DNA of 41,728 nucleotides from Rhodospira trueperi. GTDB lineage: Bacteria > Pseudomonadota > Alphaproteobacteria > Rhodospirillales > Rhodospirillaceae. This document shows, piece by piece, positions 1 to 41,728 of this stretch. The notes under the pieces were generated by a model that was given only the letters and a program-made list of their open reading frames with translations, was not told the origin of the DNA and ran no database searches. The stretch covers positions 1 through 41,728 of the forward strand of contig NZ_FNAP01000019.1 in assembly GCF_900101965.1 (NCBI RefSeq), given 5' to 3'. Both the position numbers and the translations under genes were made by a program. Within the stretch, counting starts at the first letter, position 1. Each line of letters begins with the position of its first letter.

Positions 1-96
1 CATCAAGACTACCCGCAAGGTCGCAGGCTGGGACCCCGCCATCATTGCCCAGCTCATTGCAGACCCGGTTCATTAACCTGGACTCGTTGCCGTGGT
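1..96 (+). mobile_element. 3' end of an ISAs1-like insertion sequence (left copy)
   Basis: The window opens inside a transposase gene. Bases 2-76 encode the C-terminal 24 residues of the transposase, ending PVH and TAA at 74-76. The 96 bases match the reverse complement of 41531-41626 with a single mismatch (position 41), and similarity stops abruptly after 96, so the IS boundary is at or near 96. The longer right copy resembles the ISAs1/H-repeat DDE transposase C-terminus. Only the tail is visible; family assignment rests on the right copy. Confidence 0.75.
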
Positions 97-174
97 TTCG
101 GAGCAGAAACCCCTTGCCAGCCGGTCGTCGAATGGGCTAGACACGGTGCCCCGGCGCGATCCGGCCGGCCTTGG

Positions 175-250
175 GTCCCCTTCGTCTAGAGGCCTAGGAC
201 ACCGCCCTCTCACGGCGGCAACAGGGGTTCGAATCCCCTAGGGGACGCCA
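175..250 (+). tRNA. tRNA-Glu (anticodon CTC)
   Basis: A 76-nt cloverleaf with encoded CCA. The acceptor stem pairs GTCCCC (175-180) with GGGGAC (241-246). The anticodon stem pairs CCGCC (202-206) with GGCGG (214-218) around the loop CTCTCAC, giving anticodon CTC at 209-211. The T arm carries GGTTCGAATCC. It decodes GAG. It stands alone, about 80 bp from the IS boundary, and is followed by an intrinsic terminator. Confidence 0.96.
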
Positions 251-268
251 ATAAAATCAAAGATATAG

Positions 269-295
269 CAGCCGCCCTCGGGCGGTTTTTCTTTA
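269..295 (+). terminator. Rho-independent terminator of tRNA-Glu
   Basis: The stem GCCGCCC / GGGCGG lies at 271-285 and is followed directly by a T-run at 286-290, then C and TTTA. It sits 20 nt after the tRNA CCA end, as expected for a monocistronic tRNA transcript. Confidence 0.85.
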
Positions 296-587
296 TTCCG
301 CACGAAAACGCCCTTAACGAGCGCGTCTGGGCGAATGCACTCGGGGGCGGAAGGACGTCCCGAAACACCCGTCAGAAGCCCCATTCATCGCGGTGACGGG
401 GATAACCGGCCGTGCATCGCCTGCGGGAAAGCGCATCAATGTCGAAGGGCGGCGTGACCATGCCCGCAGCGAATCACGAACCGCAAGTTCGCGCAACCAA
501 ATGTGAGTCGCGACGCAGCCACCGCCCGCATTTCTGCCCCGGTTGCCAAAATCCACGATAGTACCCTGTTATCGCTCACAAAGCCCT
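296..587. other. Intergenic stretch with no supported gene
   Basis: Short open frames exist here, for example on the minus strand at 314-556, but they have no ribosome-binding site, no recognisable motif and no coding-like base use. I see nothing functional before the palindrome at 588. Confidence 0.5.
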
Positions 588-644
588 GATCCGCCCAAAA
601 CCCGGTGACGGAGCCGGGTCTAACGATTTGAGTTTGGGCGGATC
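588..644. repeat. Nested inverted repeat downstream of cydC
   Basis: An outer pair of perfect 12-bp arms, GATCCGCCCAAA (588-599) and TTTGGGCGGATC (633-644), encloses an inner hairpin ACCCGG (600-605) / CCGGGT (614-619). It lies about 110 bp beyond the cydC stop on the minus strand. It could act as a transcript-end or mRNA-stabilising structure for the cyd operon. No T-run follows on either strand, so it is not a classical intrinsic terminator. Confidence 0.5.
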
Positions 645-751
645 GCCCGGACGTTGGCCCCGATGACGCTTGCGGGTATCGGAAAGAGTGTCGACCCCCT
701 GCTGTTTCAGCGGTCAGGAAACGCGGCCCCCTCACGGTCCCCCGTTGCCGG

Positions 752-2458
752 TCAAACGGCGCAGCGTTCCAGGAAGTGACGGAAGGGACCCTCGGTTCGG
801 GTCAGTGCCCAGGGATTGCCCGCCTCCAGCACCCGGCCGCCATCCAGGTACAGCACCGTATCCATGCGGTCCAGCCCGGCCGGCCGGTGGGTGATCAGGA
901 CCACGGCCTGCCGGCGGGCCTCGGCGGTGGCCAGCACGCGGTCAAGAACGGCCGCCTCGGCGGCCGGGTCCAATCCCTCGCCGGGTTCGTCCAGGACCAG
1001 GACCGGCGCCGGGGACAGCAGGGCGCGGGCGATCCCCAGGCGCCGCGCCTCGCCCCCGGACAGGGGGCGTCCGCCGCGTCCCAGGGGCTCGTCCAGGCCC
1101 AGGGGCAAGGCCGCGAGCCAGTCCACCAATCCGGCCGTGGCCAGCGCGTCCCGAAGCGCGACCTCCGTTACCGCCGGATCGCCAAGCGTCAGATTGTGGC
1201 GCAGGGTCTCGGACAGCAGCACCGGGGTCTGCGGCGCCACGGCGAGCCGCAGGCCTGTCGTGCCCTCGATGGTGCCTGTGTCCGGTCGCAGGTCCCCGGC
1301 CAGGATCGAGACGATGGAGGACTTGCCGGCGCCGCTGGCGCCGACCAACCCCAACCGGTCCCCAGGGGCCAGCGTTAGGGAGACGTCCTCCAGGGTAGGG
1401 CGGCTGGCGCCCGGCCAGCGCGCGGTCACGCGGGTCAGGCGGATCGGGGCCGGTTCGCCCCTAGGCTCGGTCCTCGCGTCGGGAGGGCTGGCCTTCGGCG
1501 TGGGGCCGGCGAGCGCCCGCACGCGGTCCAGGGCCGCCGTCACGGCGCCCACCCGCTGGAGCGCCTGGGGCAGGGGAGACAGCGGGTCGAATGCGGCGAA
1601 TCCCAGGAAGGCCAGCATCACGAGCGCATCGGGCGCCAGGGTCCCGCCGATCACCAGGGGGGCTCCCGCCACGACCACCGCCCACAGCGTCACGTGGGCC
1701 GTCACGGGCAGCAGGGCGAGGCCAAGGGAGTCCTGGTGGGCGGCACGACGCCGCGCCTGCCGAAGAGCCGCGTCCCGCGCGGTCAGGGCGGCCTGGGTGC
1801 GCGCCAACGCGCCGAACGCGAACACCTCGTCCCGCCCCTCGACCACATCCGCCAGACCCATGGCCAACGCGGCGCGGGCCGTGATCGCCTCCCGCCCCGG
1901 CCGGCGACCGGCAAACGCGAGACCGACCGGCACGGCTCCGCCCCCGACCGCCAGCCCGAGAGCCACCACCACCGCCACCGGCGGCGCGATCCCGGCGGTG
2001 TGGACGATCACGGCCAGGGCGATCACCAGGGCCACGACGATGGGGCTGAACAGCGACAGCACGGCGCCTTGCAGGGTCTCCAGGTCGCTGCCCAGGCGGG
2101 TCGCGGCGTCGGCCCCGCGCGGAAAAACCGGATCCTGCGGCGAGCGCCGGCTCAGGTGGGCGAACAGGTCGGCGCGCGTGCGGCCGATCAGGCGCAGGAT
2201 GGCCTCGTGGGTGACCAGCCGCTCGGCATAGCGTCCGCCCGCGCGCAGGATGGCGCAGCCCCGGATCACCGCCGACGGCAGGAAGTAATTGAACGACGCC
2301 CCGGCCGCGCCGGCCAGGGCCATGCCGGTGATGAACCAGCCCGAGACCGCCAGCAACACCACATTCGCCAGCGCGGTGACCATGGCCAGCGCCAGGCCGG
2401 CCAGGATCCACAGGCGATGCCCGCGCGTGAACCGCACCAGGAACCCAAGGCGCGTCAT
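752..2458 (-). CDS. cydC: Cysteine/glutathione ABC exporter, CydC subunit
   Basis: 568 residues. It is half of the heterodimeric CydDC inner-membrane ABC transporter, which exports cysteine and glutathione to the periplasm and is required for assembly of cytochrome bd. The N-terminal half holds the six-helix exporter domain (roughly residues 10-310). The C-terminal ATPase has Walker A GASGAGKSS, signature LSGGEARR and Walker B VLVLDEP. I start at the ATG at 2458, which overlaps the cydD stop by four bases (ATGA). The open frame continues upstream to 2902, but that stretch is antisense-free overlap with cydD coding sequence and is not translated as an extension. Last gene of the cydABXDC operon. 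Confidence 0.93.
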   Translation of the reverse strand: MTRLGFLVRFTRGHRLWILAGLALAMVTALANVVLLAVSGWFITGMALAGAAGASFNYFLPSAVIRGCAILRAGGRYAERLVTHEAILRLIGRTRADLFAHLSRRSPQDPVFPRGADAATRLGSDLETLQGAVLSLFSPIVVALVIALAVIVHTAGIAPPVAVVVALGLAVGGGAVPVGLAFAGRRPGREAITARAALAMGLADVVEGRDEVFAFGALARTQAALTARDAALRQARRRAAHQDSLGLALLPVTAHVTLWAVVVAGAPLVIGGTLAPDALVMLAFLGFAAFDPLSPLPQALQRVGAVTAALDRVRALAGPTPKASPPDARTEPRGEPAPIRLTRVTARWPGASRPTLEDVSLTLAPGDRLGLVGASGAGKSSIVSILAGDLRPDTGTIEGTTGLRLAVAPQTPVLLSETLRHNLTLGDPAVTEVALRDALATAGLVDWLAALPLGLDEPLGRGGRPLSGGEARRLGIARALLSPAPVLVLDEPGEGLDPAAEAAVLDRVLATAEARRQAVVLITHRPAGLDRMDTVLYLDGGRVLEAGNPWALTRTEGPFRHFLERCAV

Positions 2459-4227
2459 GGCCTGGTCCCCTTCCCCGACGGGGCCGCCAGCGCGGCCGCG
2501 ACCAGCGGCGACCTGGCGCCCATCAGGCGGGCGAAGGCGCCCTGGCGCGCCTGGGAGAGGTTCGCAAAGGACCCCTCCTCCACGATGTGTCCGCCCTCCA
2601 GCACAAGAATGCGGTCCGCCCCTTGCAGGGTGGACAGGCGGTGCGCCGCGATGACGACCGTACGGTCCGCGCGCAGACCGTTGAGCGCCCGGATCAGGGC
2701 CTCCTCGCTGGCGTGGTCCAGGCTGGCCGAGGGCTCGTCCATCAGCACCAGCGGCGCGTCGGCCAGCAGGGCGCGGGCCAGCGCAAGCCGGCGGATCTCG
2801 CCGCCGGATAGACCACGACCGCCCTCGCCCAGGGGGGTCGCGAGGCCCAGCGGGCGGGCGGAGACCACCGCCTCCGCGCCCACCCGGCGCAGCGCCTCCC
2901 ACAGCGCGGCGTCGGGGGCATCGGGGGCGCCCAGGCGCAAGGCGTCGGCGATGGTGCCGGCGAACAGGCGCGGAGCCTGGGGCACCCAGGCCGGCCGGTG
3001 CCGCCGGGGATCAAGCGGATCGCCGTCGACGAGGATGCGCCCGCCCGTGGGATGCAGTACCCCCCGCAACAGAGCCAGCAGGGTGCTCTTGCCGCCGCCG
3101 CTGGCCCCCACCAGGGCCGTCAGGGTCCCGGGCTCCAGCGTCACGGAGAGGTCCGTCAGGATCGGCGCCGTTTCTGCGGCGGCATAGGCGAAAGACACAT
3201 GCTCCAGGACCACGCGCGGGGCGGCCCCGGTCACGGGCGCGGCGGCAATGGTCTCCGGCGGTGTGGCCGGTGTGCCCCGCAGCACCGGAGCCAGCCGCTC
3301 GGCGGCGGCCAGCGCGTCCATGCGGGCGTGGTACTGGGCGCCCAGCGCGCGCAGCGGCAGGTAGAACTCCGGTGCCAGCAAAAGGATGAACAGCGCCCGG
3401 TCGTAGTCCACCATGCCCCACAGCAGCCGGAAGCCCAGGAAGACCGCCACCAACGCGACCCCCAGCGTGGCCAGGATCTCCAGCGCCAGGGCCGACAGAA
3501 ACGCCACCCGCAGCACCTTCATCGTGGCGATCCGGTAGCCCTCGGCGGCGCGCGCGATGCGCATCCCCTCGCGGGCGGTGGCCCCGAACAGCCGCAGCAG
3601 GGGCAAAGCCTGCACGGCGTCCAGGAAGGCGCCCGACAGGCGCGTCAGGACCGCCCACTGGGCCACATTCAGGCGTTCGGCGCCGGCGCCGATCAGGATC
3701 ATGAACAGCGGGATCAAGGGCGCCGTGACCGCCAGAGTGAGGCCCGATATCCAGTCCAGCGGCAGCACCACGGCCAGGATCGCCAAGGTCAGGACGGCGG
3801 CCTGGGCGATGGCCGGCAGATAGCCCGACAGGTAGGGCGTGAGGGCTTCCACCCCATCGGTGGCCAGGGTGGCGGCCTCGGCCGGGGCCAGCCGACCGGC
3901 GGACCCGTCGGCCGTCGGGGCGGGATGGGTGAGCGTGGCGAACAGGTCCCGGCGCACGCGCGCCTGCGCCGCCAGCCCCAGGTCGGCGGCGACGACGCCG
4001 GCGGCCCAGGTGGCCAGCGCCCGCCCGGCGATCAGCCCGGCGGCCAGGATCCACAGCGTGGGATCGGGGGCGCCGTGGCCGAAGACCAGCCGATGCAGCG
4101 CCCCGGCCAACAGCGCGGCGTTGGCGATCATCAGCCCGCCGGCAAGGGCGTTCAGGGCGTAAACGGCGATCAGGCGGCCCCTGACGGCGGGCAGCAGACC
4201 GACGAGGGGTTCCGGGGCGCGGGTCAT
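2455..4227 (-). CDS. cydD: Cysteine/glutathione ABC exporter, CydD subunit
   Basis: 590 residues. It is the partner half of the CydDC exporter. A membrane domain with about six hydrophobic helices (residues ~15-320) precedes an ATPase domain with Walker A GASGGGKST, a PQAPRLF Q-loop, signature LSGGEIRRLALARALL and Walker B PLVLMDEPSASLD. It starts at the ATG at 4227, 113 bp after the cydX stop; that gap contains a perfect hairpin (4297-4332). Its stop overlaps the cydC start. Position directly after cydABX, together with the paired cydC, makes the CydD assignment stronger than sequence alone. Confidence 0.93.
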   Translation of the reverse strand: MTRAPEPLVGLLPAVRGRLIAVYALNALAGGLMIANAALLAGALHRLVFGHGAPDPTLWILAAGLIAGRALATWAAGVVAADLGLAAQARVRRDLFATLTHPAPTADGSAGRLAPAEAATLATDGVEALTPYLSGYLPAIAQAAVLTLAILAVVLPLDWISGLTLAVTAPLIPLFMILIGAGAERLNVAQWAVLTRLSGAFLDAVQALPLLRLFGATAREGMRIARAAEGYRIATMKVLRVAFLSALALEILATLGVALVAVFLGFRLLWGMVDYDRALFILLLAPEFYLPLRALGAQYHARMDALAAAERLAPVLRGTPATPPETIAAAPVTGAAPRVVLEHVSFAYAAAETAPILTDLSVTLEPGTLTALVGASGGGKSTLLALLRGVLHPTGGRILVDGDPLDPRRHRPAWVPQAPRLFAGTIADALRLGAPDAPDAALWEALRRVGAEAVVSARPLGLATPLGEGGRGLSGGEIRRLALARALLADAPLVLMDEPSASLDHASEEALIRALNGLRADRTVVIAAHRLSTLQGADRILVLEGGHIVEEGSFANLSQARQGAFARLMGARSPLVAAALAAPSGKGTRP

Positions 4228-4296
4228 GACATCCCGCCTCTCGGGTGGACGGAAGGGAACAGGGAAGACTTACGGGCCAGATCAACGGGTCGGACA

Positions 4297-4332
4297 CGGA
4301 CGGGCACCAGCCGATGAACTGGTGCCCGTCCG
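4297..4332 (-). promoter_or_regulatory. Perfect 14-bp hairpin between cydX and cydD
   Basis: Arms CGGACGGGCACCAG (4297-4310) and CTGGTGCCCGTCCG (4319-4332) pair without mismatch around an 8-nt loop. The structure begins nine bases past the cydX stop. No T-run follows in the direction of transcription. An mRNA-processing or stability element, or partial attenuation, separating abundant oxidase subunits from the low-abundance transporter, is more likely than full termination. Confidence 0.6.
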
Positions 4333-4340
4333 GCGCGGAC

Positions 4341-4451
4341 TCACGGATCCAGCGGCCCGGCGTCGGTTTCCTCGGCCTCCAGCCACATGACGTTGATGAT
4401 GCCGACCGCCAGGGCCGTGCTCAGGCCCAGAAACCACGTGAAGTACCACAT
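4341..4451 (-). CDS. cydX: Cytochrome bd small subunit CydX
   Basis: A 36-residue single-helix protein starting MWYFTWFLG and ending in an acidic tail. CydX is a small inner-membrane subunit that binds CydA and stabilises the heme b558/b595/d centres. The sequence shows the family pattern: an N-terminal MWYF, one hydrophobic helix (~residues 3-23), the GIIN.MW motif at its end and a glutamate-rich C-terminus. A strong ribosome-binding site, GGAGGAGG, lies 7 nt before the ATG at 4451. It sits 29 bp after cydB, the normal position. Confidence 0.94.
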   Translation of the reverse strand: MWYFTWFLGLSTALAVGIINVMWLEAEETDAGPLDP

Positions 4452-4480
4452 GGGAATAACCTCCTCCGCAAGGGCGTGTC

Positions 4481-5635
4481 TTAGTACGCGCCGGACCCCC
4501 GGCGTTCGATGTCGTCCTCGGTGACCACGCCCCACATGCGGGCGTAGCACCAGACCGTGTAGATCAGGACCAGCGGCAGGAAGATCACCACCGCCCAGAA
4601 CATCACCGTCAGGGTCAGGTGGCTGGAGGTGGCATCCCACGCCGTCAGGCTGGAGCCGGGATCGGTGGTGGACGGCAGGATGAACGGGAACATGGACACT
4701 CCGGCGGTGAAGATGATCCCGGTCAGGCACAGCGAACTAGACACGAAACCCAGCCCGGGCCGGCCAATGCGGCTGAGGGCCATGGCGCCCAGGGCCCCCG
4801 CGAAGCCGACCACCGGGGCCAGGATGGCGGCCGGATAGTCGGTGTAGATGCGCATCCACCCGCCGGGGACGGTGGTGACCTCCTTGGCCAGCGGGTTGGG
4901 CAGGGCATCCAGCGGCGGCTGGCTGACGATGCGGAAGCCGTCCATGCCGAAGGCGACCCACAGCCCCGCCAGGGCGAAGGCACCGACCGTCACCGCCCCG
5001 GCGATCAGGCCGGCGGTGCGCGACCGCTCAGCCACGGCACCGTCGGTGCGCATTTGCAGCCACACCGCCCCGTGCATCACCAGCATGGCCAGACTGACCA
5101 CGCCGCACAGCAGGGCGAACGGGTTCAGCAGCGGCAGCAGGGCGGTCAGCAACGACCCTTCGTAATGGGGCCGCAGCAGCGCATCCAGATGGAACGGCAC
5201 GCCCTGCAACAGGTTGCCGAAGGCCACGCCGAAGATCAGGGCGGGGATGGCACCGCCGGCGAACAGCCCCCAATCCCAGGTCTTGCGCCATTTTTGGCTT
5301 GTCAGCTTCGACCGGTAGTCGAAGCCCACGGGCCTGAAGAACAGGGCGAACAACACCAGCAGCATGGCCATGTAGAAGCCGGAGAACACGGCCGCGTAAA
5401 CCGCTGGCCACGCGGCGAAGATGGCGCCCCCGGCGGTGATCAGCCACACCTGATTGCCATCCCAGTGCGGACCCACGGTGTTGATGACCACCCGGCGCTC
5501 GCCGTCGGTCTTGCCGACGAAGGGCAGCAGAGTGCCCACGCCCATGTCCATGCCGTCGGTGATGGCGAAGCCGATCAGCAGCACGCCGACGAACAGCCAC
5601 CAGATGAATTTGAGGACTTCGTAATCGAGAATCAT
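4481..5635 (-). CDS. cydB: Cytochrome bd ubiquinol oxidase subunit II
   Basis: 384 residues, the usual length for CydB (E. coli about 379). Subunit II of the cytochrome bd quinol oxidase; it supports the heme-binding subunit CydA in the inner membrane. The N-terminus (YEVLKFIWW, then GFAITDGMDMG) and the segment GPHWDGNQVWLITAGGA are hallmark CydB sequences. Eight or nine hydrophobic helices are visible. It starts at the ATG at 5635, with GAAAGGGA upstream, 25 bp after cydA, and ends with TAA at 4481. Confidence 0.96.
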   Translation of the reverse strand: MILDYEVLKFIWWLFVGVLLIGFAITDGMDMGVGTLLPFVGKTDGERRVVINTVGPHWDGNQVWLITAGGAIFAAWPAVYAAVFSGFYMAMLLVLFALFFRPVGFDYRSKLTSQKWRKTWDWGLFAGGAIPALIFGVAFGNLLQGVPFHLDALLRPHYEGSLLTALLPLLNPFALLCGVVSLAMLVMHGAVWLQMRTDGAVAERSRTAGLIAGAVTVGAFALAGLWVAFGMDGFRIVSQPPLDALPNPLAKEVTTVPGGWMRIYTDYPAAILAPVVGFAGALGAMALSRIGRPGLGFVSSSLCLTGIIFTAGVSMFPFILPSTTDPGSSLTAWDATSSHLTLTVMFWAVVIFLPLVLIYTVWCYARMWGVVTEDDIERRGSGAY

Positions 5636-5660
5636 GACCGGTCCCTTTCCTTCGTCCGTA

Positions 5661-7256
5661 TCATTCCGCCGGCTGGGCGCCGGGATGGACCGGGGCGCCG
5701 GAGGCCGGGCCGGTCTCGCCGTGGTAACGGCCCGTCCCCAAGGTGGCCGGACCCTTGCGGGCGAAGTACACCATCAGGACCATCTCGATCACCAGCAGGC
5801 CGGTGTAGAACAGCAGGAAGCCGCTGATGCTGAAGATCAGGTCGCCCGTCGTCAGGCTGGAGGTGGCCAGGAAGGTGGGGAGCACCTCACCGATCGCCCA
5901 GGGTTGGCGCCCGTACTCGGCCACGAACCATCCCACCTCGCAGGCGATCCAGGGCAGCGGAATGGAAAAGACCAAGGTCCACAGCAGCCACCGCTGTTTG
6001 TGGATGGTGCGGCGCATGTTGAACCAGAACGCCAGCACGATCAGCGCCAGCATCAGGAACCCGAGGGCGACCATGATGCGGAAGGTCCAGAACAGCGGTG
6101 CCGCCGCTGGGATGCTGTCGCGCGCGGCCTGAGCGATCTGAGCGTCGGTGGCGTCGGCCGGGTCGGCGACGTAGCGCTTCAGCAGCAGACCATATCCAAG
6201 GTCGTTCTTGTGTTCCTCGAACAAAGCCAGGGTTTCGCCGGAGGCGGTGCCGGCCCGGATCTCGTCCAGCGCCTGACTGGCCAGAATGCCGCTGCGGATG
6301 CGCTCCTCGTGCTCGGCCATCAGGTCCTTCAGGCCGGTCACTTCCTCGGTCGCCGAGCGGGTGGCGATCAGGCCCAGCACCCAGGGGACCTGGACCTCGA
6401 CGTCCTTTGTCATGGTCTCGTCGTTGGGTAGGCCGAACAGCGTGAACGGCGCCGGCGCTTCGGCCGTGTCGTACTCCGCTTCGATGGCCGCCAGCTTGAC
6501 CTTCTGGACGTCACCCATTTCATAGCCGCTTTCGTCGCCCAGCACGATCACCGACAGGATGGAGGCCAGACCGAACGCGCAGGCCACCGAGAACGACCGT
6601 TTGGCAAACGCCAGATCGCGGCCCTTCAGCATGTACCAGGCGCTGATGCCCAGCACGAACATGGTTGCGGTGACATACCCGGCGGCGACGGTGTGCACGA
6701 ACTTCACCTGGGCCACGGGATTCAGCACCACCTCGGCGAAGTTCGTCATCTCCATGCGCATGGTTTCGGCCGAGAACTCGGCCCCGACCGGGTTCTGCAT
6801 CCAGGCATTGGCGACCAGAATCCACAGCGCCGACAGGTTGGACCCGAAGGCGGTCAGGAAGGTGACCGTCAGGTGTTGGCGCTTGGACAGCCGGTCCCAG
6901 CCCAGGAAGAACAGGCCGATGAAGGTGCTTTCCAGGAAGAAGGCCATCAGGCCCTCGATCGCCAGGGGTGCCCCGAACACGTCGCCGACATAATGGGAGT
7001 AGTAGGCCCAGTTGGTGCCGAACTGGAATTCCATCGTCAGCCCGGTTGTCACGCCAAGAGCGAAGTTAATACCGAATAATTTTCCCCAAAAACGGGCCAT
7101 GTCGCGATAGATGACCTTGTTCGTCATCACATACACGGCCTCCATCATGAAGACGATCCATGATAGTCCGAGCGTCAACGGAACGAAAAGAAAATGGTAC
7201 ATCGCCGTTAGGGCGAACTGCCACCTCGACAACTCAATGAACGTTTCGTCGAACAT
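5661..7256 (-). CDS. cydA: Cytochrome bd ubiquinol oxidase subunit I
   Basis: 531 residues. Catalytic subunit of a high-affinity oxidase that transfers electrons from quinol to O2. It aligns with E. coli CydA at a constant +2 offset through the key residues: heme ligands H21, H188 and M395, proton-path glutamates E101 and E109, and Q-loop residues K254 and E259. The Q-loop is the long type, with the C-terminal insertion containing [13 protein letters not shown] and [23 protein letters not shown] is intact. AAGGAG lies 8 nt before the ATG at 7256. First gene of the operon. The long Q-loop and CydX partner resemble the E. coli-type enzyme rather than the cyanide-insensitive CioAB type. Confidence 0.97.
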
Positions 7257-7425
7257 GGGTAACTCCTTGAACGGAATGGGTCCGTCCCGTTTCGGTTGTT
7301 TCTGACCGAACGCAACTCTTTGAGATGTGTGTCGGCCGAGGCAAGGCCTCGGCGAGGATCGATCTGGTCCGTTGCGGATTCGCTAACGCGCCTCGTCCAC
7401 TTTCAGTATTTTTACGTTAGAGTAA
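7257..7425 (-). promoter_or_regulatory. cydA leader and promoter region
   Basis: This stretch precedes cydA. It holds an 8-bp palindrome GCCGAGGC (7335-7342) / GCCTCGGC (7346-7353) and an AT-rich segment around 7404-7435 that includes a TTGAT half-site. A full FNR/Anr box (TTGAT-N4-ATCAA) is not present, so oxygen control by that family is not shown by the sequence. Promoter elements cannot be placed with certainty. Confidence 0.35.
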
Positions 7426-7674
7426 TTGATATTTGTGGCTCGGTGCGCCGATCCCTCGCCGAGAGGCGTTCGGACCCGTCTCGCGCTGATCGAATGCGAG
7501 GATGACGAAAGCCCGCCGCATTTGGCTCGGCTCGCCCTCGAGCCTCTGGCTGCCCAGATGAAGGGATGCGACGAGCCGATCCACATCTGGTGGTTTTGCG
7601 GCGAAGGGTCGGCCGTGTCCCGCATGCGTGCTATTGCGACTAACTCGCAAATCGAATACCGTCACGGCGTTTAG
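7426..7674 (+). CDS. Possible small protein, unknown
   Basis: An open frame of up to 82 residues, divergent from cydA. The residues after position 18 look moderately protein-like (LALIECEDD, then EPIHIWWFCGEG), and codon third positions lean to G/C but less than in neighbouring genes. There is no clear ribosome-binding site for the first ATG, and I recognise no family. A stable hairpin at 7730-7768 follows the TAG by about 55 bp and could be its terminator, which is the main reason for listing it. It may equally be chance or a gene remnant. Confidence 0.25.
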   Translation: MIFVARCADPSPRGVRTRLALIECEDDESPPHLARLALEPLAAQMKGCDEPIHIWWFCGEGSAVSRMRAIATNSQIEYRHGV

Positions 7675-7729
7675 GGATGTGGCGCCGGAGACTCCGTCAC
7701 GTCCTTCCGTGAAACCGGAACCCCCCCTT

Positions 7730-7775
7730 CGGCGACCGGGTCTCAAAGGACCTTCGGCCCGGTCGCCGCCTTTTC
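7730..7775 (+). terminator. GC-rich hairpin, possible terminator
   Basis: Perfect 11-bp arms CGGCGACCGGG (7730-7740) and CCCGGTCGCCG (7758-7768) are followed by CCTTTT. The short T-run makes termination on the plus strand plausible. It could instead be a leader structure of the small membrane protein gene starting at 7828. Confidence 0.4.
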
Positions 7776-7827
7776 CCGGTGTCGCGGTTTGATCCCGATC
7801 CGACAGGACCTAAGGAGCCGCCCCCCG

Positions 7828-8181
7828 ATGACCGACGTCCCGCCATCGCACCGCCCTCTGCCGTCTTCAACGGAACCATCCAACGTCAGGGTTCATCCGG
7901 CGTCACATCGCCAACAGGAGACGCGTCCCGCTTCTCGCGCAATCGACCCCAAGGCGGAGGCCAGGACCCGACAGCGCGAAAAGACTCGGGCCAAAAACGC
8001 CATGGTGGTGTCCCTGGGGGCGCTGGTCTTCACCGGATATCTGTGCGCCCGGGGCAGCCGGCGCGACACCGACTCCGCCCGCATGGCTCACATGGTGGCC
8101 GGCGTCGCCCTGCTGGGTGCCTCCTACTGGCACACGACCCTCTACGGCCCTCGGAATGGTGGGGGTGGAAGCCGCGCATGA
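7828..8181 (+). CDS. Small two-helix membrane protein, unknown
   Basis: 117 residues. The first ~55 are polar and rich in Pro, Ser, Arg and His. Two hydrophobic stretches follow, AMVVSLGALVFTGYLCA (~58-74) and MAHMVAGVALLGASYW (~86-101), with a basic RGSRR loop between them, so it is probably an inner-membrane protein. I chose the ATG at 7828 because AAGGAG lies 10 nt upstream; an in-frame ATG at 7789 has no such site. No family recognised. It lies between the cyd and heme operons on the opposite strand to both. Confidence 0.6.
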   Translation: MTDVPPSHRPLPSSTEPSNVRVHPASHRQQETRPASRAIDPKAEARTRQREKTRAKNAMVVSLGALVFTGYLCARGSRRDTDSARMAHMVAGVALLGASYWHTTLYGPRNGGGGSRA

Positions 8182-8565
8182 ACCGGCCTTGCGGCCTTGT
8201 TCGGTCCAGTCCCGACGTTGCCGCCGATCCACGCGGAGACCTAATCATGGCTCTCGCCGTCGTTCCCTTTCCCCGCCAAGGCGGCGAGCCGGGCCGCCAC
8301 GCCCGTGTTCTGCTGGACGCCGCCCGGGCCTAGCGGCGCCCGTCCACTCCGGGTGACCCGTTTCCCGACGCTCGATTCCCCGACACTCCCTTCCCTGACG
8401 ACATCGTCCGACGGATGGGCGCGGCCGGACTGCTGAACGCGCTGGCGTCCCGGGCCGGCGTCCGAGACCCGGTGGCATCCGGATGATGACCTTGATGGCG
8501 ATCTGGATGCCGACCTGGATGTCGACCCTGGCCCGGACCCCGCGCGCCTCCTCGCCGCCGAGTGA
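8178..8565 (+). pseudogene. Possible decayed gene with acidic repeat tail
   Basis: An ATG at 8178 overlaps the preceding stop (ATGA) and opens a 51-residue frame ending at TAG 8331-8333. An internal start at 8247 has GGAGA upstream. Past the TAG the same frame continues with protein-like sequence (FPDARFPDTPFPDDIVRRMG), stopping at 8484-8486. The next frame then gives an aspartate-rich run (DDDLDGDLDADLDVDPGPDP) to TGA at 8563. One in-frame stop plus one frame change would join all three parts, suggesting gene decay. Chance open frames in GC-rich DNA are the alternative. Confidence 0.25.
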
Positions 8566-8599
8566 CGCGCGTCGAGACCGAACCGGGCATCGCGGTGTC

Positions 8600-9301
8600 C
8601 TATTCCACCGGCACCCGAAACGCCTCCACCGGGTCGGGCGGGCCGGTGAGGGTCGTGCGGTCGAGGGCCGAGAGCGTGCGGTCGATGCTGCCGGGCGTCT
8701 CCAGGCACAGCAGGATCAGGGCCGCCAGATCGGCACGGCCGATGCGCCCATGAACGCGCGCGTCGTCGAACAGAACGCCCTGCCCGTTGGCCGGCTGCGC
8801 CAACAGGCCGCCCGGGCGGATGATCGTCAGGTCGAGCCCGGCGGCGCGGGCGTGCTCTTCCGCCCGTGTCTTCTCCTCCAGAACGGCGCCGATGGCCGCC
8901 AGCAGTCGATCGGAGGCGAAGGCGCGACTGTCGCCCGCGCCCAGCGAGGACACCAGTACCAGCCGGCGCAGGCCCATGGCGACCATGCCGTTGACCACAT
9001 TGGCGGTGCCCGCGTGGTCGGCCGACGCCCCGACCGGTCCACCGCCCAGGGTGCAGACCACGGCGGCGCCGGTCCCGTGGACCCGGAGCATTCCGGCCAC
9101 GTGCGTCTCCTCCAGGGCGTCGCCGACGACGACGGTGCACCCCAGGTCCATCAGACCTTCCAGGGACGATGTCGGGCGCGCCAACGCGAAGACTTCCCAG
9201 TCCCGCTCTCGAGCCAGCCGGGCGACCTCCAGGCCGGTGCCGCGCGTGCCGCCGAACAGGAGCAGGCGACGGGGCGTGGACGCATCAGGCGTCGTTGTCA
9301 T
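8600..9301 (-). CDS. NAD(P)-binding reductase, ChuY-like (anaerobilin reductase?)
   Basis: 233 residues, Rossmann-fold atypical short-chain dehydrogenase type. The N-terminus carries the dinucleotide-binding loop GGTRGTG (residues 17-23), followed by an LVSSLGAG strand and a DLTIIRPGGL segment typical of NAD(P)H-binding epimerase-like proteins. There is no clear YxxxK pair, as is usual in this subgroup. It overlaps hutX by 17 bp, giving the order hutW-hutX-reductase. This is the order of E. coli chuW-chuX-chuY, where ChuY reduces the linear tetrapyrrole made by ChuW. The fold is visible; the anaerobilin-reductase role is inferred from gene order. Confidence 0.75.
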   Translation of the reverse strand: MTTTPDASTPRRLLLFGGTRGTGLEVARLARERDWEVFALARPTSSLEGLMDLGCTVVVGDALEETHVAGMLRVHGTGAAVVCTLGGGPVGASADHAGTANVVNGMVAMGLRRLVLVSSLGAGDSRAFASDRLLAAIGAVLEEKTRAEEHARAAGLDLTIIRPGGLLAQPANGQGVLFDDARVHGRIGRADLAALILLCLETPGSIDRTLSALDRTTLTGPPDPVEAFRVPVE

Positions 9302-9887
9302 GACCGGTCTCGCCCTCCATCGCCAAGCGGTCTCGCAGCGCGACGAAGCGCGCCACCTGATCGGCCCGCAGCGCGCGGGTTTCGTCGCGTCCGACGAAGA
9401 TCTTGACCATCACGCCACCATCCCTGTTGAAGAGCATAATCGCGTGGCTGTCGGAGCCCATGAAGGGCCGACTGACAAACTGAATGGCACCGCACCGATC
9501 GCGGCGAATGTGTCCGCCGATCGGCCCCGGGCCGCGCAGATTGAAATATCCGTGCCCCTCCTGGCCCACGGGGAGGGCCCCCCGGCACTCCAGGATCAGG
9601 TCGGCCGTGTGGACGATGACCATCACCTCGCCCCAGTCAGCCACGTCGTCCATGACCGCCTGAAAATGCGCGCCGTCGACGCGGGCACCGGTGTGCACCG
9701 GCAGGCAGCCGGCGACGTCGCGCGGGGTGAGCCCGTGCTGGGTCGCGATGGCTTCGATGACGCCGTCCGTGGACTCCTGGAACCGCGCGCGGATGACCTC
9801 CAGGACGTCGGCGCGTGGATCATCCGGTGACAGGGGAACGATGGTGTCGGTCGGCGGTGGGGTGCGGGTCGCGGTTTCGGTCATCAT
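9285..9887 (-). CDS. hutX: Heme utilization carrier HutX/ChuX
   Basis: 200 residues. Cytosolic heme-binding protein of the HutX/ChuX/HugX family, which accepts heme or its breakdown product between the importer and degrading enzymes. Family signatures visible include DVAGCLPVHTGARV near residues 56-69, FQAVMDDVADWGEVMVIVHT, GYFNLRGPGPIGGHI and an AIQFVSRPFMGSDSHAI strand. Its first 68 bp overlap the 3' end of hutW. AAAGGA lies about 11 nt before the first of two consecutive ATGs (9887 and 9884). Confidence 0.88.
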   Translation of the reverse strand: MMTETATRTPPPTDTIVPLSPDDPRADVLEVIRARFQESTDGVIEAIATQHGLTPRDVAGCLPVHTGARVDGAHFQAVMDDVADWGEVMVIVHTADLILECRGALPVGQEGHGYFNLRGPGPIGGHIRRDRCGAIQFVSRPFMGSDSHAIMLFNRDGGVMVKIFVGRDETRALRADQVARFVALRDRLAMEGETGHDNDA

Positions 9888-11262
9888 GGGGTGTCAAGTC
9901 CTTTCGGGTGGCGGGCGTGGGGGCGGGTGGCGTTTTCGGCTCGGTCGTCTCGTCTCGTGTCAACGCCATCAGGGCGCCGATCAGGTTGGGCTGCCAGAAC
10001 CAGCCGGCCCGGGTCAGGGCAACACCGCCGGGCGCCGGCGTGACCAGTCCGGCCTCGGTCCAATGGTCCAGCAGGGGCGCCAGCCGGGCGGCGAACCCGG
10101 CGCCGGCCAGTGCGGCCAGCCGCTCCGGCGCGATCCGGCCGCTTTCCAGACTGGCGGCGATGGCGGCGCGGGCCGGCGGTTCCGGGGCTGGCGCGAACAG
10201 AGCGGCCAACGGCTTTTCGTCGGCGGCGATGCGGCGTTGGTAGGCGGCCTCGTCTGGATCCAGGCGATAGCGATGGCCGGCCAGCAATCCGCCGGCCCCG
10301 GCCCCAAAGGCCAGACAGGTCGCCTGCTCCTTCACGAACTGGTTGTAGAGGTTCCGTTCCCGACTGGTACGCGCCCAGTGCGCTTGGCTCAGGTGGTGCC
10401 ACCCGGCCGCGTCGAGCAGGTCCAGTCCGGTCCCGTAGAAGCGCGCCTGCTCCGGCAGCGTGGGCGCCGCCGGCAGGGATCCCTTGTCGATCGACAGGGC
10501 CAGCGGGCTGTGCGGCACCAGGGTCAGCGCGTACAGGTCGACGCCGTCAAGCTCCAGGTCGATGGCGGTGCGGACGTCCGCGTGCCAGCTTTCCAGGGTT
10601 TGGCCGGGCAGGCCATAGATCAGGTCGCAGATCACCGCCGCGCGGTCGTGCGCCCGCAGGGCGGCGAGGAACCGTTCGGCCGTCTCCCGATCGGCCTTGC
10701 GGCCGAGCCGGCGGCGCAATGCCGTATCGAAGGTCTGGATGCCGATGGAAAACCGGTTCGCGCCGGCGTCCAGACAGGCCGCGACCTTGTCGTCGTCGAA
10801 CCCGTGCACCCGGCCCTCAACGGTGATCTCGCAATCCGGGGCCAATGGAAGGGACGCGCGCGCCGCCGTGATCACCGCGTGCAGGTCGGCCGCGTCGAGG
10901 GCGGTCGGCGTTCCCCCGCCCAGGTAGACGGCGTGGATCGGCCCGGTCGCCTGGGCGGGACGGTCGGCCTCGCGGTGCAGGTCGCGCACCAACGATGCGG
11001 CATACGACGCGGAAAACCCGTTCCGGGCACTGTGCCGGTAAAACCCGCAGAACAGACAGTGATTGTCGCAGAACGGGACGTGCAGATAGGCCACGGTCTT
11101 GCCGGAGCGGGGGATGCGCAGCAGCGCTTCCCAGGTGGCCGCCGGATCGTCCACCGGCAGCGGGCGGCGCGCGAACCAGTGCGACCCGCGCCGCTCGGGA
11201 AACGCGTCCGTCAGCGGGTCGCCGCCGATGCGGGCCCGCGCCACGTCGGGGATCGCCGTCAC
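9820..11262 (-). CDS. hutW: Radical SAM heme-degrading methyltransferase HutW/ChuW
   Basis: 480 residues, related to HemN. ChuW opens the heme ring without oxygen, using SAM and a [4Fe-4S] cluster and releasing iron plus anaerobilin. The radical-SAM cluster motif CDNHCLFC is at C65, C69 and C72, followed by the SAM-binding strand AVYLGGGTPTAL and the GIQTFD and DLIYGLPGQT motifs of the HemN group. It uses a GTG start at 11262 that overlaps the preceding monooxygenase stop (GTGA). The polar C-terminal ~35 residues overlap hutX and look like a non-conserved extension. Confidence 0.92.
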   Translation of the reverse strand: MTAIPDVARARIGGDPLTDAFPERRGSHWFARRPLPVDDPAATWEALLRIPRSGKTVAYLHVPFCDNHCLFCGFYRHSARNGFSASYAASLVRDLHREADRPAQATGPIHAVYLGGGTPTALDAADLHAVITAARASLPLAPDCEITVEGRVHGFDDDKVAACLDAGANRFSIGIQTFDTALRRRLGRKADRETAERFLAALRAHDRAAVICDLIYGLPGQTLESWHADVRTAIDLELDGVDLYALTLVPHSPLALSIDKGSLPAAPTLPEQARFYGTGLDLLDAAGWHHLSQAHWARTSRERNLYNQFVKEQATCLAFGAGAGGLLAGHRYRLDPDEAAYQRRIAADEKPLAALFAPAPEPPARAAIAASLESGRIAPERLAALAGAGFAARLAPLLDHWTEAGLVTPAPGGVALTRAGWFWQPNLIGALMALTRDETTEPKTPPAPTPATRKDLTPHDDRNRDPHPTADRHHRSPVTG

Positions 11263-11600
11263 GGGGTTCCTCCGTCAGGGATGGCCTGGACCACCGTGAA
11301 CCCCTCGAACCGGGGGCCGCCCTTGAGCATGTCGCGGGTACGGCCACCCTCCTTGTGGGTGTCCCGGAACGCCTGCGAGCGGGTCCAGGCGTCGAAGTCC
11401 GCCTGGGAGCGCCACACCGCATGGCTGGCGAACAGAACCGTCTCGCGGGCTTCGTCCGCGTACTCCGGCGCCAGCCGCAGAAGCCGGAACGACACGAACC
11501 CCGGCTGGTCCGGCAGTCGGCTTTCGCGGGTCCGCCAGACGGCCTCGAACGCCTCGGCTTCGCCCGTCAAGACTTCAAAACGGTTCATCGCAATGAACAT
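11259..11600 (-). CDS. IsdG/HmoA-type heme-degrading monooxygenase
   Basis: 113 residues, antibiotic-biosynthesis-monooxygenase fold. IsdG-type enzymes cleave heme with O2 and a reductant. The catalytic triad appears present: N6 near the N-terminus (MFIAMNRF), W72 and H82, with the W-to-H spacing of ten residues found in IsdG. The FxxLR segment (FRLLRL) is also typical. GGAGGC lies 5 nt upstream of the ATG at 11600. It is coupled to hutW by a four-base overlap, so O2-dependent and O2-independent heme opening are co-transcribed. Confidence 0.85.
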   Translation of the reverse strand: MFIAMNRFEVLTGEAEAFEAVWRTRESRLPDQPGFVSFRLLRLAPEYADEARETVLFASHAVWRSQADFDAWTRSQAFRDTHKEGGRTRDMLKGGPRFEGFTVVQAIPDGGTP

Positions 11601-11626
11601 GGTCTGCCTCCGTGATTGCGATCAGG

Positions 11627-12412
11627 CTAGGCCGGCATGATTTGCGGCGTGCCGCGCGTGGGATGGCGCGCCACCGTGACCGGCAGGCCGAACACATCGC
11701 CGATGGTGGCTTCGGTCATCACCGCCGCCACCGGCCCGTCCGCCGCCACCCGGCCTTTGTCGAGCACCACCACCCGGTCCGCGTACTGGGCGGCCAGATT
11801 GGGGTCGTGCAGCACCGCCAACACGCAGACCCCTTCGTCCGCCAGCCGGCGGGCGAAGCGCATCAGAACGTGCTGGTGCATCAGGTCGAGCGTGTTGGTC
11901 GGCTCGTCCAGCAACAGGACGCGGCCCGCGCCCGCCTCCGCATCCTCCGGCCAGATCTGGGCCAGCACGCGGGCGAGCTGGACCCGCTGCCGCTCGCCAC
12001 CCGACATGGTCGGATAGACCCGGTCCACCAGGTGCATCGCATCCATGGCCCGCAGCGCCTCGAGCGCGACGGTTGCGTCCCGATCTCCGGTGGAGACGCC
12101 GGCATGGGCGGCGCGGCCCATCAGCACCACGTCCAGGGCGCGGAACGGAAACGACAGCGTCGAAGCCTGCGGCAGCACCGCGCGGCGCCGGGCCAGGGCC
12201 GCCCGGGGCCATTCGGCGAGCGGTCGGCCGTCAAGACTGACGCGCCCGTCGTCGGGGGCCATGGCGCCGGACAGCAGATGCAGCAGGGTCGACTTGCCCG
12301 CGCCGTTGGGACCGATCAGGCCGGTCAGCGTGCCCGTCGGCAGGTCCAGCGAAACGCGATCCACGATGGCACGTTGACGGCGGATGACCGTCAGATCGTC
12401 AGCACTCAACAT
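11627..12412 (-). CDS. hmuV: Hemin ABC transporter ATP-binding protein
   Basis: 261 residues. ATPase of the HmuTUV heme importer on the cytoplasmic face. Motifs in order: Walker A GPNGAGKST, signature MSGGERQRVQLARVLAQ, Walker B RVLLLDEPTNTLD, and H-loop AVLHD. The long WPEDAEAGAG insertion before Walker B is common in HmuV. I start at ATG 12412 (MLSADDLTV), which begins the fold directly and has GGAGA upstream. A GTG 36 bases earlier would add 12 residues. It follows hmuU by 61 bp. Confidence 0.92.
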   Translation of the reverse strand: MLSADDLTVIRRQRAIVDRVSLDLPTGTLTGLIGPNGAGKSTLLHLLSGAMAPDDGRVSLDGRPLAEWPRAALARRRAVLPQASTLSFPFRALDVVLMGRAAHAGVSTGDRDATVALEALRAMDAMHLVDRVYPTMSGGERQRVQLARVLAQIWPEDAEAGAGRVLLLDEPTNTLDLMHQHVLMRFARRLADEGVCVLAVLHDPNLAAQYADRVVVLDKGRVAADGPVAAVMTEATIGDVFGLPVTVARHPTRGTPQIMPA

Positions 12413-12473
12413 GGCGGTCCCGTCTCCTGTCAGAGTCCTCTTCACCACACATCCTCGTCACCACAGACCCCCG

Positions 12474-13592
12474 TCACCAAAGACCAAGGCCGCGCCGACG
12501 AAGCAGCAGCCACAGGAAAAACGGTCCGCCCACACAGCTCGTTAGGATGCCGATGGGCAGTTCAGCCGGCAGCACCAGGGTGCGCGCCAACAGGTCGGCG
12601 AGGAGCAGCAGGCTCGCCCCGAGCATCAGGGAGGCCGGCAGCAGCACGCGGTGATCCGGCCCGATGGTCAGCCGTACCAGGTGCGGCACGACCAGACCGA
12701 CAAACCCGATCACGCCGGTCAGCGCGACCGACGCTCCGACGGCCAGGGAGGACAGCACCACCACCAGCCGCTTGGTCCGTTCCACGTCCACGCCCAGATG
12801 CAGGGCTTCGGTTTCGCCGAACAGAAGGGCATTGAGCGGCCGGGCCAGCACCAGCGCCAGCAGCGCCGGCCCCAGCATCAGCGGTGCGGCCCACAGCAGG
12901 CGGTCCCAGGTCACGCCGCCCAGGCTGCCCAGCAGCCAGAAGTTCAGGTCGCGCAGGGCCTGGTCGTCGCTGATGAAGACCAGAACGCCGATGGCGGCCC
13001 CGGCCACGGCGTTCAGCGCGATGCCGGCCAGCAGCATGGTGGCGACCTCTGTGCGGCCGTCGTGGCTGGCGATGCGGTAGACCAGCGCGGTCACCGCCAG
13101 TCCGCCGCCGAACGCGGCCAGCGGCAGGAGCAGGTCGCGGCCGACCATGCCCAGTCCGAACGGCAGTGCTCCGCCCACCACGATCACCACGGCGGCGGCC
13201 AGGGCGGCGCCGGTGGACACGCCGATCAGGCCGGGATCCGCCAGCGGATTGCGGAACAGGCCCTGCATGGCTGCGCCCGCGACGGCCAACGCCGCCCCGA
13301 CCAGGATCCCCAGCAGCGCCCTCGGCAATCGCAACGACCACAGGACGGTCTCCTGGACCGGCGTGTGATCGGTCAGGGCGCCCAGACCGATCCGCGCGGA
13401 CAGAACCGACAGAGCGTCGAGCGGCGGGATGGCCAAGGCGCCGATCCCGACCGACAGCAGGACAGAGGCCGCCAGAAGGGCCGCCATGCCGACCAGGGCC
13501 AGGCGCGTGCGCGCCTCCCGCCGGCGCATCCAGGCCGCCGGATCGGTGTCCGCGCCGTCGATGGCAAGGCTGGCGTTCAGGGTCCCCGTCAT
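12474..13592 (-). CDS. hmuU: Hemin ABC transporter permease
   Basis: 372 residues, FecCD/BtuC-type permease with about ten hydrophobic helices after a polar N-terminus of ~30 residues. It forms the inner-membrane channel for heme with HmuV and HmuT. Family sequences visible are LRLPRALLGILVGAALAVAGAAMQ cut across residues ~87-110, NPLADPGLIGVSTGAAL, and the C-terminal ELPIGILTSCVGGPFF. Its ATG at 13592 overlaps the hmuT stop (ATGA). Confidence 0.93.
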   Translation of the reverse strand: MTGTLNASLAIDGADTDPAAWMRRREARTRLALVGMAALLAASVLLSVGIGALAIPPLDALSVLSARIGLGALTDHTPVQETVLWSLRLPRALLGILVGAALAVAGAAMQGLFRNPLADPGLIGVSTGAALAAAVVIVVGGALPFGLGMVGRDLLLPLAAFGGGLAVTALVYRIASHDGRTEVATMLLAGIALNAVAGAAIGVLVFISDDQALRDLNFWLLGSLGGVTWDRLLWAAPLMLGPALLALVLARPLNALLFGETEALHLGVDVERTKRLVVVLSSLAVGASVALTGVIGFVGLVVPHLVRLTIGPDHRVLLPASLMLGASLLLLADLLARTLVLPAELPIGILTSCVGGPFFLWLLLRRRGLGLW

Positions 13593-14479
13593 CGGGCCGC
13601 CATCCGCTCGGGGTGCAGCGCCTTGGCCAGCGTTGCCATCGCGTCCGGTGTGCGCGGGCCGAAGCCCAGCAGCATCAGCGCGTCCATGGTCACGAGGCGG
13701 CCGTCGCGGGCCGCCGGGCTGGTGGACAGATCCGGGCGGGAGAGGACAGCCTCGGCCCCGCCCAGCGCCTCCAGCGAGTGCTCGGGCACCACAATGACGT
13801 CCGGTGCCGCCTTGACCAGCGCTTCCGGCGATAGCGGCTTGAAGCCGGTGACGTCGTCCGGCGTGATGCGCCCGCCGGCCATGGCGATGATCGCCGCCGC
13901 TGAGGTCTCGGCGCCGGCCGCCAGGGGCGCACCGCTTCCCATGGCAATCATCACGAGCACGCGAGGACGCTTGGTGACGCCCTCCAGGCGCGCCGCCACC
14001 GCGTCGTGGGCCGTCCGGATCTGGCCGGCCAGGGTCTCGCCGGCCTCCGCCATGTCGAGCGCGGTCGCGACCCGCCGCACCTTGTCAAGCACACCGTCAA
14101 TGCTGGGGACATCGGGCACCGTGACAATCGGAACGCCCGTGTCGTGCAATTGGGCCACCACCTTCTCCGGGCCGGCGTCCTCGACCAAGAGCAACAGGTC
14201 GGGATCAAGCGCCAGGATCGGCTCGGCCGCCAGCCGGCGCATGTACCCCACGTCCGGCAGATCGTCGGCGGCCGGTGGGTGGGTGCTGGTCGCGTCCACG
14301 GCGACCAGCCGATCCTCGGCGCCCAACGCGTAGACGATTTCGGTCACCGCGCCGCCGACCGAGACGACCCGGCGCGGCCCCTCCGCGCGCGCCGAGGTGA
14401 CCGAACCGACCCCCAGAACAAGGGCGGCGAGAAGCAGGGCGCGGGCTACCGCGCCCCCGGTACGACGATCAGGTCTCAT
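13589..14479 (-). CDS. hmuT: Periplasmic hemin-binding protein
   Basis: 296 residues, a BtuF/HmuT-type (cluster A-II) substrate-binding protein delivering heme to HmuUV. A signal peptide is clear: MRPDRRTGG, a hydrophobic AVARALLLAALVLGVG core and cleavage near SARAEG. The mature part begins RRVVSVGGAVTEIVYALGAEDRLVAVD, divided here as the usual first strand and VTEIVYALG helix, and includes PDVGYMRRLAAEPILALDPD. I start at ATG 14479, with GAGGA just upstream and 7 bp after hmuR. An open frame extends further upstream only because it crosses hmuR. Confidence 0.92.
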   Translation of the reverse strand: MRPDRRTGGAVARALLLAALVLGVGSVTSARAEGPRRVVSVGGAVTEIVYALGAEDRLVAVDATSTHPPAADDLPDVGYMRRLAAEPILALDPDLLLLVEDAGPEKVVAQLHDTGVPIVTVPDVPSIDGVLDKVRRVATALDMAEAGETLAGQIRTAHDAVAARLEGVTKRPRVLVMIAMGSGAPLAAGAETSAAAIIAMAGGRITPDDVTGFKPLSPEALVKAAPDVIVVPEHSLEALGGAEAVLSRPDLSTSPAARDGRLVTMDALMLLGFGPRTPDAMATLAKALHPERMAAR

Positions 14480-14486
14480 GCTGTCC

Positions 14487-16619
14487 TCACCACGCCAAGC
14501 TGTACTGGACCATGGCCTTGAAATTGCGGCCCGCCTCGCTGACGCCGGTGTAGACGCGCGAATAGTCCTCGTCGAACACGTTATCGATGCCCAGGTCGAC
14601 GCGCAGGCCTTCCAACAGTCCGTCGGACGGCTGATACACGGCATAAAGGTCATGCACGTCGTAGGCGTCGCGCTCCTCGTCCGGGTCGTCCACCTTGTCG
14701 AAGTAGCTCGCCAGCTTGGCCCGCCAGCCCACCAGCGCGTCGACCTCCGGCAGCTTCACGCCGGCGTCGAGGGTCACGGTGTTGGGAGTCAGCGCCCCGA
14801 GCTTCTCGCCCGTCTCGCTGTTCTCGCCGTCGATGGAGGCGAAGCCCAGGCTCAGGCGGATGCGGTCGGTCTCGTAGCGGCCCTCGATCTCGGTCCCCCA
14901 CAGGAAGGCGTGCGGAACGTTGGTCGAGGTGGTGGTGCCGTCGCAGGCGCCGGGACGACCAAAGCACTGCCAACCGAGGGCCGGCTGATTGACCGACAAG
15001 TCGATGAAGTCCTCGCCCCACTGGCGGAAGTGGGAAACCTTGACGTTCAACATGTCGCGCGGGGCGAACACGTCCTCAAAATCCACTCCGGCGCCGAACT
15101 CCACCGTGCGCGTGGTCTGCGGCTTCAGATCCGGATTGGGGATGAAGCGGTTGACGATCGTCGTCGGCCCCATCGGAATCTGGAAGTGGGTGCCGGTCAG
15201 GTACATCTCGGTGAAGGTCGGCGCGCGGAACGCCTCGCCGTAGTTGGCGAACACCATGGCCCAGTCGGCGGGCCGATACGTCACGCCGAAGCGCGGCGAC
15301 AGCCGGCTCTCGACCGTGTCGCTGTCGGCGACATCGCTGGACAGGTCGTAATGATCAAAGCGCAGGCCCGGCAGAAGATACACCTCACCCGGCAGGCCCA
15401 GCGGGCGCGTCAGGGTCAGTTCCGCTTGGGCGAACACGCCGGCAAATGTGGCCTCGGCGTCGGGCGCGCCGGCGCGCGGTTGGCCGTTGGTCGCGCCCTC
15501 CTGGGTGTCCTGATAGGCCTCTCCGCCATAGGTCAGGGTCAGGTGGGTATCCTCGCCGAACGCGAACCGGCTGCGGTTCTCGGCGCGCAGACCAATGGTC
15601 TCCACGGTCCGTTCGAGCAACTCGCCCACCGGGCCGGCGCCCAGGCCGTCCAGCCGCACTTCGTCCACCGTGGTTCGGTTGTAGTAGACGACCGCGTCGA
15701 GGTCGATGAGGTTGTCGTCGGGATTGTCGTAGCTGTAGGCAAGGCGGACGGTGTCGTTGCCCGTGGCTTTCTCGACGAGGCCCTGTTGCCCCTCGCCCTG
15801 GCCGTTGTTGGGTTCCTCGGCATCATTCGAAAAGTGTGAGAACGAGGCCTCGATCCGGTGGTCCCCCAGGTCGATGCCACCCTTCAGAAGCCCCGACAGA
15901 ATAGAATCGTCGGCGTCGTCCAGGGTCTCGCCGCTGCCCAGTTCGATCGACCCGGAGGTCCGGCGGGTGACGCTGCCCAACAGATCGACGCCGTCCAGGG
16001 GGCGGCCGTAGGCCGTGGTGGTCACGGACCATTCGTCATTGACAGTCTGCCCGCCAAGGCCGGTGGTCACGCCGAACGTTTCACCGGGGTCGAGGTAGTC
16101 GTCGACCTCGACCGTGCGAAACGCGATCACGCCGCCGGTACCGCCGCTGCCGTAAAGGGAGGAGGCGGGTCCGCGCAGAACCTCGACGCCGCGCAACAGC
16201 GACGGATCCAGGAAGAACCGCCCGTCGTGGCCGCCGTCCAGGGTCTGGCGAGCGCCGTCGAGCAGGATGACCACGTCGGCGCCGGAAAAGCCCCGGATCG
16301 ACGGCACTTCGCCGGTTCGGCGCGGGCCGCCGGAAAAACTGACGTTGGGCACCAGCTTCAGGACATCGTCCGGCGTCGAGGGCTGAAGGGTGCCCAGGTC
16401 CTCGCGGCCGATCACGCTGACCATGCCGGGGTAGGCGAACGGGTCGATCTCGTTCCGTGTCGCGGTGACGGACACCGTCGGCAGGCGCACCGCCCCCGCG
16501 GTCGTCGCGATGCTCTCGTCTGTGGTCTGGGCGTGGGCGTGGGACGCCACCATGACACCGCCCAGAAGGCTCAAGGACAGGGCCAGACGCTCAGGTCTGG
16601 GCCGTTGACTGTGGACCAT
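14487..16619 (-). CDS. hmuR: TonB-dependent heme/hemoglobin receptor
   Basis: 710 residues, outer-membrane beta-barrel importing heme with energy from TonB. A signal peptide (ALSLSLLGGVMVASHAHAQ) is followed by a TonB-box region (PTVSVTATR), a plug domain (~60-190, including VPSIRGFSGADVVILLDGAR split over two strands) and a 22-strand barrel ending in W. The receptor-type boxes FRAP (YGEAFRAPTF) and NPDL (PNPDLKPQTT) that mark heme receptors are present. I start at ATG 16619, with GGAG 8 nt upstream, because that begins the signal peptide; upstream frame is open to 16718. First gene of the heme operon. Confidence 0.94.
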   Translation of the reverse strand: MVHSQRPRPERLALSLSLLGGVMVASHAHAQTTDESIATTAGAVRLPTVSVTATRNEIDPFAYPGMVSVIGREDLGTLQPSTPDDVLKLVPNVSFSGGPRRTGEVPSIRGFSGADVVILLDGARQTLDGGHDGRFFLDPSLLRGVEVLRGPASSLYGSGGTGGVIAFRTVEVDDYLDPGETFGVTTGLGGQTVNDEWSVTTTAYGRPLDGVDLLGSVTRRTSGSIELGSGETLDDADDSILSGLLKGGIDLGDHRIEASFSHFSNDAEEPNNGQGEGQQGLVEKATGNDTVRLAYSYDNPDDNLIDLDAVVYYNRTTVDEVRLDGLGAGPVGELLERTVETIGLRAENRSRFAFGEDTHLTLTYGGEAYQDTQEGATNGQPRAGAPDAEATFAGVFAQAELTLTRPLGLPGEVYLLPGLRFDHYDLSSDVADSDTVESRLSPRFGVTYRPADWAMVFANYGEAFRAPTFTEMYLTGTHFQIPMGPTTIVNRFIPNPDLKPQTTRTVEFGAGVDFEDVFAPRDMLNVKVSHFRQWGEDFIDLSVNQPALGWQCFGRPGACDGTTTSTNVPHAFLWGTEIEGRYETDRIRLSLGFASIDGENSETGEKLGALTPNTVTLDAGVKLPEVDALVGWRAKLASYFDKVDDPDEERDAYDVHDLYAVYQPSDGLLEGLRVDLGIDNVFDEDYSRVYTGVSEAGRNFKAMVQYSLAW

Positions 16620-16694
16620 CAGTGTCACTCCAACCTGGACCCGCACCGGTTCGGACGGAAGGGGGCCTCGTTGCGCTGTAGAGTGACGAGCGAT

Positions 16695-16711
16695 AATGCG
16701 CCGCATTCGCA
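16695..16711. promoter_or_regulatory. Candidate iron-regulator operator upstream of hmuR
   Basis: The odd palindrome AATGCG-C-CGCATT (16695-16707) continues as CGCAT. It lies about 76 bp before the hmuR start. A closely similar sequence, ATGCG-T-CGCATT then TGCGT, lies before the flavodoxin gene (16972-16988); the two agree at 14 of 17 positions. A shared Fur- or Irr-type operator is an inference. The match itself is directly visible. Confidence 0.5.
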
Positions 16712-16723
16712 TGTGCAATCAGA

Positions 16724-16757
16724 ATTTGGACCAAATATGTTGATTGTGAGAACAATC
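16724..16757. promoter_or_regulatory. Two palindromes in the hmuR/flavodoxin divergent promoter
   Basis: ATTTGG-A-CCAAAT (16724-16736) is followed by GATTGT-GAGA-ACAATC (16742-16757). The region is AT-rich against its surroundings and sits between two divergent iron-related transcripts. Either palindrome could be a regulator site. A third inverted repeat, ACCCAAC / GTTGGGT, lies at 16781-16800. Confidence 0.4.
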
Positions 16758-16971
16758 ACGACAAAAAGCGAAATTAAGAGACCCAACGTGCGAGTTGGGT
16801 AAAGAAAGGTATAAGAACATAACTGGCAAAAAAGTCAGTCAATCATTTGGCGGATATCTGGTACGTGTCAAAACCCAGTCCAAAGATGGGTCAATATCCG
16901 ACATTCGTGCTTGTGTCTCTTGCAGAAAATTCGAGCGTCACACGCATCGGATTGATGGGGCTCATTTGCAG

Positions 16972-16988
16972 ATGCGTCGCATTTGCGT
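16972..16988. promoter_or_regulatory. Candidate iron-regulator operator upstream of flavodoxin
   Basis: Palindrome ATGCG-T-CGCAT at 16972-16982, continuing TTGCGT, matching the hmuR site. The heptamer CATTTGC also occurs twice here (16963-16969 and 16980-16986). The site ends about 76 bp before the flavodoxin ATG, mirroring the spacing at hmuR. Confidence 0.5.
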
Positions 16989-17064
16989 TAACGCCTGGGT
17001 GGAACGCGGACCGCAAAGGGCCGCACCCGTTCCGTCCGTCCCAACCCGAGGCGAGGTCCAACCG

Positions 17065-17547
17065 ATGACCGTCACAGTGATTTACGGCTCCGACGCCGGG
17101 GCCACACAAGCCGTCGCCAACCGCATCGCCGCGCGCCTTCAGGGCCGCTCCGTCGACATCAAGACGGCCTCCGTCGCGGATTTCGAAACCGCGAGTCTGT
17201 TGATTCTCGGCTGTCCGACATACGGGTTGGGCGATCTTCAGTCCGATTGGGACGACCACTATCACCTGCTGGAAGAGGCCAACCTGGCGGGCAAGCGGGT
17301 GGCGCTGTTCGGCACCGGTGACCAGTTCACCTATCCCGACACCTTTGTTGACGCCATGGGCATCCTCTACGACACGGTCGTCGAACGCGGCGCCACCGTG
17401 ATCGGCTTCACCGACACCGGCGGCTACGATTTCACCGCGTCCTTCGCCGAGCGCGACGGTCGGTTCGTCGGCCTCGCTCTCGACCAGGATCAGCAACCGG
17501 GCAAGACGGAAGATCGCATCACCAACTGGATCGCGAGCCTCGGCTAG
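17065..17547 (+). CDS. Flavodoxin, long-chain type
   Basis: 160 residues. Small FMN-binding electron carrier that replaces ferredoxin when iron is short. The N-terminal FMN phosphate loop reads GSDAGATQ (8-15), the first isoalloxazine loop is PTYGLGDLQSDW, and the second is GTGDQFTYPDTFVDAMG. The long-chain loop is present. I chose ATG 17065 because it begins the flavodoxin fold; GAGG is 8-10 nt upstream. The frame is open further upstream but that part is promoter. Divergent from hmuR with a shared palindromic motif, fitting iron-limited expression. It could also donate electrons to HutW. fldA or nifF cannot be distinguished by sequence alone. Confidence 0.93.
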   Translation: MTVTVIYGSDAGATQAVANRIAARLQGRSVDIKTASVADFETASLLILGCPTYGLGDLQSDWDDHYHLLEEANLAGKRVALFGTGDQFTYPDTFVDAMGILYDTVVERGATVIGFTDTGGYDFTASFAERDGRFVGLALDQDQQPGKTEDRITNWIASLG

Positions 17548-18035
17548 CGCCGATCACACCAGCATGTCGATGCCCCCCGTCGCATAACGACCGGGACGCC
17601 ACGGGTCGCGGACCGCCCGGGGGATGCATTCCGTCAGGAATTCTGTGTTCCAGGGACCGGCGGCGGTCGCGCCCGTGACGCCGCGGTGCGTCTTGCCCGG
17701 CTTATGAACGACGACTCGGCGCCGCCCCTGCTCATCCATGCCGCTGCTCTCGAGTTTCTGGCCTGGCATCTCGACGCCTGCCGGCCCGGCTCCGGGAGCG
17801 GGGCCGTGACCGGCTGCGAGCGAAGGCTGCTCATGGCGGCGCGCCTGCCCCCGCCCCCCGAGAGATTACCGATTTTCGTCCTGGTCAACGCCAAATCGGC
17901 TTGCGCCAAATTAAAGGTCAATCTAATATACAATACAATTTCCGCTCGCGGAAAACTGGGAAAATGATTGAATCTAATAGTAAAAATTAGGCAAAGGCAA
18001 CAAAGGGTTGCAATTTTTCACTTCAGGTCAATGCG
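17548..18035. other. Intergenic region with AT-rich chemoreceptor leader
   Basis: No gene is certain here. A minus-strand frame (17554-17769) and a plus-strand frame (from ATG 17704 to 17967, beginning MNDDSAPPLLIHAAALEFLAW) look weakly protein-like; neither has a family I recognise. From about 17900 the DNA becomes AT-rich. It holds a palindrome TTTCCGC-TC-GCGGAAA (17939-17954), two direct copies of AATCTAATA (17920-17928, 17971-17979; 51 bp apart) and a small hairpin GCAAC / GTTGC followed by AATTTTT near 17997-18018. This is probably the promoter and leader of the receptor gene at 18036. Confidence 0.4.
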
Positions 18036-20444
18036 ATGTCTGTCCGGCAGGCAAAACAGGGGGCGATGATGGTGCGTTTCAGCCTAAAGATGCGCATGAG
18101 TTTGATCACGGTGGGAATGGTCCTGGCGTCGCTGACCTTGGCGTCCGGGACAGCCTTGGTGTTCACCCGCGCCGCTTTGCACGACAATGCCCTTGAGGTG
18201 TCGCGCCAGTCCGCAGAAACAGGTGTGACCACCATAGATCACATCTTGGGAGAAGCCTTGACCGTGGCGCGCGGCAACGCGATGGCACAAGAAACGTTAC
18301 GCGCCGCCAACCAAACGGAGCGGGCCCTATATGACGCCTTGATGCGTGACCTGTTGACGGGACACCCCGACCTGCTGGGTGTCTGGAGCGGCTGGGAACC
18401 CAATGCGTTGGATGGACAGGACGCCGCCTTCGCCGGAACCGAAGGTCATGATGCCAGTGGACGGTACATGTCCTATTGGTATCGTGACGCAGGTCGCATC
18501 GACCGCACGGTTTTGTTGGATTACGAAACACCCGGTGTCGGCGATTACTATCTCCGTCCACGTGATGATAATCGCGAAGTCGTCCTTGAGCCCTATTTCT
18601 ATCCTATTGCCGGGGAAGACACGCTTATCACCTCCCTTGCTCTGCCAATCCGTCATAAAGGTGCCGTTGTCGGCGTCGCTGGCGTCGATATTTCCTTGGG
18701 CGCTCTACAAAAACAACTTTCTACGTTGCGTCCCATGGAAACCGGGTGGGTCACGCTGATCACCGACCAGGGCACAATCGTCGCCGACCGCAATCCGGCC
18801 ATGCTGGGGAAAAATGCCGCCGACGCCGGATACGGCGATGACGCGCTGGCCACAATTACGCACGCACAGCCTTTTGAAAACGAAAATGCCACGGCATTGG
18901 ATGGAACGCCCTTGTTGCGGGTGGTCCTGCCGGTTTCCCTGGGAGAGACAGACTCGACCTGGGCCGTGGTCACCAACATTCCGCGCGCCACGGCGCTGGC
19001 TGCGGTCAATGAAATCACCTGGACCCTGATCGTGCTGGCGTTGATCGTGGCCGCCGTATCGGTTGCACTGTCCTGGTTCTTTGCCCTTCGGATCAGCACA
19101 CCGATCGTCTCCATCACAGACATCATGAAACGCTTGGCCTCCGGCGATCTGACGGTGACCGTGCCCGACACCCATCGTAAGGACGAGATCGGCGCTATGG
19201 CCGCCGCAGTCGAGGTTTTCAGGGAAAACAGCAAGAAAATCGAGGGCATGCAATCCGAGCAGGAGGCTGCGCATCGCCGCAACGCTCGCCGCGTGCAAAC
19301 CGAAATGTTCGCCCTGACCAACGCGCTCGAACAAGAAGTGCACAGCGCCATCGATATCGTGCATCGGCAATCCACCACGATGCAGAAGGTCGCCAACGAT
19401 ATGGCCCAGGCCGTCAAGCATACCGAGATGGGCGCGGAAGCGGCCTCAGCGGCATCGCAAGCCTCCTCCTCCAGTGTCGACGCCGTGGCCGCGGCCGCTG
19501 AGGAAATGGCCGCGTCCATCAGTGAAATTAGCCGTCAGGTCGTCGGCGCCACGCAGATCGCCAACCGGGCCTCGCAGCAAGCCGAGGGCACCAACGCCCA
19601 TATCGAAGGCCTGGCCGATGTCGCCAACAAGATCGGCGAAGTGGTCAACCTGATCAGCGACATCGCCAAGCAAACGAACCTGTTGGCGCTCAACGCCACC
19701 ATTGAGGCGGCGCGGGCCGGCGACGCGGGCAAGGGCTTTGCCGTGGTCGCCAACGAGGTCAAGACGCTGGCCAACCAGACCGCCAAGGCTACCGAGGACA
19801 TCGCCACCCAGATCGGCGACATGCAGGCCGCCACCCGGGATGCGGTGGACGCCATCAAGGGCATCGTCGCCGTCATTGGCGAGATCAACGAGATCACCGT
19901 CACGGTGTCCTCGGCGGTGGAGGAACAGACGGCGGCCACCGGCGAAATCAGCGAGAACGCCCAGCATGCTGCGGAAAGCACCCAGAATGCCTCCGACAAC
20001 ATCGCGGCGGTCACCTCCAACGCCGTTGACACCGGGCAGCACGCCGGGGCGGTGCAGCAAGCCGCCGGAGACGTCCTCGAACGGGTCCAGGCGATGCAAC
20101 GATCACTGGAACGGATCATCCGCGCCGGCAGCGCCGAAGACCGCGAGGCCAACGCCCTGCATACCGTCAACATCGCGGTGACCGTGGATATGGGAACCGG
20201 CACCCTTCAGGCCGGCTTGCTGCAGGATGCCGCTCTCAGCGGGGTGGGCACCCTGGATCGCTCCATCTCCGGCGAACGCGGCCAAACTTTCCTTATGGAT
20301 ATTCCCGACGTCGGCCGCCTGAACGGGATCATCGTCGCCACCACCGCCCAGGCCACTCACATCCGCTTGGACATGACCGATAGCGAAGCCCGAACGTTCA
20401 AGTCGTTCGTTGATCGGCGGCTTCACAAATCGACAAAGATGTGA
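18036..20444 (+). CDS. Transmembrane chemoreceptor, dCache sensor, PilZ-like tail
   Basis: 802 residues. Order: TM1 (~22-44), a periplasmic two-module Cache sensor (~45-325, with YMSYWYR and [10 protein letters not shown], then GVAGVDISL), TM2 (~328-352), HAMP (~353-405), coiled coil and signalling hairpin with tip [17 protein letters not shown] (~546-562), then a C-terminal ~100-residue domain. The last part resembles PilZ by position and by DAALSGVG, but it lacks RxxxR and has Ala for Ser in the DxSxxG motif, so c-di-GMP binding is doubtful. The sensor ligand cannot be named. An ATG at 18066 with AGGGGG upstream is an alternative start. It may feed the downstream CheA. Confidence 0.9.
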
Positions 20445-20599
20445 TGCGGACGACCAAAGAGAACTGGCCGCCGGGGACATATGGACAGGGCGATCCGTGG
20501 ATCGTCTGCCTGAGACCGGCGTAGATGCCGAGACAGGAGGAGAGACGACCGCGCCGGCCCCTTTGACCAAGCGGCCCCGCAGAGCGGGGCCGTGACGCG
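20445..20599. other. Post-receptor spacer with hairpins
   Basis: No gene is seen. CGATCC-GT-GGATCG (20493-20506) and a strong CGGCCCCGC-AGA-GCGGGGCCG hairpin (20572-20592) lie here. The latter has no T-run, and it abuts the IS3 remnant that follows, so it may be an end structure of that former element or a factor-dependent terminator for the receptor. Confidence 0.35.
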
Positions 20600-20710
20600 C
20601 CGCCTTTCAACGCGAAAGTGGCCCTTGCGGCGATCAAAGGCGAGAAGACGCTGGCCGAATTGGCGCAGCAGTTCAACGTCCACCCGAACCAGATCACGGC
20701 GTGGCGCAGC
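20600..20710 (+). pseudogene. IS3-family OrfA transposase remnant
   Basis: In frame with GTG 20618 the sequence reads PPFNAKVALAAIKGEKT, then LAELAQQFNVHPNQITAWR. This is the helix-turn-helix start of IS3-family OrfA, normally preceded by RRRF and followed by KxxLLE. The match breaks off after ITAWR and continues into unrelated sequence (SPVANNAAIGEG), so only about 37 codons remain. It lies between two chemoreceptor genes. Confidence 0.75.
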
Positions 20711-20761
20711 CCGGTAGCGAACAACGCCGCAATCGGGGAAGGTGTGCCAAACTGTCATGCA

Positions 20762-20799
20762 GAACAATTGGTGCGGGTCCGCTCCAATTGTTCCTTTTT
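20762..20799 (+). terminator. Strong Rho-independent terminator
   Basis: GAACAATTGG (20762-20771) pairs with CCAATTGTTC (20784-20793). The loop itself folds as GCGG-GT-CCGC, and CTTTTT follows at 20794-20799. It separates the first receptor and IS3 remnant from the chemosensory operon, which therefore needs its own promoter between 20800 and 21035. Confidence 0.85.
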
Positions 20800-21035
20800 C
20801 CGGCTCTTGCGGCATTGAATGGCTGCCATGCGACGACCGATATTTAATGACTCCAAGACCCAAAACCGCCATCATGTTCGCGGGCATCCGGGGCATCCTG
20901 TCGTTTTCGATCCTTCATGCGAAGTGCCACGGAACGCCATGCCTGCGAGGAGGCATGGTCTGTGGACTGTGTGACCTGTGCGGATCGAAAATGCTCAGCC
21001 TTGCCCTTTTTCTTCGTTCATAAGGAGAAGCGGTT
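20800..21035 (+). promoter_or_regulatory. Promoter and leader of the chemosensory operon
   Basis: No gene is seen. The region is less GC-rich than the flanks. It has a hairpin CCATGCCT-GCGAGG-AGGCATGG at 20937-20958, and a clean ribosome-binding site AAGGAG 8 nt before the ATG at 21036. I could not place -35/-10 boxes confidently. Confidence 0.4.
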
Positions 21036-23000
21036 ATGGCGTTGCGGAAACAGGCTTCTGGGGCGGACACAGACCATGCCCCCCGGGACTCCTTGGCACA
21101 GATCGCACCAAACGCTTCAAACGCCTTAGCCGGGCGCGATCAAGCGCGGGCCAATAAGGACGCCGACGCCAAGCGCCGCCAGGCCCGGACCCTCGCCCGC
21201 CAACAGCAGGCGGCCGAGAAGATCGCGTCCGCCTCAACAGAGCTGCTCGCCGGTCTGAACGAACAATCCGGCGCCGCCACGGAACTGCGCGCCAGCATGG
21301 AGCAGATCGCTTCCGGCGCGGAGGAGGCCAGCAGCGCCGCCCAGGAAAGCCTGAGCGCCGTCACCCAGATCTCGGCCAGCCTGGACGAGCAGGGCCGCAC
21401 CTCTGAGTCCGCCCGGACCAAGACCGTCCAGCTACAGGACCTGATCGGATCGGTCGCGGACGAAGTCGGGGCCATGGTTGATAATGTCAGCGCGGCCAGC
21501 GACCGTCAGAATCAGTCCGTCAAGATCATTGCCCAGTTGGAAACCCGCGCTCAGGAAGTGAACGAGGCCGTCAGTTCGGTGATTCGCATCGCCGATCAGA
21601 CCAGCCTGCTGGCCCTGAACGCGGCCATCGAGGCGGCCCGGGCCGGCCAGCACGGCAAGGGCTTCGCCGTGGTCGCCGATGCGGTGCGGACCCTGGCCGA
21701 GAACTCGGAAAAGAACGCTGGCAACATCCAGGACCAGATCGGCCGCATTCAGGAGAATGTGAAGACCGTCACGGAGGGCATCACCCGCTCGGCCGACATC
21801 GCGGCGAAGGAGGCGGAAAAGGGGCAGGAGGTCATCGGCCAACTGTCCACGGTCCGCGCGGAGATGGAGACCCTCAAGGAGGGTGCCGACGCCATCAGCG
21901 CGGTGGCGTCCGATTCAGCCGAAGCGTCCATGGAAGCGCAGAAGGGCTCTGAGACGATCGCCTCGGCCGCCGAAGAACAGTCGGCGGCCTGCGAGGAGTC
22001 CCTGAAGGCCCTGGAGGAACAGACCCAGGCCCTGGATGCCTGCGTTCAGGCGGCGGAGGCGCTGGAGGCCCTGGCCGAGGACCTGAAGAATTCGTCCAAC
22101 ATCACCAAGAGCGCCGAGGACGTCGCCAGCAGCGCCGAGGAATTGTCCTCGACCGTGGAGGAAATGAGCAAGTCGGCCTCGATGATCCAGACGGCCCTGG
22201 GCCAGATCAATAACGGCGCGTCGCAGGCGGCAAGCGCGTCGGAGCAGTCGTCGCGCGTACTGACCCGTGTGCGCGATTCCGCTGTCCAGACCAATGATCG
22301 TGCCCAGCAGGCCACCGACATCGGCCAGCGCGTCATCGCCGCGTTGTCCGAGAACAAGGCCAGCGTCGATGGCATGATCAATACGATCAACGAGGCGCTG
22401 GAGGACGGGCGCAAGAACCTCGCCACCATGAGGGAGATGGAGGAGATCAGCCAGCGCATCGACAAGGTGGTGGACAGCATCTCCAACGTCGCCATCCAGA
22501 CCAGCATGCTGGCCGTCACCGGCGCGGTCGAGGCTGCCCGGGCCGGCGAGTTCGGCAAGGGCTTCGCGGTGGTCTCCACCGATATCGAGAACCTAGCCAA
22601 CGAAGCCATGGAGAACGCCGAACAGATCAAGGACATGGTCAAGGCCATCCAGATCCAGATCCAGACCGTGCGCACCGACCTTCAGTCCATTACCGATGAT
22701 TCCCTGCAGGAGGTGGAGAAGGCCAAGGCCACCACTAACGCCCTGGTGACCATCGGCCAGGATGCCGAGACGGTGATGCGCGGCAACCAGGAGATCCAGA
22801 AGGCCTCCGCCGAAATCGCCACGGCCGTCGAACAGGCCCTGAAGGGGTCGGAGCAGATCGCCGCCGCCGCCGAACAGGCGCTCAAGAGCTCGGAGCAGGC
22901 CAGCACCGCCGCCAAACAGCAGTCCCAGGGCGCCGACGAGTTGGCCGCCGCGATCGAGGAGATCGCCTCCATCGCCGACGAACTCCAGAGCAATTCATGA
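21036..23000 (+). CDS. Soluble chemoreceptor with two tandem signalling domains
   Basis: 654 residues with no transmembrane segment, no HAMP and no recognisable sensor domain. Two complete MCP signalling hairpins follow one another. Tip one is at ~187-213 ([18 protein letters not shown], then HGKGFAVV); tip two is at ~487-513 ([18 protein letters not shown], then FGKGFAVV), exactly 300 residues later. The second tip departs from the consensus (AVTGAV for ALNAAI). The N-terminal ~60 residues are polar and basic ([17 protein letters not shown]). First gene of the operon, so it is probably the scaffold of a cytoplasmic array. Signal input is unknown; it may come from a partner such as the HEAT or STAS protein. 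Confidence 0.92.
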
Positions 23001-23067
23001 CCGCCGCCCGGAACCCCGCCCAAGGCATGGGGCGATGTTTCGTTGAGGCTTGGATGTGGAGGCGATC

Positions 23068-24792
23068 ATGACCCAGGCTGCCGAAGCCATCGACGTTGCG
23101 TCTGAACGGACGGACGATGGCGAACGCGGACAGTACGTGAACTTCACGATTGACGCGGAATGCTTCGCGTTTCCGATGCAAACGGTCCAGGAAATCATTC
23201 GCGTGCCGGAGACGGTGGCCGTTCCCCTGACAAGCCGCAGTCTCATGGGGCTCGCCAACCTGCGCGGATCCGTCATCCCCGTGCTCAGCCTGCGCGGCCT
23301 GTTGGGCCTGACCGAAAAAGAGGCCACCGACGCCAGCCGGGTCTTGGTCATCGACCATGGCCGTCCGGTCGGTCTTGTCGTGGATCGCGTCGCCAGCGTG
23401 ATGAATGTCGATCGGACGGATGTCGAGGACGCGACCAACATCAAGACCACGCTTGACACCGATGTCCTGGCCGGCGCCGTCAAGAACCAGCAGGGATGGG
23501 ACCTTGTGCTGCTGCTGGATGCGTCCAAGGTTCTGGACGGTGAGTTCGGCGCCATCGCGGCCTCGTCCGAGGCCGCGAACGACACCGGTTCGGCCCGCAA
23601 GGCCGAGGATCGCGGCGACGAGGACGCCGCCGACGACAGCACCCGGCAACTGGTCAGCTTCCTGGTGGACGGCCAGGAGTACGCCTTCCCGATTGCCCGG
23701 GTCGAGGAGATCGTGCGGGTGCCCGACAGCATCAGCCAGGTCCCGAACGCGGATCAGGACGTGTTCGGCCTGATCAATCTCCGTCAGCGACTGCTGCCCC
23801 TGCTCGGCCTGCGGCGTATGTTCGGGCTGGCGGATACCGAACTCGGCGAGGATACCCGTATCGTGGTCGTTCGATTGTCGGCGACCCAGACCGTGGGAAT
23901 GATCGTCGACAAGGTGCGCGAGGTTCTGCGTGTCCGACAGGCCGATTTGGATGAGGTGCCGCCGCTTCTCTTCCAGGGTGGCACGGACGGGGAGTTCGAG
24001 GCGGTCTGCCGTCTGGATGAGGGAAAGCGGTTGGTCTCCATCCTGTCGGTCGAGGCCATGTTTCATCACCCGGCCGTGCAGCAGGGACTGGCTCAGACGC
24101 AGACGCAGACGCAGACGGGAGACACGGCGGTGATCGAAGCCGACGACGCGGCCGACCAAGCCGCGGGGGCAACGCAGGACGACATCCAGTTGGTCGTCTT
24201 CCGGTTGGCCGAGGAAGAATACGGCGTCGAGATCAACTCGGTGCAGGAGATCATTCGCCTGCCCGATCAGTTCAGCAAGGTCCCCAAGACGGCCGCCTTC
24301 ATCGACGGCATGGTCAACCTGCGCGGCGCCGTGTTGCCGGTGGTCGATCTGCGGGTTCGCCTGGGTATGGATCGCCGGGCCGACCGTGATGACCGACAAC
24401 GGATCATGGTTCTCAATCTGGGAGGGGCACAGACCGGGTTCGTGGTCGACTCCGTGTCTGAAGTGTTGCGGCTGCAAGGATCGGAGATCGAGGAGGCGCC
24501 AAGAATGTCGGCCGAGCAGGCCCGCATGATGGGGTCGGTCGCCAACCTGAAAAAGCAGGGCCGCATGATCCTGCTGATCGACCCGCGTTGCCTGCTGGAC
24601 AAGGGGGAGATCGAACACCTCCATCAGCTTGACAAGACGCCACCGCCCGCGCCGCCACCCGCGCCGGTGGTCCTTCCAACCCAGGCGTCACCCACGGCAG
24701 CTCCGGCCGATCCGGGTGGGCAGCAGACCCCGCCAGCCGACCCGGTCCGCAAAACGCCTGTTGAGGACGATGCGGGTGGACGCACCAGCTAG
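23068..24792 (+). CDS. Triple CheW-domain coupling protein
   Basis: 574 residues carrying three CheW domains, roughly residues 21-158, 193-336 and 372-512, each with the FPMQTVQEIIRVP-type strand and the NLR turn (NLRG, NLRQ, NLRG). CheW couples receptors to CheA. The domains are joined by acidic linkers; the second linker contains QTQTQTQT, and the C-terminal ~55 residues are Pro/Ala-rich and disordered-looking. I start at ATG 23068, because GGAGG lies 5 nt upstream; a TTG at 23050 is in frame but lacks such a site. Ordinary CheW is ~160 residues with one domain. Domain 2 has Q for the turn glycine. Confidence 0.92.
   Translation: MTQAAEAIDVASERTDDGERGQYVNFTIDAECFAFPMQTVQEIIRVPETVAVPLTSRSLMGLANLRGSVIPVLSLRGLLGLTEKEATDASRVLVIDHGRPVGLVVDRVASVMNVDRTDVEDATNIKTTLDTDVLAGAVKNQQGWDLVLLLDASKVLDGEFGAIAASSEAANDTGSARKAEDRGDEDAADDSTRQLVSFLVDGQEYAFPIARVEEIVRVPDSISQVPNADQDVFGLINLRQRLLPLLGLRRMFGLADTELGEDTRIVVVRLSATQTVGMIVDKVREVLRVRQADLDEVPPLLFQGGTDGEFEAVCRLDEGKRLVSILSVEAMFHHPAVQQGLAQTQTQTQTGDTAVIEADDAADQAAGATQDDIQLVVFRLAEEEYGVEINSVQEIIRLPDQFSKVPKTAAFIDGMVNLRGAVLPVVDLRVRLGMDRRADRDDRQRIMVLNLGGAQTGFVVDSVSEVLRLQGSEIEEAPRMSAEQARMMGSVANLKKQGRMILLIDPRCLLDKGEIEHLHQLDKTPPPAPPPAPVVLPTQASPTAAPADPGGQQTPPADPVRKTPVEDDAGGRTS
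24094..24117 (+). repeat. CAGACG x4 microsatellite inside the triple-CheW gene
   Basis: Four perfect tandem CAGACG units encode QTQTQTQT in the linker between CheW domains 2 and 3. The unit is six bases, so slippage would change linker length by two residues without shifting frame. Confidence 0.85.
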
Positions 24793-24806
24793 AACCGGTT
24801 GAGCCC

Positions 24807-25895
24807 ATGAAAGTCCTGGTGATTGAAGACTCTGCCCTGATGCGGCGGGAACTCCGGAAGATCCTAGGCAAAATCCCGGATGCCGAAGTCCAGACCGCCC
24901 GCAATGGAGCGGACGGTCTGGAAGAGATCGAGAAGTTCGACCCCGACGTCGTGACCCTGGACATCAACATGCCGGTCATGGACGGGCTGACCTGCCTCAG
25001 CCACATCATGACGCGCTTCCCGCGTCCCGTGGTGATGGTGTCGTCCCTGACCGAAAAGGGCGCGCTGGCGACCTTCGAAGCCTTGGAGATGGGTGCCGTG
25101 GACTACATCCCGAAGCCAGACGGCACGGTGTCGCTGAATGCCCAGGTCATGGAACGGGAGTTGATCGCCAAGATCCACGCCGCCATGCGCTCACGTCCGG
25201 CCAGAAACCGGGCGCCGTCCGCGTTGATGCGCCGCACGGCCACGACCCTGACTCGTCGTCGATCCGCCCCGGCGACGCGACCGGCCCCGACCGTTGCCCG
25301 CCAACGGGCCGAGGGATTGATCCTGATCGGGTCATCGACCGGTGGCCCGTCGGTGGTCGAGGACATCATCCGCTCGTTGCCTCTGGATCTGCCGTGGCCC
25401 ATCGTCGTCGCCCAGCACATGCCGCCGCAGTTCACCAACACCTACGCCCGGCGCATGAACGACGTCTGCGACCTGACCGTCATCGAGGTTGATCGGCCGC
25501 GCGCGGTGGAACCCGGCACCGTCTACATCGGACGCGGCGGCAGCGACGTCGTCCTGACCCGTCGCGCCGGTCGCCTAACGGTCCTGTCGATGCCGCCTGA
25601 CGCATCAGTACCATGGCACCCCAGCGTTGATCGCATGGTGGATACGGCCCTTGAGCATGTCGATCCCGCCAACATGGTCGGCGTTCTGCTGACGGGCATG
25701 GGCGACGACGGCGCGCGGGCCATGACCGACCTGAAAGGCCGGGGCGGCCGAACCATCGCCGAGTCCGAGGAAACGGCCATCGTCTACGGTATGCCCGCCG
25801 AACTGGTCGCTCAGGGCGGCGCCACCGAAGTCCTGCCCAATCCTCGCATCGCCCGCCGTGTGCGGGACTGGTGCATGACCCGGGCGTCATTCTGA
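24807..25895 (+). CDS. cheB: Chemoreceptor methylesterase/deamidase
   Basis: 362 residues. CheB removes methyl groups from receptor glutamates and is activated by phosphorylation. The REC domain (1-~125) has acidic pocket E7/D8, phospho-acceptor D52 (TLDINMPVMDG), S80 and K103 (IPKPDG). After an Arg/Thr/Ala-rich linker (~130-168) the esterase domain shows the Ser loop GSSTGGPS (~175-182), H204 (VAQHMPPQFT) and D301 (LLTGMGDDGA). It follows the triple-CheW gene by 14 bp. Confidence 0.95.
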   Translation: MKVLVIEDSALMRRELRKILGKIPDAEVQTARNGADGLEEIEKFDPDVVTLDINMPVMDGLTCLSHIMTRFPRPVVMVSSLTEKGALATFEALEMGAVDYIPKPDGTVSLNAQVMERELIAKIHAAMRSRPARNRAPSALMRRTATTLTRRRSAPATRPAPTVARQRAEGLILIGSSTGGPSVVEDIIRSLPLDLPWPIVVAQHMPPQFTNTYARRMNDVCDLTVIEVDRPRAVEPGTVYIGRGGSDVVLTRRAGRLTVLSMPPDASVPWHPSVDRMVDTALEHVDPANMVGVLLTGMGDDGARAMTDLKGRGGRTIAESEETAIVYGMPAELVAQGGATEVLPNPRIARRVRDWCMTRASF

Positions 25896-25921
25896 CCGCC
25901 GGCCTGACTGGAGGAGATCGC

Positions 25922-26590
25922 ATGCCCCTCAGCCGAACGGACAGCGGCCAAGCGCCCGGCGCGGAGGCGCCCGAGAGCATCGGCACCGTCGATCAGGCCC
26001 GCGAGCACCTGGGCGATTCGGACTCCAACGCGCGGCGCCGCGCGGCCAGGGCGTTTGTCGATTTCGGGGGGGACCCGGCGGTGCTGTGTCGCCGTCTCGA
26101 AGACGAGGACAACCTCGCCGTGATCGAGTTGGCCATGACGGCCCTTGTGGACGCCGCGACGGGCTCGGACGGTGACTCCGCCGCCCGACGGGACACGGTC
26201 GAGGCGCTGATTTCCCTGATGCGGTCAAAGAATGCTTCGGTTCGGGTGCAGACGGTCTCGGCGCTTCAACAGGTGCCGGACGAGACCGCCGCGTTCGTGC
26301 CGGCTCTGATGTCCGATCCCGACCCCAACGTCCGCATCTTGACGGCCAACCTGCTGCAAGACTTCGCCCATCCCGACACCCACGCATGGTTGCGCGCCCT
26401 CCTGCGCACGGACACGCATGTCAACGTCTGCATGGCGGCGGTGGAAGCCCTCGCCGAAACGGGCACGCCGGACATGGTGGAGGACCTTGATCGATTGGTG
26501 GACCGGTTTCCCGACCAGCCCTTCGTCGCGGCCGCTGTTGCCCAGGTGCGCCGCCTGATCGAAGGGAGGTCCGAGCCTGATGGATCATGA
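25922..26590 (+). CDS. HEAT-repeat protein in chemosensory operon
   Basis: 222 residues, mostly alpha-helical. After a polar ~25-residue start it shows successive HEAT/PBS-lyase-type repeats, for example ARRRAARAFVDFGGDP, VRVQTVSALQQVPDE, VRILTANLLQDFAHP and VCMAAVEALAETGTP. Such repeats form a curved protein-binding surface with no catalytic activity. GGAGGAG lies 5 nt before ATG 25922. Its end overlaps cheR by 11 bp. Placement between cheB and cheR suggests an adaptor for receptor adaptation enzymes or for the soluble receptor. The partner is not known from the sequence. Confidence 0.82.
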   Translation: MPLSRTDSGQAPGAEAPESIGTVDQAREHLGDSDSNARRRAARAFVDFGGDPAVLCRRLEDEDNLAVIELAMTALVDAATGSDGDSAARRDTVEALISLMRSKNASVRVQTVSALQQVPDETAAFVPALMSDPDPNVRILTANLLQDFAHPDTHAWLRALLRTDTHVNVCMAAVEALAETGTPDMVEDLDRLVDRFPDQPFVAAAVAQVRRLIEGRSEPDGS

Positions 26591-27440
26591 TGCCCGGCCT
26601 ACTGCAGACATCCACCTTTCGGACGTGGACTTTGAGCGGTTCCAGGAGTTCTTTTATCGGAAAACGGGAATCCAGTTCGGAGAGAACAAACGCTATTTCG
26701 TAGACCGGCGCGTCGCGCAAAGGATGCACGAAACGGGGAGTACGACGTTCCGATCCTACCTCACCTTCGTGAAGTTCGAAGTCGGTCAGCACGAGTTCCA
26801 GCGCCTCGTCGACATCATGACCGTGAATGAAACCTATTTCTACCGGGAGGCCTTTCAGTTTGATTGCATGGTCCAGGACGTACTTGGGGAGTGCCTTGTC
26901 AATCGCAGGGGTCATGGTCCCCTGCGCATCTGGTCCATGCCCTGTTCGACGGGCGAAGAGATCTATTCCATCGCGCTCTATCTGCTGGAGCGCTGGCCGA
27001 AACTCAGGGAGATAGACGTGGAGTTGGTCGGTGCCGACATCAACGAAACGGCCCTGCTGCAGGCGCGCCGGGGACTCTACGGGCCACGCGCGGTGCAGAA
27101 CCTGCCGGCGTCCATCCTGAATCGCTATTTCACCCCGAAGGACGGCGAAACGCTTGAAATTAAGCAGGACATTCGGGATGCCGTGGACTTCGTGCTCTGT
27201 AATATATGCGACAAATTTATACCTCCTACACTGTCAAATTTTGATATCGTCTTCTGCCGCAACATGTTGATTTATTTTGACACCCTGTCACAAAAAAGGG
27301 CTGTCGAGAATATTTTCTCTGCGCTGCGCCCTGGGGGGTTTCTGTTTCTGGGGCATTCCGAGTCCATGAGCCGGGTTTCGTCCGTTTTCACGGTGCGGAC
27401 GTTCGCCGATTCCCTTGCCTATCAACGTCCGCTGTCCTGA
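26580..27440 (+). CDS. cheR: Chemoreceptor methyltransferase
   Basis: 286 residues. SAM-dependent methylation of receptor glutamates, opposing CheB. An N-terminal helical domain (~10-85) precedes TVNETYFYRE and the Rossmann core with SMPCSTGEEIYSIA, GADIN and FCRNMLIYF. GGGAGG lies ~9 nt before ATG 26580. An AT-rich patch (about 27195-27320) with A/T-ending codons covers the FCRNMLIYF motif and stands out from the GC-rich surroundings. No frameshift is present and the protein looks intact. Confidence 0.95.
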   Translation: MDHDARPTADIHLSDVDFERFQEFFYRKTGIQFGENKRYFVDRRVAQRMHETGSTTFRSYLTFVKFEVGQHEFQRLVDIMTVNETYFYREAFQFDCMVQDVLGECLVNRRGHGPLRIWSMPCSTGEEIYSIALYLLERWPKLREIDVELVGADINETALLQARRGLYGPRAVQNLPASILNRYFTPKDGETLEIKQDIRDAVDFVLCNICDKFIPPTLSNFDIVFCRNMLIYFDTLSQKRAVENIFSALRPGGFLFLGHSESMSRVSSVFTVRTFADSLAYQRPLS

Positions 27441-27461
27441 GGCGGCCTGGAGGAGACGATC

Positions 27462-27842
27462 ATGGCGAAACCCCGGGTCCTGATCATTGACGATGCCGCG
27501 ACGGTGCGCGCCTTCCACCGACACCTACTGGAAGGCATGGACCTTGAGGTGGACGAGGCGGTGAACGGTGTGGAGGGTCTGGAAAAGGCCCTCCGCCAGC
27601 CCTTTGACCTGTGGCTTGTAGACGTCAACATGCCCACCATGGATGGGATCCGATTCCTGTTCATGGCGCGCCAGAATGACCGCATCCGGGACGTGCCGGC
27701 GATCATGATCACCACGGAATCCGAACTTCGCGACAAGACCCAGGCACTGGAGAACGGAGCCAATCTCTTCCTCGTCAAACCGGTGGATCCCGACGTGTTT
27801 CGAAGCCGCGTCGCTGTCATGTTGGGACGGAGGGCCGCATGA
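27462..27842 (+). CDS. CheY-like response regulator
   Basis: 126 residues, a single REC domain. The acidic pocket is D10/D11, phospho-acceptor D54 (LVDVNMP), the switch threonine lies in ITTES (~84) and K106 is in LVKPVD. GGAGGAGA precedes ATG 27462 and cheR ends 21 bp upstream. It overlaps cheA by four bases (ATGA). It is the likely output or a phosphate sink for the adjacent CheA. Confidence 0.93.
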   Translation: MAKPRVLIIDDAATVRAFHRHLLEGMDLEVDEAVNGVEGLEKALRQPFDLWLVDVNMPTMDGIRFLFMARQNDRIRDVPAIMITTESELRDKTQALENGANLFLVKPVDPDVFRSRVAVMLGRRAA

Positions 27843-30526
27843 CCTCGCTTCTGACCCGATTCATCAGCGAAGCGCGGGGGCTGCTGGAGCAAGCCTCGGC
27901 CGATCTGCTGGCGCTGGAAAAGGCACCGGACGACCAGGAGGTTCTCAACAGCCTGTTCCGCTGCATGCATACCCTCAAGGGGTCGTCGGGCGTGGTCGAG
28001 GGACTGGACCCGCTGACCCGCGCCGTTCATGCCGGCGAGGATCTGCTGGATGACTGCCGGGGGGGTAAGCTCTCGTTTTCCGCCAATCTCGCGGATCCGC
28101 TGTTCGACACTGTGGATCTGGTGGGGGAGTGGCTGGATGCCCTTGGCGACACCGGCGCGTTGCCGGACGACGCCGGCCGGGTCGGCGCCGCGCTCGCGAA
28201 CACCCTGCGCGGATTGCGCGCCGACAGCCCGGAGGCGGCGGCGGCCGATACACCCGCGCCAGTCGCGTCGGCCGATCACTGCGACTGGCTTCGGCTGGTT
28301 GATCATGGCGTCCGCCGCGACATGTATATCGCGCTGAGCGCGCCCGACGCCGCGCTGATCGCGTTCGAATACGTCCCGGATCCGCAGTGCTTCTTCGTCG
28401 GTGACGACCCGCTGTTGACGGCGCGGACCGCGCCCGATCTGGTGTGGCGCGGCGTCGAGCCGGCGAAACCCTGGGACGATGATCTCGCGGCATTCGACCC
28501 GTTTGCCTGCAATCTCCGCATGCGCGGCCTTGGCACCGCGTCGCTCGATGCCTACGACCGGCATTTCGCCTATGTCATCAACGACGTGCGCCTGCTCCCG
28601 GTGGCCCGGGCGGAGTTGGTGACCCTGGACGGGCCGGTGGCCGGCGCCAAGGTGTTCGAGCCCTTCTCGGAGGATGCGAGGGGCCTCGTGAAGGCCGCCG
28701 ACTGGGACGGGCTGCGAGCGGCCGTGGCGACGATGCGCAGTGTCGCCGGCGGAACGGACGGGTTCGAGGGCCAGGCCCTGGACTGGCTCGACCTGGTTCT
28801 GAACAGCGGGCCCATCGATCCCGCCCTGGTGAACCGTCTGGTGATGGCCATCGCCACCGGGCGCGACGAGGGGGGCGAGACCGGTCCCGCGCCGATGCAC
28901 CCGTCCACCGACACGCCGGCCGGTCCACCAGGGGAACCGCGCCCGGCTCCGGCGCTGGATCCGACCACCGCCGCCGCCGCCGATATCCTGATGGCTCAGT
29001 TGGAGGCGCTGGCGATGCCCATGCCGCCGGACCAGCGCCTAGCCCAGTTGCCGTCCCGTAAGGAGACCCTCGTGCGGGTCCTGACCGCCCTGGACAACAT
29101 GGAGGCGGTGGAAAAGCTGACAGCGATTGTTCACCAGGCGCGACGCGAGGAGGATGCGGTCCTGCTGGCCGAGGTGGCGCGGGACATGCTGATGGATCTC
29201 GGCGTGCTCGAACCGGACGCTGAGACCGCCAGCGTCGCCCCCGCCAACGTTCCATCCGGGGGGGCGCCGACCGCCCGCAAGCCGGCCGAGGCGCCGTCAA
29301 CCGCCGACCGGCGCGGTCGTAGCACGAAGCCGAAACTGCGGGAAATCAAGGTCGACCAGGAGCGCATCGACAGTTTGATGGATCTCGCCGGCGAATTGGT
29401 GGTGGCCAAGAACGCGCTGCCGTTCCTGGCCCGCCGGGCGGACGTCGAGTTCGGCGTGCGCGATCTGGCGCGCGAAATCAAGGGACAGCACCAGACCCTC
29501 AACCGCATCGTCGAGGACCTCCAGGGCGCCGTCATGCAAGTGCGCATGGTGCCCGTCTCGGCCGTGTTCGGCGCCTTCCCGCGCTTGGTGCGCGACTACG
29601 CCCGCAAGCTGGACAAGAAGATCCGCCTGGTGGTCGAGGGCGAGGATACCGAAGCCGACAAGAACGTGATCGAGGACCTGTCGGACCCCCTGATCCACCT
29701 GATCCGCAACAGCATCGACCACGGCCTGGAACCGGCCGACGAACGCGTTGCGGCGGGGAAGTCCGAGGAAGGCACCATTGAACTGCGCGCCTATCAGGAA
29801 GAAGACCGCGTGGTGATCGAGGTCAACGACGACGGTCGCGGCATCGACGCGGACAAGCTGAAGGCCAAGGCCATCGAGAAGGGCGTCATCACCGCCGAGG
29901 CGGCCGCCGACCTGTCGGAGACCGACGCCCTCAATCTCATCTTCGCCCCTGGCTTCTCCACCGCCGAGAAGGTCTCGGACCTGTCCGGGCGGGGCGTGGG
30001 CATGGATGTGGTCCGGGTGGCGCTGGAACGGGCCGGGGGGACCATCAAGGTGTCCAGCACGCTTGGTCAGGGGACCCGGGTCCGTCTCAGCCTGCCGCTC
30101 GCCATGGCCATCAGCCGCGTGATGATGACCACGCTGGCCGATCAGCCGTTCGGCATTCCCATGGATTATGTGGTCGAAACCGTGCGGATCCGCCGCTCCG
30201 ATATCCACCACATCAAGGACCGCGAAGCCACCGTTCTGCGGGGACGGGTGGTGCCCTTGCGGCGCTTGCGCTCCCTGCTTGGCATCGAAACGGTCATCGA
30301 CGTGTGGGATAGCGGCGGCGTCCTGGAAGAGGCCGTTCTGGTGGTCAACGACGGGTCAGGTCACACGGGCTTGGTGGTCGATGACTTCGAGGAGAACGTC
30401 GAGGTCATCCTCAAGCCCATGGAAGGGATCATGGCCCGCTTCGGTCACTACTCTGGCACGGCGCTGCTGGGGGATGGACGGGTCCTCCTCGTGCTCAACC
30501 TGCGGGAAATCCTGAAATGGCCCTAG
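27839..30526 (+). CDS. cheA: Chemotaxis histidine kinase CheA, large variant
   Basis: 895 residues. Order: one HPt domain (1-~105) with phospho-accepting H44 (MHTLKGSSG); an uncommon ~135-residue region (~145-280, starting DWLRLVDHGVRRDMYIAL) that I cannot assign; low-complexity linkers; a second helical segment (~380-460); the dimerisation helices (IKVDQERIDSLMDLAGEL, ~501-518); the ATPase with N-box LIHLIRNSIDHGLE, G1 NDDGRGID and G2 GRGVGMDVVR; and a C-terminal CheW-like regulatory domain (~745-893). No typical P2 CheY-binding domain is recognisable. The unassigned region may replace it. Overlaps cheY before and the STAS gene after. Confidence 0.95.
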   Translation: MTSLLTRFISEARGLLEQASADLLALEKAPDDQEVLNSLFRCMHTLKGSSGVVEGLDPLTRAVHAGEDLLDDCRGGKLSFSANLADPLFDTVDLVGEWLDALGDTGALPDDAGRVGAALANTLRGLRADSPEAAAADTPAPVASADHCDWLRLVDHGVRRDMYIALSAPDAALIAFEYVPDPQCFFVGDDPLLTARTAPDLVWRGVEPAKPWDDDLAAFDPFACNLRMRGLGTASLDAYDRHFAYVINDVRLLPVARAELVTLDGPVAGAKVFEPFSEDARGLVKAADWDGLRAAVATMRSVAGGTDGFEGQALDWLDLVLNSGPIDPALVNRLVMAIATGRDEGGETGPAPMHPSTDTPAGPPGEPRPAPALDPTTAAAADILMAQLEALAMPMPPDQRLAQLPSRKETLVRVLTALDNMEAVEKLTAIVHQARREEDAVLLAEVARDMLMDLGVLEPDAETASVAPANVPSGGAPTARKPAEAPSTADRRGRSTKPKLREIKVDQERIDSLMDLAGELVVAKNALPFLARRADVEFGVRDLAREIKGQHQTLNRIVEDLQGAVMQVRMVPVSAVFGAFPRLVRDYARKLDKKIRLVVEGEDTEADKNVIEDLSDPLIHLIRNSIDHGLEPADERVAAGKSEEGTIELRAYQEEDRVVIEVNDDGRGIDADKLKAKAIEKGVITAEAAADLSETDALNLIFAPGFSTAEKVSDLSGRGVGMDVVRVALERAGGTIKVSSTLGQGTRVRLSLPLAMAISRVMMTTLADQPFGIPMDYVVETVRIRRSDIHHIKDREATVLRGRVVPLRRLRSLLGIETVIDVWDSGGVLEEAVLVVNDGSGHTGLVVDDFEENVEVILKPMEGIMARFGHYSGTALLGDGRVLLVLNLREILKWP

Positions 30527-30753
30527 ACCTGAAAAAGACCGTGGCCAACCTTTCCGGCACTGTCACGGTGCAGGAGGCGGAACCGCTTCTGGAATGGCTG
30601 CAAGCCACGCCGAAGGGCAAGCTGAACCTTGCCGACTGCGAGCATCTTCACGCGGCTGTGCTCCAGGTGATCCTGCGCACCGGGGCAACGATCCAGAAGG
30701 AACCAACCGATCCGGACCTGACGACATGGCTGAAGAGCGCGGGCGCGTTATGA
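30517..30753 (+). CDS. Small STAS-like protein
   Basis: 78 residues, overlapping cheA by 10 bp and the ParA gene by 4. The pattern (LSGTVTVQEAEPLLEWLQ, KGKLNLADCEHLHAAVLQVIL) matches a shortened STAS domain of the SpoIIAA type, where L.DC..LH stands in for the usual strand and D-S/T-G loop. There is no serine at the usual phosphorylation place, since the loop reads ADCEHLH. STAS proteins act in partner switching or binding. Its role beside CheA is unknown; binding to the HEAT protein or CheA is conceivable. Confidence 0.7.
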   Translation: MALDLKKTVANLSGTVTVQEAEPLLEWLQATPKGKLNLADCEHLHAAVLQVILRTGATIQKEPTDPDLTTWLKSAGAL

Positions 30754-31577
30754 CGGCCTCGGACAAAGCCATCGTCGCCGTGGCAAACCGGAAAGGGGGG
30801 ACCGGCAAGACCACCACGACCGTCAATCTGTCCGTTGAGTGGGCGCGGCAAGGATGGCGCACGTTGGTGATCGACCTGGATTCTCAGGGGCACACCGGCC
30901 TGGGGCTGGGCGTGGACGGTGCGGCCAACCCGGCGGCGACGGTGCATCATCTGTTTCGAGACCCCGCTGTGCCCCTGGAAACCCTGTGTTCGCGGACGGA
31001 GGTGGAGGGGCTGACGGTCTGTCCGGCCGACCCCGGCTTCGATGGCCAGATCGCGGGCGCCGTCGATCCGTTCCTCCTCCGACGCTGCCTGGAACAGGCG
31101 GACGCGCCTCGCTTTGACCGCGTGGTGATCGACACGCCGCCAACCAGTGGTGCCGCGCTGCTCATCGCCTTCGTGGCGGCGACCGGCATTCTGGTCCCGT
31201 CGCCCCCGGACTTCCTCGCCGCCGAGGGCATCCGCCAGCTCAGCCAGCTCTTCTATACGGTGGCCACCCGCCACAACCCGGACCTGACCCGCTTCGCCAT
31301 CCTGCCGGTCATGCATGACCCGCGTTTGCGCATGCATAGGACCGTGATGCAGGATCTGGAGCGGCAGTTCGGACGAACGCGGATGCTGCGCGGTATTCGA
31401 ACGGACATCAAACTGGCCGAGGCGTTCGGTGCCGGACAACCGATCCAGGTGTTCAACCGCCGCAGCCGGGGTGGTCTGGACTATCACCTGCTGGCCGAGG
31501 AACTTGACGCCGCCTGGTCCTGGGCGCCCGCCATAAAGAAGGATGCTGTTCATGAAATCGGTTCTCCTGGTCGATGA
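30750..31577 (+). CDS. ParA/MinD-family ATPase of the chemosensory operon
   Basis: 275 residues. The deviant Walker A NRKGGTGKTTTT (K15 signature lysine, K20), the A' motif RVVIDTPP and the switch region PSPPDFLAAEGIRQL are all present. ParA ATPases bind DNA non-specifically and position cargo. Related ParA proteins encoded in chemosensory operons (PpfA in Rhodobacter sphaeroides, ParC in Vibrio) segregate chemoreceptor arrays at division. I start at ATG 30750, which overlaps the STAS stop; ATG 30726 is in frame but lacks a ribosome-binding site. No ParB or parS is seen. The basic N-terminus of the soluble receptor is a candidate activator. Confidence 0.9.
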   Translation: MTASDKAIVAVANRKGGTGKTTTTVNLSVEWARQGWRTLVIDLDSQGHTGLGLGVDGAANPAATVHHLFRDPAVPLETLCSRTEVEGLTVCPADPGFDGQIAGAVDPFLLRRCLEQADAPRFDRVVIDTPPTSGAALLIAFVAATGILVPSPPDFLAAEGIRQLSQLFYTVATRHNPDLTRFAILPVMHDPRLRMHRTVMQDLERQFGRTRMLRGIRTDIKLAEAFGAGQPIQVFNRRSRGGLDYHLLAEELDAAWSWAPAIKKDAVHEIGSPGR

Positions 31578-31920
31578 CTCCGACACGATCCGGGCCAGTG
31601 TTTCGGATATCCTGACCCGCAACGGCCTGAAGGCCGAAACCGCCAAGGATGGCAAGGACGCGCTTGGGAAGCTAAACGGGTTCAAGGCTGATCTGATCAT
31701 CACCGACCTCAACATGCCGGTCATGGACGGCCTGGCGCTGATCAAGGAGATCCGGAAGCTGCCTGCATACCGCTTCACGCCGGTGCTGATGCTGACGACC
31801 GAATCGCAACAGGCCAAACGGGATGAGGCCCGCGCCGCCGGCGCGACCGGTTGGCTGGTCAAGCCGGTCAAGCCCGATGACCTGATGGCCGTGGTGCGAA
31901 AAGTGGTGCCCGGGGCATGA
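31552..31920 (+). CDS. CheY-like response regulator (second)
   Basis: 122 residues, single REC domain with D8/D9, phospho-acceptor D52 (ITDLNMPVMDG), TTES switch and K in WLVKPVKP. It is closer to motility-type CheY than the first, which has VDVNMPTMDG. I prefer ATG 31552 (AAGGA 8 nt upstream) to ATG 31543. It overlaps the ParA gene by 26 bp and the next gene by four bases. Two CheY proteins in one operon suggest one output and one sink or a second target. Confidence 0.93.
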   Translation: MKSVLLVDDSDTIRASVSDILTRNGLKAETAKDGKDALGKLNGFKADLIITDLNMPVMDGLALIKEIRKLPAYRFTPVLMLTTESQQAKRDEARAAGATGWLVKPVKPDDLMAVVRKVVPGA

Positions 31921-33212
31921 CGACTCGCGATGCCCTCAACGGCGGAGCCGGCCTCCGGGTTTCCGTCGGCGCGATCCTGGCCGCCGTGGCCGGTCTGGTG
32001 TTGCAGGTTCTGGCGGTCCTCGCCGCGTCATCCTGGATGGCTTGGCTGTCCCTGCCGGCGACAGCCCTGATCGCGGGCGCGGTATGGATGGCCGCGCGAC
32101 ACCAGGAGCGGGCCGGTGATCCGGCAGAGAGCCTGACAACCGGGAGCGCTGCCGGGGGGATCGCGCCTCGTGTCGGGAATGCGGGCCCTTCTCCCGTGGA
32201 CGCCGTCCGTCCGCCGGTTGAGACCCAGGATCCTCCGCGTGGGATCATTACCGACCTGACGGGCTTCGAGGAATTCCGCCGTATCATCTCGACGCATATC
32301 GACCGGATCAACGGCAACACCGATACCGCCGCGATGGACATCCTTGCGGATCTTCGCGCCATTGAGACGGAGGTCAACGATCTGCTGGCTCACCTGCAGA
32401 ACACCGATGCGACCCATTCCGTTGAGGACGTTCTGCGCAAGACAGAGCAACAAGCCGCCGCCAACCGCGACGACATTGCCCGTTTCCAGGACAAGGAGAG
32501 CGAGCTCAATCACATGGCGGAGCGCCGCGTCGAGGAGATCAGGTCCGAGGTGTCCAGCCTGGACACGCATCTCGAGGGCATCCGGGGCATTGCTCAGTCA
32601 ACCCGCATGCTGTCGATCAATGCGGCCATCGAGGCCACGCGGGCCGGTGAACGCGGTGCGGGGTTCAATGTCATCGCATCCGAAGTCCGCGAGCTCGCCC
32701 ATCGCTCGGCGGATTTGGCCAAGGCCATCTCCGAGGGCCTGCGCACGCTGGAATCCCAGTTGGATGCGTCGTTCCGCGACATCGTGTTTGATCGGATCGC
32801 GACCGAACAGGCGATGCTGGATACCCTCAGCGAGGGCATTACGGACCTGACCGCGACCCTGGAGGACCTGATCGCCCACCAACGGGAAACCCTGCTGACG
32901 GCCCAGCAAAAAGGCGAGCGTCTCGCGCCCAGCGTGGTCAACCTGATCGGATCCATCCAGTTCCAGGACATCACCCGCCAGCAGCTCGAGAACGTCGGCA
33001 AGGGCGTGGTCGCGGTTGAAGGTCTGCTGGGCGACATCGCGACGGCCCTGGACCGCCCGGATCGCGGGCGCGCCTACGCCCCCCGGCTGCACACGGTTCT
33101 GGATACGATGTTCCATTCCTACGTCATGGAGGCGGAACGGGCGGCGCATCATGGCGGGACAGCCCTCTCGGACACCACCGTGGAGGATCCGCCGGCGATC
33201 GAACTGTTCTGA
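31917..33212 (+). CDS. Membrane MCP-like protein with CheZ-like DxxxQ motif
   Basis: 431 residues. Two hydrophobic helices (~16-38 and 42-60) with almost no periplasmic loop, a Pro-rich linker (~65-110), helices, then a short MCP-type hairpin with a divergent tip (STRMLSINAAIEATRAGERG, ~227-246). The later segment SIQFQDITRQQLENV (~345-359) matches the CheZ phosphatase active motif (D-x-x-x-Q within QDFQDLTGQ), and the protein ends PPAIELF, resembling the hydrophobic CheY-binding C-terminus of CheZ. I infer a CheY-P phosphatase embedded in a receptor-like scaffold. A degenerate receptor with no phosphatase activity is the alternative. Confidence 0.8.
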   Translation: MTTRDALNGGAGLRVSVGAILAAVAGLVLQVLAVLAASSWMAWLSLPATALIAGAVWMAARHQERAGDPAESLTTGSAAGGIAPRVGNAGPSPVDAVRPPVETQDPPRGIITDLTGFEEFRRIISTHIDRINGNTDTAAMDILADLRAIETEVNDLLAHLQNTDATHSVEDVLRKTEQQAAANRDDIARFQDKESELNHMAERRVEEIRSEVSSLDTHLEGIRGIAQSTRMLSINAAIEATRAGERGAGFNVIASEVRELAHRSADLAKAISEGLRTLESQLDASFRDIVFDRIATEQAMLDTLSEGITDLTATLEDLIAHQRETLLTAQQKGERLAPSVVNLIGSIQFQDITRQQLENVGKGVVAVEGLLGDIATALDRPDRGRAYAPRLHTVLDTMFHSYVMEAERAAHHGGTALSDTTVEDPPAIELF

Positions 33213-33246
33213 ACGCGGGTTCGGCGTACAGCGTGGACCAGAGGAA

Positions 33247-33282
33247 CTCGGTGCAAAGGGTATTGAATTGCCGAGCTTTTTT
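33247..33282 (+). terminator. Probable terminator of the chemosensory operon
   Basis: CTCGG (33247-33251) pairs with CCGAG (33271-33275), with two extra wobble pairs, followed by CTTTTTT (33276-33282). It lies 35 bp after the last stop. The stem is modest but the T-run is good. Confidence 0.6.
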
Positions 33283-33449
33283 CTGAGTTTCGCGCGGCGA
33301 AAAACCCCAGTGCACCTGTTGTTTCGTGAGAGAGCCTAAAAAACAGGAAAAACGGCAGCCATATTCTCTCTCGAGGAACTGATCCGAAGCATGCTGGTTG
33401 CTGTCGGCATTGTCTCTGGCATCAGTCTCGCCTTTAGGGCGCTTTCCGT
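33283..33449. other. Spacer before the IS630 remnant
   Basis: No gene is seen. The first half is AT-rich and the second half merges with former IS sequence, whose boundary I cannot place. Confidence 0.3.
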
Positions 33450-33923
33450 TCACTCTGGATCATACCCGGCCTTGACGAAGTCGTTGGCGCATTCGGCAGG
33501 GGATACGGCGTCGAGGGCTTCGGCGCCGTCATGCTCTCCAGCCGGAGCGCCGCGACCAGGGTGGTGGTTTTCCAGTGACCATGCGGGACCGCCGCCCGGC
33601 ACCGCTCTCCGCGCGGGGACCGGCCGTGGCGGCGGGCCGTGTCCAGATCGGGGTGCGCCTCGAACCAGGCGAGGTGCCGGCCCATTACGTCCTCGCGCCC
33701 CTGTTCGGCTGCGCGCGCCGTCTTTTCTTCAGTGTCAGGCCGTGACGCGCGAACAACCGCCACAGGGTGCTGGCCGCCGGCCGGACACCCGTCATGCACG
33801 GGCCCATCGGGTCGCGCTGGAGACGCTGACCCCAAACCGGGCCGCCGTCTGGCGTCGTGATGCTCCGTCTTCAACGGCACGGATAACCCGGACGCGGCCA
33901 TCCTCGGAAAGCGATCCCGCCAT
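33450..33923 (-). pseudogene. Decayed IS630-family transposase
   Basis: Three frames on the minus strand hold pieces of one transposase. The N-terminus reads MAGSLSEDGRVRVIRAVEDG then RRQTAARFGVSVSSATRW (start at 33923). Middle pieces include FARHGLTLKK and, further on, GERCRAAVPHGHWKTTTLVAALRL, and the C-terminus reads SPAECANDFVKAGYDPE with TGA at 33450-33452. The catalytic DET/DDE segments are missing: the middle jumps from PDLDTAR to RGRS..GERC, and the gene is under 480 bp instead of ~1 kb. Frameshifts and at least two deletions make it inactive. Confidence 0.85.
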
Positions 33924-34018
33924 GCCTGCTGGCCTCCTTCCCCCCCGCAGGACTCTTGAATCACATCCGCGCCGCCAGGGGAAACCCAGCCGAGTCAAAT
34001 CGTTTGGATTGCACTCTA

Positions 34019-34068
34019 GTGCAGCGACGCATTCAAGGGATTCCCCTAGAATGCAGACGTCGCTGCAC
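34019..34068. repeat. Compound hairpin, 11-bp outer arms
   Basis: GTGCAGCGACG (34019-34029) pairs with CGTCGCTGCAC (34058-34068). Inside it CATTC (34030-34034) pairs with GAATG (34049-34053), then GGG with CCC. It is between the IS630 remnant and the next hairpin. It may be an end structure of a small mobile element. Confidence 0.55.
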
Positions 34069-34093
34069 AAAACATTGTTTCTCGTGCACTTTC

Positions 34094-34135
34094 GATCCAG
34101 ACAAAAGAATGCAGGCTGCATCTTTTGTCTGGATC
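34094..34135 (-). terminator. Near-perfect 42-bp palindrome, bidirectional terminator candidate
   Basis: GATCCAGACAAAAG plus ATGCAG pairs with CTGCAT plus CTTTTGTCTGGATC, interrupted by one bulged A. It begins six bases after the hemerythrin-REC stop and lies between two convergent transcripts, so blocking read-through from both sides is plausible. A T-run after the stem is lacking on the minus strand, so a miniature element end is an alternative. Confidence 0.5.
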
Positions 34136-34141
34136 AGTGTA

Positions 34142-35017
34142 CTAGCGTTCCGCCAACGCCCGCGCTGCTGTCTGGACCAGTTTGAGCGCGGTGATGGGCT
34201 TCTCAAGGAAGGCATCGACGCCGGCGGCCTTCGCCATCTCACTGAATCCCGGTTCGCCGTACCCGCTGATCATCACGATGGGCGTGGTCACCCCGCGTCC
34301 GCGCGCCTCGCGCACGAACTCCAGCCCGTCCATGCCGTCCATGCGCCAGTCCACCAGGATCAGCGTCGGGACCGCCTCCGCCAGGGCCGCAAGGCCCTGA
34401 TGGGCGTCGTCCACCAGGGTGATGGAAGGGCAGCCCAGCCCCTTCAGGATGGTGCGCAGAATGACCTGGAAGTTCTGGTTGTCATCCAAGACCAGCACCG
34501 ACATGGAGGAGAAATCCAACGGCGCCGGCCCAGGGGCCTGATCCTGGTTGGCCGGCGGCGCCATGGAGTCGGGCACGGCGTCAAAGGAAATGGCGGCGGC
34601 CTCGCGCATCGCCTCGGGATGTTCGATGACGGCCGAGCGGTAGCGGAAGTCCTGCTTCAGGATGTGATCGATCAACCAGGAGCGCAGGAACTCCATGACC
34701 TCGCGGGCGTTCACCGAACCGGGATTACGGAGATACTCGCTGCGACTCTCGCGGGCGCGCTGGGACAGTTTCTGGTGCATCTCGCGGTGCAGGGCCAGTT
34801 CCGGGAAGCCGGCGGCCTGCATCAGCCTTTCCTCGCGCGCGAAATGGTACTGCGTGTAATCGACGAGGGTGTTCAGAACGCTCCCCAGGGTGGAGGCCTC
34901 CTCCTCCGCCCCGATACAGTCGTAGGCCTGATTCAGCAGGTCCACCAGAACCCTGTGGTCTCGGTCGATGAGGTCGATTCCGGTTTCGAGGTCCTTGCCC
35001 CAATTCACATAAGCCAT
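34142..35017 (-). CDS. Bacteriohemerythrin fused to a REC domain
   Basis: 291 residues. N-terminal hemerythrin (~1-130) retains all seven di-iron ligands: H21, H58, E62, H77, H81, H118 and D123, so it should bind O2 (or sense O2/NO/redox). After a Pro/Ala linker (~135-170) comes a receiver domain with D178/D179, phospho-acceptor D223 (LILVDWRMDGMDG) and K273. No output domain follows, so it acts through protein contact or as a phosphate-accepting sensor. It follows ilvD by 42 bp and faces the chemosensory operon convergently. I infer a link to that CheA, but it is not shown. Confidence 0.9.
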   Translation of the reverse strand: MAYVNWGKDLETGIDLIDRDHRVLVDLLNQAYDCIGAEEEASTLGSVLNTLVDYTQYHFAREERLMQAAGFPELALHREMHQKLSQRARESRSEYLRNPGSVNAREVMEFLRSWLIDHILKQDFRYRSAVIEHPEAMREAAAISFDAVPDSMAPPANQDQAPGPAPLDFSSMSVLVLDDNQNFQVILRTILKGLGCPSITLVDDAHQGLAALAEAVPTLILVDWRMDGMDGLEFVREARGRGVTTPIVMISGYGEPGFSEMAKAAGVDAFLEKPITALKLVQTAARALAER

Positions 35018-35059
35018 GGCTGAGTGTTCCGCCCCTAAAGGTTTCGGCCTTGCGCCGGT

Positions 35060-36910
35060 TCACGGCTCCACTTGCGTCACATCGCGCACCGCGCCCATAT
35101 CGGCGCTGGTGGTTAGGGCCGCGTAGGCCCGCAGCGCCGGCGAGACCGCGCGCGTCCGTGCCGCCGGGCGCCATGCGGCGCTTCCCTTCGACTCCATGGC
35201 CGCGCGGCGCCGCGCCCATTCGGCCTCTTCGACGCGCGCGCCGATGGTCCGCCCCGGAATGTCGATGTCGATGATGTCACCCGGCTCCACCAGGGCCAGC
35301 CCGCCGCCGGCCGCCGCCTCGGGCGAGGCGTGACCGATGGACAGCCCCGACGTGCCGCCGGAAAAACGCCCGTCGGTGACCAGGGCGCAGCTCTTGCCCA
35401 GGCCCATCGATTTCAGATAGCTGGTCGGATACAGCATTTCCTGCATGCCGGGGCCGCCCTTGGGGCCCTCGTAGCGGATCACCACCACGTCGCCGGCCTT
35501 GACCTCGCCGCCCAGGATTTTGGCCACCGCCTCCTCCTGGCTTTCACAGATCACGGCCGGGCCGGAGAAGCGCAGGATGGAGGCATCCACCCCGGCGGTC
35601 TTCACGATGCAGCCGCGCTCGGCCACGTTGCCGTACAGGACCGCCAGTCCGCCGTCGGCGGAAAACGCGTGCGCGCCCTCGCGGATCGCGCCGCTGCTGC
35701 GGTCGAGGTCCAGGTCGTCATAGGACCGGTTCTGCGAGAACGCCTCGACGGTGCGCACGCCGCCCGGCGCGGCCTTGAAGAAGTCGCGGACCTCGGCGTC
35801 GTTGCTGACGCGGATGTCCCAATGCGCCAGCGCCTCACCCAGGGTCGCGCTGTGCACGGTCGGCACGGTGGTGTCGAGCAGGCCCAGCCGGCCCAACTCG
35901 CCCAGGATGGCCATGATGCCGCCGGCGCGGTGAACGTCCTCCACATGCACGTCGGGCACCGAGGGTGCGACCTTGCACAGGTTCGGCGTCGAGCGCGACA
36001 GGCGGTCGATGTCGTCCATGGTGAAGGGGATCTCCCCCTCGCGCGCCGCCGCCAGCAGATGCAGGACGGTGTTGGTGGACCCGCCCATGGAAATGTCCAG
36101 GCGCATGGCGTTCTCGAACGCGGCGCGGCAGGCGATGGAGCGCGGCAGCACGCTGGCGTCGTCCTCGTCGTACCAGCGCCGGCACAGATCGACGATGCGC
36201 CGGCCGGCCTCCAGGAACACGTTGCGCCGCCGCGCGTGCGTGGCCACCAGGGTGCCGTTGCCGGGCAGGCCCAGGCCCAGCGCCTCAGCCAGACAGTTCA
36301 TCGAGTTGGCGGTGAACATGCCGGAGCACGATCCGCAGGTCGGGCAGGCGGAGCGCTCGTACGCCGCCACCGCCTCGTCGCTGGCCGTGGCGTCGGCGGC
36401 ATGCACCATGGCGTCGACCAGATCGACCGCGCGCTCCTGGCCGTCCACCACCACCTTGCCGGCCTCCATCGGCCCGCCAGAGACGAACACCACCGGGATG
36501 TTCAGGCGCATGGCCGCCATCAGCATACCCGGGGTGATCTTGTCGCAGTTGGAGATGCACACCAGCGCGTCGGCGCAGTGGGCGTTGACCATGTATTCGA
36601 CGGAGTCGGCGATCAGCTCGCGCGACGGCAGGCTGTACAGCATGCCGCCATGGCCCATGGCGATGCCGTCATCAACGGCGATGGTGTTGAATTCCTTGGC
36701 GACGGCCCCGGCGGCCTCGATCTCGCGGGCCACCATCTGGCCCATGTCCTTCAGGTGAACGTGACCCGGTACGAACTGGGTAAACGAGTTGGCAATGGCG
36801 ACGATCGGCTTGCCGAAATCATCGTCGGTCATGCCCGTCGCGCGCCACAGGCCGCGCGCTCCGGCCATGGTGCGGCCGTGCGTGCTGGTGCGGGAACGAA
36901 GCTCGGGCAT
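35060..36910 (-). CDS. ilvD: Dihydroxy-acid dehydratase
   Basis: 616 residues, exactly the E. coli length. It dehydrates 2,3-dihydroxy-isovalerate and -methylvalerate in valine, isoleucine and leucine synthesis using an Fe-S cluster. The sequence is near-canonical: [31 protein letters not shown], the cluster cysteines in [13 protein letters not shown] and [28 protein letters not shown] and the C-terminal [19 protein letters not shown]. It starts at ATG 36910 with GAGGGGG upstream. Confidence 0.97.
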
Positions 36911-36927
36911 GGCGGGACCCCCTCATT

Positions 36928-36966
36928 GGCCGGTAAACATCGGTCCCACCTTGTACATGACCGGCC
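36928..36966. promoter_or_regulatory. Inverted repeat in the ilvD leader
   Basis: Arms GGCCGGT (36928-36934) and ACCGGCC (36960-36966) enclose a less GC-rich 25-bp segment, beginning 18 bp upstream of the ilvD start codon. It could be an operator or leader fold. No attenuator-type leader peptide rich in branched-chain codons is visible. Confidence 0.3.
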
Positions 36967-37012
36967 GCGCGTGGCAAGAGCGCGCGGTGAAATGCGCAGG
37001 GACGTCCGCCCC

Positions 37013-38815
37013 TCACCCCTCCTTCATGCGCAGGGCCTCGATGAAGGCGGACTGGGGGATCTCCACCTTGCCGAACTGGCGCATGCGCTTCTTGCCCTCT
37101 TTCTGCTTCTCCAACAGCTTCCGCTTCCGCGTCACGTCGCCGCCGTAGCACTTGGCGGTCACGTCCTTGCGCATGGCGGAGATGGTCTCGCGCGCGATCA
37201 CGCGCCCGCCGATGGCGGCCTGCAGCGGGATCTTGAACATGTGCCGGGGGATCAGGTCCTTCAACCGCTCGCAGATCTGGCGGCCGCGGAACTCCGACTG
37301 GGTGCGGTGGGCGACGAACGACAGCGCGTCCACCGGCTCGTTGTTGACCAGGATGGAGACCTTGACGAGGTCCGACGGTGTGTATTCCGACATCTCGTAG
37401 TCGAAGCTGGCGTAACCGCGCGAGATCGACTTCAGCCGATCATAAAAGTCGAACACGATCTCGTTCAGCGGCAGCTTGTAGACCGCCATGGCCCGCGCGC
37501 CGGCATAGGTCAGATCGAGTTGCTCGCCGCGCCGCTCGGTACACAGCTTCAGAACCGGTCCGAGGTACTCGTCCGGGACGATGATGGTGGCCTTGACCCA
37601 CGGTTCCTCGATGGAGTCGATGGTCACCGGGTCCGGCATGTCGGCCGGGTTGTGAAGCTCCAGGTAATCCCCGTTGGTCAGGTGCATCTTGTAGACCACG
37701 CTGGGCGCGGTGGTGATCAGGTCGAGGTCGAACTCGCGGCTCAGGCGCTCCTGGATGATCTCCATGTGCAGCAGACCCAGGAAGCCGCAGCGGAAGCCGA
37801 AGCCGAGCGCCGCCGAGGTCTCCATCTGGTATTCGAAGCTGGCATCGTTCAGGCGCAGCTTGCCGAGGCTGTCGCGCAGGGTCTCGAAGTCCGAGGTGTC
37901 CACCGGGAACAGGCCGCACCACACCACCGGCACCGACGGCCGGAAACCCGGCAACGGCGTCTCGCACGGCCGGCGGTCGTCGGTGAGCGTATCGCCCACC
38001 TGGGTGTCGGCCACCGACTTGATGCCGGCCATGATGAAGCCCATCTCGCCGGCCGACAGGGTCTCCGTCTCGACCAGCTTGGGCGTGAACATGCCGACCT
38101 TGTCGATGGGGTGCACCGCGCCGGTGCGCATCATGCGCATCTTCATGCCCTTGCGGAACGTGCCGTCGATCACGCGGACCAGCGTGATGACGCCCAGATA
38201 GGGGTCGTACCAGGAATCGACCAACAGCGCCTTGGGCGGGTTTTCCACCTCGCCCTGGGGCGGCGGCAGGCGCTTGACCAGCGCCTCCAGCACGTCGGTC
38301 ACGCCCTGGCCGGTCTTGGCGGAGATGGGCAGCGCCTCCGAAGCGTCGATGCCGATCACGTCCTCGATCTGCTCCTTGATGCGGTCGGGCTCGGCCGCCG
38401 GCAGGTCGATTTTGTTGAGGACGGGGACAATCTCAAGATCGTTCTCAAGCGCCAGATAGACGTTGGCGAGGGTCTGCGCCTCCACCCCCTGTGAGGCGTC
38501 CACCACCAGCAGCGCACCCTCGCACGCGGCCAGCGAGCGCGAGACTTCGTATGAGAAGTCCACGTGTCCCGGCGTGTCCATCAGGTTGATGGCGTAGGTC
38601 TTTCCGTCGCCGGCCTGATAGGTCAGGCGAACCGTCTGCGCCTTGATGGTGATACCGCGCTCGCGCTCGATGTCCATGCTGTCGAGCACCTGCTCCTTCA
38701 TCTCGCGGTCGTCCAGCCCGCCGCACATCTGGATCATGCGATCCGCCAGCGTGGATTTGCCGTGGTCGATGTGCGCGATGATGGCGAAGTTGCGGATGTG
38801 CGAAAGGTCGGTCAT
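37013..38815 (-). CDS. lepA: Elongation factor 4 (LepA)
   Basis: 600 residues, the normal length. A ribosome-binding GTPase that back-translocates or remodels ribosomes. GTP-binding motifs in order: G1 [10 protein letters not shown]3 DTPGH and G4 NKID. The LepA-specific C-terminus is intact, including [31 protein letters not shown]-type RGYASFDYE and the ending [23 protein letters not shown] at 38815; no strong ribosome-binding site is seen. Confidence 0.98.
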
Positions 38816-39022
38816 GGATGGTTGAGCCCAAGGAAGAGTTGTGCCGCCAACTGCCAGCGGACGGACAATAGGAGTGATCGGGGTTCAGTTCAACACAACC
38901 GATCCCGGGTTCGTGACACTGGTGTGATCGAACGGGGGCGATGGAGCACTTCATTCGACACGCCGTTAAAATTTCAGTATGGTTTCGCGTATATCTTTTG
39001 GCATAGTCGATGGTTCGGAGGC
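38816..39022. promoter_or_regulatory. Divergent promoter region, lepA and DUF2336 gene
   Basis: About 207 bp between divergent starts. The part from 38880 onward is more AT-rich and probably carries both promoters. I see no operator. Confidence 0.35.
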
Positions 39023-40282
39023 ATGGCGCGACCCCTTTTCGCTCCCACTGTCTCGTCCCCTGACCCACAACAGGTGCGCGGAATGGCGCCGTCCGACGAC
39101 GAGCAAACGCAGACCGAGGCGATCGACGCCCCCTATCTTCTGGCGCTGGCCCGACAGAAGACGGTGGCCTCACGCAATGCCCTGGCGGAGGTGATCGCCG
39201 GCCTGTTCGGCAAGGGCGCCGACACCCTCAATGACCGCGAATTCGCGCTGATGGCGGATATCCTGCGCCGTGTGCTCAAGGAAATCGAGATCTCGGTGCG
39301 GCGGCGCATCGCCGCCGGCTTCGCCAGCCGGCCGGACGTCCCGCGCGATCTGTTGACCTTCCTGGCCAACGACGAGATCGACGTGGCCTATCCGGTGCTC
39401 AGCCAAAGCCCGGTGCTGCGCGACGCGGACCTGATCGAGGTCATCCGCAACCGCACCCTGGAACACCAACTGGCCGTCGCCGTGCGCTTCGAGGTCAGCG
39501 AGGCGGTGTCGGACGAACTGGTCAACACCGGCAACGAGACCGTCATCACGGAACTGCTGAAGAACCCGGACGCGCGTATCTCCCGGGCCACCCTGGGCTA
39601 TCTGGTGGAACAGTCGCGGCGGGTCGGCGGATATCGGGAGCCCATCCTGTCGCGCCGTGAACTGCCGGAGGATTTGGCCAAGCGCATGGTGCTGTGGGTC
39701 TCGGCCGCGCTGCGCAAGACCATCGTGGATCGGTTCGATCTGGACCCGATCGAGGTCGATGAGATGATCGAAAAGGCGGTGCTCGAACCCGACTCAGCGG
39801 ATGCCGACTCGGAAACGGGGGCGACCACGGCCGCCGAGCGTCTGGCGGACGAACTGAGCGCGGCCGGGCGCAACGACGCCGACTTGATGATCTCGGCGTT
39901 GCAGAACGGCGAGGTGTCGCTGTTTGTCACCCTGTTTGCGCGCGCCGCCCGCATGCGGGAGATTCTGGTGCAGCGGATGCTGTTCGAGCCGGGCGGCGAG
40001 GGGCTGGCCATCGCCTGCAAGGCCCTGGGGTTGGCGCGCGAGGACTTCTCGGTGATCTTCCTGTTCTCGCGCAAGGCTCGGCCGGTCTCGGCGACGGTGC
40101 TGCGCGACGAACATCAGTCCGTGATGGCCCTGTACGACCGCATGACGGCCGAGGTCTGCCGCAAGGTTCTCAACCGCTGGCAGCGCGATCACAATTACCT
40201 CAAGGCCCTTCTGGCCGTGGACTTCACGGAATCCAGGGGCATGGAGGCGGCCCTGCCGACAAACTCCCTGGATTCGGCCTGA
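39023..40282 (+). CDS. DUF2336 domain protein
   Basis: 419 residues. Mostly helical, with HEAT-like stretches such as LLTFLANDEIDVAYPVLSQSP and ITELLKNPDARISRATLGYL, the hallmark of the DUF2336 family found widely in alphaproteobacteria. No catalytic residues are evident and the function is unknown. The start is uncertain: ATG 39023 directly follows CGGAGG, too close to be ideal, and ATG 39083 (MAPSDDEQTQ) is an alternative. It is divergent from lepA. Confidence 0.85.
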   Translation: MARPLFAPTVSSPDPQQVRGMAPSDDEQTQTEAIDAPYLLALARQKTVASRNALAEVIAGLFGKGADTLNDREFALMADILRRVLKEIEISVRRRIAAGFASRPDVPRDLLTFLANDEIDVAYPVLSQSPVLRDADLIEVIRNRTLEHQLAVAVRFEVSEAVSDELVNTGNETVITELLKNPDARISRATLGYLVEQSRRVGGYREPILSRRELPEDLAKRMVLWVSAALRKTIVDRFDLDPIEVDEMIEKAVLEPDSADADSETGATTAAERLADELSAAGRNDADLMISALQNGEVSLFVTLFARAARMREILVQRMLFEPGGEGLAIACKALGLAREDFSVIFLFSRKARPVSATVLRDEHQSVMALYDRMTAEVCRKVLNRWQRDHNYLKALLAVDFTESRGMEAALPTNSLDSA

Positions 40283-40328
40283 CGCGGAGCCCCATTGAAA
40301 CGTGCGCAATCCGGCAAACTGGCTCGTA
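40283..40328. other. Spacer after the DUF2336 gene
   Basis: Nothing recognisable apart from the start of the repeat that follows. Confidence 0.3.
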
Positions 40329-40426
40329 GGTTGGGGTGAGCGGAGCGAACCCCAACATCGTTCGACTCCGTTGGCCGGATCCGTTGGGGTTCGGGGTGTT
40401 GCCCCTCGCCCCAACCCACGGAGCGG
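40329..40426. repeat. REP-like intergenic palindromic repeat
   Basis: GTTGGGGT (40330-40337) pairs with ACCCCAAC (40349-40356) around GAGCGGAGCGA. A second related unit starts with GTTGGGGTTCGGGG near 40382 and ends with CCCCTCGCCCCAAC near 40424. The GTAGGTTGGGGTGAGC...GCGAACCCCAAC pattern is a common interspersed repeat between proteobacterial genes. It probably forms hairpins downstream of the DUF2336 gene. Confidence 0.65.
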
Positions 40427-40622
40427 CGACCGACGCGCGCGAACCCATCCAAGATCTCTCGGAAGAGGTGCCGCCGACGTCGCCGACTCTGATCGATGAA
40501 ACAGGTGGCCCCAGGACGCCTGCCGCCCATCGACATCCCGGCGGCTATCCTTCGGCCAGCCGCCCTACAACAGGCGCCAGTTTCGTTCTTGAAGGGGCGG
40601 GGCCGTCCCCCGGGATGACGGA
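40427..40622. other. Intergenic, no supported gene
   Basis: Open frames on both strands here lack ribosome-binding sites and family features. It presumably contains the promoter of the gene at 40623. Confidence 0.35.
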
Positions 40623-41279
40623 ATGACCTCCACACCCGCCTTGCCGCAGGTGATCGGCCCGCATGAGGGGCGAGAACTGGACTTCATGCTGTCCGGCGAG
40701 AAGCCGCTGGCCCTGTTCTGCGACATCGTTCCGTCGCCTTATGAATGGCCGGACGCGCTGTTCGAACCGCATGTGTCATCGGGCCGACTGGTCCAGAAAG
40801 ACATGCTGGCAGAGACACCGGATGGCCGTCACACCGTCCGGCATCTCTACTACGCCCCGCCCCAAGAGGCCTGGCGGATCGACGAGGCCCATGCCCTCGC
40901 GTCGAAACACTTCGACTCCTGGTGCGACGAGGCCGCCGAGGTCTGCGCACAGCTTGGTCGCTTGCTGGGGTATCGCGAGGACGACATCCGGCGGTTCATC
41001 GCGTGGACGGAGCAGACCCAGCGGGACCGACGCGGGTCTTCGCTGGATCAGACACCCGGTCCACAGACCTCGATCAGAACCGCTCCAGACGAATCACCTG
41101 GATGTCGGAGACACAAACCACCCCGGGCCAGCTTTCCAGAATCGGCGCCAATCCCTCCAGCAGGGCCTCCGCCTTCTTCGGGCGGGTCAGCACCACGACC
41201 TGCACCATGTGCTGGGCGTCGACCGGCATGTCGTCCTGCCAGGCGCCGTCCAGGCCCCGCCCCTCCAGGGTTGGGATGA
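40623..41279 (+). CDS. Uncharacterised protein with dubious C-terminus
   Basis: The open frame encodes 218 residues. The first ~140 look like a real soluble protein (PHEGRELDFMLSGEKPLALF, ALFEPHVSSGRLV, HLYYAPPQEAWRIDEAHALA, CAQLGRLLGYREDDIRRFI). From about residue 145 the composition turns to Pro/Arg/Ser-rich sequence typical of a non-coding frame, and this part overlaps the convergent PII-like gene by 206 bp. Either the true 3' end was lost or frameshifted near 41040-41070, or the gene reads through. I do not recognise the family. Confidence 0.55.
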   Translation: MTSTPALPQVIGPHEGRELDFMLSGEKPLALFCDIVPSPYEWPDALFEPHVSSGRLVQKDMLAETPDGRHTVRHLYYAPPQEAWRIDEAHALASKHFDSWCDEAAEVCAQLGRLLGYREDDIRRFIAWTEQTQRDRRGSSLDQTPGPQTSIRTAPDESPGCRRHKPPRASFPESAPIPPAGPPPSSGGSAPRPAPCAGRRPACRPARRRPGPAPPGLG

Positions 41280-41382
41280 CGGTATAGCGTTTGGCTCCGC
41301 ACTCCTGGATGAGTTGGACCACCTGCTTGAGCTGCGGCTTTTCGATGAACATTTCAACTTTCTTGACGGTATGCGTCAGCAT
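41074..41382 (-). CDS. PII-like signalling protein
   Basis: 102 residues with a ferredoxin-like pattern of PII proteins: VKKVEMFIEKPQLKQVVQLI, GAKRYTVIPTLEGRG, then VQVVVLTRPKKAEALLEGLA and the final VVCVSDIQVIRLERF. The T-loop region (GRGLDGAWQDDMP) is short and lacks the uridylylation tyrosine of GlnB/GlnK, so it belongs with PII-like (not classical nitrogen) regulators. ATG at 41382 with GAGAGGG about 11 nt upstream. The IS lies 148 bp upstream and may have replaced its promoter or separated it from an operon partner. Confidence 0.7.
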   Translation of the reverse strand: MLTHTVKKVEMFIEKPQLKQVVQLIQECGAKRYTVIPTLEGRGLDGAWQDDMPVDAQHMVQVVVLTRPKKAEALLEGLAPILESWPGVVCVSDIQVIRLERF

Positions 41383-41530
41383 GACCCCATTTCCCTCTCC
41401 CGTGTGTCCGTGCTGTACCCGGCGACGGACAGGCCGGCGGGGCAGCGTATCACACGATCCCTGCGAAGACGTACCCCATCCCACCCCCTCGTCGGCGGCG
41501 GGGTCGGCCAAGGGCTGCGACCGGATCGCG
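41383..41530. other. Leader of the PII-like gene up to the IS
   Basis: 148 bp without a gene. Any native promoter of the PII-like gene must lie here or be supplied by the IS. Confidence 0.35.
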
Positions 41531-41728
41531 ACCACGGCAACGAGTCCAGGTTAATGAACCGGGTCTGCAATGAGCTGGGCAATGACGGCGGGGTCCCAGC
41601 CTGCGACCTTGCGGGTAGTCTTGATGGATCGCTTGCCGCGTCCGGCGCGGATGATATTGAAGGCGAAGCGGCGCACGAGGGCCATGTTCTGGGCGCCGTG
41701 CCCCCGTCGCAGTCGCGACTGATCCTCC
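41531..41728 (-). mobile_element. 3' end of an ISAs1-like insertion sequence (right copy)
   Basis: The minus strand from 41727 to TAA at 41551-41553 encodes the last 58 transposase residues, including EDQSRLRRGHGAQNMALV, RRFAFNIIRAGRGKRS and AGWDPAVIAQLIADPVH. The pattern DxSRLRRGHxxQNxxxxRRxxxNII then RKxA..D...IAxL is that of the ISAs1/H-repeat DDE transposase C-terminus. It is the reverse complement of the left copy over the shared 96 bp. The window ends inside the element, so catalytic residues are not visible. Confidence 0.78.

Follow-up and report, generated by a model that had tools for sequence, protein, structure and literature searches.

Gene organization of the locus

The window, i.e. 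the complete analysed stretch of 41,728 nucleotides from Rhodospira trueperi, was checked for open reading frames (ORFs). Positions 21036–33212 contain eleven ORFs on the + strand, which constitute one operon-like run (Table 1). In the order of transcription, the products are a tandem MCP, a triple CheW, CheB, a HEAT protein, CheR, a CheY, CheA, a STAS-like protein, ParA, a second CheY and an MCP/CheZ-like protein. The distances between consecutive genes are +49, +14, -25, -11, +21, -4, -10, -4, -35 and -4 bp (5' to 3'); they thus range from -35 to +49 bp. The overlaps, short gaps and common direction given in a preliminary description of this DNA were thereby confirmed. Pfam likewise agrees with the gene identities assigned there, namely MCPsignal (twice), CheW (three times), CheB, HEAT_2, CheR, the receivers, CheA, AAA_31 and the MCPsignal domain of the last protein. 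Between positions 20400 and 34200, no sigma-70-like promoter was found (1.7 expected), and the number of terminators (10 found, 8.5 expected) corresponds to background. Co-transcription of the eleven genes is therefore predicted from their spacing alone. The 20 flanking ORFs that were scanned, which are a part of the window's ORFs, contain no member of a flagellar family, as had been noted before.

Table 1. Genes of the chemosensory operon and the evidence for their assignment.
Product	Position	Strand	Evidence
DosM-type soluble receptor, 654 aa	21036..23000	+	Pfam MCPsignal, two stretches, E 3.8e-52
CheW3, triple CheW coupling protein, 580 aa, TTG start	23050..24792	+	Pfam CheW x3, E 1.5e-95; alignment
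CheB (receiver + methylesterase)	24807..25895	+	Pfam
HEAT-repeat protein	25871..26590	+	Pfam HEAT_2, E 5.2e-22
CheR methyltransferase	26580..27440	+	Pfam
CheY1, single receiver domain	27462..27842	+	Pfam
CheA	27839..30526	+	Pfam Hpt, H-kinase_dim, HATPase_c, CheW
STAS-like small protein, 78 aa	30517..30753	+	STAS_2 in 7 of 11 alignment members (E up to 1)
ParA/Soj-type ATPase	30750..31577	+	Pfam AAA_31, E 1.7e-28
CheY2, single receiver domain	31543..31920	+	Pfam
MCPZ, membrane-anchored receptor-like protein, QFQDITRQ, C-terminal IELF	31917..33212	+	Pfam MCPsignal

Among the Pfam families, the DosM-type receptor matches only MCPsignal, and hydropathy analysis gave no hydrophobic or transmembrane segment. 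CheA contains a long middle region without domain assignment between the Hpt and the dimerisation domain. The acidic pair, Asp54 and Lys106 are present in CheY1, whose phosphoacceptor Asp and Lys are kept in 82/82 aligned relatives. The corresponding residues of CheY2, Asp55 and Lys107, are found in 81/81 aligned relatives.

The operon belongs to chemosensory class F9

The literature searched comprised parts of PMC7534058, PMC9321776, PMC7184735, PMC11940527, PMC2890560 and PMC13390405. A tandem receptor and a triple CheW define class F9 and are presented as unique to it (PMC9321776). Both occur in V. cholerae, where the array is two-layered and purely cytoplasmic (PMC7534058). The receptor of the window has the DosM architecture, that is, two tandem signalling domains and no sensory domain, and CheW3 comprises three concatenated CheW stretches in a single protein. 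Furthermore, the window CheA groups with the other sampled DosM/CheW3-linked CheAs. In the tree calculated for the phylogenetic check that had been proposed in the preliminary description, all 34 sampled F9 CheAs (a subset of loci picked for spread, with F9 defined by DosM/CheW3 linkage) are located on one side of a branch having a support of 100/100. The 18 other sequences, which include E. coli CheA and the second CheA of R. trueperi, are located on the opposite side.

For the comparison of gene neighbourhoods, 90 loci were examined: the window, the best 80 of 96 relatives and nine others. CheB and CheR are not both visible in eight of them, which leaves 82 loci testable for HEAT, and CheA followed by CheY2 is not visible in 17, which leaves 73 testable for the STAS-like gene, ParA and the last gene. 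Because the window and its relatives supplied the sequences for the profiles, distant members may be missed. The gene order is common to seven relatives, except for ParA, which was not seen in two of them, and for the last gene, which is CheZ-like only in two. The core order was found in loci of four phyla, and the full set of eleven genes recurs in unchanged order in two loci outside the taxonomic class of the host (L118 and L119). A chance gene cluster was excluded because the order recurs in other phyla, and a filing under ACF (alternative cellular functions) was dropped because the F9 signature is present.

It is practically certain that the eleven genes are an F9-class chemosensory operon. 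A self-contained pathway with a cytoplasmic array, as suggested in the preliminary description, agrees with this class, which builds an array of this kind. Contrary to a possibility raised there, the combination is not undescribed, since the tandem receptor and the triple CheW are those of class F9 (PMC7534058, PMC9321776). A hemerythrin-receiver protein encoded at 34142–35017 was checked as a possible operon partner; among the other F9 loci that were searched, its hemerythrin part had no counterpart at E 1e-6.

HEAT and STAS-like proteins are constant parts, ParA is optional

The HEAT, STAS-like and ParA proteins had been regarded as non-standard extras. For two of them, the opposite is the case: 80 of 82 testable loci have a HEAT gene between cheB and cheR, and a STAS-like gene is present in 73 of 73. 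Of the 73 testable loci, 34 show ParA and 39 do not (all counts from the 90-locus set with the best 80 of 96 relatives). F9 loci thus have HEAT and the STAS-like protein as standard accessory parts and ParA as an optional one.

Alignment with relatives suggests that the true start of the HEAT gene lies near 25922, slightly downstream of the called start. The STAS-like protein of the window matches STAS_2 with an E-value of 0.036, which by itself is below the Pfam cut-off; the best of the matching alignment members reaches 4.7e-4. STAS anti-sigma antagonists possess a phosphorylatable Ser or Thr. In the STAS-like alignment, His45 is invariant; the next residue is Thr or Ser in nine of eleven members, whereas the proteins of the window and of locus L120 have Ala at this position.

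ParA contains the deviant Walker A motif RKGGTGKTTT (pattern KGGxGKT), and its closest solved relatives come from the ParA family, with E 2.5e-32 for one of its proteins and 8.6e-24 for Soj. ParC of Vibrio and PpfA of R. sphaeroides are ParA-type ATPases that place chemotaxis arrays. The window ATPase likewise belongs to the ParA family and has its gene in a che cluster; in contrast to them, it is optional and its cluster also has a HEAT protein. At roughly even odds, ParA probably helps to place or to partition the chemosensory array.

That ParA was not seen in more than half of the testable loci could mean that all three proteins are passengers outside the array. We consider this improbable, because HEAT and the STAS-like protein hold fixed positions in nearly all testable loci of several phyla. 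Moreover, the genomes of L024 and L025 contain, besides the operon, a separate HEAT-ParA pair with no other F9 genes, which in L025 is near a CheZ-type gene. In the parts of the literature searched, neither a listing of HEAT, STAS and ParA as F9 parts nor a role for them in F9 was found. The words HEAT, ParA and STAS are absent from the main text of PMC9321776, whose gene-order supplement, like the primary DosM paper of 2016 (PNAS), may list accessory genes.

The last gene combines a receptor hairpin with a CheZ-like module

A new feature of the operon is its last protein, MCPZ, which joins a receptor hairpin to a D-x-x-x-Q module with a C-terminal IELF. Hydropathy analysis located a hydrophobic segment at residues 10–53, and the receptor tip is kept. 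The octapeptide QFQDITRQ (residues 348–355), which contains the D-x-x-x-Q pattern, is part of a predicted helix. In CheZ, the Asp and the Gln of the motif are catalytic and the C-terminal tail binds CheY. Canonical CheZ (Pfam PF04344) resembles MCPZ in having D-x-x-x-Q in a helix plus a short C-terminal tail; most CheZ references read QDFQDLTGQ-type and DDLLSSLGF-type at these sites, and MCPZ reads QFQDITRQ and IELF. The two differ in that there is no significant overall sequence match and that, in MCPZ, a receptor hairpin and a membrane anchor are fused to the module.

A profile of MCPZ aligned in register with canonical CheZ, placing QFQDITRQ on DFQDLTGQ, with an E-value of 0.0025 compared to 0.12 for the reversed control; the CheZ references came from 18 of 20 loci and had been retrieved with a search pattern of which the motif is a part. 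The hhalign probabilities for the MCPZ versus CheZ comparison were 12% and 5%. Pfam CheZ matched 7 of 32 MCPZ members weakly (best E 3e-4), and coiled-coil proteins gave spurious matches of like size (hemagglutinin, E 0.0012). It matched neither the window MCPZ nor any of 11 separate CheZ-like proteins. As there is no significant Pfam CheZ match, MCPZ was not classed with CheZ itself; what is proposed is a CheZ-like mode of action. Fold searches with models of moderate confidence yielded receptors and other coiled coils for MCPZ and only long helices for the CheZ-like protein; CheZ was absent among the matches listed for both.

MCPZ or a CheZ-like protein is present in 59 of 73 testable loci (90-locus set; best 80 of 96 relatives). 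For the 14 loci without either by profile, a pattern search gave no convincing substitute. The pattern Q[FY]QD occurs in 51 of 63 MCPZ-assigned ORFs, a count that includes the duplicate loci L017, L018, L020 and L022; these were left out of the following Gln counts. Eleven proteins lacked the strict motif. Six of these (L025, L054, L085, L088, L089, L097; scores 29–80, no IELF tail) were set aside as not true MCPZ, and five variants (L032, L059, L068, L084, L107) were kept, as judged by eye to retain D-x-x-x-Q. In loci without a separate CheZ-like gene, a Gln follows four residues after the Asp in 49/49 MCPZ proteins (44/44 with the strict motif plus the five variants). In loci having a separate CheZ-like gene, this Gln is lost in six of eight. 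MCPZ of L098, one of the loci with such a gene, reads D-x-x-x-R. As all six losses belong to one clade (70-row tree with long branches), they represent one or few events.

All of 32 diverse MCPZ members, which were chosen without regard to the tail, have the C-terminal LF. The invariance of the two motif residues in these sequences is partly due to selection, because they were drawn from a list pre-filtered for [FY]Q[DE]. CheZ-like proteins lacking the receptor hairpin keep both motif and tail. In an ordinary receptor of L121, the IELF tail occurs without the motif; the tail therefore need not bind CheY.

The L121 receptor, the preserved receptor tip, the annotation of two plasmid relatives as MCP and the treatment of V. 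cholerae VC1394 as a receptor with McpA-like topology (PMC7534058) are consistent with a simpler reading. MCPZ might be an ordinary short receptor, in which FQD either arose by coincidence in a coiled coil or makes a contact within the array, and IELF tethers CheR or CheB as the C-terminal pentapeptide does in other receptors. This reading is doubtful, given that tail and motif persist in hairpin-less proteins, that loss of the Gln is confined to loci having a second copy, and that the profile alignment is in register with CheZ. MCPZ is thus probably a receptor-borne CheY phosphatase, as judged from these sequence comparisons. We lean slightly towards the more specific proposal that F9 carries its own signal terminator, a membrane-anchored receptor-phosphatase composed of MCP hairpin, CheZ-like module and IELF, from which a stand-alone CheZ-like descendant arose in one lineage with loss of the Gln from the receptor. 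In the parts of the literature searched, neither a CheZ function for an F9 receptor nor a role of the MCP/CheZ-like protein in F9 was found.

Discussion

According to PMC7534058, F9 cluster I of V. cholerae contains DosM VC1403, triple CheW VC1402, CheA VC1397 and VC1394, a receptor described there as little characterised. By description, it shares with the window a DosM with two signalling domains, a concatenated triple CheW and an in-cluster membrane receptor gene; in contrast, HEAT, STAS, ParA and a CheZ-like module are not named in the parts searched. Che2 of R. centenum is also a class F9 system and controls flagella biosynthesis (PMC7184735). By description, it resembles the window in CheA, CheY, CheB, CheR, a tripartite CheW and an alphaproteobacterial host. 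The Che2 CheA is reported to carry a fused receiver, whereas the window CheA has none. The output of Che2, the synthesis of lateral flagella, was demonstrated with mutants, whereas any output of the window's system is a prediction. These mutants are hyperflagellated or without flagella (PMC2890560). That the gene order might belong to a described class with known output, a possibility raised in the preliminary description, proved true in part: the class is described, and an output is known for R. centenum Che2.

The best overall explanation, to which we assign a probability of about 80%, is an F9 operon whose last gene probably encodes a receptor-borne phosphatase. By analogy to the class, DosM rods would span two base plates of CheA and CheW3 and form a two-layer cytoplasmic array, with signal input from other receptors. 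CheA would phosphorylate CheY1, CheY2 and CheB, and the receptors would be tuned by CheR and CheB. MCPZ would be anchored in the membrane, and its receptor hairpin could dock on a base plate. Its CheZ-like helix with D-x-x-x-Q would act as CheY phosphatase, and the flexible IELF tail may recruit a substrate or partner.

The output of the operon is probably not direct motor control, which supports the earlier suggestion of an output other than flagellar rotation as a possibility. In the parts of the literature searched, flagella synthesis is the sole F9 output found. If the operon were instead the steering pathway of the cell, its CheYs would control flagellar rotation as in standard chemotaxis. 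Both CheYs have complete phosphorylation sites, flagellar-type genes are present elsewhere in the R. trueperi genome, and flagellar genes occur in 97% of the species that possess F9 (PMC9321776). Such a role is nevertheless unlikely: the second CheA of the genome is in a clade with CheAs of five congeners, four of which have no F9 CheA in their draft genomes, and the R. centenum Che2 mutants are still chemotactic (PMC2890560).

F9 is a recognised but little-understood sensing class, which is built inside the cell and not on the membrane. Its array architecture is striking, and its role is unclear in V. cholerae, where the array was solved (PMC7534058). A parts list with HEAT, the STAS-like protein, optional ParA and MCPZ, together with a likely phosphatase, leads to a testable signalling scheme, in which a presumed receptor becomes a candidate enzyme and two of its residues are predicted to be catalytic. 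If this is true, the dephosphorylation of CheY would sit on a component of the array, and the listed receptor of the F9 cluster would be its off-switch. In one lineage, MCPZ would then have given rise to a stand-alone CheZ-like enzyme, and the receptor copy would have lost its catalytic Gln.

The operon belongs to chemosensory class F9

The preliminary description of eleven same-direction, tightly spaced genes was borne out by the ORFs, their gaps (-35 to +49 bp) and Pfam. The products are, in order, the soluble tandem-MCP receptor DosM, the triple CheW protein CheW3, CheB, a HEAT protein, CheR, CheY1, CheA, a STAS-like protein, ParA, CheY2, and MCPZ, a receptor hairpin with a C-terminal CheZ-like module. 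Pfam backs every named part except the STAS-like protein (78 aa), whose own STAS_2 match is sub-threshold (E 0.036); of the 11 proteins aligned for it, 7 do match this family. CheA residues of about 145-480, from the Hpt to the dimerisation domain, have no Pfam match and align with the CheAs of relatives.

In excerpts of the literature, two architectures are named as unique to class F9, namely DosM, a receptor that carries two signalling domains, and the concatenated triple CheW (PMC9321776); in Vibrio cholerae, DosM and the triple CheW are described as forming a double-layered cytoplasmic array (PMC7534058). Both proteins are encoded in the window. For CheA, a classification by phylogeny had been proposed. 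In a tree of the catalytic part, one branch (support 100/100) separates 34 sampled CheAs associated with DosM and CheW3, including the window CheA, from 18 other CheAs, among them that of E. coli and the second CheA of this genome. Because DosM and CheW3 are present and CheA falls into the group linked to them, the operon is a member of class F9, and the suggested novelty of the gene combination is therefore not upheld.

Coordinates of the operon, its surroundings and related loci
Feature	Sequence	Coordinates	Strand	Remark
Operon, eleven genes	window	21036-33212	+	
CheA	window	27839-30526	+	
MCPZ	window	31917-33212	+	431 aa
dCache-HAMP-MCP receptor	window	18036-20444	+	directly upstream on the operon's strand; about 590 bp lie in between
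Apparent IS3-type transposase remnant	window	20604-20730	+	gap ahead of the operon; judged by eye
Hemerythrin-receiver protein (bacteriohemerythrin domain fused to receiver domain)	window	34142-35017	-	follows closely after the operon
Cytochrome bd oxidase subunits I and II, two ABC-transporter ORFs	window	755-7256	-	low-oxygen respiration cluster; ABC-transporter ORFs presumably CydD/CydC-like, by position
HEAT-ParA pair	locus L025	7071-9497		no other F9 genes in the stretch covered
HEAT-ParA pair	locus L024	2205-4027		short contig; no other F9 genes in the stretch covered
Transmembrane receptor and small protein	locus L121	1946-3817 and 13867-14340	-	motif/tail scan

Flagellar families were not seen among the 20 flank ORFs scanned, and within this range the earlier statement that no flagellar gene is nearby holds. 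The genome contains two CheAs, one FlhA-type match and three FliM/FliN-type matches. For the hemerythrin part of the hemerythrin-receiver protein, a possible oxygen-linked response regulator, no match at E 1e-6 was found among the other F9 loci searched; the flanks also contain transport or housekeeping genes.

Gene order is conserved and occurrence is sporadic

The HEAT protein was matched in nine of 60 genomes, including the source genome. Seven of the other matching genomes carry the operon, the copy in L023 being interrupted by a contig end; of these seven, L022 and L023 show no ParA, and L017 and L021 show a CheZ-like gene, i.e. the module without receptor hairpin, and no MCPZ. The genome search for the neighbourhood that had been proposed was extended with CheW3, which yielded 80 loci in named genomes (the best 80 of 96 relatives) from Alphaproteobacteria, Betaproteobacteria, Thermodesulfobacteriota, Actinomycetota, one Eremiobacterota bin and, as a short locus, Gammaproteobacteria. 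Profiles were scored in 90 loci (the window, these 80 and nine others). Of the 82 loci showing both CheB and CheR, 80 have HEAT between the two, and all of the 73 showing both CheA and CheY2 have a STAS-like gene between these. In these 73 loci, ParA follows downstream in 34 and MCPZ or a CheZ-like protein is present in 59. All eleven genes occur in identical order in L118 and L119, from two genomes of a single genus that does not belong to the taxonomic class of the window. Three Novosphingobium loci (L055, L067, L069) have two MCPZ-like genes each, every one behind its own CheY2-like gene, and L121 is a permuted F9 locus.

Occurrence of F9 is sporadic. At E 1e-40, CheW3 was found in 10 of 398 Pseudomonadota genomes including the source genome, one of them (G351) not showing the F9 order; F9 CheA occurs in two of six genomes of the window's genus (drafts), and full clusters are reported for 64 of 2781 species in an excerpt of PMC9321776. 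The window CheA is placed beside L118, L119, Roseospira marina, Donghicola and an alphaproteobacterial bin (98/92) and outside the main Rhodospirillaceae F9 clade, in a part of the tree with long branches; this placement would fit a gain of the operon by transfer. CheW3-type F9 matches were found in three of 72,556 plasmid records, and plasmid-borne operons (L148, Methylosinus trichosporium; L149, Eleftheria terrae) fit such a spread. Their MCPZ-like proteins contain QFQDIVRQ and QYQDVFKQ and end in IELF.

MCPZ combines a receptor hairpin with a CheZ-like module

MCPZ consists of a hydrophobic segment (residues 10-53), a receptor hairpin with its tip near residue 235, and the C-terminal module with the motif QFQDITRQ and the end PPAIELF. 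In the set of ORFs with 100 aa or more, Q[FY]QD occurs in 51/63 assigned to MCPZ and 16/16 assigned to CheZ-like proteins, and an IELF-like end in 50/63 and 10/16, respectively. Elsewhere, only five of all ORFs scanned have such an end, all in F9 loci and four with the motif; the fifth is an ordinary transmembrane receptor of L121, ending in IELF. L121 also encodes a protein of 157 aa with QFQDATRQ and the end IDLF. In 32 diverse aligned members (mean column identity 28%), the receptor-tip residues, Q348, Q350, D351, L430 and F431 are invariant; for Q350 and D351 this is partly by choice, because members were pre-filtered for [FY]Q[DE], the tail being no criterion.

Homology between the MCPZ and CheZ-like modules is clear (E 5e-24). 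CheZ references were taken from 18 of 20 loci by a pattern that includes the motif, and mostly end in DDLLSSLGF or similar. Unguided profile alignment placed QFQDITRQ of MCPZ on DFQDLTGQ of CheZ (65 columns, pairwise E 0.0025, probability 12%; reversed control 0.12), and the CheZ-like profile gave the identical register (E 0.0076, probability 5%; reversed control 0.27). Pfam CheZ matched 7/32 MCPZ members (best 3e-4), none of 11 CheZ-like proteins and not the window MCPZ. AlphaFold models of MCPZ (mean pLDDT 77, pTM 0.45) and of a CheZ-like relative (76, 0.43) consist of long helices and a low-confidence tail holding IELF; fold searches with these models of moderate confidence did not single out CheZ. 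The profile and Pfam matches thus suggest, at most, that the module is homologous to CheZ.

Where no separate CheZ-like gene was seen, the Gln four residues after the Asp is present in 44/44 strict-motif MCPZs, and five variants also read D-x-x-x-Q, six further poor matches being excluded from the count. Where a separate gene is present, six of eight MCPZs have another residue in place of the Gln (five R, one H); those of L035 and L087 keep it. The separate proteins retain it in 11/11 aligned, three of which duplicate seeds that had been picked by a Gln-containing pattern. In a midpoint-rooted tree, the CheZ-like genes are one clade within the MCPZ tree, and seven VVK-type MCPZs, six without the Gln, form another. 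The pattern would fit a duplication with division of labour between the copies, in one lineage rather than as many independent events.

Proposed function

Parts, order and conserved sites of the operon are established at the level of sequence. DosM, CheA and CheW3 would build a two-layer array, from which phosphoryl groups would be transferred to CheB and to two CheYs with complete sites; CheR and CheB would provide adaptation. MCPZ, a putative phosphatase, may dephosphorylate at or near the array, and ParA may handle array placement together with HEAT. Beside the HEAT-ParA pair of L025 lies a gene for a CheZ-type protein reading FQDITGQ, a hint at a broader role of HEAT-ParA alongside phosphatases or arrays.

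As for output, excerpts of published work report that an F9 system of Rhodospirillum centenum governs flagella synthesis (PMC7184735), that Che2 mutants of this species lack flagella or are hyperflagellated and remain chemotactic (PMC2890560), that under standard conditions no phenotype was detectable on deletion of the V. cholerae F9 CheA (PMC7534058), and that V. cholerae system I proteins move to the cell poles under limiting oxygen (PMC11940527). The remaining interest of the operon lies in its accessory set, above all in the idea of a receptor-phosphatase.
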